From Amphibalanus amphitrite (taxonomy: Eukaryota > Arthropoda > Thecostraca > Balanomorpha > Balanidae), in the NCBI RefSeq assembly GCF_019059575.1, contig NW_024882303.1:248001-312000 (forward strand): DNA of 64,000 nucleotides, given 5' to 3'. Made by a program: the position numbers and the translations under genes. The notes beneath the pieces are model-generated. The model ran no database searches, was not told where the DNA came from, and was given only the letters and a program-made list of their open reading frames with translations. Shown piece by piece: positions 1-64,000 of this stretch; position 1 is the stretch's first letter, and each line of letters opens with the position of its first letter.

Positions 1-950
1 CAGTGCCTTACCTACTTCAGGATTTTTGTTCCGTGAGCAGCCAAAAATTTTGTTCCGTGAACTTAGATCCCAAACCACTTTTCTGACACTGATGACAAAG
101 TGGAAACTTACGAGTCCTGCACGGTGCGCACGCCACCTAAGTGTTTGCCAGATGATTATTTGTTGAAGGACTGATTAGTCGGTTTCAGGGTCGGAGAGAG
201 ACAGTGGTCCGCATCTTTAGTCGGGGTCTATAGGTGTAACAGGAACTGTGGCTAACCGCGGACGGCACTGTCATTGTGCGGCCAGTTGGTGCATAAACCA
301 CCTCGCCCTGCCGCCTTTAGCAGTGGGTGAATTACTGACGCGATTCGTGATGACTCTCAATCAGCACCGCTGCCATCACGTTGCTCCTGCAGCCCGCACC
401 CTACAGAAAGCATTGCTATTCGCCCGCCCGTTTTGCAATGGCCGGAGGGTGGGGCCATAACGACTTATTAAGGCTAGGGTCCCAGAACAGCTTGCTTCGG
501 CTTTCTCAGACTGGCCTCATAGCAGTCGTATATACGATCTGCCCCGCCCCGCCCGGATGTCATCTAACTAACATACGTTAACCGTTTATCACTTCTGGCA
601 TAAAAACAACTGGTCGCTAGCACGTGCGCACTGCGCACGGCGTGAACTTTCACCTGATCACACAAACTCACATTTATATCGATCAGGCCCGCTGTAAGCC
701 CCGCCTTTTCACCAGTAGCACCACGCCGGTTTGTTTGTTTGTTTATTGGGGCTTTAGGGCGCGTCGACTGCAAAGGTCATTTTGCGCCCATAACGTCGCG
801 CTAGTAAAACAAGTGTTTCAAAAGAAGAAACTTTCTAGATATCAAGACTAGAAAGTAAAAGACTTTATAAAAAAAAGACAGGGTAAAATAAAACAACGCA
901 AAAGCGTCGTAACAGACAACTGACTAGACAAGGAGACTAGAGAGGATTTG
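1..950. other. No gene seen; flank of the LINE
   Basis: No coding region with family resemblance is visible. A short direct repeat (TTTTGTTCCGTGA, twice between about 26 and 60) is present. The stretch from about 840 to 950, AT-rich on the plus strand, probably includes the 3' untranslated tail of the minus-strand LINE that follows, but I cannot place its exact end. Confidence 0.4.
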
Positions 951-952
951 GG

Positions 953-2158
953 TCAGGTCGAGTAAATCGCTTGGAATTTGACTGCACGGATAAAGGAAAA
1001 GATGTTGCCAGATAAAACCCAGGGTGACTCGTCACCCAGCAGGCGGCGGACAGTGGTACCCGGAACGATGCGGCCGAGGTAGCGCGTCCGGTCTGGTTCT
1101 AAAAGTGGACAAGATAAAAGCACGTGGGCGACGGTGAGAGGCACGGCGCACCCGCCGCAAACGGGCTGCTCATCTCCGCGGAGAAGGTGGCCATGCGTCG
1201 CATACGTATGACCGATGCGGAGCCTGCATAAAATCACTTCGTTTGACCTGTTGTCTTGCGAGCAAGACCTCCAATGCTCCAGAGTCGGCTTCACCTCTCG
1301 GAGCTTCCTGCCTCCACGCAGGCGCCACTCTGCCTGCCACTCCGTTAGAATAAAAGATCGTACAGCAGGGTAAAAATCACGCGCCGGCAATGGCAACCGA
1401 CGAGTGCAGGGTGCTGCAGCAGCACGCCTTGCAGCCGCGTCTGCCAGCTCATTGCCATGAACGCCAACGTGACTGGGAATCCAGCAGAACTGAACAGATT
1501 TACCCGATTGTTCTACTGACTGAAGCCGAGCTAAAATGTCTTGAACGATCGGGTCGGCTGGATTAAAACTCCGTAGGGCCAACAGGCTGCTTAGGGAGTC
1601 CGATAAAATCAAGTAAAAAGGTCCGTCCGATACCTCAATAAAACACAAAGCCTTCTCGATGGCAACAAGTTCCGATGAAAACACCGAGGCGAAAGATGGC
1701 AACGAAAATGAACGGGTATCGTCGCCAGCGACGAAAGAACAGCCCGCTCCCTCAGGTGTTTTAGAGCCGTCTGTGAATACAGGAATAAAACCATCGTAAG
1801 AGGCAAGGTGTTCCAAGGCTCGGACTCGTGCCTCTGCAGGCAGCAACTTGCCATTTGGAACTGCAGAAAGCGAAAGATCCACCTGTGGACTGACACTTTT
1901 CCACGGTGGAGGGGGCGCAGCCCAGGTACGACGAACGTTACGCAATGCTATGTCAACTATTGAAAACAGTTCTTTCATGCGCACTCCGAACGAGGGTCGT
2001 AACCTTCCGTTACATCGGGTGGCATGCCGTGAAAAAACGTATGGGTACGTCGGGTGCATAGGAAATTGGCGCAGTTTCAGCGCGTACCGCATACCCAACA
2101 TCTGACGGCGGAGTGAAAGTGGCGGTTCATGCGCCTCAGCAAGAATGCTGCTCCTGGG
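953..2158 (-). pseudogene. LINE ORF2, 3' part: RNase H domain and C-terminal Cys-rich tail
   Basis: The translation carries a complete RNase H signature: the FTDGSK strand with the first Asp, the SSELVAIEKAL helix with the Glu, LILSDSLSS with the second Asp, and WIPSHVGVHGNELAD with the His and last Asp. A C-terminal segment with spaced Cys/His (CGGCAVPLTVAHVLLSC) matches the gag-knuckle-like tail common after RNase H in such LINEs. The start of this piece continues the reverse transcriptase connection region seen at 3797-3830, so it is the downstream half of the same ORF, cut off from its start by the inserted transposon. The residues look intact, so the break is recent relative to the copy's age. 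Confidence 0.88.
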
Positions 2159-3796
2159 CCCAATCTTATAAACGCCGTGAAATGGATATGGCAGCACTCT
2201 AAGGCTGGATATATAGTACGCAATCTTATAAAGCTCTGTGAAATCGAAAACACGGCACGCTCTTTACGGTTTTGGTAACCGCCAGTTTTGGATGTGCCGT
2301 AGAATGATTTCAGCCGTGAGCAGCTGTGCACATATCAAAACACAAACAATAATCAGCTGATTGCGGCATCGTCGGCACCTATTTTACGCCAGAATTTGTG
2401 GCGTACTCTGACGAGCTTCTCAGACAGTTTAATTCATTTAAGATAAATTCAATGTTTTTATGATATAAATATGCAATATTTTACGCTATGATATTTTTAA
2501 GATTAATACATCCTCCACATATTAACTCAGGTTCATTATAATGATGCTTATTATACAGACAACGATCAATTTCAAAATACGTATTTTCAGGAACTAAATG
2601 CACACTAAAACACATAAAAACGAGTGTTCATCGTTACATGGATTTATTTTTCAAATTAAAAGGGGATTTTTAAGAGGATTTTAGAACCAGTAACCATCAT
2701 AGATTTTCGGCAGCCACTGTATTATAGAATCGGTATGGGTCTTTAGCTTATTCTCACGTCTCACGTATGACACAAATAACGGGCACTTCATGGCTTCTGA
2801 TTAGATATTTAAATTAATGATGATATACCTTAGTTTGTCAAAAAATTGTTAATTCCTACTCACTATTCGTATCTCCTCACTTTCTGTCTGGCACAGTTAC
2901 GGATCAATGTGTTGTTTCTTCTCTTCCTGCATCTCGATCTGACTTCTGAGCCGAGTATTTTTCTTGATATGCTTTGATATTTAGACTGGGTTCTTCAATC
3001 TTTTGAGGAATTGCTTTTTAGGTTTAGGTTAGGTAACAGGTACCTATGCTTGAATAAGAAGGAAAATAAGCTGTAACTTGACCTAATTCAGTTCATGTAC
3101 GTAGTCTTCGAATTTTAGTAGTTTATCTTCAAGAAGGAAAATGTCAAGAGCTTATGACAAGAAGGAAAATAAGCTATATCTTGAATTGATCCAGTTAATG
3201 TACGATATCCTGATGCTCAAATTGTAGGAGCTTCATTGTCAACGGCATTACTTAAATTACTGAAACAGTAGCCGAGCTATAATTAAATGACTATTTAAAT
3301 AATTCTTTAACAAATTTATTGCAATGCCTTAACAGCAAATAAATGCAAATGATAAGTAGAAGAAACACTTTATTCACTCGAATTTCTGAGCGCGAGAATA
3401 CCCTCGCTGAAATTTATTTGGTCGGCAATCCACTTTTCAGGAGAATTCTTCAAGCATGTTTGTGTTTTCCATAGTTTGCTATCACGTTTTCCATAAATAA
3501 CTTATTCATTACACATATGTGTGTCTCTAAAAGAAATAAATGCCCCATAAAAATTAAAACACATAACTTTTGCTGTTCGCAAACAGTACGCATAATTTCC
3601 AATAGCGACGGCGACAAGACATTGACCAATCACGTTGCGTGTTTCCTGCTGGCGTTGATTTGTACTGTGGGCAAAATGGCGTGAATAGAATTACCATACT
3701 ATTCTCTTTATAAGATTGCGTGAATAGGGTGCCGTAAATAGAGTGGGGTGGAATGATAGTACGCCATTTGGTAGCACAACCTTTATAAGATTGGGC
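2159..3796. mobile_element. AT-rich inverted-repeat DNA transposon inserted in the LINE
   Basis: Both ends carry the inverted word CCCAATCTTATAAA / TTTATAAGATTGGG (about 2159-2172 and 3782-3795). The flanks carry CCTGGG at 2153-2158 and 3797-3802, a 6 bp target duplication. The terminal word is repeated a second time inside each end: CAATCTTATAAA again at 2221-2232, exactly 60 bp in, and TTTATAAGATTG at 3707-3718, 75 bp in. No long ORF lies inside, so it is non-autonomous or decayed. The interior is much richer in A/T than the LINE around it. Confidence 0.82.
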
Positions 3797-4676
3797 CCTG
3801 GGCGAGGTGCGGAATGCTCCGGTGGCTACTCGGAGTGCTGCATGATGGACTGTATCCAGGACCCTCTTGCTAGATTCACTCGCTGAATCGTAGACAAAAG
3901 AAGCGTAATCTAGCTTCGATCGTACAATAGATCGATATAGAAGAAGAAGGGTCCTGCGGTCCGCACCATAAGATGTGCGGGCGACACATTTTAAAACGTT
4001 CAGGGATTTAAAACATCGTTCCCGAAGCGTTCTAAAATGTTCTTTATACGTTAAACGACTGTCAAAAAAGATCCCAAGAAACTTCGCCACCGGACGAGTA
4101 GGAATCACCTGTCCATAGAGCTGGATTCCCAAGGGAAGGTCGCCGCAGCGGCGGCGGCAAAAGTGCATAGCGACGGTCTTCGTTGTTGTAAAACGAAGAC
4201 CGTTGTCACGACTCCATCTCTCCAACCGCGTCACTGCAAGCTGCAGCTGTCTGGCCATATGCCGAGCGCTTGAAGCGGCAAACCAAATGGCAAAATCATC
4301 CACGAAGAGCGATCTACCGATCGAGACCGGCAGATCATCAGCGATGTCATTAATCGCCACTGCAAAGAGAGCCACACTAAGCACCCCGCCCTGGGGAACT
4401 CCGTTCTCTTGAGTAAAACTGCTCGAAAGACTACTGCCAACTCGGACTTTGAACCGACGACCCGATAAAAAGTTCTTAATAAAGAGGCCCATCCGGCCGC
4501 GTATGCCGTACTTGTGTACTTTGGAAAGTATTCTGTGTCGTAACACTGTATCATAGGCCGCCTCAATATCAAAGAACAGTGCTCCAAGGTGCTTCTTTTC
4601 AGTAAAACAGGTGCGTATCTCGGTGTCGAGGGCTAAAATGTGGTCAACAGGGCTGCGGTGCTTTCTAAAACCGCAC
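3797..4676 (-). pseudogene. LINE ORF2, 5' part: reverse transcriptase domain
   Basis: The minus-strand frame encodes an RVT_1-type reverse transcriptase from the finger/palm region onward: RKHRSPVDHILALDTEIRTC, then FFDIEAAYDTV (first catalytic Asp), GVPQGGVLSVALFAVAIND, and the catalytic box FVDD (the YxDD motif with Phe and Val). It ends in GAFRTSP, a sequence common in the LINE connection region, right at the transposon junction. The frame is open upstream of the first Met at 4546 to about 4676, where similarity ends abruptly, so the N-terminal part of the ORF and the endonuclease are missing. The piece cannot give a functional product. Confidence 0.88.
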
Positions 4677-6064
4677 TAGGATTTCGCCCGCACCACGCCG
4701 GTGCGGGCGCCGGGACGATCACGTGACTGACGCGTGGTGCGCGAGAGTTGCGTAAGGGGCGGATTCACGTACCCTGGCCAGGAAGAAGAGCTGTCGCAGC
4801 TCCTCGGGACCTTCATCGCGATAGGCTGGAGGCACGATGAAGGTGGACATATCACCGGACACCCATGCCGCCGAGACCGGCCGACGGGCGGAGAGCACGC
4901 GCCCGGCGCCGCACACCCGGGTTCGACACCGCCTCCGCCGCACACCGCCGAGCGACACTGACGGGCCGACCGCGCGGCGAGTCGACAGGCAGCCGCCGCC
5001 TCTAAACGGCAGAGCTGCCGGATCGGACACGGACGGACCCGGTCTGAACATATCACGGGCGCCTGGTCGACGGTAGAGCTGCCGGATCCGGGACAGACGG
5101 ACCCGGTCCAACATACAACAGTCGTTACCAGCTGTCGGATCGTTTATAGGTCAAACCGGTCCGGAATAACACTAAAAACGGTCTCCGACCAGCGGCAGAG
5201 CTGCCAGATAAGCTGCAGAACGGATCCAGACACACAAGTCAGACCTCTGTACCCCCCCCCCCCCACTTCACGACACGCCGCCTGGGGCACGTCACACTAT
5301 TACATCACACATGTCCACCCCTGCGGTTTCCGAAACCGACGTGAGAGACTGTGGCAAAGTGACCATCCTGCCTGCTTAGCAACAACACCCACCGGTCGCT
5401 GACCCCGGACCTAAGTGTCACAAACGCGTCATCCCATCCCCAGCCGGTTCAACAAACAGTGATATGGGATATGGTGCGGACGGCCGAAGTGACAGAGCGA
5501 ATAGGAGAGATAGAATGGAAACGTACAGAGCAGTGAGACGATCATGGTCAGGAAATCATCCCGGGCGGACGCGGAGTCTAATTGACCCGTCACGAACAGA
5601 GCAGCCGTGACAAATTAACCGGGAGCAGCGAGACGCGGTGGCTGGTCAAGGCACGACTGGGATGCTGGAATCAGTCAGCTGAGGTCGTACAGCTGCTCTG
5701 AGCAGGTGGGACCAGACAGATCTAGTACCAAATAATTACCACCGAACAACTACGACCGAAGAGCTAGGACCCGCCAGCTGAGACCAGACCGCTACGACCG
5801 GACAAAACTAGGACCAAACTACAACCGAACAGCTAGGACTGGACGGCTAGAGTCAGACAGCTACTGCCAGGCAGGTGGGACTGGACAGCTGTACTGTACA
5901 ACTGGAATAGGGCATCTGCGCCGCTAGGTACGTGAGCGTCAGAGACGCCAGAACACCAGTCCCGAGATAGAAGCTCGTTTGTTTACAGCACGACACGCGC
6001 CAATCCTCCGGACAGATAACGAACAAACAAAAAAGATAAGAAGGAGAGTGAAAAGTGTAGCCTA
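4677..6064. repeat. GC-rich gene-free stretch with degenerate tandem repeats
   Basis: No protein-coding family is recognisable. Between about 4995 and 5215 a unit of roughly 70 bp recurs, recognisable by GGCAGAGCTGCCGGAT and GGACGGACCCGGTC followed by AACATA. From about 5700 to 5895 a short degenerate unit resembling GACCGAACAGCTA repeats many times. The open frames here are repeat artefacts. Confidence 0.55.
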
Positions 6065-6587
6065 TAGTTCGTTTTTTTTTCAAAAGGACTCTGGCTCCAA
6101 GTATGTTTTTCGAACAAGCACGTGCGAGCAAAACGAGCAAAAACTGAGCTTAAGAAAATCGAACGTCGACTGATTTTAACATGTGATTTCTTCCCAAAAA
6201 TTTTCATATGTGCGTTTTGGAACCACATATGAGAACAGTGGTGACGTCATGCTGTCGAACTTGTATTGCAATGTAACGTATAACTATCATGGACGGAACC
6301 GCTTACTCGATTATAACCTTGGCAACATTGAACAACAAGGTTTCACCCGAATTCGTCGACACTATGTCCCATTGCACGGACATCTGGGTGCCTGCTGCCG
6401 CCAATGACGTCATCACAGTATGTTCATTTTTAAGACGCAATTTCTAGATACTTATCGTGCACAATTTGAAATCGATAATTTTTTCGGTAAGAAATTCTTG
6501 ACCAGACACTGAAGCTGCCAAAACTCACGTGAGAGCTTCGATAATGAACTTGGAGCCGGCGTCCTTTTGAGAAAAAAAAACGAACTA
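6065..6587. mobile_element. TA-flanked MITE, family TAGTTCG, copy 1
   Basis: The ends form an inverted repeat: TAGTTCGTTTTTTTTTCAAA followed by AGGACTCTGGCTCCAAG at the left, and its complement at the right (about 6553-6587). A TA dinucleotide flanks each side (6063-6064 and 6588-6589). The 523 bp interior matches the copy at 8703-9230 in opposite orientation. It contains no ORF of its own. The TA target suggests a Tc1/mariner-like mobiliser, which is inference. Confidence 0.88.
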
Positions 6588-7225
6588 TAGCAGTGCTCTG
6601 GACAGCACATAGTTACAAGAGAGAGAAAACACTTGACGAAAACTCCAACAGAACCGGCACCGGCTGTAAATCGAACCCGCGTGGAATCCTAAACAGGCGG
6701 TCCAGGGACGGAGAACTCGGATCAGTCCGGCCAAACCAACCCACGAGAGCCAGCTGGCTGAGTGTCGCAATGTTTCGAGGTGTTTCGGATACAAATCGCG
6801 TAGCTGGAAACGCACACCAGCTGCCTATACGTCATGGACGTGTGACAGAGACCACGGTAGAGGGAGGAGCAAACGTGCGCTCGCAGAGGCCCGCTGTAAG
6901 TCGGATCAGCCCACTACGCTAAATGATCGCGTGACAGACGACAGAAGAAAATATGAGAACATTTATCTCATTTAAGGACCATATCAGCAGTTCAACAAGC
7001 ACCATCCACTTGAGCCAGCAATAATAATTTCAAAACAATGGCTCGATGTCGCGAGTCAATGTGTAAAACTTGCGACTGCGCATAATTCAGCGATCATAAC
7101 ATTTTTAGGAAAATATGTAGAATAGTTTTACACCACAATAACGAAATCACGTAACAATGACGTCATGCTTCCATCATTGCTGGCACAAAATTGTTTGAGA
7201 GAAACATTTTCTAACATACTTTTAA
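6588..7225. other. No gene recognised
   Basis: A 109-codon plus-strand open frame (6593-6922) exists but shows no domain, no splice context and low-complexity composition, so it is not called. Nothing else stands out. Confidence 0.4.
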
Positions 7226-8381
7226 GAAAGGGGGGGGGCCGAAACGGCCCCCCTGTCCTTTTCGGTCAATATCTCCTAAACGGCTGGAGATATCGCCACC
7301 AAACTTTCAGGACCCCTCCGGGCATCAATTTCACACATTGTGACCAAATTTTTTTTTTCCAGAGGCTATGATAGGTTGGCCACAAATGACGTCAGAATGT
7401 TCTGTCATTTTCGACCGAAAAAAGACCTTCGCGAGAAGACCTGTCAGGCCTACAGCTTTGAAGATACAGAAAAATGATCAAGACATAAAAGGTGTAGAAT
7501 TGACAGGGCTACAAAACCGCTATCTCGGATTTTTGAAATTTTTGAGTTTTGACCCCAAAAATAAAAAAAAACTTTTTTTGGGATATATCAGCCAAAAAAT
7601 CCATAAAGTTTTTTGAGTTTCGAAAAAACCGGAATATATGTGATAGTGCCTACCGTCTTCTATCTACATACCAAATTTCAGATCGATACCTCGTTTTTTT
7701 GGCCAAGTTATAGCGAAAAAACTGTCCAAAAATGATGACGTCAAATTTTCAAAGTCAATTTTTGGCACTTCTAGACCTTGTAGAGCAAAACAAAGACCAC
7801 CATTAGACTCCCCGTGACGAGCTGCATCGAATCAATACCCATTTTATGCAAAAATATCAACTTTGAAATTTGACCTAATTTGACCTGACCTTGACCTGAC
7901 CTTCACCAAAACGTGACCTAAGCTGGCCCCAAAGGCTGCCTAACCCACATAATCGCATTTGTCATGTAAAATGAACCATAAAACATGTATCACACGACAC
8001 TTTCATATTGTGACCCCGGTGACCTGACCTCGCTGTGACCTGACCTGGTATCAGTGACCTCAGATAGCAAAGTATGTGTTTGACGAACAATGTAACATCG
8101 ATGGTTTTCAATAAATTACCAATTTACTCGATTTCGTAACACATTTCTTGAAATGCCTGTGAACGTTGAAAATCTGACCTTTGACCTGACCTGTGACGTC
8201 ATCGGTTTGACCTAGGTCAATGAAATTTGGTCACAAGGTAGTTCCCAGGTGGGGCTATCGAACGCCGTTTGAATTTTGAAAATCGGCCGGTAACTTTCCG
8301 AGATCTTAGGGGGGGGGGCGAAACGCCCCCCCCCCCTACGGGTGGTAGGGTCCGCCGGTAGCCCTACGGGGCGCGGGTTAA
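7226..8381. mobile_element. TTAA element F (left end damaged)
   Basis: The right end is intact: a G-run/C-run hairpin with GCGAAACGC at the centre (about 8309-8335), the word CCTACGGG, a spacer, then CCCTACGGGGCGCGGG and TTAA at 8378-8381. The left end keeps the matching hairpin (GGGGGCCGAAACGGCCCCC, about 7230-7252), but the terminal inverted repeat expected before it is absent. The interior has blocks rich in TGACCT/TGACC (7866-7920, 8015-8060, 8175-8215) and several TGACGTCA-like sites. It is homologous to the elements at 25301-26485 and about 46126-47290. Confidence 0.75.
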
Positions 8382-9399
8382 AGGGACCCTCCCACCTTAA
8401 CATTAGATTTGAGTTGAGATAGCCAAAATGGGGTCCCTGGCTCACAATTACCGGTTTCGGCACTCACAACATCGAGAAATGCCTTAAATCGGAAATATTG
8501 AATTTCAAAATTGCAGCATTTTGATTCAGAGGAGCTAATGCATAGGAATACCCCTCTGAATGTGTGACGTCAGCGCAGATATCTAACGATTTTTACATGT
8601 TTGACTAAAACGTTTTGTAGCACGCGGTGGTATATGCTGCTTTGCGCGCAATAAGTGCCGCACTTTCAGCTGCCAAACTATTGCTTCCAAATAAAGTCGC
8701 TATAGTTCGTTTTTTTTTTCAAAAGGACGCTGGCTCCAAGTTCGATGTCGAAGCTATCACGTGAGTTTTGGCAGCTTCAGTGTCTGGCCAAGAATTTCTT
8801 ACCGAAAAAATAATCGATTTCAAATTGTGCACGATAAGTAGCTGGAAATTATTTCTTAAAAATGAACATACTATGATGACGTCACTGGTGGCAGCAGGCA
8901 CCCAAATGTCCGTACAATGGGACAAGTGTCGACGAATTTGGGTGAAACTTAGTTTTTCACTGTTGCCGAGCTTATAATCGAGTAAGCGGTTCCGTCCATG
9001 ATAGTTATACGTTACATTGCAATACATGTTCGACAGCATGACGTCACCACTGTTCTCATATCTGGTTCCAAAACGCACATATGGAAACTATCGGGAAGAA
9101 ATCACATGTTAAAATTAGTCGACGTTCGATTTTCTCAGGTTCAGTTTTTGCTCGTTTTGCTCGCTAAAACACGTGCTTGTTCGAAAAACATACTTGGAGC
9201 CAGCGTCCTTTTGAAAAAAAAAACGAACTATAGGAACAGCGGAGATCCCAAAAAGTAAACAAAAGTAAAAGTCTAATATCTTGAAAACCGGTGAATATTT
9301 TTCGGTGAAATTTGGTAGATATTCGTTTTCGCTCTTTCTGAACCGAGCGACATCACTTTCATGCCAATTCATAAACTTTTTGAAGGTGGGAGGGTCCCT
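8382..9399. mobile_element. TTAA-flanked MITE, AGGGACCCTCCCACCTT family, carrying a nested MITE
   Basis: The ends are inverted: AGGGACCCTCCCACCTT at 8382 and its complement ending at 9399. TTAA flanks both sides (8378-8381, shared with the preceding element, and 9400-9403). The copy at 21128-21594 has the same sequence without the internal 528 bp TAGTTCG element, so that copy is the empty-site reference. Confidence 0.85.
8703..9230. mobile_element. TA-flanked MITE, family TAGTTCG, copy 2 (nested)
   Basis: The element has the same inverted ends as copy 1, with the interior in opposite orientation, and is flanked by TA at 8701-8702 and 9231-9232. The related host repeat at about 21420 reads GTCGCTAGGAACAGC without interruption. 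That shows a single TA was the target and was duplicated on insertion. Confidence 0.9.
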
Positions 9400-9403
9400 T
9401 TAA

Positions 9404-9837
9404 TGCAAAAATGTTGCCTGAGATGCTAAAATGTGTCTTGATCGATAATTCGCAGCACGCATTTACGATTTGCGTACATTATTTGCGATTCTTCTCATAT
9501 AACACTATGAATAAGAATCATTCGAGGCAGGGCAGTAAAACGAGCGTGCAGCATGTATGAAAATTGAGAGTTGTCCGACCCGTCCCACTGTTCGTTCTGC
9601 GCCCCTTCTATCTCGTAATCTCATTGCATCGCATCGTCATCGCAGGGTACCCACACCATCGCCCAGGCGTGCCGGACCCGTCACCGTCCCACTCCGCCCA
9701 CCCGCAAGTCACGTCCAATCCCAGACTGTGTTCCGACATATTCTGACCAGTGACCATGCCGGGAGCAGAATTCAGTTAGTCATGCGGCCGACCACACGAC
9801 CAGTCTGTTCTGTGTGGAACTATACGACTACCACGTA
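9404..9837. other. No gene recognised
   Basis: The plus-strand open frames at 9557-9838 are proline/arginine-rich without a recognisable domain. No repeat structure was found. Confidence 0.35.
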
Positions 9838-10418
9838 GGGGAGACCCGGGAGGAATGGGCCCCCGAGAGGTAATGGGCCATCACAGTTTTCATCAATGAA
9901 ATGATGCTTTCATTGAATGTCCTCTTCAATAAGTTTTATTTTTGTCGCACAAGGTCGAACATTCAAATACAAATTGCATTCGAACAGGAAAAAAAATTAT
10001 TTGTCTGATTTCATGGAACATGATTAGAGTTAACCAAAATACATATGTACCCAAGTGAGCTCCATGAAGTAAGCTGTTGGCCGCTTATGCGGTTCCTGGG
10101 CTCTAAGAGATCTCAAGGTAGAGCCCAGCTACGAGTATTGTTCTCAATGTCGAGAAAATAAGATGAAACATGGCACCGGCCCATACCTCCCGGGCCATGG
10201 CCCATACCTCCCGGTGAATTCTGATTGATCAAAAAAGCGCATGATTTATTTAAAGTTATCTCGAGACAAAGTAGTTGATCCCAGATGCCTAATATCAGGT
10301 ACACTTTACAGGCGAAAAGCAATTTCATGTACACAGAGTGAAAAACCAGGTCTAGCCACTGCCCAATGGAAGAAAATTGCTTTTTCACAAAACCGGCCCA
10401 TACCTCCCGGGTCTCCCC
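9838..10418. mobile_element. TA-flanked MITE, GGGGAGAC family, in a ThrRS intron
   Basis: The ends are inverted: GGGGAGACCCGGGAGG with WATGGGCC inward at the left, and the complement ending at 10418. TA flanks both sides (9836-9837 and 10419-10420). The inner words GGCCCATACCTCCCGG also occur at about 10178-10215, so the terminal sequence is partly duplicated inside. The element ends about 50 bp from the donor of the last visible ThrRS exon. Its outermost GGGGAGA matches the elements at 29778 and 43471, which may share a transposase. Confidence 0.8.
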
Positions 10419-10469
10419 TACCCCCTCTTGCATCAGAACCCAACTCTTCACGCAACAATGTGTACTCAC

Positions 10470-13400
10470 CCGGCCGATTTTGCGGTGGTCTCGCTTGGCG
10501 GCCTCCTCCTGAAAGTGTTGCCACTCCTTGAGCTGCTTGGTGTCGGGGAAGGACACGCCGTAGACGCGCTGCAGGGACTCGGCGTCCGCCTTACCCTCCC
10601 AGTAGGTGGCCGAGTTCTGCAGCAGGTAGGAACGTGGCATGTACGATCAGCAGAGTGGCGACGAGGGACGGAGACAGTGAGGGTCAAACGGGCAGACGCA
10701 AGCTCTACAAGAAACTGTTCAGAAAAGATCGATCCAAATACTTCGCGTTAGCTTCGACCAGAAAATGTAAAGCTCCATTCTGCATTTACGAATTGAAATA
10801 ATTGAGAGTTGAGACTGTCACACATTAATGTGAACCCTACATCCATTCAAAATGAGCTCGATTTTACAAGCACAAAAAAATCTTGCATCGATCAGCGTCC
10901 ACTTTCGATCCACAGGCGTCTCACCTTGGTGACTTTGAAGGCCTTGATTTTGCCGGTGTGCCGGACGTGCGGGCCGCGGCAGAGGTCGATCAGCGGACCG
11001 CATCGGTACGCAGTGGTGGTCGGCGTCTTCACGCGCTCCTCCAGGATGCGCACCTTGAACTTGTTGTAGCGGAACATCTCGAGCAGGTCCTCCTTGGAGA
11101 TCTCCAGCCGCTCGAACGTCTGTTTCTCCTTGATGGCCGACTTCATCACAGTCTCGATCGCGTCAAAGTCCTGACTGCTCACCTGTGGAAGGCAGCGAAA
11201 AGCCTGTGTTAGGAATGTAAATGGAACTACGAAATCGGCAATGCCAGCTTTAGCGGTACAGACAACAGATGCACCACCTATGCTGTTCGAAGATATAACG
11301 TAGACAACCCAAATAGGTACAGAGCAGCTGGGCGCTGGTGGCGTTACTATCCCACGAAAAGTGCCGCCAATTTTTGTACAAGCACGAATAGCTGGCTGAA
11401 TAATAGTGACAGCTATCCAGACCGAAAGATAATACCCAATACCCATCCTCGCTGTAGCTCTATCTCCGAAACTCATCATGACCATTGACAGGTGCCCCTC
11501 TGCGTCAGTTATCCCCAATTCAGGTTCCCTTCACCAAGTAACCCTAGCTTCACTTAGCCCCGTATCACTAAGCGCTTCGTCAGTTCCCTGTCGATCCTCA
11601 CCTGTCCATCCTCCAGGTGCATGTCGTAGTAGAAACCCTCCTCGATGGGCGGTCCGTAGCACAGGCACCCGCCGTACACACGCTCCATCGCCTCACCCAG
11701 TATGTGAGCGGTCGAGTGCCAGAACACGTACTTCCCTGCGGAGCAGACAGACCGCAGTGCAGTGACGAGTCAGACGAGTTAACGCACGTAACAGATGGGG
11801 TCAAATAAAAGCATGCGGAAAAAACATGCCAAAAAAATCGAGAAGAGCAGCAGTGCTTATACATGAAGGCCGGAAAAAAATGTATAAATCGACGGTGATC
11901 AATTCCATTTTTTATTGCAGCTGAACTGCGCCTTTGATGTTTCAACCAACAACTGCAAATCAAACCCGAAAAGTTTGCTTCACTAGCCGAGTACTATTCA
12001 TTATTAACCGTTTCCAGTCAAAGCAAGTAACTTGCCTCAACAGTCAATACCGTCTGAGTTCACTGTGCTCACGCATCCATGCGCCAATAGTACCTACCCT
12101 CATCAGAGTCAAACTTGAGCAGCTGCAGCGAGGCGTCACCCTCCAGAGGCCGGTCCAGGTCCCACAGCTCTCCGTTGACCTTAGCGATCACCGTGTTGTC
12201 GGCCAGACCCTGGCTGGAGGGAGAGGGCGGGACGGGGTCAGACTGCGCCGCACGATGGTAAGGTACATGACACGGGGCCATCCAAAACGCCAGAGAGAAG
12301 CTGGAGATACTGGCGCTCCGGGCGCCGATATATCTAGTGAAAGCAGCATGGCCCTATCACAAACAAACACATGCACATAAGCAATCGCATGAAAAAATGT
12401 GTACGACACTGCCCAGCATTGAGTTAATATAGTTCACATTCGTTTTAGCGTAGTTCCACTGATTTTCGACCACACGATTTCACTTATTTTAGTTATCAGC
12501 TATTGCCTGACCGGTCCCCAAGTCCAGACCAGTCGATCACGGTCACCGACCTGATGCCCTTGGCGACGTCGTAGGGCGTGGTGCGCCACGACTGGCCCTC
12601 CACCTCCTTGCCGTCGGGCAGAGTGACGGTTATCTTCTGCGGCTCTTTGGCGGCCACCTCGGCGTCCGCCTTGGCCTTCAGACGGTCCCACAGGGCCAGG
12701 CGCTCCTGCAGCGAGAGAGGGGCAGTGAGTCAGTGTTAGCCTTCAAACGGTCTCACAGGGCCAAGGGCTCTTTAGGCCTGTACTCATCGGGTCGAAAAAC
12801 GAGGCTGAGACCGATATACTGGGCATTACTGGTGTTATGTGCCTTATCTCAGACGACTGACCTGGATATACGCAGGCCAGGGGTTGAGCTCCTTTACCGA
12901 GGAGGCTTTCGCCTTGTCTCCGCCACCCTTCTTGTCCTTCATCTTGGATCGGGCTCGCTGCAACGACCGAAAGGAGAGTTACAACAGAAAATGTAGACCA
13001 ATTGTACATTCTACGCACAAATAGCTACCATTCTTTTATGGATCATTGGCATGAATGGCATAATTACAATCCAATTAAAGTTGTTCAGAAAATAGCAAGC
13101 AATTTTGAATGACTGTATTTTACAAACAATCAACGAACAACGATCAATAAAAGAAATAATCCGGGAATCGGGAAGATCGTGCCCGTCAATGAGCTTAGAC
13201 ATTGCAAAAATTACGAATTGAAACTATACTATCTCATGCAATTATAGGTGCTACGTGCACAATAAACTGTAACAAATAAGATCACATATCAGCTGGAAGA
13301 TCACAAACTGATTAGTAGTCATATTAGTAAAACAACTCATGGAATAGGACAGGGAATGAGGTGATTGGTGCTAATAGCAGTACAAACAACCAACTAAATA

Positions 13401-14434
13401 TCAGAAGAATCAGACAAGCAACAAAGCTGAATGTCATTAGCTTTGTGTAATGTGTAAATGTGATCTCCAGTTCACTACTAAAGCTCGAAGTTCACACTTT
13501 TTAACAAAGATCAAGAAAAAATGGACAAAGGATCTTTTAGCTAAGGAAACGTTGCTCTACATTTTTCCTGAGCACATGTCACTCTGACCTGATTCATCTG
13601 TGAATATTGCTAACTACACCCTCTTCATCATATTGTTATCTGAGTAAATATGTAAAAAAAAAAATTGATGTGCCCCATCATTAAAATGTCCTTCCTTAAC
13701 TGTCAGGCATCGTGAGATCTTATAGAATATATAATTCAGCATTCATTATGAGTGGTACTGGCATTCTTCAGCAATTAAAGGGATCCCAAAATGTCTTGAA
13801 GCGTGAATAAAAAACATTAATTGGTAGGAAAAAACGGTCACCCATTTTGAAAACTTCAAACTCGTCACAACGAGTAGACAACAAAATATTTGACAACGAC
13901 GGCAACTTCTGCGTATGTTAGTGTTATACTTTCGAAAGTTCTAAATTTAATAACTAGTATGAAAAAGCATGACAGCCATGGCAACATTTACTACAAGCGG
14001 CAGCGGCACATGCAAGTCAGAAGGCGCCATCGCCGTGCCCTCCTGAGCACAGACAGAGGGCGCCGCCGCTGCCGCCCGGTTTCTGCCACAGAGAGTGCGC
14101 GGGGCCTCCCGCACCCACCTCCTGGGCTGCGGGCTGGGCCGGGGCCGCGGGCTGGGCGGCCGGAGCCGGCTGAGGGACCGCGGCCGACCCCTCCGGTACG
14201 GCGATACCGCAGTCGCGCAGCGAGCGGCCGGCGGCGGCCGCCGGGAACGTCTCCCCGAGCCGCTGCAGGCTCTGTACGTGCCGGTGCCAGCGCGCCAGGT
14301 GCGGGTAGCGGCCGGCGTCCGGCGCGCCGCCCACCAGACGCAGCAGGGCCGCGTCCAGCGACGAGGCGCTGTAGCCGTCCACATAGCTGTGCGCCTCCAG
14401 CACGGCGTCGGCGCTGGCCAGAAACTGCAGCATG
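10470..14434 (-). CDS. TARS1: Threonyl-tRNA synthetase, cytosolic, N-terminal and editing part with a GST-C-like N-terminus (partial)
   Basis: ThrRS charges tRNA-Thr with threonine. Seven minus-strand exons are visible: about 14434-14119, 12957-12862, 12705-12551, 12213-12098, 11735-11602, 11182-10925 and 10616-10470. All six junctions agree in phase, giving about 407 residues. The order is a GST-C-like helical region plus Ala/Pro linker (about 1-105), a Lys-rich stretch ending [11 protein letters not shown], the TGS domain ([36 protein letters not shown]), then the editing domain. The editing zinc-site-like residues HSTAH and CRGPH are present, as are [19 protein letters not shown] and the typical ThrRS sequences [14 protein letters not shown] and [17 protein letters not shown]. 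The last exon ends at DHRKIGR, where the class II catalytic core should begin. No core exon is visible down to base 1, so the gene probably runs out of the window. The GST-like exon's upstream boundary is uncertain. Confidence 0.9.
12734..12775 (-). repeat. Echo of a ThrRS exon start inside the preceding intron
   Basis: This intronic segment repeats the first about 35 bases of the exon at 12551-12705. The exon reads (minus strand) GAGCGCCTGGCCCTGTGGGA; the echo reads GAGCCCTTGGCCCTGTGAGA. The acceptor CAG is lost and the Trp codon TGG has become TGA, so the echo is not usable as an exon start. Confidence 0.75.
12958..14118 (-). other. ThrRS intron, nothing else seen
   Basis: This is an AT-rich intron between the GST-C-like exon and the Lys-rich exon. 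The donor GAG|GTGGGT lies at 14119/14118 and the acceptor TTGCAG|CGAGCC at 12958/12957. Both sides are phase 0. No repeat with clear ends was recognised. Confidence 0.5.
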
Positions 14435-15469
14435 CTGCCGCAAAGCGCGCGCGCGCGCCAGCGCTCTCACTCACACCACTGTGAATGGAGGTCCGTCACC
14501 AGGCGGCACGGTACTCTGATATCGCATGGCGCTGACCGATACTTGACTGCATCAATCACCATCGAGAGCAATATGAAGAGACAAATCACATCCCTGATGC
14601 AGGCAGATCAGAAATCTCACATCCACAGAATTTGAAAATAGGTACCTATCACTCTCTGCATTCTAGCAATCAACCTCAGCCACATGTGGTAGGCATTTTT
14701 TGTGAGAAAAGAAATAAAAACCATGCCAAATAATTTTTATCTTGTAACATTCACATCACTTGGAGGAATGATTACTTATCTAATCACCATACCAGTAGAT
14801 AAAGTTTGCAATTTCCTACTCTCTTTCCATGCAAGGGCAACACCTCACACTAGCAAGTAGCATCATTATCCACAATGCAGCTTCTTGGTAATTCATGTGT
14901 CTTGCAGAGCCTTGCAGATCATTTGCTAAAAAAAAAAAACTGCACATAGTGATGCTGAAGAATGCCAGTACCAGGTGATGACATGTTGTGAGGTTGTGAA
15001 GAAAATGATTTGATATGTTTAATATGAAAAACATTTAGACATCATTGTATTTGCTCTGCAATTATTTGTTTGAGGGGTCACCAACCACAGTAGCCTTAAG
15101 ATAGATAGGTACCATTGTTGACTTCCTCTAATGAGAGACAGCACACTCCTTTTTCAACAAAGCCCCGTCATAATCAGTGATCAGATGGGAGGGGATCAGT
15201 CAGCTAGTACTGATGAGGGCATACATCTGTTGAACTGCATTATCTGCATGATTGCAATTTGTGTACCTGCTATGCTTGAATAAATTCAAGGTAAGTGCTT
15301 GAATGTCTTGTCACCCAAGGCATCAATGGCTGAAAGTTTAAAGCAATCTCTCAGACAGTTAAGTGTTGCCAAGAAAATCATCTTTTATTCTTGAAGTGGG
15401 TTTAACTAGCATGATATGGGCATCACCCCCCTCCCCCCCATCACAGCAAGGCTTGGAAAGCCAGGAGAA
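14435..15469. other. No gene recognised upstream of the ThrRS exon
   Basis: The short GC-rich, CG-repeat region at 14435-14475 gives way to AT-rich DNA with no further exon recognised. The transcription start of the ThrRS gene is therefore not located. Confidence 0.4.
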
Positions 15470-15473
15470 ACAT

Positions 15474-17004
15474 CAGTAGGTGGAACTATGGTCATGAGTA
15501 CCCAAATATAGGAACGTTCCCATTTTTGGGAACGGAGTTTCCAAATATGGGAACGGGCGTTCCCATTTATGGGAACGGAAGGTAATTTTTCGGCCGTTCG
15601 CCCACTAAAACTCATTAGTGCATCACGTCTCAAAAAAGTGCACGCTAATTTAAGTATCTACTAAGTCTATAAAATCGTCTTTAATCTGACCGTTGCACAA
15701 GGAAATTGACCGTCGAATGATATTTTTAATGATTTTTTGAAATGACGGAATGGTGAAAACATGGGTTATACTAAATTTAACTTGCAATTTTAAGGAAAAT
15801 GAAGCGTTTTTTACATTTTGAGGTCAAGTATAATAATTTTCGCCTGGTTATGAAGTTTCATACTAGCGACACCAGATGCTGACATATGCAAGCGAACACG
15901 CGGACAGTCCGGGGGTAATATTGGTGACATTTGGTGTCGGGGCGCACAACCGCATGGAACGTCAGTGATTTTACCGAACTACTGTTGTAAACTCAGTTTC
16001 AGTGGTTTAAAATTATTCAGCTGTATTATATCATCCCAGATAGACATATTTTATTTGGATGCTAGCTGTTTAGAGTTGTTTTATAAGGAGCGTCATGAGC
16101 GTGGTTTTTGTCTTCCGTGTTTCTACGCGTGATCGTTTTGGGGGAATTTCTCTTATATAGGTCGCTCTGTGTGGCTTATTTATAATTTTTATGCTGATTT
16201 CGATCATTCCTCGTGCCCATCCTACCAGGCCTTTTGCCACTTACACTCATCAAGAAAGGAAAAAACTAGATTTTCATTGGGACTAGGTGTTTTGAGGGTG
16301 TAACATATTCAGCGTTCCCATTTTTGGATACTTCCTTGTGCTCGTCAACTATCGGTGATAAACAGACAGGTGCTTGACATGTCTCCACCCTCGGCGCGGA
16401 CGGTGGATATAGGCTTGGATATAGGTATGGAAGACCTTGTTGATCATCGCTGAGCGTTGTGAATTACGTAATCCTGCAGAGGGGGGCGTGCCCGCTGCGA
16501 GATCGACGGGAATAAAAGCGCAGAAGACCGGGCGAAACATGCGACGGTCTTGCCGGAAAGGTCATCTGATGATTGTTGCGTTAACAATAATTTGCGGCGT
16601 TGGACGTGATGCTTATTAATGAAAAGAGCCCCTGACAGGCGTCGGTGAAATCGTTCCCAATTTTGGGTACGCCGTTCCCATAATAAGGAACTCTTGCAGC
16701 GCCAGTGTACGAGAGCGTTCCCAAATTTGGGCTCGCGGCCCGGATGATGGACTGCTTTAGAAATAGGGGAACGATTTGAAACTACGATGGGCCTTACAAT
16801 ATCAAACTCTTTCTCAACAATATTGAGACAAATATCAGATGGTTCACGATCGTTTTATACTTTTTGGACGTCATTTAACGGTTCTTTTTGTTGTTTTAAA
16901 TAATGCCTACATGGCGTTCCCATATTTGGGTTTATCGTTCCCAAACATGGGAACGAAAATGCGTTCCCGAAAATGGGTACGCTTGACCATAGTTCCGCCT
17001 ACTG
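15474..17004. mobile_element. Inverted-repeat element carrying many GTTCCCA...TGGGAAC palindromes
   Basis: The termini are CAGTAGGTGGAACTATGGTC and the complement of CAGTAGGCGGAACTATGGTC, flanked by a 4 bp duplication ACAT (15470-15473 and 17005-17008). Just inside both ends, and at several places in the interior, is a palindrome of the form CGTTCCCA-AT-rich-TGGGAACG: about 15514-15532, 15547-15576, 16312-16326, 16653-16690, 16713-16730 and 16913-16980. No transposase-like ORF was recognised. The superfamily is not determined. Confidence 0.85.
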
Positions 17005-17008
17005 ACAT

Positions 17009-18243
17009 GGCAGGTATCTGATAAAGCTGTTGATAAATCATTAGGTTACTGAGGTCAATAACATCTAACATGACCCAGTAACTTGATATTGAAATGAGCC
17101 GAATCAGTCAACTCTCCCAACTACAGCATTATAGCTCTTGTCGTCAAAAGCAGCATAACATATGGCATTGGTACAGGCTACGTCCAGTTTCCAAATGCTC
17201 GAGCAGGTACCTACGCAATATTGAATTGTGGATATATATATATATAAGTGGGAAATGTTTAAAATACCACTAGAAACACTACTATTTAAAGGATGCATGC
17301 ACGAATTGACAATAATTCACAAAACTGGAATCCAAATACCGATGCAAGAGTCCGTGAAGTCAGAGAGAAAGTCTTGACCGTTTTTGAGAGATTGAAAGCA
17401 AGACGAAACAGCATATCAGATGAAAAATACAAATCAAATTAACATGGCGCATTTAAAATCAATGAATACTGTGCCACCACCAAAAATATAAACAAAACCG
17501 AGCGCTTCTCTGCAACCCTCAAACACCCCTCCCTCACCAACACCAAAAGGCCGGCAGCGATTCACACGCGGACAAACAACTGAGGGATACATTTATGGCG
17601 CAGCAGCTAGTTTCTTGCACAACAAATCTTTACCAAATCGAGATAGCAGATGACGTAACAAGCTAGATGATGAAAGAAATGATCTCAACAGGGCGATAGA
17701 TGAACTCACACCTATATCATCACAGTTTTCGTCTTTATTTCTTTAGTTTCCCTGCTTTGGTTTAGAATCAGATAAAGTTCAGCAAAAAGCGATGCGTACG
17801 AGTGGTGATTTTGAAGGCCTCGAAGCGAAGGGACACTTATGTTTGATCTGTCCATATAGGACCTTGATCTGTCCTTTACGGCGTCGGCATTTACCAAAGT
17901 ACCTAATATTTGAACAAACAGTTTTGTAAAAAGCGATAAGTCTACAGTCACGGTGCTTAGTGAAATGTTAGTGAATATTCTTGGACCAGTGTCGTCATAA
18001 AAAATAATCTCCTTGCGGAATCTGAATTGACACGTTGCTACGAATTTTGATTCCTTGACAAATTGAAATGAAATGGTGAGCAAAAATAAATAATGTGCAA
18101 AAAAACTCAAGTCGCGATTTTTTCTGAGAGGTGGTGATCTACATTTGGGATAGAAGGTATTTTGAAGTGTTGAGCTTTGTGAGGAATATTATTATGATGA
18201 TTATAAGTATTATAAGCAGGGCTGCGGTGTCGTATTGTATTGT
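17009..18243. other. No gene recognised
   Basis: This is AT-rich DNA. A 132-codon minus-strand open frame at 17712-18110 has no recognisable motif and no splice or start context that favours it. A short (TA)n tract lies at about 17232-17246. Confidence 0.35.
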
Positions 18244-18251
18244 ATTGTATT

Positions 18252-18504
18252 CAGGGGCGCGGGAACTTCTTTCCGACTGGGGGGGCACACCATAATAGAG
18301 ATCAACCTAGGGTACCCCCAAATCTAGTTTTCTCACCGGTTTTAGGCCACTTATTTTTCACCCCTCGGCTTTTTCAACAAAAAAAGAAAACATTTGCAAA
18401 AAAAGTGTGGTATTCCGTCTCAAAGCTGTGGGGGCACCGCCCCCACGGCCCCAGAGTTGGGGGGGCAAGCTGCCCCCACTGCCCCCCCGGCTCCCGCGCC
18501 TATG
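18252..18504. mobile_element. hAT-type MITE, GGCGCGGGA family, copy 1
   Basis: The ends are CAGGGGCGCGGGAA and the complement of CATAGGCGCGGGAG, flanked by the 8 bp duplication ATTGTATT (18244-18251 and 18505-18512). The left flank is itself a short TTGTA repeat, so the duplication is slightly less certain here. The interior matches the copy at 48281-48532 in reverse orientation. An 8 bp duplication and CA-starting ends are typical of hAT elements. Confidence 0.85.
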
Positions 18505-18684
18505 ATTGTATTGGGTAGGTATTAGCGGTATTAGTAAGCCTGGCGGGTAAATGTCAAGTTTAAGTCCTAAGAAGATTTCATTGATAAATTTTTCATATTT
18601 TTACATTATTTGACATCCTGAATCCAAAAATGATACTCACATGTCTCGCAAATAAAAGGAAAAAACATAATCAAACCTGACCTA

Positions 18685-18815
18685 ACCTTACCTACTTACC
18701 TATAACCTACCAACCTACAACCTACAAACCTACCCTAACCTAACCTAACCTACAAACCTACCTACCTACAACCTAAAACCTACAAACCTACAACCTAACC
18801 TAACCTAAAACCTAA
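18685..18815. repeat. Degenerate CCTAA (TTAGG-like) array
   Basis: Runs of CCTAACCTAACCTAACC are mixed with CCTACAAACCTACC variants. TTAGG is the usual telomere repeat of arthropods. Here the array is impure and short, and unique-looking DNA continues on both sides, so this is an interstitial or telomere-like tract, not a chromosome end. Confidence 0.75.
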
Positions 18816-19561
18816 AATTTTTGCTGTTTCATATTCGTATCAAAAGCGCCACAATTGTAGTTAGGACCTAAACTTGACATATACCGCCTGGCGTCAGACG
18901 ACAGACGATACTTTTTGCGTTCCAAGGCTATGCTCAAAATCAGCTAAACAGTACGTTAAACCATTGACTCCAAATTCTGCCATAGAACCGAAACTGTGTG
19001 ATTGGCGGGTAGAGGACCTAGGGTCAACGTAACACAAACAGGCTTTGCTTAGCGGGGCTCTGTCCTTGTGAATCCATCCATTTTAAAGGTTCAGACTAAA
19101 TTTATTAAAAAAAGGTCTTCCATTGCAAATATGCATCACAGATAGCAAGCAGAATTAAAAGCAGGCTCTGGCAAATAACCTTTTTCTGCCTCTTTCGATG
19201 AAAACGTAAGTTCAGTGCAGGAGTATGGCCTTCTTTTGACAAAATCTGATCTAGAAAGGTCAGCTAGCATAGCGTAGTCAAGCCAACAGCTGCAGGACAT
19301 GACTGAGCTGTGCCAGCAATAACTCAGACACCAGAGTGGGAGTCGGTAAGAATAAGGTGACTCCGACTCTGGGCAGAATTGTTGATTCCAACTCTGTAGG
19401 CCTGATTTTATAAGCATGCTTTAGTGACTGCATCTCAAAATTTGAATCTGAATGAAAGAACATGATAACATTGCTCGGGTATATTTGGCTATGCTTTCAG
19501 TTTAATATAAAGTGCAAACTGTCCGCAGTTTCCACAACGGCAGCAGTGGGCACAGGGCAAG
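18816..19561. other. No gene recognised; upstream region of the JmjC gene
   Basis: A small remnant of the GGAGTCG-type repeat lies at about 19335-19400 (GGGAGTCGG, GACTCCGACTC). The stretch ends just before the start codon of the JmjC gene. No confident promoter element was seen. Confidence 0.4.
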
Positions 19562-22500
19562 ATGCAGTCCAGTCCGTCTGCAGATCGTCACCCGGTCCGG
19601 CAGCATTCCGCCGGTGGTGACGGGCCGTCTAGCGCCGGGGACGGCGCGCCGGCGCCGCGGCTGTCTGGAGAGGCGGCGCTGCGGCTGGCGGCCGTGGTGG
19701 CCGTGCTGGCCGCCGCGCTGCTGACCGCCTGCGGGTGCGCCGACCACTCGGCCTGGCTGCAGCGCGAGCTGCGCGCCGCCGCCGCCCGCTCGCTGCTCTT
19801 CTGGCGGCCGGCGCCGGCCGGCCACTGGCAGCCGCTCGGCCACCACCGCCCGCCTCTCGCAGAGCTCATCGACCAGCTGGAGCGCTTTCCCAGCCCGGAG
19901 GAGTTCTTCAGCCGCTACGTGCGGCCACAGCGACCGGTCGTCTTTCGCGGCCTGGCCGGGGTCCATCCGGCCTATTGGCTGTGGACCGACGACTACCTCA
20001 GGTGGGTGACTCATTTATTCATCCAACTATAGTTCGTTTTTTTTAGCTTGCCCCTCACTGTAAACGTCATTTTGAACACAGCACGAGAATTGCTAGCTCA
20101 GACTCGTAGCTCGTATTTGCCAATACCTACAGCCCCACAGGGATAGACGACTTCTCAGGAATTATGTCTGAACTAATAAATAAATTGCACGGCGCTTAAC
20201 CCGCGCACCGACGGGGAGGCGGATATCCGCCCCCCCCCCCCCCTGAGCATGGTGTGCAAGTTTGAACCTCCTATCTTTTAAGGTCAGGTCACCAGGTCAC
20301 TTTGAATGACCCAACCTCAAGTCACTTTTTTGCAACTTTGTCACCGTGCCAGAGCTACAGTAGATGTCGGAGGCCTTTGAAAGTCACAGGATGTTATAAG
20401 GTCATTAGTAGCTACAATTTGTATATCTCGGAATTTTGATATCGGTGACCTAAGGTCAGGTCAATTTCTCGACCTCCCCATTATAAGTCAATGGGGGAAA
20501 AATCAACTCCCTGTTTTTACCACTAAAACGGGTCGGAATGGCCCCATAAACCATACATGACCTCATATACGATCAACCTTCACTACCTTGAGGTCTGTTT
20601 TGCTGTTGGGCAGCTGCAAGGTCACGTGACGTCATCAAAGGTCACCAGCGGTTTTTTGACAATAACTCCGTACAGAAACAAGATACAGCCGCGCGGATGG
20701 TCTCATTGTGTTCAGCTCGTCAAGGCGCATCGAATGATATGCATGATGACCTCGAGGTCACGTGACCTGAGGTCAACCTTTGACCTTGACCTTTCGAGGT
20801 CAACATATATATCATTCGATGCGGATTGACGAGAGGATCACGATGCTGCCCTTAGTTTGTTCCTATATTGACTAGTTCGAAAGTTATTCGAGAAAAACTC
20901 TCCATACCTAGCGCCGCCATTTTGACTTTTTTGACCCCTGTGACGTCATCTTTGACCTGACCTGAAAATGACCTTAGTAAAAATTGTAGACCTTGTCCGT
21001 GCGTATCCTTTGCCGTTTACCGCTTGTCGCTATCTTGCTTCGTTCTCGAGATTTCAGGGGGGGCGGTCATCCGCCCCCCCCCCGTCGGTACGAAGTTGGC
21101 GCAGACCCCCGTCGGTGCGCGGGTTAAAGGGACCCTCCCACCTTAACATTAGTTTTGAGTTGAGATAGCCAAATTGGTGGCCATGGCCTGAAAATACCGG
21201 TTTGGGCATTCACAACATCGAAAAATGCTTTAATTCGGAGATATGGAATTTCAAACTTGCAGTTTTCGGATTCTAAGGGGCTAATGCATTGGTATGCCCC
21301 CTTAGAATTTGTGACGTCAGCGGAGATCTAACGATTTTTAAATCTTTTACTAAAACGTTTGGCAGCACGCGGTGGTATATGCTGCTTTGCGCGCAACAAA
21401 TGCCGCACTTTCAAATAAAGTCGCTAGGAACAGCGGAGACCTCAAAAAGTAAACAAAAGTAAAAGTCTAATATCTTGAAAACCGGTGAATATTTTTCGAT
21501 GAAATTTGGTAGATATTCATTTTTGCTCTTTCTTAACCGAGCGACATCACTTTCATGCCAATTCATTAACTTTTTTGAAGGTGGGAGGGTCCCTTTAAAG
21601 GGACTATCCCACCTTCTAAAATGTTGTTAAAACCAGTTAAATTGTGCCCGACTTTATAGATTGGATGACCAGGAACACGGATCTGGCATTTATTTTTCAT
21701 TAAACATCTTAGGCTTCCCTTATTCCAAACACAAACTTTCAAATATGTGACGTCACAGCCCAAAATTACCTCCTTCCCCAGGCCACATTACTGTCATAAA
21801 GCTGATTCTTTTTACTCTGTAGGCACCACAACAAAGTTCAGACCAAGTTTTAAGCGATTTTTCAACGAACAAACCCATTTAAATCAGAATGACTAAACGA
21901 GGTGACGTCACACTAACGGTCGCTCCATGTTGAAGATAGGGCCTTGTACAAGGCCCATTTTCAAATGAAGGGAACGAATTTCTTCAACACCAAGAGGCCG
22001 CGGGGGTTGCAACCTAGATAGATAGTGGTTTCTGAACCTCGCCGCAAACTTGGCTATCTCAACTCAAACCCCATGTTAAAGGTGGGATAGTCCCTTTAAC
22101 ATAACGTTAAATGGTCGGTGTTCAAAACTTGTTTTGAAAATATTATTCATATCTACAATACAATGTACGCTAACCAGTTTTCTCAGTAATTCATCTAGCA
22201 ATTCTCGTGCTGTGTTCAAAGAGAACGTACAGTGAGGGGCAAACTTAAAAAAAAAAAATGAACTATAATGTCAGCTGGTCGGGCTATAGTCAGCTGGTCA
22301 GGCTAGCCAAAGCGACTAGGTAGTGCTTTATTATAATGAGGACTTTGGGTGATGTATCGGTCCCAGGGCAGTTAATTAAGGGTCGTCTGTGTAATTTGTT
22401 ATTGCAATACACGGGCCACATAAGCCCCTGTGCACTGCGGGTTGTAAAAGACTATGATGGGCGGCTTGGCAGCTGTTGCTTTGTACGGCGCTGGCTGGAG

Positions 22501-25500
22501 TCGGATCGAGCCGACAGAAAATTAATGTGATGTCCATTAGTCCCGTGGGCCTTCGATCTTGTTGATTCATTAGTCAGTTCCACTTTGTAGACCGTGGAAA
22601 TATATTATGCTTCTATTCGATATGCAAGTGCGAATTTGACGTCAGCGGTGCCTGGCTCGATAGCCCATAATGCATGTTACGTAAGTAAATGTCCTGTGGT
22701 ATGACGCCATTTCTCTAAGTCCTAAACTCGTTATATTTGCTCTAAAATCACGACATGAGTCACTGCAAAAAAGTCCGGTAAAAAAAAGGATCGCAACAAG
22801 TTATTTATTTACTACGGATACTTTGATAACCAACTTATTGTCTTTCAATATCAACTAAGTGCGTCTGGTGTGGGTGCCGGTGGTTCGTAACGGAGTCTTT
22901 TCCTACTTGGAAGTAAAATAGACAGAGTCGGACGGGAAAGGGTCTGTTCCATTCATGCTACGCATTATGAGTGCCGTCGTTCTTTAATCTTTTTTCCTTT
23001 TCAGGCGTGAATTCGGCAGCGTTGAGCTGGACGTAGAGCAGAAGAAGAAGGAGGACAGAAGTATCGGCCTCACACGGATGAACGTCTCTGAGTTCCTATC
23101 TGTCTACAAGGAGAAGGATCTCTACGTGGTGCACAGCATTCAGGAGGAAATGAGACGTGAGTTCGCTTGACTGTCGCGAGAGTGTTCGTTCGGGGGAGGG
23201 TTGCGGCAGCTCGAACAGCTGTAGGCTGTTCTTTAGGAGGCTATGTTTTTTGGCGATCTATCGTTTTCTTTTGTACTAATGTAGGTAATGTCGGATCGGA
23301 CCCCTCTGTAACCCCTCGGCAGGTGACCTGGCGCTGCTGCCCAGTGTGCAGTGACCTGACCTCTGTGTGACCTCTCTGACCCCTCTGTAACCCCTCGGCA
23401 GGTGACCTGGCGCTGCTGCCCAGTGTGCAGTGACGTGACCTCTGTGTGACCTCTCTGACCCCTCTGTAACCCCTCGGCAGGTGACCTGGCGCTGCTGCCC
23501 AGTGCGCAGTGCGGCGGCCTGCAGCGTCTGATGATGGACGCCGTGCTGTGGTTCAGCAGCGGGGGAACCAAGTCCGTACTGCACTACGACGAGCTCGACA
23601 ACATTAACTGTGTCCTTGACGGATATAAACACTTCTTCCTGGTTGATGTTGTGAGTAATCCTGAAATAAATTCGTTTCTGGATGTTTAACGGCAGTGTGT
23701 CATCATGTTGCTTGTAGTCGTTTTTATTATTTGTTTGCTAAGAAGCATAAAGCATACTCAGTTTGTCGCCGGGGCCACTAGACAATTATAAGTCTCACAA
23801 TATCCCTTGTTTGTTTCAGGATGACGCTCACCATATCGAGTTTGACCACATGGAAGGCCTGTACTCGTCTGTGGACGTCACCAGCGTGGACATGTACCGG
23901 TTCCCAGGTGAGTCCACTGTGGAATGTAGACCACAGTCCACTGTGGAGTGTGGACATAGTCCACCTCCACACGTCACGTGGACAAGTAAATGTTCCCAGG
24001 CGATTCCACTGTGGACTTCAATCCGTGCACAGCGGGGTCACGGGCTCCGTCGATACCTAATCCATTTTTGTCACTTTCGCTTGTGGCTGCCGTAAATTCG
24101 TCTGCAAGTCTGTTTTATTTTCCCTTTACGACCGTCGGGTTATGATATCGGTGGTCGGCAGTCAACAGCGTTACTGTCCACAGGATAGTTTATGGTGGCA
24201 TTGTGGGTGAGTTGCCCTGGTTGTCGTCCAAACGATCGTCGTAAATTGGGTGACCTTTGCTGCAGCGACGGACATTAAAACTTGCCGTGTAAAATACTGC
24301 TATTGCTAGCGGTGTCATGGCTATAGCTGTTAAATCCACTGCCTTCTTGCATTGTGATGATGATGTTGTTTTGTTATTTGTTTTAGAGTTCCTTGCGTTG
24401 AAGCGTTGAAGTTTATGGTCATCGCATTTGTTGGCAGTGTCCCAAAATTTGTAGATGTGGGTGGGAAACGACATCCAAATGAAAATCATTTTCCACTCTC
24501 ACCTCCAGTTTTCAAGCCCAATTTTCCACTCCCAATTCCACCGAGAAAGAGCAATTGCGTGAATGGTTATTATGCATCTGTCACAATCGTTGATAGATTA
24601 ATGTTTTTGATCATTTTCCCACTCTTTTTGGACCTTACCTGACCGACAATTTTTCACTCTCATCCTTTTTTGGTCAGCAATTTTCCCCTCTGACACCCAA
24701 GCAAAAATATAATTTTGGGACACTGTTTGTTGGTAAGCCTTTGCAATGTCTTACGAGCCCTTGATACCTTCGCTATGAAGTCTTTGTACGACACTTCATA
24801 CCGTGTGTCGTCAGTCCATATTCCGTGGCAGTTGGATTATACTGTTGAGCGGGAAAGGGCTTATTTCCTTATTGCTTATTTCCTATTCGTGGCAAGCTGT
24901 TTCTCTGGGTTCGGTGGCTACTTTGGCGCACTTCCCCTTGGTTTCCAACAGTAATATCTAAAACATTGAGGGACCACCAGAACTGTCACGGATTTCGCTT
25001 TTCGTACCTCTGTTAATGCTGCTCGGCTAGGTGTATTGTGAATTATGGTGGACGGTTGATCACAGGCATACGTTATCCACCGTCCAAAGACGTCCAACGA
25101 CAGTATTTAAAGAGACCAATGCTGTTCACGCATTGTGTGATAGTGCTGTGCCAGTGTCGTGTCACGCTGCTGAATGAGACCGGCGACCTGACGGACTGTT
25201 GGCCCTTTCGGTGGGCTGCTCTTGCTAGTACGTAACCGTACCAATGCCCGGTAAGGCAGTTTGACAGGCTGAATAGGCCGGTCCCGTGGGACGTGCAGCC
25301 TTAACCCGCGCCCCGCTGGGGGGGGGGGCAGAATCTGCCCCCCCTCCCTTTTTTCGCCAATAACTTCTAAACGCGTTACGCCAGCGGCGTCAAACTTTCA
25401 GTACCTTATCATACATCAATTTGACACGTTCCCTGACAATTTGAGCGAAATCCGTCGGAAAATTTTTGAGAAATTGACGTTTTAGTGACGTCATGTTCGC

Positions 25501-28500
25501 CATTTTCGCCTCAAAAACGGCAAAATTTCAAACGCCGCTAACATCTTCATTTTTAATGAAATCAAGACGTAACAAAAAAGGTTATACGTGATTTTACTTT
25601 GTCTATCAAATGGCTATCTCGGTTTTTTGAAAATTTTAGATTTTGGCCAAAATTTTTCAAAAAAACTGACTTTTTTGGGAAAATATTTATAAAATCCAAA
25701 ATTTTGAGTTTATCGAAAAAACCGGAATATATGTCAAAGAAGTGGTCTATGTGCACCTACATACCAATTTTTTGAAGAATCGGTTTAAAAATGTGGGAGT
25801 TATTCAAAATTTTATGACGTCACGACACACAAAAAAAATTGAAAAATGATTTTTTTGGAAGTTCTAGACCTCGTACGGAAAAAAATAGCACCATTCGATT
25901 CGCCGTGAAAAACTGCATCGAATAGACACCTTTTTAGGCCTTAACAACCAACTTCAAAATTTGACCTCACTTGACCTGACCTTGACCTGACCTCGACCTG
26001 AAATTCATCCAGAGGTGGTCCATATCACTTATTGAGTGTGCCTATTGAATTCCATGAGTAAAATGACCCATAAAACATGTGTCGCACATGCCCTTTTCTA
26101 TATTTTGTTTTTGGTGACCTGACCTGACCTGACCTGACCTTGACCTTGACCTTTGAATGACATTGTGTGCAACGAATATTGTCTTGGTAGTCAAAGAACA
26201 CGTTTTGGGCAATCAGTCTCAGTCCATTCTTCGGCAACTACGGTGCAAGGCCGATACTGTAGAAACTTGTATTTTGTACCCTTGACCTGACCTTGACCTG
26301 ACCTCTGACCTACTTAAGCAAAAAAAATTGGGCTCTTAAGATCCGCCTTGTTGAGAGCTTTCGATTGCCGTTTTCCCCGTCTTTCTACGACCATCGGTTC
26401 GGAAGTTAGACAGGGGGGGGCAGAATCTGCCCCCCCCCCCCAGCAGGGCGCGTATGGCTGAATAGCCCAGCGGGGCGCGGGTTAACCCTATTCCTGGCGG
26501 GCTCCGCCGGGACAAGAAACTGGCGGGGGGGGCCGATTCGGCCCCCCCCCTGAGATCTCGAGAACGAAGCAAGATAGCGACAAACGGTAAACGGCATCGG
26601 ATACGCACGGTCAAGATCTACAATTTTTACTAAGGTCATTTTCAGGTCAGGTCAAAGATGACGTCACAGGGGTCGAAAAAGTCAAAATGGCGGCGCTAGA
26701 TATGGAGAGAGTTTTTCTCGAATAACTTTCGAATTAGTCAAGATAGGAACAAACTAAGGGCATCATCGTGATCCTCTCGTCAATCCGCATCGAATGATAT
26801 ATGTTGACCTCGCAAGGTCAAGGTCAAAGGTTGACCTTAGGTCACGTGACCTCGAGGTCATCATGTATATCATTCGATGCGTCTTGACGAGCTGAACACA
26901 ATGAGACCATCCACGCGTCTGTATCTTGTTCCTGTACGGAGTTATTGGCCAAAAACCTTTGGTGACCTTTGATGACGTCACATGACCTCACAGCTGCCCA
27001 ACAGCAAAACAGACCTCAAGGTAGTGAAGGTTGATCGTATATGAAGTCATGTATGGTATATGGGGCCATTCCGACCCGTTTTAGTGGTAAAAACAGGGAG
27101 TTGATTTTTCCCCCATTGACTTATAATGGGGAGGTCGCGAAACTGACCTGACCTTAGGTCACCGATATCAAAATTCCGAGATATACAAATTGCACATACT
27201 GGTACCCTAACTAAAGCCTGAAGAGAAGAAATCGATCGGTCAAAAACTCTAGCTCTGGCGTGATTGCAAACTTTTCTGAGGTAGGGTCACCAAACCGCCT
27301 CTGGTGACCTGACCTGAGGTCAGATCAACTCAAAATTTTCAGACATGTTGCGTAGAAGCCTTTTAGGAAAAGTCAGAAAATTTGAGCTTCCTAGCTCAAC
27401 GCGTTTGGGAGAAATAACCAAAAAACCTCAGGGGGGGGGCTCCTGAGGCCCCCCCCCCCGCCAGGAATAGGGTTAAAGTAGCGAACATATGGTGTGGTTA
27501 CCGATAAAAAATCCAATGTTGTTGACAGTAACATTGATAGGCCTCCTGGTTGCATGTACTGTCATTTTGCACGGGTTATTAAAAAGTTTTTGACGGACTA
27601 GCTTTGTTAGGTTCTAGCTACATAGCTGTTTGATCTAGCGGTCATCCAATTAACCGATAAGAATCGAATGTCGTTTGCCTTATCCACGGTGAGTTCTTGC
27701 ACGGAACATTAGCTCAGTGTCCACGTTGGGAGCCAGCGGCGCCTTGTATGATAATTAGATTTCACTAATCCAGTGCTATATGCAAATTGCATATCATGGT
27801 CATTCCGTATGCCTATAAGCTATATGACATCGTCGCATTTCCTTTTTATTGTCATTGTTTTCAGCACAATCGATAAACATTTAAGGTCGTGACATTCTGG
27901 TAACATTTGATAACGTGACGCATTCAATAACCCATCAATAACGAATAACTCGCCAATCAGAAAGTGTGCTATTCCATTCGGCGCCAGGTTGGGGTCTACC
28001 CGTAAGTGGCGCTGCACGTTTTACGCTGATTGCGGATCGCTAAGGGAGCGGGGGGTGTCGCGTCCTTACAGCGCCCGGTCGATTAGGGTCGGAGTCGCGG
28101 AGTCCGTCGGCCCGTGGTGATATAAAGCAGACACACTGGGCTGCTAGGAGGAGGAGGAGCTACCCTGGCAGGGGTCAGGGCTGGCCGGTCACGGATAGGC
28201 CCAGGGACTCCAAAAAATAGGGCCGAATGGAATCCGGGAACGACTGGAGGATTCCAGAGATCGGCAGAGTGATGATTAAATGGGCTGCTAGATTATCACA
28301 TGAGCACTGATAGTGTCAGACCGTAAATGCTTGCCGGTTATGTCCATGGTTATGCGCGTATACACTTCCTAGAAACGAACCTCATTGCCCCGTTGAGTTC
28401 CTGTGTTTGGCCGCATAACAGCTGCAATAACGGCCGGTTGTTCAAGTTGTGAACTTCGGGGAAACTTCGTTGTTTTATTTGTCTTGCTTTTATATTAACT

Positions 28501-31500
28501 ATTTCCGCATGCCAGTGGATCATTATTTCAGAGATGGTGGTTGAGTCCATCATGAGTCCATGACTGCCCACTTAGCAACATTGCTATAATCTCTTTGCGC
28601 CGTAATTGAAGCCCGGGACTTTGCCTTTCATCGTCGTCTATAAGAACTTGGACAGTTTACGGCTGGGACTGTTGTAATTTCAGTCACTGCCCACTAAGTG
28701 ATGTCGGTGGACCACCCGGCTAGAAGATTGAAGCTTAGTATTTGAACATTTAACGTGCGTTTTTTACTCGGACCGTCTGTTGGAAGTGGGCATAGGTGGA
28801 AGGCTGTTATTAGAACTTTGTCAACCGGGCTCTTATTTTAGAATAATTTCAGAATCTGATCATTAGCACGATTTACGATTATAATAGTAATATAGTAATA
28901 GTAATAGTAATATATAGTAGCCAAAATACATACGATTAATCATTATCAAGGTCTCGCCACCGGTCGTCACAGGATTCAATACACCATTCTCGGCTTGCAC
29001 GGAGCCGCTGGTTAACTACATGTGCAGAGCGAGTTTTCATTCGCTCTGAGTGAATTCGTCGCCAAAGTCGGCGTTGCACCTCCGTCAGTCAGGCTCTGTG
29101 CATGTCCAGACTGCTGTTTTGGCCTGTGACGGCATAGCATTCACCTCTAGAGTTTATCGCCCACAACCGTCCACTTACGGTCAATTTACATGATGTCCGC
29201 ACGTGGGGGTCGTTGGGAATCGGACCCGATGTTGGTTTGTACTTGGTTTTATTAGCAATGCCCTATTGCAATATATAATTTGAGAAACTGTAGCATTCAG
29301 TATTCGTATTGTCATGAAAACGTTCATAGTCCAGCCATTCACTGGCGGCCTCTGACCGGCGAACATTTGTGATCGGTCATAATAATCGAAATCAAATGTG
29401 ACTGTAATTGGCCCTTTGATATGTGATCTGTTGGTCTGGAATCTGGATGCCTGGGTTCGTATCTGCTCTGCACACGTTTGTCCATCAGGTGCCAGTGTCT
29501 GTCAGAAAGTTCGCCTTTTGGCTGCATGTGCTTGGATAAGAAGCTTTGTGTAAGAAGCATTCTGGATACCTTCTTTCAGTGACCTCCATTTGTAAAAGTA
29601 TGTATGTACGTGTGAAGAAAATGTGTCCAAGATGTATCCGTCCGACATACACACGTTTCTATTGAGCGTGTCTTTATTGGTCGGTAGTGTCTGTTGCACA
29701 TTTGTCCTTTGGTCACCGTCGTCTATGGTGCGCATGTCTGTCAGGCTGCTATGCATGCATTTGTTAGTCACATAGTAGGGGAGAGTGGGGCACATTCGTG
29801 CAAAAAATGGATAAACCCATATATCTGTTCTTTGGTTAGTGCAATGGCAAAATTGTTGATTGTAGTATGGAAAGGCACTATTGCAGATAGTTTTCCTCTT
29901 TAAAAGTTATCCTATAAAATTATTACTTCCATTAGAAAAAATGACTTTTATTAACTCTGAACATTTGCACGAAACTGCCCCACCTATGGGGCACATTCGT
30001 TCAAGAGATGGGGCACTTCCGTTCACCCGGCAAAATTCGAGAAATTACCGGGCATTACCAGAAATTTACCAAAGGAAATTGGCAGGGGGTTATTTCACCT
30101 GATTCCTTTCGACAAGAATGCATTGCACAACAAATGTAGAAAGAATGGGCTGGCCAACAAGAATGTGCCAACTGCCGGCCTCCGTGACCTCGCTAAGTTC
30201 GCGTGAATTGCTCGTCACGACGTCGCAAGCAGTCGAGACTGAGTCAGGCGAGCGTCATTAGAGAAACCTACTACAGATAAAGTCATAAATCGCAAAACTA
30301 AAAAAAAAATATGCACGAATGTGCCCCCAGGCAGTGCGTACACGAACCTGCCCCACAACGTTATTAGTAATATATTTCAAAATTTCTTTTTGAAAAAATG
30401 ACACTTTTTCAACAAACAAGTTTGCAGCAGTTCCGTGAATAGAGTGGGCTTCTTCATCCCCAATTTTGAAAAGCTGAACCACATTTCCGAGTCAGGATCA
30501 CGAAAATGGATGATATGAGAAAAGTTTGGAAAGCTCACGAATATTACAAATTTGCGTTTTTATCAAGCATAACAGCAGGTACAGTGTTGTCTTCTACGGT
30601 GAACGAAGGGCGGCAATGATAGACATATTTCCATAATTTACCTTGAGCTCGTGCAGTCACTCGTGTTCCCATAAACTGCTGAAAACGAATGTGCCCCATG
30701 CACGAATGTGCCCCACTCTCCCCTACCCGCTGTCCGTTCGCCAGGCCTGAGGGACGTGCCGTGGTACAACGTGACCCTCTGGAAGGGCGACTGTTTCTAC
30801 CTGCCGTTCAGGTGGCCGCACCACGTCATATCGTCCAACTCTAGGTGAGCAGCCATCTCGGCAAGCCGGGATGGGCGCCGGTGGCGGGACTGTTGTGCTG
30901 ACGATAACGTATGAACAAACTACAAACATGAAAGTGGAGAGGTTCTTAAGTGCATGGCAGGGCTGCGGAGTCGATGGATTTTCGGCGACTCCGACTCCGA
31001 CTCAAGCTTTCAAAAACCAGCTCCGACTCCGACTCCGACTCCGGGCAGAATTGTCGACTCCGACCGACTCCAACTCCCGACTCCGACTCCGCAGACCTAG
31101 CAGGGCTGCGGAGTCGACAGATTTTCGGTGACTCCGACTCCGACTCCGGCTCGGGTTTCTAAAATCGACTCCGACTCCGACTCCGACTCCGGTCACAACT
31201 GTCGACTCCGACCGACTCCGACTCCGACTCCGACTCCGACTCCGCAGCCCTGGTGCATGGTGCCTTGCACTCCTGGCAAGTGCACTTTGAAGTGTATTAG
31301 CAGAATATAGGGCAATATACTGTCACGTGTGCTGATGTGTTGCTAAGTGTGACAGCTTTATGCAACCACACGTCTGACGCTGCTATACAGTCAAGTAGTT
31401 TGATATAGGGTATGGCTTGTGACCGGAATTGGACAGTGTATTTATGTGTGGTTTCGGCTGGTGCCCCTATGTGTGCTGATAGGTGATTATTAGTCGTTTT

Positions 31501-34500
31501 AATGTCATTAACCAATAACCGGTATCAAAGGTCTGGATTTGGTGTCGGGGCACTCAGCGGCCAGCCTCGACCCGGCGTCGTCAGTAAGGCCGCCGTTATT
31601 TCCACTGTAGCTCTGAATAATTACCGTTTGCCAGCGAGTAAAGCGAGTGTTGAGTTTCTGGGACATTTGGTGAATTATTCCTGTAGTCAAGCTTGTCATT
31701 TATTCTGGTTGGGGCCTAGGGTTGTAAAGCTGCCCGCAAATATACTGTGTAGTTGAATGGGAACTTTTATTTCCAGTAAGTATGAACCAATCATTCAATG
31801 TGCAACGTGATCATGGATGACTTCGACTTGGCTCAATATCCCCTACCTATATTTACGTGCTTTGCGGTTCAGCCTCAGAGGTTGGTTAGACTGTGCCGCA
31901 TGGCTCGGCTGCGCTGCGGGTCAGCCTACCCTGCCAGTGAAGCTGACAATCAGCTCAATTTGACCTGCTTTCATCGAGTTCGTGCTGCCTGGGCTGTGAT
32001 GACTATGTACTTATGTAGTGTGGACGTTCTAAGTACATGTTTTGGATTTTTCTGTCTGTTCGGTTGGTCACTATAATTTTCATCACCAACTTAACCATTA
32101 TCGCCATTATCTTACATATCACGGTCGTTAACGCTCAGACCCCGTGCCATAGTAGATGGTCCAACCCTGAATAGCCACGACACAGTTGATGCTCAATGTT
32201 TCATGCATCGGATATTTGATCTTCTAGGTCAGTGCTTGAATCCTAATAAATACGACAGGGCGTATCGATCAGATTTTAGGGTCGTTGGCTTGGACATAAT
32301 GCTTTCTTGAAAAGCCCTGTGGTGGCTTCTTCCCAAGGAATCAAACTAACGCATTCTAAAATGTAGAGCTATTTTTTTCATTTTTCATTAGTGATATGCA
32401 TCGGGTGATCAGCTATTGAGTGGATTTCGATTGGACGATTCCCAATGACAAATGGTCCGAGTCGGTTGGATACTGTGCATACGTTGGAATGCTGTTTCAA
32501 TGTTGTTTCGTCCTGCGTTACGTCACTGAAAATCATTACATTACCTCGCCGCATTGGAATGTAGTGCATGAGATACCGAATGCTAGAACATTGTACTGTC
32601 TACCTGAAATTATAGGCCCTAAATTACGTCAAAGAGGGGAAGAGCAGATTATGATGTGTGCCCTATTGGCTGCAGCTCTGGTCAAGAACAAGGGACGGCA
32701 GTCAGGTGTCAGCTTGCCAAGTTACACCATTTCCCCGTGATTGGATTGTCCCGATGCCAGTGTCTCTTTTAACTGATTACAACTGCGGGCCATGAATTCG
32801 CATTGCAACTCCAGGGAATTAGACATGAATAAATGATAGTCTTCGGTTCACTGATGGGATGAATGAAAGTTGTGGATCGCTTTAACCCTCGCCGGACCTA
32901 TTGGTTTTCTACATACGCGCCGGCCGAGGGGGGGGGGGGCGGGTACGACCCCCCTTGCCGTTTCGCCCCTGGTGGAGCTAGCGCGTCGCGGAAAAAACGA
33001 GCGTGTGCGCCGTTACGAGACGCAGAGATTGGTACCCGATTTTAAGGTCCTAGGTCAACCGGTGACCTCTGAGGTCAGGTCAAGTGCCCCAGGGTACGGT
33101 TCAGTTTTTGGTGAAAACTTCGCAAAAAACGGCCGCAGAGCCGCGATTTTGGCAGCATCGTGTTCGCCTTGCTCAGGCGCGTCGAATGATATACTTTTTG
33201 TTCGGGTCAGGTCAACTTAGGGTGTTGACCTCAGGTAAAGGTCAGGTCAGCACCCCCAGGTCACGAAGTTGGTCGAAAGAGGTCATGTCGCATATCATTC
33301 GATTCGGCAGGTCTTCCTGAGTCCATTGGTGGCTTTCCCGACTCGCTAGATTAATTTGATCGGGAGTTATTGACGAAAAACTAATATGACCTTGATGACG
33401 TCATAAATGACGTCACGGAAGGTCAACATTGCAAAAGTGACGCATCTAACCTTGCAAGGAGTGCATCAAATCACGATTCTGTGTGCTTGAGATAGTTGGA
33501 GATCGTTTCCGGCGCCAGAATAGCAGTTTTCATTTTTCCCCATTGACTTATAATGGTGAGGTCACAAAAATGACCTGACCTCATATGACCTTTAGGAAAA
33601 ATCCGAGATATACAAGTTTTGAGACTCATAATGGATACTAGATCCTGCAAGTTTCATTTCCCTGTGACATCTCCTCTGGCAGTGAGGGCGTTGCGAAGTT
33701 GCGACATCTGAAGACCGTGCAGAGGTTCACTTATGACGTCATAGGTCAGTGACCTGACCTGACCCAAAAATGCGGTTGGTGTCAAAAGATGCGGCTTGGA
33801 TCAAAGGTCAGGTATGCCAAGTTTCAGCTCTCTATCCCCAGCGTGTTCGGAGCTATCGCGAAAAACCCCTATGGGGGGGGGGCGGCACCCGCCCCCCCCC
33901 CCCCCTCGGCCGGCGAGGGTTAACTTGACTGCCCATGGAGTGGCCCGTTAGAATCCGTTGTTCCTCATGTTGAGTAGCCAGCGTGGCGGTCAGGTCACCT
34001 AGCCTGTCGTGTCCCCATACGGACCAATTTACGCCCCTTCAGGCACGGTTGGCCGGTATCGCCGCCATTCCGTGTCGTGCGCCACTTTCGAAGGCGGCGC
34101 GGCGGGAATCGTCTGGCATTGATCGTTGCCGTGAACGTCAGCCGCGCGCCTGCTGTTCAAATAGCCGCGGAACAGGCCTACCAAGGCGCGCCGTGGCCGT
34201 GGCCGCCGCTGGAATGTGCCGCCGTTGTCGTCATTATATTTGTAGGCGGTGGGCAGTTCGTCGAGCGCTGATCGGTGTGGGGGGGGGGGGGGTCGAACGG
34301 GGTCGAACGGGGACTGACGCGGCGTGACATGCTGTGTGTGCGTGATCGCGTGAACTTACCGAAACTGCTGTCGTCATCTTTGGCTCCGTGGGTTGCCGTT
34401 GGTAGACTGCACACTGCCGATGGCTACAATGCTCAACATTACGTAACTGTATAGAGGGAGCCGTCTATATAATGTCATCTGTCCTTCTCTGGGTATGCTT

Positions 34501-35425
34501 TCTTTTTCTCTTTTCTTTTTCTCTTTCTTACGCCGCTTTCGTCTCTCTTCCCGATAGGAACGTGGCTGTGAACTTGTGGTTCTCCCGACTTCTGTGGTTC
34601 AACGAGTCTGAATGTTCCGACTTTCGGGTCAGCGAGCACGCCAGTCTGAGCGACTTTGATCCGGCAGAGGACGCAGACCTACAACGGTGAGTATCCAGGT
34701 CACTGATCTGGAGCTAGCGGCGAGTGTCACAGAACTGGGCTGGAGTTTCAGTAGTGTATGCCCCCTAAACTGCAGACATGAACTTCCTGCATGGGGTGGG
34801 GTTCCAGCGCTGACTTTCCACTTGGATTAGTGGTCCGTAGGTGAATGCGCACCGAATGGGGGACGGTCGATAGACCAAGGGAGCGCCATTGCGTGAACCG
34901 AATGCTGACTAAATACTGGTATTGCTATTCGATGCTGGCATTAGTCAGTGAGATCGCCTCTCTCTCTTGCGCTCTGTCGATATACATATCATGGCGTCCG
35001 TATACTACCGCTTGTCCTTGCTGACCTTAGGTATATATAAAATAGCATGTACCTATCTCGAATGACCCCCTTCCTCAACTCCAAGGACTTCTGGGTGTTA
35101 GTCCTCGCTGACCATGTTTGACCCCCTTTGACCTCTGTTTACCTTCGATGACCTCTGTTAACCCCCGCTGACCTCCACTGACCCCGCTGACCTCTGCTCC
35201 CTCAGGGCACACCTGGTGGCGCGGGCCGAGGACTCTGAACAGCTCACTCTGTTGGCTTTCGCCGACCTGTACTCCGACGCGCTGCCCGACGACGATGAGG
35301 CAGCTGAGGCGGCGTTTGATCAGCTGGACGCTGACGGAGACGGCCTTTTGCAGCTCCCCGAGATGTACAAGTTTGAGGCGGTCAAGTTTCTGCGGCTCTT
35401 CCCGAGGTACGAGCGGCGTGATTGA
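19562..35425 (+). CDS. Membrane-anchored JmjC/cupin-8 oxygenase-like protein with C-terminal EF-hand
   Basis: Seven exons: 19562-20001, 23005-23156, 23481-23650, 23820-23907, 30745-30844, 34558-34686 and 35206-35425. Joined, they give 432 residues with every junction in phase and GT-AG borders. A short N-terminal tail precedes one hydrophobic segment (about residues 38-57), suggesting a signal anchor with a luminal or extracellular catalytic domain. The start of the oxygenase domain is recognisable at FPSPEEFFSRYVRPQRPVVF. The Fe(II) site is HYD (H232, D234) plus a distal His in GDCFYLPFRWPHHV (about H309). K247 in DGYKHFFLVD is a candidate 2-oxoglutarate contact. The C-terminus has a canonical EF-hand loop DADGDGLLQLPE (401-412). 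The fold predicts a 2-oxoglutarate-dependent hydroxylase; the substrate is unknown, and histone demethylation is unlikely given the anchor. Confidence 0.88.
20196..21127. mobile_element. TTAA element A
   Basis: TTAA lies at both ends, with inverted repeat CCCGCGCACCGACGGGG. The left end continues into a GGCGGATATCCGCC hairpin. The right end carries the matching hairpin (GGCGGTCATCCGCC), then CCGACGGGG (in complement), an 18 bp spacer and the terminal repeat. At the centre (20747-20802), seven AGGTCA/TGACCT half-sites lie within 56 bp, bracketed by CATCGAATGATAT and ATATCATTCGATG. The interior is homologous, in reverse, to element C (26482-27476), whose ends are different. Confidence 0.9.
21128..21594. 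mobile_element. TTAA-flanked MITE, AGGGACCCTCCCACCTT family, empty copy
   Basis: TTAA at 21124-21127 (shared with element A) and 21595-21598. The ends and body match 8382-9399 apart from the nested insertion there. The sequence contains a TGACGTCA site at about 21312. Confidence 0.88.
21599..22095. mobile_element. TTAA-flanked MITE, AGGGACTATCCCACCTT family
   Basis: The left end is AGGGACTATCCCACCTT; the right end is AAGGTGGGATAGTCCCT after 22078. TTAA lies at 21595-21598 (shared with the previous element) and 22096-22099. The ends differ from the preceding family by a few bases (ACTATCCC against ACCCTCCC), but the interior is not obviously the same. Confidence 0.85.
23301..23520 (+). repeat. 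79 bp tandem repeat spanning the acceptor and start of JmjC exon 3
   Basis: Three head-to-tail units begin at 23301, 23380 and 23459. Each contains CCCCTCGGCAG|GTGACCTGG, so the acceptor and first about 30 exon bases occur three times (acceptors after 23322, 23401 and 23480). Only the third continues into the JmjC coding sequence. In the first two units the reading frame meets TGA (CAGTGA) after about eleven codons. Confidence 0.9.
23886..24015 (+). repeat. Echo of JmjC exon 4 end and its donor
   Basis: The exon end GTGGACATGTACCGGTTCCC with AG|GTGAGTCCACTGTGGA (23886-23923) recurs 92 bp downstream as GTGGACAAGTAAATGTTCCC with AG|GCGATTCCACTGTGGA (23978-24015). The echo has lost the GT donor and gained an in-frame TAA. 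Further CCACTGTGGA pieces lie between the two. Confidence 0.8.
24016..25300 (+). other. JmjC intron 4, first part: no gene
   Basis: No coding family is recognisable. A small run of CATTTTCCACTCTCACC/AATTTTCCACTCCCA variants lies at about 24485-24670. Nothing else has clear borders. Confidence 0.4.
25301..26485. mobile_element. TTAA element B
   Basis: TTAA at 25301-25304 and 26482-26485, inverted repeat CCCGCGCCCCGCTGGG. Both ends carry a G-run/C-run hairpin with the same core CAGAATCTG (about 25318-25346 and 26413-26441). The right end has an extra spacer with a second CTGCTGGG-like word. TGACCT arrays lie at about 25965-26005 and 26115-26155. The interior is related to elements F and G. Confidence 0.9.
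26482..27476. mobile_element. TTAA element C, sharing its left TTAA with element B
   Basis: Inverted repeat CCCTATTCCTGGCGGG, with TTAA at 26482-26485 and 27473-27476. Here the spacer and duplicated word (CTGGCGGG) are at the left end. G/C hairpins have cores CCGATTCGG (left) and CTCCTGAG (right). The centre holds seven AGGTCA/TGACCT half-sites (about 26804-26860) between CATCGAATGATAT and ATATCATTCGATG. The body is the reverse of element A. Confidence 0.9.
27477..29775 (+). other. JmjC intron 4, middle part: no gene
   Basis: This is a long stretch with no recognisable exon, element or RNA gene. A TAG/TAA-type microsatellite lies at about 28880-28920. Confidence 0.4.
29778..30723. mobile_element. 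TA-flanked MITE, GGGGAGAGTGGGGCAC family, copy 1
   Basis: The inverted ends are GGGGAGAGTGGGGCACATTC followed by GTGCA at the left, and its complement ending at 30723. TA lies at 29776-29777 and 30724-30725. The same outer sequence and much of the interior recur at 43471-44169. The right end is a pyrimidine run that sits 21 bases before the acceptor of JmjC exon 5 and so lies in its polypyrimidine-tract position. Confidence 0.88.
30958..31255. repeat. Compound CGACTC (GGAGTC) hexamer repeat
   Basis: Runs of CGACTCCGACTCCGACTC alternate with GCAGGGCTGCGGAGTCGA-type boundaries. This gives two related blocks (about 30958-31100 and 31100-31250), the second ending GACTCCGCAGCCCTGG. The Ser/Asp/Arg-rich open frames on both strands are products of the repeat. 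A small remnant of the same repeat is at about 19335-19400. Confidence 0.9.
31256..32881 (+). other. JmjC intron 5: no gene
   Basis: No domain or element border was recognised between the hexamer repeat and TTAA element D. Confidence 0.4.
32882..33923. mobile_element. TTAA element D
   Basis: TTAA at 32882-32885 and 33920-33923. The terminal repeat is CCCTCGCCGG, extended to CCGGCCGAGGGG after a 24 bp spacer at the left end and contiguous at the right. G/C hairpins lie just inside both ends (cores GGGTACGACC and GCGGCACCCGC). The centre has TGAATGATATAC-type flanks (about 33184 and 33290), with AGGTCA half-sites between them. TGACGTCA-like sites lie at about 33395-33415. Confidence 0.88.
33924..34557 (+). 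other. Rest of JmjC intron 5
   Basis: The GC-rich open frames at 33983-34330 show no domain. A G-run of about 12 is at 34278. The intron ends in a pyrimidine-rich tract and GATAG|GAACGTGG at 34557/34558. Confidence 0.4.
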
Positions 35426-36969
35426 CCGAGACACGTGACTGGTGCTTCTGGTCCGTGTGCTCTGGGACCGCGGTCTAGGGACCTGTTCCTGTCACGTGAC
35501 CACGGACTGACTGATACTGGGCTGGGTGTGCAGGATTCGGAGCTCTAGGCTCCTGTTCTACGTGTCACGTGACTGACCTTGGCCGCACCGAGTGTCCTGG
35601 GACCGCGGTCTTGTGTGCAATGTGTTCAAACGTGGACATAATTGCCACGGCAAGCTGTGATCTTTGAATGAAACCGACTCCGTCCATATCTGTCGGTAGT
35701 GTCTGTATTTTTGAAAACTTTTTGCGAAGATAATGCTTTGTATTCATGGCATAATTACATACCGTTGTGTGGACCGGCATGGTTTATGTGCGCATATATT
35801 GTAAGATTACAGCTTATTATCCAGTGGTCGTCTTACCACCGATCATGGGTATGTTCACTGCAGCCGTGTTGTGGGTACTTTGGCATTTGTAACGGTTGTG
35901 ATTACACGCTTCCGTGCTAGTCGAGGAAGTTTTCCGTCCATTTATTATAGATGCGATGTTCATTGTTCACTATGGTGCAGGTAAAAGTACTCACCCGCTC
36001 GTATAAGGTTCACTGGATTTGTGCTGACCTTCCGGCTTCTGTAAGGCTACGCTGAAGTGTAAGTGGAGTGCGCTTTCAGCGGGAATGCTGGTTACCGTAA
36101 GAATTTGTGTTAAATCAATCCAGCAATGAGCTTTTTCGAGTTAATCGCTATTGGTAAGTGCAGCGTCGCGCTCAGACTAATTTATTGTGTAACATTAACC
36201 GCGTAGGCTGCATCGTCGAAGCTTTCTTGTTTTCGCCCTTGTATCACTCCCGTTGAAAACTTGCTCGATGTGGTTAATCGAAGGTAAATACGAGTGGCCG
36301 TCAGCCCTGCCTCGGCTGTCGTGTGTGATTGCTGTACAACAAACCACTCGTGTGTGTCCTGTGCAAATAACACTCTTTGATCGGCGGTGACAGGGGGCGG
36401 GCACCCAGTGGGGGGGGGGGGGGTACTCAAACCTTTTGATCTGAACGGCAGCTCGGTGCCTGTGAAGGACTGTACCGTGGTCACTCAGACTGACCCGGTA
36501 TCTGTGACCGCTGTGCACCACCTTGTCGACATAGGTTGGAGCTCGGGCGCTCAATACATCGTCCGTATCGCATATGTGTGTGCTGGTGGCCAATTTTCGG
36601 TTGGTAAATACATTACCAAACGTACTAATTACAGACTGTTTCGATGATGACCCGTGTGGTGGTGGTGAAAAGAAGAGGAAGGACTGAGGTGGTCGAGCAT
36701 TGTTGGGATCCTCATGGTTAAATCGTGTGCTGATCGAGCCTCGATGGTTGCAAATTTCCGGGCACAGTCCATACGTCCGACTCACATATTTAGGTTTGTG
36801 AACCTCACTGAGAAGGCACGTATGTGGAAATGCTGGCTTTCTAAAGACGTTTCTGAAACAATTGCTATCTATTGTGATTCGTAGGAAAATTTATATCTCA
36901 CATGATCCTATTTTATGCGTTGTCAGTTCATTCTAAATTGGAAGGTATTGGTGTAAGTAATCTTAATAA
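35426..36969. other. No gene recognised downstream of the JmjC gene
   Basis: The JmjC gene stops at TGA 35423-35425. A 196-codon minus-strand open frame at 36195-36785 has no recognisable domain. A G-run lies at about 36410-36422. No confident polyadenylation signal was identified. Confidence 0.4.
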
Positions 36970-36972
36970 TAA

Positions 36973-38116
36973 CACTATGCAACAAAAAATGAAACATTTT
37001 CTGTTCCTGGAAAGCGACCGAATTTTTCTTATTCATTGGGTCCTATTATAACCGAAATGGGCATTAGTTTTGATCTGAAAATGCTTTTCCGGTTTTCAGA
37101 GACGATTTTCGATTTTTGGCCCCGAAATTCGGTTTTTGGCCCACCGTGTCCGATGTAATTGAGTAATCGACTCGCGGTAACTTTCATCGCCTTTCCTATG
37201 CCACAAGCTTTCGAATGATATCTGGTTTTGCATATTTGCGTGCAAAAATAACGTCATAAATCTATGTTAAAGTAAGAAAATGTTGAAATTTTGTAAAAAT
37301 TTGACATTTTTTCGATTTCATTTCAAAATAGAGGAAAAACTAAAGGCCCCATCCAAATTCTGAGCCCAGTTCCTTGACGAGCATTCAATTTCCGTTCGGA
37401 AGGTACATTTTTAGTGCATTTTATCGGATTCCTGTGGCGTCCAGATTGAGTTAACCTAAACACATATCCTAAGTCATATCACATAGCATTAACCTGATAA
37501 CGTATGTTAACGCCATAGGATCAACGAGGGGTCAACTGAGGTAAATTTGTTGACCCCTTGTGACCTCGGGTCACACGCAGGAACTTACTTTTGAGCAGTC
37601 CTGTCGCTCAGAATCTTGATCTGTTGGGGACCCGTTTTTCAAGTGACTCAATCTGGACGCCACAGGAATCCGATAAAATGCACTAAAATAGTACCTTCCG
37701 AACGGAAATTGAATGCTCTTCAAGGAACTGGGCTCAGAATTTGGATAGGGCCTTTAGTTTTTTCTCTATTTTAAAATGAAGTCGAAAAAATGTCAAATTT
37801 TTACAAAATTTCAATATTTTCTTACTTTAACATAGATTTATGACGTTATTTTTACACGCAAATATGCAAAACCGGATATCATTCGAAAGCTTGTGGCATA
37901 GGAAGGGCGATGAAAGTTACCGCGAGTCGATTACTCAATTACACCGGACACGGTGGGCCAAAAACCGAATTTCGGGGCCAAAAATCGAAAATCGTCTCTG
38001 AAAACCGGAAAAGCATTTTCAGATCAAAACTAATGCCCATTTCGGTTATAATGGGACCCAATGAGTCCAAAAAAAAATCGGTCGTTACTCAGGAACAAAA
38101 TGACTGTTGCATAGTG
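36973..38116. mobile_element. Large fold-back (long inverted repeat) element
   Basis: Arms of about 475 bases (36973-37451 and 37646-38116) are near-complete inverted copies around a loop of about 195 bases. The outer ends are CACTATGCAACA and its complement. The flanks carry TAA on both sides (36970-36972 and 38117-38119), a probable 3 bp duplication. No transposase ORF is visible. Confidence 0.9.
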
Positions 38117-38119
38117 TAA

Positions 38120-38906
38120 TGGGTGTTCGCCCAGGCTAGTTTGGTTTATCGTGTGAATTACAAGATACCCAGCTGCTCTGTTGCGTGTTTTCTTCTTCTT
38201 TTGTTTCGTTTCTGTACTGTCAGCCTATCACACAACATAGCCTTCCGGAGACCCATGCATCACTACAAAAAGTGCTACCCGGGACAGGTGGTTATCCAGA
38301 TCGTGTCACATCCTAAACTACCCATTACGGACGCTCGCGTGGCCAGGCTGATTTATTATAGTATCACTCATTCCATAGCACATATGCATGGCCTATCATT
38401 AGCCCGGGCGACCCAACGTGTGTACTGTGTATGCTATACAAAGGACAGTGTTGGCAGTGGTGATTGATGCCATTCCTCGTCGCGCCAGTGTTATTTATAC
38501 ACTTGCTCGGTGGGCGAACCGTACCGTCCCGCTGCTCGTCAGGGGTCGCTGGATGCCACCCTCTGTGCGCCAATGAGCAGCCGTGTCCAGCTAACCCAGC
38601 CGGTAACAAAGTAGCGTACCACAGTCCGCGACAGCCGTCGGTAATCAAGGGAGCAATCTTATAAAGTGGCACCCTTCGTTATTCGCCAACTTGGCAACAT
38701 TAGGGTGTAATTGTACACTTGACGCAGTGACTGATGCATTTATAAGGTTATGTTACCAACACCAACGTCAGGAATTATGTATCATGTATTCTTACCAAAT
38801 GCCCGCTAACTGCTTCGTGCTATATGAGATAGCTCTAAATTCATTCAAAATATATTGTATTGAACGCTGTTTTGTGGCAGATCATTCCAGTCAGAGTTGC
38901 AAATCA
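38120..38906. other. No gene recognised
   Basis: The short open frames on both strands show no family resemblance. The open frame at 38123-38467 has a hydrophobic stretch but no splice or start support. Confidence 0.35.
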
Positions 38907-40100
38907 TTAACCCGCGCCGGGCCGGGGGGGGGGGTGTTTGAACACCCCCCTTGCGGTTTTTCGCAGATATCTCAAAAACGGCGGCGCAGAGCGCCGCTCT
39001 GCGCCGCCGTTTTTGGCACACCTGTTTGTGCATCTTTTCCGCACATGTTGTGAAAATTTCAGACCCAGGTCACCTTAGGTCAGGTCATCAGGTCACGCCA
39101 AGTGACCTCACCTCAGAAAAAATAAGAATGCTCGTCATAGCTACACCGACTGAACGATTGCCTTGAAACTTTCAGCGATTGATTAGAGCAACACTATCTA
39201 TAAAATGTATATCTCGGAATTTTGATATCGGTGACCTAAGGTCAGGTCAAATTTGCGGCCTCTCCATTATAAGGCAATGGGAGAAAATTGAAAAGCGTCT
39301 GTTTTGCACGAACGCTATTCTAGACACTCTCAAACATCGAGATGTAGGTAAAATAGATACACTGAACCAGAAAATGGCAACTGTGACCCCTCGTTATGTC
39401 CCCGAGGTCATCTCAGGTCACGAACAGAATCTAACAGTTTTTCGATGATAACTTCTGATAGAGGCGTGCTAGAGCGCTGAAAACGCCTTAGATGTGTTCG
39501 GCTCGACGTTGCGGATCGACTGATATGCAACATGACCTTTTCCGGTCAGGTCATGACCTTGACCTGAGGTCAAATTTTCAAGTTGACCTTTCAAGGTCAA
39601 ATTATACTTCATTCGACGCGTCTCGACGAGAGGAACACGATGCTGGCAAAAGTAATGTCATAGCTCTTTTGAGTCAAAAGTTATTGCCGAAAAAAACATT
39701 TTTCGTAAAAACGGCTATTTTTGGAGTTTTTGCCCTCTGGAGGCTAAATCGTTGACCTGAGGTCAAATCTGAGAGCATTACTCAGAAAGGTCTGTAAAAG
39801 GGCTATCGAATGCGCTTTTTTGCGGCGCTGTAGCTCTATCGGTTCCCGAGATAGCCGTTGGCAGTTTCCAAAATGTTGAAATAGTCAACATTTTACCTTT
39901 GGTGACCTCTGGTGACCTGACCTTTGACCTGACCCAAAAAATGACCGAAGTGTTTTCGTCCTTATTTTTGACGTTCTTTCGATTGCCGCTTACCGCGTGT
40001 CGCTACGTGGCCCAGGAGCCGAGTTAGAGGGGGGAGGGGTGTTCAAACACCCCCCGCGGCCCGGCACGGAATCTCAGAGCACCGGCCCGGCGCGGGTTAA
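38907..40100. mobile_element. TTAA element E
   Basis: TTAA at 38907-38910 and 40097-40100, inverted repeat CCCGCGCCGGGCCGG. Both ends carry the hairpin core GTGTTYRAACAC within G/C runs (about 38932-38950 and 40028-40056). The right end has the extra spacer and a second CCGGGCCG word. The centre has several TGACCT/AGGTCA half-sites (about 39531-39601), with GCGGATCGACTGATAT before and TTCATTCGACGCG after. Confidence 0.9.
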
Positions 40101-40424
40101 CCACGCCACTCGTAAATACCTATTGGGCAGCAGGAAGTGATACTCTGAGGCTTCAGCTGTTCAAATAACTGAACGGCTATGATACCTTGGCTCCGACTGC
40201 GTTGCTTATTGTCATTGCTGCATGTTATATAACCACCGCCGTCCTATCCTCATTGCAGACTTGCTTACTCCTTTAGCCATGAAGAGCGGTGCAACCGCTA
40301 GATGCAGTGCACTGCTGGTCAAGCAATGGTCACGTCAAAAAGTGACCGGGTCAACATCATTGAGTCACCGGTGTGTTGTGACTGACCGTCCTAAGATGGA
40401 GTCCCTGGTCCATCTCAAACTCCG

Positions 40425-42422
40425 TCAGATGGGCTCTTGCGGCGGTGACGATGGTGCCTCTGTGCCGTAGACGGGCGGTCGGGACGCGCGGTTCACGGCA
40501 GACTTCTCCTCCGGTTCGTCTTTGAGGGTTTCGTAATGGGCGCTGGCCCTCCTGCTAACCGGTAGAGTACCCTGTTCAAACATCTCCTCAATCTCAGAGA
40601 GCGTCTTACCCTTGGTCTCTGGCACCAGCAGGAAACCGAGTACAGCGAACAGTGCACACGTGCTGGCGTACAAGAAACATAACCCGAAGAAGTTGAGCGC
40701 GTCGCGCAGCTGGAAGAAGGTCTTGCCGACGGCGAAGCTGGCGATCCACATGATCATGGACTGGAGTGGCGAGATGATGGTACGATAGCGGAGCGGGATC
40801 ATTTCGCCCATGATGACCATGCCGACCGGGCCGATGCCAATGTTGTAGACAAACAGCGCCACGGAGAAGCCGAGGATGGCCACCCAGTCGGTGGCGATGG
40901 GGTCACTCACGAGCAGAGCCGCGGAGCCGATGGCCACCCAGCAGATACCACAGGTCAGCATGGCGAGCAGAAACAGCGGCCGGCGGCCGGCGCGGTCCAT
41001 GAGGACAAACGCCAGTACGGAGCCGACCGAGCTGAGCGCCGTGCTCACCACGGAGGCCTGGAGAGGATCGGCGCTGCCGCCCACCGCCACAAACATGTCA
41101 TAGCTATAGAGGTGGATGGCAGGTGTGCCCGAGGTGGCCTTACATAGTGTGACGGTAACGCTGACGAGGAGTGGCAGGTAGAACGCGCGTCTGCGCAGCT
41201 CAGACACCGGCGGTAGGTCCGGGTTGTGCGCCGTGCTGCGCTCTTTGATGCGCGCCAGCTCGGTCTCGGCGCCGGCAGCGTCACCAGAGTAGAAGAGCAG
41301 CGAGCGCCGCGCCTCCTGGTCACGGCCGTGCGTGGCCAGCCAGTTGGGCGTCTCGGGCAGCGGCCACAGCAGCAGCGGGTACAGGCCGTAGAAGGCGGCG
41401 ATGAAGCCGCCGATCTGCTGCCAGCTGAGGGCTAATCCCAGGCTGTACACGGTGATGAGTCCGATGTTGATGCCGAACATGCCGGCGCCGACGAGTGCGC
41501 CGCGCAGCTCGGGCGCCACCGTCTCGCTAATGAAGATGTGCGGCATTGGCAGCACTGAGCCCATGCACACGCCGTTCACGAAGCGGCCGGCCAGCAGCAT
41601 GGCCACGCTGTTGGGGAACGTGATGAGCAGCGAGCCCAGACACATCACCGGAGAGACAAACATCAGCGAGCGGCGCCGACCGAGCGCCAGCATCGGGCCC
41701 TGCAGAGGGGTTCCGATGGCAATCCCCAGCAGGAAGATGCTGCCGATCCAGGAGGCGTCCTCGTCGCTGACGGCCAGCCCGGAGCCGGCCTGCCGGAGCT
41801 GCGGCAGCGCCGGCGTCGTGTACCCCTCCTGCAGGCCGTAGGCCAGCAGGAAGCCGTTGGCGGCCAGAGAGCCCAGCACCTGAGGACGGGGAGAGCCGAG
41901 ATCGGTGTTTGGAGAGGGGTGTGGTCGTAAGCCATGTGGAAAGATGATAATAAAGACGCAAAATAGTGCGAGGGACACAAGGAACTACGATCGAAACGTT
42001 CACGGACCAGGCTGTCGGCGTAGCAGAGGATCTCATGTCACCGACGCGTTGACAGGGCTTAATGGGAAAACGCTACAGGGCGATGTAATTCTCCTGCCAT
42101 TCAACCAGCATCGCACCATCAAACAGCGACTTCACATGTTCATTCGCCTTCATTACATAACATCTACTTGGAAATCGTAGTTACCTTACATTGGAGTGAC
42201 CGCTACAGCACCCAGCACGAACCGCAACAAGCAGGTCATACTGCGCACGGCTGAAGGCCCCGCCTCGACAGCTCCCAGTAGCTCCATCCCGATCCCATCT
42301 CGTACCTGACGTCCTTTTCCCATGTTGGCGATCGGGGTCGAGTCCGTGGCCGGCCGCGGCGCGATGCCGGCCGTCTGTGTGTCGCACAGGGTCCCCGGAC
42401 CACCTCTCCGTCCTCCCGGCAC
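40425..42422 (-). CDS. MFS sugar transporter, facilitated trehalose transporter Tret1-like
   Basis: Two minus-strand exons: 42422-42306 and 41879-40425, with donor CAG|GTACGA and acceptor CTCAG|GTGCTG, both phase 0, giving 523 residues. Joining reads GKGRQ|VLGSLAANG, the usual start of the first membrane helix in this family. Twelve hydrophobic segments are expected. Family marks are LGRRRSL after helix 2, PETPNWL after helix 6, DRAGRRPL in the second half and PETKGKTLSEIEEMF at the end. The helix 7 sugar-binding motif, usually QQxSG, reads CKATSG, so the substrate may differ from trehalose or glucose. It likely acts at the plasma membrane. The start Met is the one at 42420-42422; an inner Met near residue 34 is also possible. 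Confidence 0.9.
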
Positions 42423-43470
42423 CTGTGCGGCGCTTATTAGCCGCTGATGAGCCGGTCACCAGTTGGCCCTCGTCACGACTCCGCCGGTCGCCGGCCGCGT
42501 CATAGCAGCTGGAGACAATCACGGCGACCTTCCACCGGGACTGACGGTCTTTGGAAGAATGAGGCCGATAAAAAGTAGGCGGAAAGTTGTCAGTTGAAAG
42601 TTGGCGAAAAGTTGAAACTAGTTCGTAGTTGGCGGAAAGTTGGAAAGGTGGCCATGGAAAACTGGCGCGGTAGGTATTTTATAACGATAGCCCCCAGCAC
42701 TGGTAGGTAAGTAGGAAAAAGAGTCCGAGTAGAAAAGAAAAATAGAGTCACCGTTCGCGAGTAGGTATTGCACCTACGAGATCATATAGCTTGTTGCCAT
42801 AGTCGCGTTTAGCAACTGTCTGCAGTAACCACTCATGCTTACGTACCTAACTCGTATGGCCTTGATATAATGTCTATATACATACGTGGATGTGCTGGCT
42901 CTAAAAAAACTGCTTATAAAATTTGAATGACTCTGTCTGCGATTTTAAATATATATCTTATATATTGAAAATGACGAAGCCAATGCTCGTTAGAGAAAAC
43001 CATTCAAAGGAACAAATTCAGTTTACGAAATAAGAGCCAAGACCCTTCTCTAATAAATATTCAAAAGACGCTGCATCTTATTCATTTCAATTTGAAACTC
43101 TTTGCATCTAAAATGTCAAAACTTGAGAAGAAAGGATATTCGGGAGAGAATTGAAAACACGGAATGGTAACGATCACGGAACGGGCCATGCATCGTGTGC
43201 GGGCAGAACAAAACTGGCGACCGTGCCTAAACCACTAGACATCAGGTGTCAGAGTTTCCTGCCTTTAATTTTCACTTCCGTCATCCGACGCTAACTAGCT
43301 AGCGATAATGTGAATGGAATTGGCTGCGAATCGCTCTCGGCGCATTGAAAGGCCGGGCGGGCAGTTTCTGTGCGGCTGAGTTAGGCGGTACAGTCTACCT
43401 TAAGGCGCTTGTCACCAGTGCCATCTAGCGGCGGAGCTGTGAACCAACTGCGCCGGCCATTCGCAGGGTA
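42423..43470. other. No gene recognised between MFS gene and MITE
   Basis: The region upstream of the MFS gene includes a run of GTTGGCGGAAAGTTG-like short repeats (about 42580-42660). No confident promoter element was found. Confidence 0.4.
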
Positions 43471-44169
43471 AGGAGAGTGGGGCACATTCGTGCAAAAAAT
43501 GGATAAATCCATATATCTGTTTTTTGGTTGGTGCAATGTAATGCATTGCACAACAAATTAGAAAGAATGGGCTGGCCAACAATAATGTGCCAACTGCCGG
43601 TCATCAGCCCGCCTCCGTGACCTCGTCAAGGTCGCGTGAATTAGGTACTTGTCATGACGTCGTAAGCAGCCGAGACTGAGTCAGGCGAGCGTCATAAATG
43701 AAACCTGCTACAGACAGTCATAGGTCGCAAAAAAAAAACGAAAAAATGCAGGAAGGTGCCCCTGGGCAGTGCGTACACGAACCTGCCCCACAATATTTTT
43801 TTGTAATGTAGTTATTTCAAAATTACTTGTTGAAAAATGACACCTACTTTAACAAACAAGTTTGCAACAGTTCCGTGAATAGAGTGAGGCTCTTCGCCGT
43901 GAATTTTGAAAAGCTGCACCGCATTTCCTAGTCAGGATCACGAAAATGGATGCCATGAAAAAGTTTGAAAAACGCACGAATAATACAAATTTGCGATTTT
44001 ATCAAGCATGATAGCAGGTACAGTGTTGTCTTCTACGGTGAACGGGGGAGGGGGCGACGGCAATGATTGACATATTTTTATAATTTACCTTTAGCTTGGA
44101 CAGCCACTCGGGTTCCCATAAACTGCCGGAAAGGAATGTGTCCCATGCACGAATATGCCCGCTCTCCCC
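43471..44169. mobile_element. TA-flanked MITE, GGGGAGAGTGGGGCAC family, copy 2
   Basis: The left end is AGGAGAGTGGGGCACATTCG; the right end is the degraded complement (CGAATATGCCCGCTCTCCCC). TA is kept on the left (43469-43470) and mutated on the right. The body aligns with 29778-30723 but lacks a block of about 200-250 bases present there. Confidence 0.82.
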
Positions 44170-45143
44170 TTTATAGTTATATACAACATCGGCCATTCGG
44201 GCGCACGGAATGCTCACATTAAATGGTGCATTGTTGAGTGGTGACGTCCATGTTCTACGCTGTTTTGCGTCGATACAAACGGAGACGGCAGCCATACGTT
44301 TATAACAGATTGTAACAGAACCTAACTGTTCTAACAGAACAGATTACAACAGAAAATAACAGAACGTGGTCCTGCTTTTTTGAGAGTTAAACCTAATAGC
44401 GAGAAAAAAACGGTTAATACATACTTACACTGCAGAATCGCATCCATTAAAGACCAAGACGGTGTTTTCTGTCCACTGTGCTGACTTCAATGCACACACT
44501 TCCCTTACTCTGCCTCCTTCATTTTTTTATGGCATACTGGGTTGTTTGGGCGATGTGTTCTGTGTCCGACTTGTCTTGAGAAGAGAAAGCCATTACTGGA
44601 AACTACTTAAAAGGAAATTGCTTCCTCCAAAAATCGACGCTTTGCTTGACAACTGACGTTCCTGAGAAAGTGTTCGCTGGTGACGTTATTCACGCAAGCG
44701 CGGCATTGATCGTCCAAATAAACCCACTTAAAGCTACTCAGGCCGAATGCCAAAGGTTGCCACGCCATTGAATGCCTTATGTTATTGCCGCAAACCCTGC
44801 AAGGTCCGCGGCTCGTTTTCTGGACAAATGCCGGCAGTGACTAGCGGCGGTGGGACGGATGGCAATGGTGCACGCTCGGCGCCGTGTACCGTGTCACCGG
44901 GGTAACGGCGGGCCGCGCGCCCCGCGCCGCCCGCCCGCGCGGGGGTCGATCGCACCCCTCACAGATGTGGCGCCGGGGTCGAGTCGGCTGGACCACAGCT
45001 CCGCGCGTCTGCAGCGGGCCCGCGCAGAGACTACAGCTCCCGCGCGAGCTCTGAGAGACCCGAGGAGAGGTCAGGGCCAGAGGAGGGTGCTCGGCAGGGC
45101 GCCGACTGCCGGAGCCGGGACCCGCTGAGCCGACAGCAACACA
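44170..45143. other. Upstream region of the lectin-like gene
   Basis: AT-rich DNA turns strongly GC-rich and CpG-rich at about 44810-45130, just before the start codon. This is the likely promoter/5' UTR region by composition only. AACAGA repeats lie at about 44303-44365. The open frame at 44850-45128 is compositional. Confidence 0.4.
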
Positions 45144-48100
45144 ATGGCACGACTGGAAATTTTAGCTTCAGCGGGTAAGTAGCGACGTAAGGTAAGCGTT
45201 AAGTAAAAATTCGATAAAATTGTGCTTGCCATATATAATACCTGATAAATTTTCCTCGTTCCATCAAAAAAATGATCCTCGCCCTTATTACGCTTACTTT
45301 GGTGCGGGAAGGTGGGCGACGACGACTCAGTGGGGCAAGATCGACCACCAGCCTTTCCGGCTGAACCGCTGCTGTAATCCGCTGCTTTATACCCTAAATG
45401 CCTTTATTTTGCTTCGCGCTAATGGACGCATCAATTTTGAGATATGTAGAAAAATGTCTTTCGTCAAACTAGTCTAATGTAAAAGGCCTAAGGATGATTT
45501 GATTTATGCGCCTTTCTTGCATGATAAATTTTTACTCCACTTTACTGTGAAGAATGATGTTACATTCACACTCTCGGACAGGCATGGGTTTCACAATGCT
45601 GGGCTATTTAACCCTCGCCCGTATTGGTGTTTTTCCAACCGTGAACATATAAGGGGTTGGACCCCACTGCCGTTTCGCCCCTGATCGAGCTAGAGCTTCG
45701 CGGAAAAACGAGCAAGTTGCCCGTAACGAGAGGAAGTAACGACCCAAAAGTCGGGAAAATCGGGACCTGTTAGAACGTCGTAAAGTGTGGCTGCTATAAG
45801 TTTTTTTCGGGGTGCTGAATGCTGATCACGAATATCATATAAGTTTTGATCACAGATGATGTCTTCATGCATTTAGGCCAGGTTAGGTCAGGTCAGGTCA
45901 AGTCAACCAGCAGGGGTCCTGCCGGGTATTCGTAGTAGGTGTAAACCGCCTCTGACAGCTTCGTAATATGTTACGAAGGCACCAAAACCACTTCGTAAAT
46001 GTTCATATGCATAGGCGGCGGAACAGGGAAGGCACCGGGGCACCGTGCCCCCTTTGATTTTGACATTTTAACATTAGCCCTATTGGGCGTTACATGGAAA
46101 GAATGGGACCAAAAGTCGGCAGTGCCCCCCCCCCCCTTAGCCCACGAGCCGTTGGGGGCATAAAGTTGCCCCCCCCCCTTTACGTTTCGTGGAATATCTC
46201 CGAAACCTGATGAGCTACAAACGTGGAACTCGGCATAGCTTCAAATGAATACCTAGGCAACGTTTGAGGAAACTTAAGTGGTTGTAGCACTTAAGATGAC
46301 GTCACAGTGACGTAATATTTTTTTTATTTTTCTATACCGTTTATATATACCGTTACGGTATGAACCGTTTCTGATGTCGCTGAGCATGAAACCCAACTGT
46401 TAATAAACTAGACAGCACCTCTTGTCATCCTAAAACATCTAAGTACAGTTCCAACTAGTTTCTGACCAACAATCGGTCCTTTAAATTCGATCTCATATAT
46501 CGGATATATCGTGCGGAAACTGAGAGACGCAAATCTATAATTTGACTTCTGACGTCACTGTGACGTCATTTCAAATGCGATTGACACCCAATTTAGACAC
46601 AACCTCGGCTAGGTATTCAGGAAGATGTGTGCAAAGTTGCGCTTCTCTATCTCTTGGTCAGGTCAGGTCAAATTAGGTCAAATTTCAAAGTTGATATTTT
46701 TGCATAAAATGGGTATCGATTCGATGCACCTCGTCACGGGGAGTCTAATGGTGGTCTTTGTTTTGCCCAACGAAGTCTCGAATTGCCAAAAAAATGAGCT
46801 CGAAAATTTGACGTTTTCATTTTTGAACAGTTTTTTCGCTATAACTTGGTCAAAAAACGAGGTATCGATCTGAAATTTGGTATGTATATAGAAGACGGTA
46901 GGTACTATCACACATATTCCGTTTTTTCGAAACTCAAAAAAACTTTTTGGATTTTTTGGCTAATTCATAAAAAATACTTTTTTATTTGGGGGGTCAAAAC
47001 TCAAACATTTAAAAATCCGAGATAGCAGTTTTGTAGCCCTGTCAATTCTACACCTTTTATGTCCTGATTATTTTTCTGTATCTTCAAAGCTGTAGGCCTG
47101 ACAGGTCTTCTCGCAAAGGTCTTTTTCGGTCGAAAATGACAGAACATGACGTCATTTGTGGCCATCCTGTCATAGCCTCTGGATTTTTTTTTTGTCACAA
47201 TGTGTAAAATTGATGCCCGGAGGGGTCCTGAAAGTTTGGTGGCGATATCTCCAGCCGTTTAGGAGATATTGACGCCCCTCCCCCCTACGTTAGCAGTTGG
47301 AAAAGTTAGCAGCTTACACAATGCACAGTGCACGAGCAGTGGCGGCAACTATGGAAGATCGCGGCGATCCCCTAGGGACTTGGTGATAAGGGTAATTGCA
47401 CAGCGGCCTTCGGCCATAGCGGTGTTTGATGCCGTGGGTTATATGTACCTAGTTCATTACTTTGCAAGTCAACTATTATATTGGTTATATTCAGTGGTGG
47501 GGTGGCACGGTTTTATGAAGGCTTTTGTTGTCTAGAAGGGCATTTTTACTTCGACTCAGACCCATGTTTTGATTCAATGACTGAGTTCCGTCTACCAGCC
47601 GGCAGTTCGACCCGGAACGTTGCTTGAAGCCTGGATCGCTGGCACTTTATGTTCACAGCAGAGCGATGTTGGCCGGAAGTCAGGACAGTGACCTGCATCT
47701 CACTCTAAATATGTCGGACCCAGTATATGTACAGCCCTCAGCAGACTGCGTGGTAGGTATTCTTTTTACGACAAAACTGGTAATAACTCAAAAGCTTTGT
47801 TATCTGTCGGTCGGAACTGACTGCAAATATGATGCGCCTGCTCCACTCCTTCGATTGGGTCTATCACTAAACAAAGTATACGCCTTGTGTGGCAACAAAT
47901 TGCAAAAGTTTGTTTTGGGGGCAAATATAAACTTTTCGGTTTTGTTGCCAAACTGGATGGAAAATGAATACGATGATAATGGCAATCTAGGGTGCGGACT
48001 GCGGAGCCTCGCGCGTCTTGCTGTTACGATTTGTGAGTGACCGATAGCATAGTATTCGCGTTATTCTCGGTTTTGTCCAAAAAAGAATACCTACCACGCA

Positions 48101-51100
48101 GTTTGCAGAGGGCTGTACCTTGCTCAGATCGCCAGCCAGTAACCTGTAACCCTGTATGTACTTACATTGTCGGCAGCAGTGCTGGCGTTGGTCAGAGTCC
48201 GAACCAGTGCAGTGACCTGAATCTGACCCTGTACATATGTCAGTCCTATGCATAATGCACATAGGTTACTTTGTTCAGGTCATAGGCGCGGGAACCGGGG
48301 GCAGGAGGCAGCTTGCCCCCCCCCCCCCTGCCGTGCGGGCGGTGCCCCCCACAACTTTGAGACGGAATACCGCACTTTTACGCAAATGTTTTCTTTTTTG
48401 TTGAAAAGGCTAAGGGATGAAAAATAAGTGGCCTAAAACCGGTGAGAAAACTATATTTGGGGGTACCTCATGTTGATCTCTAGTATGGAATGCCCCCCCC
48501 CCCCTAGTCTGAAAGTACTTCCCGCGCCCCTGGTTCAGATCGCCAGCCATTGACATGTAACCCTGTATGTCGGCAGCAGTGCTGGCGCTGGCCAGCTGCG
48601 TCACTGGGACTGTATTTCACGCGATGGACGCCTGTCCCGGCATAATTCTCTGCGACCAGCTAGACGAGAACTTCAACATATCCGGAGTATACGTCACCGA
48701 CACACTGCAGGAGGTAAGGTGGTGTTCACATTGCTGGGGGCCAAGTACACTGCTGAGGGGAGGGGCACATAAAGGAGACAGGCACCCAATGCTGCTCAAA
48801 TTGTCAGTGTGTAACTTACTAACTGCTGCAGCCGAGTGCTGTTTTGAGGTTTGAACTTAACCATTAACCGTGTCAGTCAGCCGACGTGGCTCATGGTTTT
48901 CATGGCGTTTTGTGCAACTCTCAAGGTTTCACAGCCCGAGTGTTAAGTTTGTTTTTGCACATTATCAATTGACACATGGATACCTACTTGTTAAACGGAT
49001 GTAATATGCATGAGGGACGGTGAACCGAGGAGCATTATATACCTTGATTACCTATTGTCACACAGGGCACTGTTTGACAGTTGTACTGTCACGGGAGCCC
49101 TGTTTAACAGATGTACTGTCACGCAGAGCGGAGCCCTGTTGGCAGATGTACTGTCACACGAACCATTGACTGACAGATGTACTGTCACACGGAGCCCTGT
49201 TTGACAGATGTACTGTCACATGGAGTCGGGCCGGTGGACCGAGTAGTTTTATACTGTCACTGTTTGACAGATGTACTGTCACATGGAGTCGGGCCGGTGG
49301 ACCGAGGTGCTGCGCCGCGGTCAGGACGCCGCCCACGCCCCTCTGCCGGCGGCCGACCACCAGTCGTTTGCCGACCCAGAGATTATGGTCACCGGCTTCG
49401 GAGAACCGGGCACCGGGGAGTTCTACATCGGTGAGCCGCTCTCCTCGGCCAGAAATTCGGCCGAAACAGAGCTAATATATTAAGACGCCCACAAATAGGC
49501 GTATACCTATATAAACAAAGGCACGAAATTGTTTTAAATATGGAGTTACTGTACCATGGGACATGATGTTGACATATTGGGCACGAAAAAAAAAACACAA
49601 ATATACATCAGGACACAAAATTGTCTTAATATACCAAAAAGTCGTAGTCCAACAAACGACGAACAGGCAACACAGGAGCTTACAAACGTTCAAACAATTC
49701 GCACGCATGCATTATACACAGATTTGTTTAGGCGATCCTTCCGTCTATCGGACGCAGAAATATGTTCAGGCGGCCCTTTATTTGTTTAAAGCCAATGAAT
49801 TTCTTGCACGGATAATACGAAATATGAGAAATATTAAATAAGAGCTCAATGTCGCAAGCGGTTGGCGGTTGGCTCCCCGCTTCGATACATCAGCATCGGT
49901 ACCTACACCTTCGTGAGTCTTCCATGTTCACTACCATCCAAGTTCGTCTGCTTTAATAGCGTGCGCATTTCCGCAGGGAACGATAATCTAACCCAGAAGG
50001 TGGCCGTGCCGCTCCGTCTGAAGGTGGAGCTGCTCGGTCAGGACGATGTCCGATACTTCAGCGTGTTCGACGGCTTCTCGGCCACCGGCAACCCACTGCA
50101 GCTGAATCTGGGGTCGCTGCAGTACCGGATGGGAACTGCCGGTAGGTTGGCTTGGAAACTACAGCCTACCCGGCAATTCGGGAGACGATTCGGGGAAAGA
50201 TGAGGTGACTTGGTTGAGACCTTGTAAAGACGACACGTTGCTTGGCATGTAAATACTCGAATACCAGCCTCTCTCAGCCCGCAGTGACCAGAGGACAGTT
50301 TTGCCAAAAGACAAATCGCTGGCTGAGGTATTTTACACGCCGGCGATTGTTTTTTTTTTGTCGTATGGCTGTTGAAAATCGTGGACGACTGACCAAAAGA
50401 TGTGTGCATTACGCGATGCGATTTTCTCTTGATAAGACTGGTTTTAAGTAGACTGAACGAGACATGTCGATGTCGATGTTGACATGTCGATGTTCAAAAA
50501 CACACTGTATGTTTCAGGTGACGGTGGCCTGGCCGCCCTAGACGGAGCCGTGTACAATGGTGCCTGCGCACCAACAGCGTGGTTTGGACTGACTGAGCCC
50601 TGCGACCTTACCGCCTCTCCGGTAATCAGTGCCGAGAGACACCAGCTCCGAAAAAAAGAAATCCCGCCCAATACCGTGGAACAGGAAGCAGCTTTAGAAA
50701 GAATCCTTCACTAGAGTTCATCGAAAAATGTATCGAAATGATCGACCACTAGAACCCGCGATTCACTCAATTTGCCAAATTGACTCAAATTCACTCACTC
50801 AAATTCAATGTTTGTTTATTCGGGACATGACATGAGGACGCACCGACTGCAAAGATTACTTAACGTACTGAATTTCTCCTGTATCTAATCTCCCGAATGG
50901 CGTTTTCACCGGTCGATTCTCGCCTTTGACCGTCAGGGCCCGGCCCTCACGATGCCCCTGATCGCGGAAAACCAGCGGGACGGACGCACACCGTGGCCTA
51001 CGCTGCCTGTCGAGCTGAAGGCCGTCTCGATGCAGCTGCATACCCAACCTCCTACCGGTTAGTAGCGGGCGGTATCTTCGAAATCGCTCCACGGTCATTT

Positions 51101-54100
51101 GTGTGCGTGTGTGGACACGGGCCCTTTTTCTGCCGCCAAAAATGATCAGCGGGGCAGTGGCGGCGGATTCGATTTTGGCGTGGGGGGGGGGCAAGATCCC
51201 AGTCGAGATGATGTCATAGGCGGATCCAGAAAGGCGTTTTCGACGCTGTAAGGGACATACCCCCCCCAAAAAAAAGTGTCCAAAATCCAAAAATCCTCGG
51301 ATTTCGATTCCTTACGGACTTACTGCTGAACAGCATAAAGCAAAAAAAAATCCTGATAAAAGTGTTATTATTAGGAAACATAAGGTACGTTTTGTCTATT
51401 TCGGGCGATGCAGGGGCCAGGGGGAGGGGGAGTAAATATTTGCTTTAAATGCCCGCTCCCTGGATCCGCCAGTGGACGATGTAACGCTTTTCGTATTGCT
51501 GTATTAGAAAAAAGCTCCAATGGGAAAAATTGTGCCATAACCCGATCGCATATCAGATGTTGAAGAACGGTGCCAAACCTTTTGAAGTAGGCGCGCGCTA
51601 TTCTTTGCAATGAGGTAACTCGTTACCATTTCCTCTGTTCATTTTACGTTCGATTTCCGTTTCACCTTCCTTTAAAAAGTATTTCTGAGACAGATATCAA
51701 CTGAAGCTAGCTCACAGCGGGAGGAGACCGCTCAAACATTCAAAGACAGTCGGTCGCATCTAAACATATTGGGACAGCGATCCGCCAGAAACCCTCCCCA
51801 AGGCAGTAGTTCGCCAAATAAGCTCACCGAGACGGGCTGTCTCGATGGGTTTAAACAGTAAACCTAAAGCAAGGCTGAATTAGCTAAGGCCCAAACGCTC
51901 GTCAAGCTGGGAACGGAGGGTGAGGGAGCGCGGCGGCGGGCTGAGGTGAAGGAACGGTGGACTGGAACGGGAATCCAGAAGCTCTGGGTGGGGCGTTTCT
52001 TTATTAGGGCTTTAGGGTGTGCTGACTGCGGTAAGGTCCAAATTATCATACCAAATTTTGCTACCATATCTACCGGTTCAGGCACTCGAGAATCATTGGC
52101 CAGTGATATCTGCAAAGACGAAGCATTTCCAACCCATCTTCAGCCTGGTGTCAGGGCGCCTCAGGTGGCTTTAATTACAGTTGCACATACCAAACGACCT
52201 CAGTGCAGCCAGTCTGTGGCCGAAACCATTCGGAACAGACTTCAACGAAAAGTGAGACAAGGTTAGTGCTATCGTTAAGTGCCATTATAGACTTGGGCCC
52301 CGTTGGCTTGACCCACTGGAAGGTGGTAGTTATCGGACGCTGCGGGGCATAGGTACTCATTTTTCCAAAATGCCTTAGATTTTGCTTTCGTGTTCATAGG
52401 CGGCGGAACGGGGAGGGCACCGGGGCACCGTGCCCCCCTTTGATTTTGGCATTTTAACGTTAGCCCTATGGGCGTTGCATGGAAAGAATGGGACCAAAAG
52501 TCGGCAGTGCCCCCCCCCTTAATTGAAGGTATTCCGCCGCTACTGTTCGTGTTTGATGCTCTTTATTCTATAGCCAGCCTTTAGACAGGAGGGGGGGGGG
52601 GGAGGGGCACTAATGATCAGTGCCCTAACCCTCAAAGGTTTTCATCATTAATTTTTACTTTTTTAATAGTGAAAACTGAAATAAAGCGGATACTGAACTG
52701 TGAACATCCAGTTTTAACACTGGCCCCACACAAGCCTCCGAATGCCCAAAGCAGATCTATGATGACTGGCCTTTGGGTGCCATACCATACGGTGCATTGG
52801 TCAATGTGGTCAATGCGTACGACCGTGGCTTATTATGAGCGCTCATCAGTCCTAACTACCCGCAAGCGAATGGCTAGCCCTTCCGTCTCCGCTCGCTTGC
52901 GATTTGGCATTTATGTAGGTACAAAATAGCGGCAAACGACCACTGAGGCACTGGAGGTATGAGTTGCGTCTCTTGCACACTTTAAATATCTCTAAATCGA
53001 ATCTAAAAAGACAAAAAATGATATAAAGCGGAAATGTTAGCATTTACGCATGCCTATTCAAAAGGCACCGTTGGACTAACTGTAGGAGCGCATAGCTGCA
53101 ATATCAGGTTATGGAAATTTTCCCCATGTTCAGGGCACAAATTATGGAGGGGCAAGAATATACGTTTGCCCCTCCTCTAAAAGTTTCTTAGGGGACGATG
53201 CCTCCTCTGCCACCCCGTATCTGTCGCCCCTGTAAGCGGTCACTGAAGGCCTGGGTTGCCGCTGGGTCACGTTGACGCTTATAATGCCTCCAAAACTAGG
53301 TTGAAGAGAGGAAAACTTCAATTGAACGCGAACGCTTGCCATTTAAGAAAGGCAACGTATGAAAGTATATGGGCATCTGGTTACATCTTCAGACGATCGA
53401 AAAGAATAATCAGGTACCTATATGGTTTCTTGTCTAAGCTTTGTCACAAATTATGGGGGGGGGCAAAAAGATACTTTTGCCCCCCCCCCACGATTTTGCC
53501 AGGGGGGCAGCTGCCCCCCCCCCCTGCCCCCCCCCCGAATCCGCCGCCCCTGCAGCGGGGTGTACATACTTATGATTGTCTCTCATCTCCCAGCCATCGT
53601 GATTAACGGTGTGCCCATGGTGATCAACACTGCCAACACTGTACCTCACTGTGCCTCTGTATTTTATCTACAGTTTCCTCTACTTTTTTTGTAATACGCT
53701 AACGTTTAGTCTCAGTCATTCGCCATCCTCATAGCCCATCCTAAATAATCTGCGTGCTGCGCAGCTTCTGTTGGCATTTACCGACTTAAAAGTAAATCAT
53801 TTCATCATGCTGGGAGCCGTGTCTAATGTCTAGCTGGCCCAATGTCCATTCACGTCTATTTTGTCCTTTTACAGACGCCTGTCTGGGCCTGGATCAGCAC
53901 TTTGCCTTCCACGGAGACGTTCTCACCACCATTGAGGACACGGTGCCCAGCTCCGTTAGACCCGGGCAATCTTTCACTGTCTCATGCAAAAACACGTCTT
54001 GGGTGAGTACTAATTATATATGACTTATGTGTTACCGTAATGTACCTGTATTTGAATCAGGATGTTCCTGGTTTAAGAAAAAAGGTTTCCCAGACTTAAA

Positions 54101-55133
54101 AAAGCACAGACAGAGATGCACATAACGTCATGATGTCTAACATGATATATGTAAATGCTGATGCGTACGAGTACGTAGAGTACCAAATATGCGTACATAC
54201 ATACGTATGTATGTACATACATACGTACATGTAAGTACAGGGTGATTTTTTTACTTGTTAAAACGTAATGAGGTTTAACGGCGCTAAAATGCAAATATAT
54301 ATAGTAAAATTATATACCAGCATGACGAGCATTCTGGGACATTTTGATTTCATGCAGACACGATGTGAAGGAACGTCCATCGTGTATTTTACTTGTGCTT
54401 GAAGTTACCCCCTCTCTCACCAACACGAATCAGCCCGCCTGAGCACGTGTTGAACATCACCATGGACTCCCATGCTCATTAGGCGGACTGAAAAGGCTCC
54501 TATCACCCATTTTCAGCTCTGCCAGATAGTTTCAATGTTTTCTTAGTTATATCTGCCATACCCGGGTCCAAAAACTAGAAGTCTAGAAAGGGCAGGTCGA
54601 AGATTTTGCTACTGGCGGCCCTGGTGGTGTCTGATTCGCTGTTTTTGTTTCTCCCTGAAGGCTGATTCTTCAGAGGCTGCACATGCGCCAGATGGACCGT
54701 TTGAAGGTTATTCATGACTACAAGCTTGTTCGTACATTATTTAACGTCTTTCTGAGGTATCTCCTTGATGATCGTATGCTTCGAACTGCCTCAATGCTTC
54801 AAAATCATCGTTTTGTGTCGTTCCTTACTGAACGGCGGTGGACCATGCGTGCCCGATTGGTGACACATTTTCAGGCTCTATTGGGACCGAGGCCTTCGGT
54901 TAAAAGGGACAAATCATGACACCATACAAAATGTCCCAGATTTATCTATCACGTGCATTGCTTTTTTGCACAAAATTTTTCGATTTAGGGACCACCATTG
55001 ACGTTTACTTTTTAACAGTTAAAAAAAACATCACCCTGTACATAGACATTCTTCACCGTTTAGTGTTTAATGAGATATGATGCACATTGCACCTGGAAAG
55101 TGCCAAAAGCAATACCTACGATATTATGCACTC

Positions 55134-55212
<79 letters not shown>

Positions 55213-58200
55213 CCTCTCTCACTTTCTGTTTCCTCTTTTTTTTCTCTGGCCCCAGAGAAAAATTAGTCAAGCTTGCCACATGTGTCCCGTGACACCCGCT
55301 CTGACATTGCATTTCATCCTCAGATTCTTCCGACGGTGCTGAGCTCGATGAGCGATATCCCCAGCTCTGTGACGTTCACATGTGGACCTGACGCAGCCGA
55401 CCCCACCGTGGTAGCCATGGACAATCACCCGCTCATCCCCGGAAAACCGTGCATGGGTGAGCGAAACCAACCTGTTGAAAAAAAAATGACCAGGACAGTT
55501 TGATATAGTAGGTACAGAGCAAGTAGAATAAGAATACATATATTAATTAGCAATTAAAAAGCAATTACATATATGATTAAGCAGAACCGTTGTCAATAAA
55601 TGAGTTCTTCAGCGCTTTTCGAAAACGTAGGTATATGAGGAAAGAAAAAGGTACTGCAGGGAAAACTAGATGTGTTCATCGATAAATGCAGTATATGTCT
55701 ATTTCAAACAAACTGCGGTTATCTACATTTATAGGACAGTTTGAATGGGGTTGGGAACTCGATTTTTTAAGAATGCATGAAAATGATCAAACTATTTTCA
55801 CAGAATTTATGGTGCATACCATTGCCTCATAAAATCAACAAGCTGAGAGAAATGGGGGAAGAAAGATAGGAAACTTGTTTTGAAAAGTTCTTGAAAAAAG
55901 ATGCTCTTGATGCTGTTACGTCACATGTCACCTTCTGCGGTTGACAAATAATGGCGCATCTGGCGCACCACAGATTACATGTTATACCAATGGGTGAAAG
56001 ATGTTGTTTGCTTCACTCTGCCATTCGCGCTGTTTTTAACTTTAAATTATGCTAAAACATTTACGGATGAAATGTTCAGTGTCAAAAATTGATGTGTCTG
56101 CCGTGTACTATATTCCCACTTACCATGAGCGCGTGATAAACATTTTATGTACCTCGAATTTTCAAATGATAAAGATGATGAATCGGAGGATGCTGAAAAG
56201 CAAAAGCTCATTCCAATATTTGGACTACTTTACGATTAAAATGTTTACATTCCTGTCATCTTATTGATCATTTATTTGTTCTTTTTTTATGAAAATAACT
56301 TAAGGCGTTGAGAACCGAGGTAATTTCTATCTACCGTGCCTTAACTTACCAGCAACAGCAATCTATCTACGCCCTACGGTGGCAAGGGAGACTGTGAAAG
56401 AAGCGTAAGATGGATTCTAAACAATTCTTTTGTGATATACTGAAGGGCAAAGTGCAGAGAAGAGCGTACAAGTCCTGTTTTGTGCCAGGCTGTTGCAGTA
56501 GCACTTATGAAACTCCGAAAACGATCTTCGTTCATGTCCCGAACAACATTACCCTGAGGAGATGATCGTCTGCAATAGCAGGGAGAGCTGATGCAAGTAC
56601 TTTGAAATCCACTATCAAGTCGGTGCTATTGTTGTAATGATCACTGTGAGGTGAGATATTTTGTGCAAGGGCTGAGTGTAATGCCCAGGAAATGACCTCC
56701 ATTCGCCCCCTGACCGGTCAGGGTTATAAAATTTGAGTGGATGGCGGTCCGTTTGGGGTTCAGATATCAATTGTATTTTGTTACTGTCAAACAATACATG
56801 TTATGCTGGCAGCGAATGTGTGTAACGTCGTTTTTCGAAACAGAAGTTAGAATTGCAACGGCAGAGTGCTTGCTGGTCTCATCGTAAGTATTGTAAGTGT
56901 TGTAAGCAAAAGCATTGTCAATATTGTAAGTATTGTGAGCATTGATGTATGGTAGATATCACCTCACATGATCTCGGCTCAGATAACCCTCTCCGGTGTC
57001 CTGTCAGTAAATGGCACCTGGATCATTACAGATAAGATAATTTGTCATAATTCTTAAAGAATTGGGTGGTTTTGACTCGTTTACTCGAGGTGCAGGTCGC
57101 ATTTCAATACTTTTCCATAGGCTTGCAATGTAAAGGTCACGACTCTGACCTAACCTCAGGTCACAGATCAAAAATTCTGAGATATACAAACGACACATAC
57201 TGCAGGTACTGTTTTGAAGACTTGATGAGAGGAAATAACTTCGTGAAAAACTCAAGCTCTGACGTGTTTGCAAACTTTTCTGAGGTGGGGTCAACAAACC
57301 CGCTCTGGTTACCTGACCTGACCTGACCCGGCATTTTTTTTTTTTTTTGCTGAGATGTGCGCAATGAGCATTTAGGAAAAGTCACCAAATATGAGCTGAA
57401 TGTCTCGCGGCGTTTGGCAATTGTACAAAAAAATCCTGAAAGGTCTCCCCGTCCGAAATAGGGTTAATGTGTATATGAAGAGTTGCAGATGCCAAACATA
57501 CCCAGATCTAAGACTGCAGTTCCCAGCGCCGCTGCAACGTTTTTAAAACAAAGATACATAGGACATACAAACATGTTTATTTGCATCTGTTTTGGATAAT
57601 AGCAACTCATGGCGCCATCACCCGCGATAACTGTTAGGATTTGAGATATATTTTTATTTAGGCCATTAGTTTGGCTGTAATGTTTATTAATATTAGTTGG
57701 GCGGAGTTTGGTAGTTTTTTATTTAACTTGTGGTATGTTGTGCTGATTGCGGGTTGTTCAAACCTTTCAAATGTAAGGACCTTATTGAGCTCAACCCTAC
57801 CCCTACACTACCCTACATACGACTGGACGCTTTCCAAGCCCACAAGCATCACGACGCCGAGATGGAATGTAGCCGAGAAATCACCCTCGCCATCTGCTCT
57901 AGAGCTAATCGTGTGGGGCGGCGTGTGGGGCGCCGCTTAGCCTACGGGGGTGCACTTCTAGTGGATATGGGACGGGGGTGCACCTGCACCCCTTTCATAT
58001 GGAAAGTTACTTCCCTGATTACAGCTCCCCGTATTGCACCTAATCAGGGAACGGCCAGCAAACGAAGGAACTATTTCTGGATGACAGGCGAATAACCGCT
58101 CACGCAAGGAGCGGAGCTCCGCCCCGTCCAAAGTGGCCAACAAAGCAGAGACAGAGGCAGCATCACATCTTCCATCAAAGAACTGGTTTCTGGCTTGGAA

Positions 58201-61200
58201 GATGAGCTCCATCTTTGCATCCGAGTCGGTGCTGTCAGGAATCAGCTGGTCTAATGGAGTGAGACGACTAGCTATTGTATCAGAGCTGCCTGGTCTTCGT
58301 AGCATTTGCACCGATTCTTCTCGATCGGACTCTGAATTCTGTCCCTCCTGCGTATTACTTGAGGCATTGCTATGTAGCTAAGTCTTTGGCAGAGTTTCAT
58401 TATCCATGCTTTGCAAACAGTGCCATAACAACACAGTTAATTAATCACCAAGCTTCTTTGCAAGTTCCAATACATTTGAATCGCACGCGATTTGAGTGCA
58501 AAAATCAAGAAAAGTGCCAACTTGTTCCCGTAAAATATTTTGAATATTGGCCTAAAAAATGAGTAATTTCCAGATAAAATAACAGCGAAATCAGTTTTCG
58601 CTTGCCAATAAAACTCACAGATATTGAAGCTCCATTATTAAAGGAACATTTTAGTATATGCCATTCTTGATAAAACTTCTTAGCCACGCAATACCAGCGC
58701 AAAATAAAGAGACACTGAAAACACGACCAATCACTCCGAGTTACCATAGGAAAATACATAGAAAATGTATGTCTCAACTGCGCCAAATATACAGACAGTT
58801 ATATACCTACATGTGACGTCATGATTAGCCCGACCAATCAGAAGCAAGTTGTTTTGAGCCACAAATAATTAATTTCTGAACTAACGAAGCATTTTTTTAA
58901 CAAAGTGATTTTAAATTAAATCATTAAAAATTCTGAGCTTTTTTATTTTACCAAAACATACAGAGCATGCAGATAGGTCCCAACCCTATTAACGATTAGT
59001 GTCCGACTGGAGTACAGTCAGAGTAAAACGCTCTGTGACCTGTAACTTGACCGGTTCCATAGCACCATGAGACTTAAGAAAGACTCGCGTAACACGAGTG
59101 TTCTGTGACCTGACCTGACGTGACGGTGACCCGCAGCGCCGTGTCCCGCCGGCTACTCCCTGTACATCCCGGGGCAGACGACTCCGTCGCTGAGCAGCGC
59201 GCCGGAACGGGCCACGTGTCTGTCGCCTCCCTCCACCGAGCCGGCCAGGTCGCTGGTCGAGGCCGCTCAGCTGTGCGGTCAGCGGGGAGAACAGCTGCTC
59301 GACTTCGGTCCGGACGTCAGCTACCTGCCCGGACTGGACACCACCCAGCCACTCTGGATATGGATGCTACAGAAGTTCCCCGGGTGAGTCCCACCGAAAA
59401 GTCACCATGTGTCGGAAAAAATGTAGGATTTTTATGTTCATGATATTTAAATAATCTTAATATAAGAATGGGCATCAAGGGTCATTGTTTTGGGTCATTG
59501 TTGGGCAAGATTTCTTTTCTCGAGGTCATCTAGCCAGGCTTTTTCGATTTGACACTGTAGTTTGACAGTTCGCTCATTACTAGCACAGTGATAAGCATTG
59601 AGCATCGTCAATGTTTCTGACTGACTGTCCTTTCTGACATTGTTCCCATCTCACGGTGTGCACCTCCCGATACTTTCAGAGATGTCAGGCAGGTCAACTC
59701 TCGTGAAGAGCAGAGCGGTCAAATCAATTCGGCTGTGCCCAAGTGTGGGCAGCTGTCCTATAGCGCCGCCCCGGCCACAGTGCAGTCTGCCGAGTGTCAT
59801 GCCGACGCGCTTGGCGCCAACCCCTACAAAAACTACGTCTGCATGACCGCAGGTGGGCAAAAGCAGCGATACGTCCGCTAGGAAACGCTGAACTTACTGA
59901 CATTGTGACACAAATGACGGGGTCCGTTGGAACAGTTCTGAACAGGAGTTATTTGAATTGTTGCGCGACTTCGATAGCGCGAGCCATCAGCATGTTACCC
60001 CGCGCATGACTGGGGGGGGGGGGGCTCTACTCGCAAACTACCTGTGCTATAGCGTCGAGAAAATGCACTTTCGGTAGCACTTCCGCTATCATGTTGTCCC
60101 GCGATTTCACCTCAGGTCAACGGTTTGGTCTAAAAAGGGAAAAACCGTCAAAATAGACGATTTGGGGAACAGTGATTCTACACTTTTCAGTTCAACACAA
60201 TGCTTGTATGACATTTCTGCCCTACAATCCAGTTCCCGTCAAGCAGAAGCATCAAAGTAGCAGGCATCGGTAGGATTGTGATTGCAGGATTGCAAAATCC
60301 TGATTGCATTCCTTTCTGGTGGATTGCACCTGGATTTGAAATCCATTCCAAAAAACAGGATTTGATTGCGGATTGGATTGCATCATACTTCCATTTTTTG
60401 CAATCCAATCCGGATTGTGTTTGATTAGTGCTTTGAAATGCAGTTTGTTGCGATTGAAAATTATGAGATCGGCTTCATCGGCTTAATGTACTTTGCTATC
60501 AAGGGCCTTACATCAAAATTCGAAACTTGAAATAATCTAAACGCTTTTAATTTAAACGCTCAAAATAACATACGCTGATGAACTACATAGGAAGGGCAAA
60601 ATTACGTACCTATTTGAGGGCGAGTTTTAAAAATATAAAACACTGGTTGGGTAGAAGTTTAAATGTGGGGGTGTTTGAGGCAAAAAATATTTCCCATAAA
60701 ATACCTGTGCCGCCCTTAGATAGGAATTACTCGCAAGACTAGGTACTAGAAATGGGTGATTTGGGGATGGAGGCACGGCCCTATGCCCCCCCCCCTCCCC
60801 CAGATCCACTAGTGCACATAATAATACAACAGGATTGCAAAAAAGGATTGCGGATTTGATCACAATCCAAGTGAAAAAAGGGGATTGCGGGGAGGAATGC
60901 AATCCACTTCGGCACTAGGAATGTGGATTGGGAATGCAATCCTTTCAAAAAGGATTTTACCGATGCCTGCAAAGTAGGTAGATATGACCTGAACAGGTCA
61001 AATAAAAACATAAGAGTTTAAGTAACCTGACCGCATTGGGCAGCATTGCATAGCAGTCGAAGGGTCTAAGCGAGAACAGAATGAGGTCATCTGCAGCGGA
61101 GCTTAAGCCCTTTTTATCCAATTTGGGCAAAATTGTTTTTGACCTCACGTGACATCGCCTCATGTTATTAACTTGTTTATTCTCTTTATTTTTAGTGACC

Positions 61201-63960
61201 GCTGGAAGTCGCCTGCACCCTGCCGTTACTGATTGGCATGAAGATATCCTGATTCTGAAAGTAGACCGTGGGTGGGACGAAAATTGGAACAGATGCAGTC
61301 TACGCCACTGATAACCGTCGAAGTGCCGACCCCTCCTCGTCTGATCCCCCACCCACCGTTACTGACCGCTCGCCTCGCCTCGGCAGTGGGCTGCGGGCCC
61401 GAAGCTGTGTTCCACCGCGGCTTCTGCTACCACTACGACTCTACGGCGACAGCTGCCGACCACGTGAGCACGTGCACCCGCCGGAGAGGCTCCACACCGG
61501 CCGACTACACGGCCGAGTTTGTGGCCGAGGCGCTGCCGAAGCTCGGTGTACCGACCGACGGACAAACCCCCTTCGTCGGCATCTACAAGTGAGTTGACAC
61601 CGACGGTAGGGCGGGGGATATGCTCTGACTGCTGACTACCACACAGACAGTTTGACCCCATGTAACTAACACCAGGTGACACTGACATTCTGACTTCAGC
61701 GCCTGTCAATGAATGAAACCAATGACTGGCACAGACATTCTAACCGACACTGTGCTTGACACTGACCGCTAACGGACACCAGCTGACACTTTGACCTTCT
61801 GACAGCAGCTGACTGCAACTTTCACTCCCTGACTGACACCAACCAGTCCTTGACACTTCGACCCTCTAACACTAGTTCCTGACACTTTGACCCTCTCACT
61901 GACACTAGTTGACACTCTGAAGCTCTGTCTAACCCGTGCCCCCGGTCGTCAGGCGATACGGCAAGTTCTGGCGGCCCGACGGCACTGTGGTGCCCGTCAC
62001 GGAGTTTGTCGGCGACACGTACGGAGACGACACACTGCAGTGTGCCGCAGTTCTGCCCACCGACCCCACCAAGCTGAAACCAGTGGACTGCGCGGCGGAC
62101 GTAGACCACATCGGAGTCATCTGTCAGACGCCTGGCTACGGCACCGTCTCCAACGGTGAGAGATGTTTCACCGGCCGGACCTGGGCGGTGACCAAACGTC
62201 ATCCAACTTCCGTGACATCAGTTGTCACATCTATAGGCAGCATTTTGGGAGCGCGAATGAGGAAGTCAGTTATCCTATTTACATAAAGCTTATGGAAAAA
62301 GCTTATGATTTACATTCATTAACTGACAGAAATTAGGGCCCATTTTAAACGCAACAAACTTCCCGTCGTCCTGAAGGGCAAATCCAGGTTAACGTCGAGG
62401 CATTGAGCAATAACACTATAAGTTTTGACCGGCCGATGCACCATGATAAGTTCTGATTAATCCTAACCCAAGCCACCTCATCCATCCAGAACTATGCTCG
62501 GTACGCTACGACCAGCTGCTGAACGCCAGCTCCAGCGGGCCGGCACCTACGGTGACCCGAGCCGGCTCCATGCCGACGGCTGTCACCGGAGATGCCGTCA
62601 CGTTCACCTGTCCAGACGGCTACAACGTGCACAACGTGACGGCGCTGCACGCCATGACGCTGACCTGTGGCGGACTGCAGAGCGGCTGGCGGTACCCGGC
62701 CGAGCTCGACGTCGCGCTGCACGGGATGACCGTCGAGTGTGTGTTTGGTGAGTACAAGAGTGGAGAAAGTGTTTGGGCGATGGCCGATGGAGTATATCTG
62801 GCCCAGGAGAGATGAATGTAAGCTCGGTTGGTGGGTGCAAGTCTGATGAGTACCTAAAGTGTGAGTTTGGTGAGAAGCGAGCCTCAAGCTTGCGGGGATC
62901 TTTCAAGCTTTTGGGTTGAGGAACAGGCATAACGTTTTATAGCGGTCGGGTCATGTATCTCAGCTTCGTATTACCTACTCAGGTTGCAGCCGATTCATCA
63001 AATAAGGTCAAAAAATTCACATGGATAACATTGTGAATCACTGAAAAAATCTAGGAAATGAGTAAAGAACTCCCGTTGACCATCTTTCACTCTCGCCACG
63101 ATGTAACGAGAAGCGTGGCGTGACACGCAGCCCCCATTCCCGCGTGCAGTCTGATGACGTTTCCGCTGCTGTGTGGCAGCGTGCTCCATCACGGAGGCAT
63201 CGAGACCGCGAAACTCGGAGCTGGTGACGGTTGGCCAGGACAGTGTGTTCCGGTGCTCGGGATACATGCAGACGGCCGACGGAAGCACGGAGCAGCTGGC
63301 CGTCTGTGACCACACGACCGCCGCGCTGGCAGCGGGCCTGCAGCCCTGCGACCGTGAGTAGGGGGAGGGGACAGTCCGGCGACCGTGATTAGGGGGAGGG
63401 GGTGCTGAGACCGTGAGTGGAACGGGAATGACAGCTTTGCGACCGTGAGTGAGGGGGAGAGACAGCTCTGCAACCGTGAGTAGACGGGACGGGGTACTGA
63501 GACCGTGAATGGAGGGACAGCCCTGGGATCACGAGTAGCGGAAGGGGAAGGGACAATCCTACGCCCGTGAGTATAGGAAAGTAGAGCTGAGATCCTAAGA
63601 CTGAGCATGACCAGCTGGGGAAGTTGAACGTCAGTAGAACTTTCGGTTTGTGTCACGGCGGGTTTATCTGTGTACCTGTCGATGAGTGAATATGACGCTG
63701 ACCTCTGACCCCGTCCGATGAGTGGATATGACGCTGACCTCTGACCCCGTCCTCTCGTCGGCAGACTGCCTCGGCGCTCCCCTGATCCCCGGCCCGAACT
63801 CCACGGTGGTGAGCAGCTGGGACGGCACCTCGCGCCTGGAGGGCACCGTCGTCAACTACACCTGTATGGCAGGCTTGCAGACCCCCGACGGCCTGACCGT
63901 GCAGAACCAGACCTGCACCTCCGAAGGCTGGGTACGGAGTGCTGACGACCGGACACGCTG
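45144..63960 (+). CDS. Secreted fibrinogen-related / CCP / C-type lectin-like multidomain protein (3' end outside window)
   Basis: Fifteen exons: 45144-45174, 48577-48713, 49271-49430, 49977-50141, 50518-50621, 50937-51057, 53875-54002, 55324-55456, 59137-59383, 59680-59852, 61387-61588, 61953-62155, 62490-62747, 63180-63353, 63765-63960; about 810 residues, all phases consistent. A signal peptide (1-21) is followed by a fibrinogen-related domain (about 30-240): SGVYVTD, YCHMESGRWTEVLRR, GFGEPGTGEFYIGNDNL, LRLKVELLG, CAPTAWFG, GRTPWPTLPVELKAVSMQL. Next are a CCP-like module (240-326), two C-type-lectin-like domains (327-466 and 467-601; WIWM, AECHA, YVCM; FVGIYK, WRPDGT, DDTLQCA, VDCA, VICQ) and CCP-like modules (602 onward; VTFTCPDGY, VNYTCMAGLQ, TCTSEGW). 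Introns between modules are phase 1, as in shuffled extracellular proteins. Likely roles are pattern recognition or adhesion. No lectin EPN/QPD sugar motif was seen. The donor after exon 5 (GTAATC) is weak. Confidence 0.82.
45608..45905. mobile_element. Truncated TTAA element H, related to element D
   Basis: TTAA at 45608-45611 is followed by CCCTCGCCCGTATTGGTGTT, then CTGCCGTTTCGCCCCTG, which matches the left end of element D. The G/C hairpin is degraded. The sequence stops resembling D near an AGGTCA run (45880-45900), and no right end is present. Confidence 0.7.
46010..46125. mobile_element. hAT-type MITE fragment, CATAGGCGGCGGAA family
   Basis: Its first about 120 bases match the complete 151 bp copy at 52395-52545. 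The right end is replaced by the following F-like element, so only the left part is preserved. Confidence 0.75.
46126..47290. mobile_element. TTAA-type element G, reverse orientation copy of element F (ends degraded)
   Basis: From 47290 leftwards the sequence reads as element F does from its left end: AATATCTCC, then CGGCTGGAGATATCGCC, AAACTTTCAGGACCCCTCCG, and CGACCGAAAAAGACCTT. G/C runs mark the limits (about 46125-46180 and 47274-47287), but neither terminal TTAA repeat is intact. It lies in lectin intron 1. Confidence 0.78.
47291..48280 (+). other. Lectin intron 1, including an echo of exon 2
   Basis: No gene was found; a 138-codon frame at 47624-48040 has no domain. At 48125-48197 the end of the intron and the start of exon 2 are echoed: CAGATCGCCAGCCA, CCCTGTATGT, CGGCAG|CAGTGCTGGCG. 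Spliced at the echo, the frame would end at TGA within about 15 codons. Confidence 0.55.
48281..48532. mobile_element. hAT-type MITE, GGCGCGGGA family, copy 2
   Basis: The ends are CATAGGCGCGGGAA and CCCGCGCCCCTG, with flanking 8-mers GTTCAGGT and GTTCAGAT (7 of 8 identical). The length of 252 bp and the body match copy 1 at 18252-18504 in reverse orientation. It inserted between the exon 2 echo and the real exon 2 of the lectin gene, ending 44 bases before the acceptor. Confidence 0.87.
49060..49304 (+). repeat. Tandem repeat spanning the acceptor of lectin exon 3
   Basis: The unit GACAGATGTACTGTCAC with GGAGCCCTGTTT-like linkers repeats about seven times with a period of about 31. The last two units extend to CATGGAGTCGGGCCGGTGGA with CCGAG. 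The last one (49264-49304) is the true exon start, TTGACAG|ATGTACTGTCAC. The previous one (49201-49243) runs into TAG directly after the shared exon sequence. Confidence 0.88.
51215..51474. mobile_element. hAT-type MITE, GGCGGATCCAG family
   Basis: The ends are CATAGGCGGATCCAG and CTGGATCCGCCAGTG. The flanking 8-mers are GATGATGT and GACGATGT (7 of 8). The 260 bp body has G/C-run and A-run blocks and no ORF. It lies in lectin intron 6. Confidence 0.8.
52395..52545. mobile_element. hAT-type MITE, CATAGGCGGCGGAA family, complete copy
   Basis: The element is 151 bp, with ends CATAGGCGGCGGAA and TTCCGCCGCTACTG, and a perfect 8 bp duplication TTCGTGTT (52387-52394 and 52546-52553). A truncated relative is at 46010-46125. 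Confidence 0.9.
53130..53555. repeat. Related G/C-run repeat fragments
   Basis: Two blocks both begin with CACAAATTATGG followed by a G-run, GCAA and ATAC-TTTGCCCC (53137-53235 and 53446-53552), and end in CGCCCCTG. They resemble the short hAT-type MITEs, but I could not define flanking duplications. Confidence 0.5.
54188..54237. repeat. GTAC/ATAC simple repeat
   Basis: The tract is a run of TACATACATACGTATGTATG-type sequence with local palindromes, directly next to a TA-flanked element. Confidence 0.8.
54238..55038. mobile_element. mariner-like inverted-repeat element
   Basis: The ends are CAGGGTGATTTTTTTACTTG followed by TTAA, and the complement of CAGGGTGATGTTTTTTTTAA, each flanked by TA (54236-54237 and 55039-55040). 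CAGGGTG ends with a TA target are typical of mariner-related elements. A 78-codon frame (54683-54919, upstream-open from about 54660) is Arg/Leu-rich without an identifiable transposase motif. Confidence 0.8.
55137..55210. repeat. (CT)n microsatellite
   Basis: About 70 bases of pure CT dinucleotide, then an impure pyrimidine tract to about 55250, in lectin intron 7 about 115 bases before the exon 8 acceptor. Confidence 0.95.
56410..56680 (+). pseudogene. THAP zinc-finger domain relic
   Basis: An open frame from ATG 56410 to TGA 56563-56565 encodes 51 residues including YKSCFVPGCCSSTYETPKTI and FVHVPNN, the first half of a C2CH THAP finger (C-x-V-P-G-C and the Phe-His-x-Pro region). The TGA falls where the family has its invariant Trp (R-x-x-W). 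Past it, and after a frame change, CCNDHCEVRYF resembles the second C/H pair. It is therefore a broken THAP gene or a THAP-type (P element-like) transposase remnant in lectin intron 8. Confidence 0.6.
57100..57467. mobile_element. Right-end fragment of TTAA element, type C
   Basis: Sequence from about 57100 on (TCTGAGATATACAAA, AAACTCAAGCTCTGACGTG, TTTAGGAAAAGTCA) matches the right half of element C. It ends CGAAATAGGG then TTAA at 57464-57467. The G/C hairpin is mostly lost and the left half is absent. Confidence 0.72.
57958..58360 (-). CDS. Unrecognised minus-strand open frame inside lectin intron 8
   Basis: An open frame of about 130 codons, polar and leucine-rich, with the segment DSDAKMELIFQARNQFFDGR followed by a regular Leu/Ala pattern that could form helices. 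No family was recognised. It is continuous upstream of its first Met to about 58365, so it may be part of a decayed mobile-element gene. A short hairpin GGGTGCACCTGCACCC lies at its end (about 57975-57990). Confidence 0.25.
58366..59136 (+). other. Remainder of lectin intron 8: no gene
   Basis: AT-rich DNA with no recognisable exon; ends in a TGACCTGACCTGACG run and GACCCGCAG|CGCCG at 59136/59137. Confidence 0.4.
60261..60969. mobile_element. hAT-type MITE, CAGGCATCGGTA family
   Basis: The ends are CAGGCATCGGTA and TACCGATGCCTG, flanked by a perfect 8 bp duplication CAAAGTAG (60253-60260 and 60970-60977). Both sub-terminal regions carry multiple copies of GGATTGC/GCAATCC (about 60275-60415 and 60830-60955), likely transposase-binding repeats by analogy with other hAT elements. 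It lies in lectin intron 10. Confidence 0.9.
61640..61945 (+). repeat. Degenerate TGACACT repeat leading into lectin exon 12
   Basis: Short units like CTGACACTAGTTGACACTTTG and ACCCTCTAACACTAGTTCC (variants) repeat loosely through intron 11 up to the acceptor at 61952. Confidence 0.6.
63341..63575 (+). repeat. Tandem repeat spanning the donor of lectin exon 14
   Basis: The exon end and donor GCGACC|GTGAGTAGGGGG recurs about every 30 bases in intron 14 as GCGACCGTGATTAGGGGG, GAGACCGTGAGTGG, GCGACCGTGAGTGAGGGGG, GCAACCGTGAGTAG, GAGACCGTGAATGG and CGCCCGTGAGTATAGG. Several copies keep a usable-looking GTGAGT. Confidence 0.85.
63680..63755 (+). repeat. Direct repeat before lectin exon 15
   Basis: The stretch ATATGACGCTGACCTCTGAC with CCCGTCC is present twice (about 63690-63716 and 63727-63752), each preceded by GATGAGTG, just before the acceptor CGGCAG at 63764. 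Confidence 0.85.
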
Positions 63961-64000
63961 GTAACCAGCTCAACCCGGCTATCCTAACATTAGCTAACCC

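Follow-up and report, generated by a model that had tools for sequence, protein, structure and literature searches.

Matching ends in TTAA-bordered elements of Amphibalanus amphitrite probably mark families of non-autonomous piggyBac elements

The window, a 64,000-nucleotide stretch of Amphibalanus amphitrite DNA, contains five TTAA-bordered elements, A to E, whose two ends match each other within a copy and differ between copies. These elements are very probably non-autonomous piggyBac elements (MITEs) of five families, among approximately 20 or more in the genome, and the matching within a copy is then an expression of family identity. PiggyBac MITE families are a kind of element already known; their number and variety in this genome are large.

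A first-pass annotation, made from the sequence alone, had delimited A to E and described a shared plan for them, and both the coordinates and the plan were confirmed (Table 1). All five elements have TTAA at both borders and an inverted repeat starting with CCC; the perfect terminal inverted repeats (TIRs), counted with TTAA, are 21 (A), 20 (B), 20 (C), 14 (D), and 19 (E) nt long. A G-run/C-run hairpin is present at each end, and there are 17 such hairpins in the window compared with 0 to 2 in each of 20 first-order Markov shuffles. The ends are asymmetric in all five elements: a short end consists of a word and a palindrome, and a long end of a word, a spacer, the word again, and a palindrome, with one word deviating in D. 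The elements are 932 to 1194 bp long and have no ORF of at least 130 amino acids, i.e., they are short and lack a transposase, as MITEs do. With respect to high copy number, exact end matches run into the thousands for A and C, and for B, D, and E one further copy each was compared, with identities across the full length of 96.4% (B, copy L075 on contig C1), 96.1% (D, copy L063), and 96.3% (E, copy L076). Element A, at 932 bp, is some 79 bp shorter than its copy L009 (1011 bp).

Table 1. Coordinates of the elements, their ends, and related copies. Positions refer to the window, except in the last row, where they refer to contig C1173.
Feature	Position	Strand	Remarks
Element F, related MITE	7229..8381	+	intact long end (word CCGTAGGG twice), damaged short end
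Element A, piggyBac MITE (probable)	20196..21127	+	short end left, long end right
Short (LE-type) end of A	20196..20243	+	tip, word, palindrome
Long (RE-type) end of A	21057..21127	-	tip, word, spacer, word, palindrome
Element B, piggyBac MITE (probable)	25301..26485	+	short end left, long end right
Element C, piggyBac MITE (probable)	26482..27476	-	long end left, short end right
Element D, piggyBac MITE (probable)	32882..33923	-	long end left, short end right
Element E, piggyBac MITE (probable)	38907..40100	+	short end left, long end right
Decayed copy related to family L078	45608..46009	-	long end at left
Decayed fragment related to family C	57115..57467	-	short end TTAACCCTATTTCGGACGGGG
C1173 element	about 156154-160130		ends ~4 kb apart, both of same plan (fetched flanks read)

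Elements in the window are in places stacked on each other's TTAA. C and B have one TTAA in common, and the TTAA at the right ends of A and F (21121–21154 and 8375–8400) also begins a further TTAA-bordered element (TTAAAGGGACCCTCCCACCTT). In the region 45608–47240, pieces of two or more related families are nested in or abut one another; the left part is L078-like, and from about 46655 the sequence is L065/L072-like in the opposite orientation. AGGTCA/TGACCT hexamers occur 98 times in the 5,348 bp of A to E and 85 times in the remaining 58,652 bp; those in A to E often have a 5-bp period, as judged by eye. The middle of A (20704–20845) and that of C (26763–26904) each have an imperfect inverted repeat, about 140 bp long, and the stretch in A is also similar to E and D. 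Elsewhere in the window, an inverted repeat with 429-nt arms, 96% complementary and 194 nt apart, spans 37023–38074, and ORFs on the minus strand at 953–4546 resemble, by eye, parts of a non-LTR retrotransposon.

The first-pass annotation had stated that the repeat word appears three times and matches itself in every copy, and that the hairpin cores broadly match at both ends. The first statement fails in D, where the long end's outer word, CGGACCTAT both here and in the D-family copy L063, departs from the other two, which match. The second statement fails in C, where the cores are unlike (CCTCAGGAG vs CCGATTCGG). The true pairing of short with long ends in A to E is the best of the 120 permutations for both the outer word and the inner region.

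The diversity of ends was surveyed in the assembly that contains the window (807,550,619 bases [807.6 Mb] in 2,644 contigs). A pattern for the short end gave 18,180 forward matches, as opposed to 1 for a reversed control; the count on the reverse strand, 58,958, is too high owing to alternative C-run ends. The 84 short ends listed contain 23 six-base words, and, length and point variants aside, each word pairs with one core; the exception is one six-base word common to family C and family L080. The core TGTTTGAACA is combined with three words. The mutual information between word and core in these 84 ends is 3.75 bits, the largest value in 2,000 shuffles being 2.36. On contig C1, 20 copies with different words were selected, and a long end of the same plan was identifiable within 1.5 kb in 16 of them; L064 and L079 (no GGGTTAA within 1.5 kb) and L070 and L077 (one candidate each, without the long-end plan) were dropped from the word and core counts. 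Together with A and C, the 16 copies make up the 18 families compared.

Where several candidate ends were present (two in L071, one in the others), the best word match was taken, a choice that favors agreement; with ends so chosen, the word of the short end agrees with the outer word of the long end at 7.94 of 9 within families and 4.53 between them, and with the best inner word at 7.0 of 8 within and 5.1 between. For the hairpin cores, the corresponding values are 0.82 and 0.43, the core of the family's own partner end being the best or tied match in 12 of the 18 families. None of 20,000 permutations reached the observed value in any of the three comparisons. Agreement is imperfect in some families, the outer words deviating in D, L073, L074, and L078, and the two ends of the C1173 element described below also carry unlike words; the poor row for L071 reflects an inner word that the script placed in the core. 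Chance as the source of the matching ends is ruled out by the permutation and mutual-information results, together with the 120 pairings and the Markov shuffles.

A and C are two multi-copy families, each with a fixed short end and a fixed long end. Window copies aside, the best 40 scored of 4,450 candidates for A-like DNA are 97 to 98% identical, and the best 40 scored of 2,394 candidates for C-like DNA are 98 to 99% identical, figures biased toward near identity because the best-scoring copies were fetched. The 40 C-like copies align over positions 1–995 or 3–995, both ends included. The 60 fetched loci yielded 62 copies after BLAST pieces below 500 bp had been left out (one was seen, L004, of 353 bp). 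Their short and long ends are A and A in 30 copies and C and C in another 30, with one copy each lacking a short end opposite an A or a C long end; no mixed ends occur among the 62. A further sample was picked by end sequence among the listed matches on contig C1, with the partner end sought within 2 kb. An A short end faced an A long end in 8 of 9 cases and a C short end a C long end in 7 of 9, and crossed ends were found in neither set (0 of 9 each, within 2 kb). Genome-wide, exact long ends with the A outer and A inner words number 2,686 (1,359 + 1,327) and those with the C outer and C inner words 2,044 (1,022 + 1,022); exact long ends with the A outer and C inner words number zero. The difference in words that the first-pass annotation placed between copies is in fact one between families.

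The same annotation had suggested that ends going strictly with interiors would reduce the pattern to ordinary subfamilies. The A and C ends keep to their families, as the counts above indicate, but the interiors are less strict. They were scored at 20 diagnostic sites, chosen from the very copies being sorted. By this score, L006 (at 504), with an A end at each side, is C-like at 15 sites, and copies L020 and L011 combine both types internally. Interiors may cross between the A and C families; crossed ends were not seen in the copies examined.

The interiors of A and C are homologous, as had been noted at the outset, with 94% identity over 679 bp, and their ends differ. In all, six pairs of families have a central part that is 0.81 to 0.97 alike and end words that differ, and in five of the six the ends are less conserved between families than the middle, L067/L071 being the pair that departs. 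The long-end spacer, which is not a word, is 0.17 to 0.72 alike in these five pairs, below the values for the middle, in a comparison limited by spacers of only about 18 nt; in several pairs, the similarity of the subterminal 80 bp also falls short of that of the middle. Where the words are unlike and the spacers and adjacent sequence are too, the difference affects each end as a block. Between A and C, identity rises from about 0.5 to 0.95 some 280 to 320 alignment columns inside the short end and drops at the long-end hairpin, and between L068 and L078 it drops at both hairpins. For ends that differ in this blockwise manner, the simplest account would be conversion of one family's interior to another's, with the ends retained.

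As a general rule, interior conversion is weakened by L067/L071, in which there is no break between end and middle (middle 0.92, spacer 18 of 18 identical, a few word changes), and by L061/B and L062/E, which align end to end at 87% and 82%. These pairs favor an explanation with no recombination between families, in which common ancestry accounts for the shared middles and selection drove rapid evolution of the ends as the transposases changed; the element on contig C1173, whose words are unlike at its two ends, fits this too. We nevertheless consider it unlikely that recombination played no part, given the divergent spacers and subterminal sequence, the abrupt drops in identity at the hairpins, and the existence of a copy with A ends and a mostly C-like interior. 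We infer, less surely, that shared middles with different ends reflect partly interior conversion or recombination between families and partly recent divergence.

According to the first-pass annotation, the matching ends needed a process that copies one end onto the other, such as hairpin-templated repair or end-to-end gene conversion. Such a process would make ends match within a copy, and words and cores are indeed more alike within elements than between them. However, in the 60 A/C copies with both ends, we found 17 one-sided departures from the family TIR and no departures alike at both ends. Ten of the 17 are A copies with TTAACAC at the short end, a change unseen at their long ends, which keep TTAACCC; they represent one inherited change, so that the 17 amount to about eight independent events. 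The outer long-end word of D also argues against copying, being unlike the other two in both copies seen. For A and C, end-to-end copying is contradicted by the one-sided changes in the copies seen, and as an explanation of the pattern at large it is very improbable; if within-copy matching is family identity, it is not needed.

Possible sources of transposase were sought with a PF13843 profile, which gave 116 scored matches among 232 candidates, many of them in open frames of 550 to 680 amino acids. In 14 transposase loci, with flanks partly read, two (C44 and C1173) have the same end plan as the MITEs; nine have other TTAACCC ends, mostly TTAACCCATTARYGC, on one or both sides, and three were not classed. 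The long end at both C44 and C1173 reads TTAACCC-TCGC-ACGACCAGG-spacer-ACGACCAGG-hairpin, and at C44 the long end alone was read. At C1173, the short end at 156154 reads TTAACCC-TAGA-ACGCTTAGG-hairpin, the long end closes near 160130, and the PF13843 match lies between them (158057–159112) in a frame of 590 amino acids without stops. A DDE_Tnp_1_7 transposase is hence found with the same spacer asymmetry, at both ends for C1173 and at the long end for C44, as the first-pass annotation had suggested searching for. Within G000:C1173:156150-157650 (L105, L103), there are repeated matches to one stretch of the L073 interior, resembling tandem units of about 190 bp.

The 949-bp MITE L073 matches both termini of the C1173 element, over 391 bp at the left (89.5%) and 320 bp at the right (90.0%). 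With the PF13843 match between ends of the same plan, this makes piggyBac the best filing for the G-run elements and bears out the earlier reading of TTAA and CCC-starting ends; A to E would be of the kind mobilized by piggyBac transposases. A TTAA target alone does not decide the superfamily, and another TTAA-specific one such as Kolobok would share it, but the same two observations make that assignment hardly credible. An internal-deletion derivative would give such alignments, and they make it probable that one MITE family, L073, formed in this way from an element like that at C1173. An internal-deletion origin is likewise inferred for A to E, the autonomous counterpart having been matched for L073 only.

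The three-word arrangement, thought undescribed in the first-pass annotation, is that of piggyBac itself. The left end of piggyBac has a word and a palindrome, and the right end a word, a 17-bp insert, the word again, and a palindrome (PMC7351741). The Trichoplusia ni element (LE35/RE63) hence resembles A to E in its TTAA, in the word and palindrome of its short end, and in the 17-bp insertion and duplicated sequence of its long end (PMC7351741), as well as in the CCC start, taken from primer text (PMC10853822). Unlike in T. ni piggyBac, the palindromes here are G-run/C-run hairpins with variable cores, and the words are mostly G+C-rich and family-specific. PiggyBat of Myotis lucifugus also has a repeated word and a palindrome as binding sites, but with three word/palindrome units at the left end and no palindromes at the right (PMC11707139). 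Pokey and the mPok MITEs of Daphnia are a further instance of the piggyBac superfamily with MITEs in an animal genome.

The closest parallel is provided by the CMITEs of Acropora corals, piggyBac-type TTAA MITE families whose TIRs differ more from family to family than their internal region does, with a related autonomous element in the same coral genome (PMC2872659). CMITEs are about 100 bp long, whereas the elements described here are 0.9 to 1.2 kb with asymmetric ends. Besides the CMITEs, no piggyBac MITEs arranged in this way, or with ends or middles swapped, were found among the open-licence papers listed in the literature search.

By analogy with the structure of T. ni piggyBac, the transposase core would bind the word, and a dimer of the cysteine-rich domain the palindrome. 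All three words and both palindromes of an element would then be putative sites for one transposase, inherited together. Selection for mobility would keep the words and palindromes of one family alike, and the families would differ because they answer to different transposase lineages. Interior conversion or recombination between families, about which we are less sure, may sometimes have broken at the G/C-run palindromes. Extending this, we suggest, as a possible though rather doubtful proposal, that piggyBac end specificities in the genome number approximately 20 or more, each combining three matched words with two palindromes, and that MITE interiors move between them by conversion, whereby a non-autonomous parasite would change its transposase and keep its middle.

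Known piggyBac biology accounts for most of the finding, which adds, after the coral CMITEs, a further case of piggyBac MITEs with a common middle and differing ends. As a resource, one genome offers approximately 20 or more natural sets of words and palindromes along with transposase matches in long open frames, and by comparing such sets one could read the end code of piggyBac transposases.
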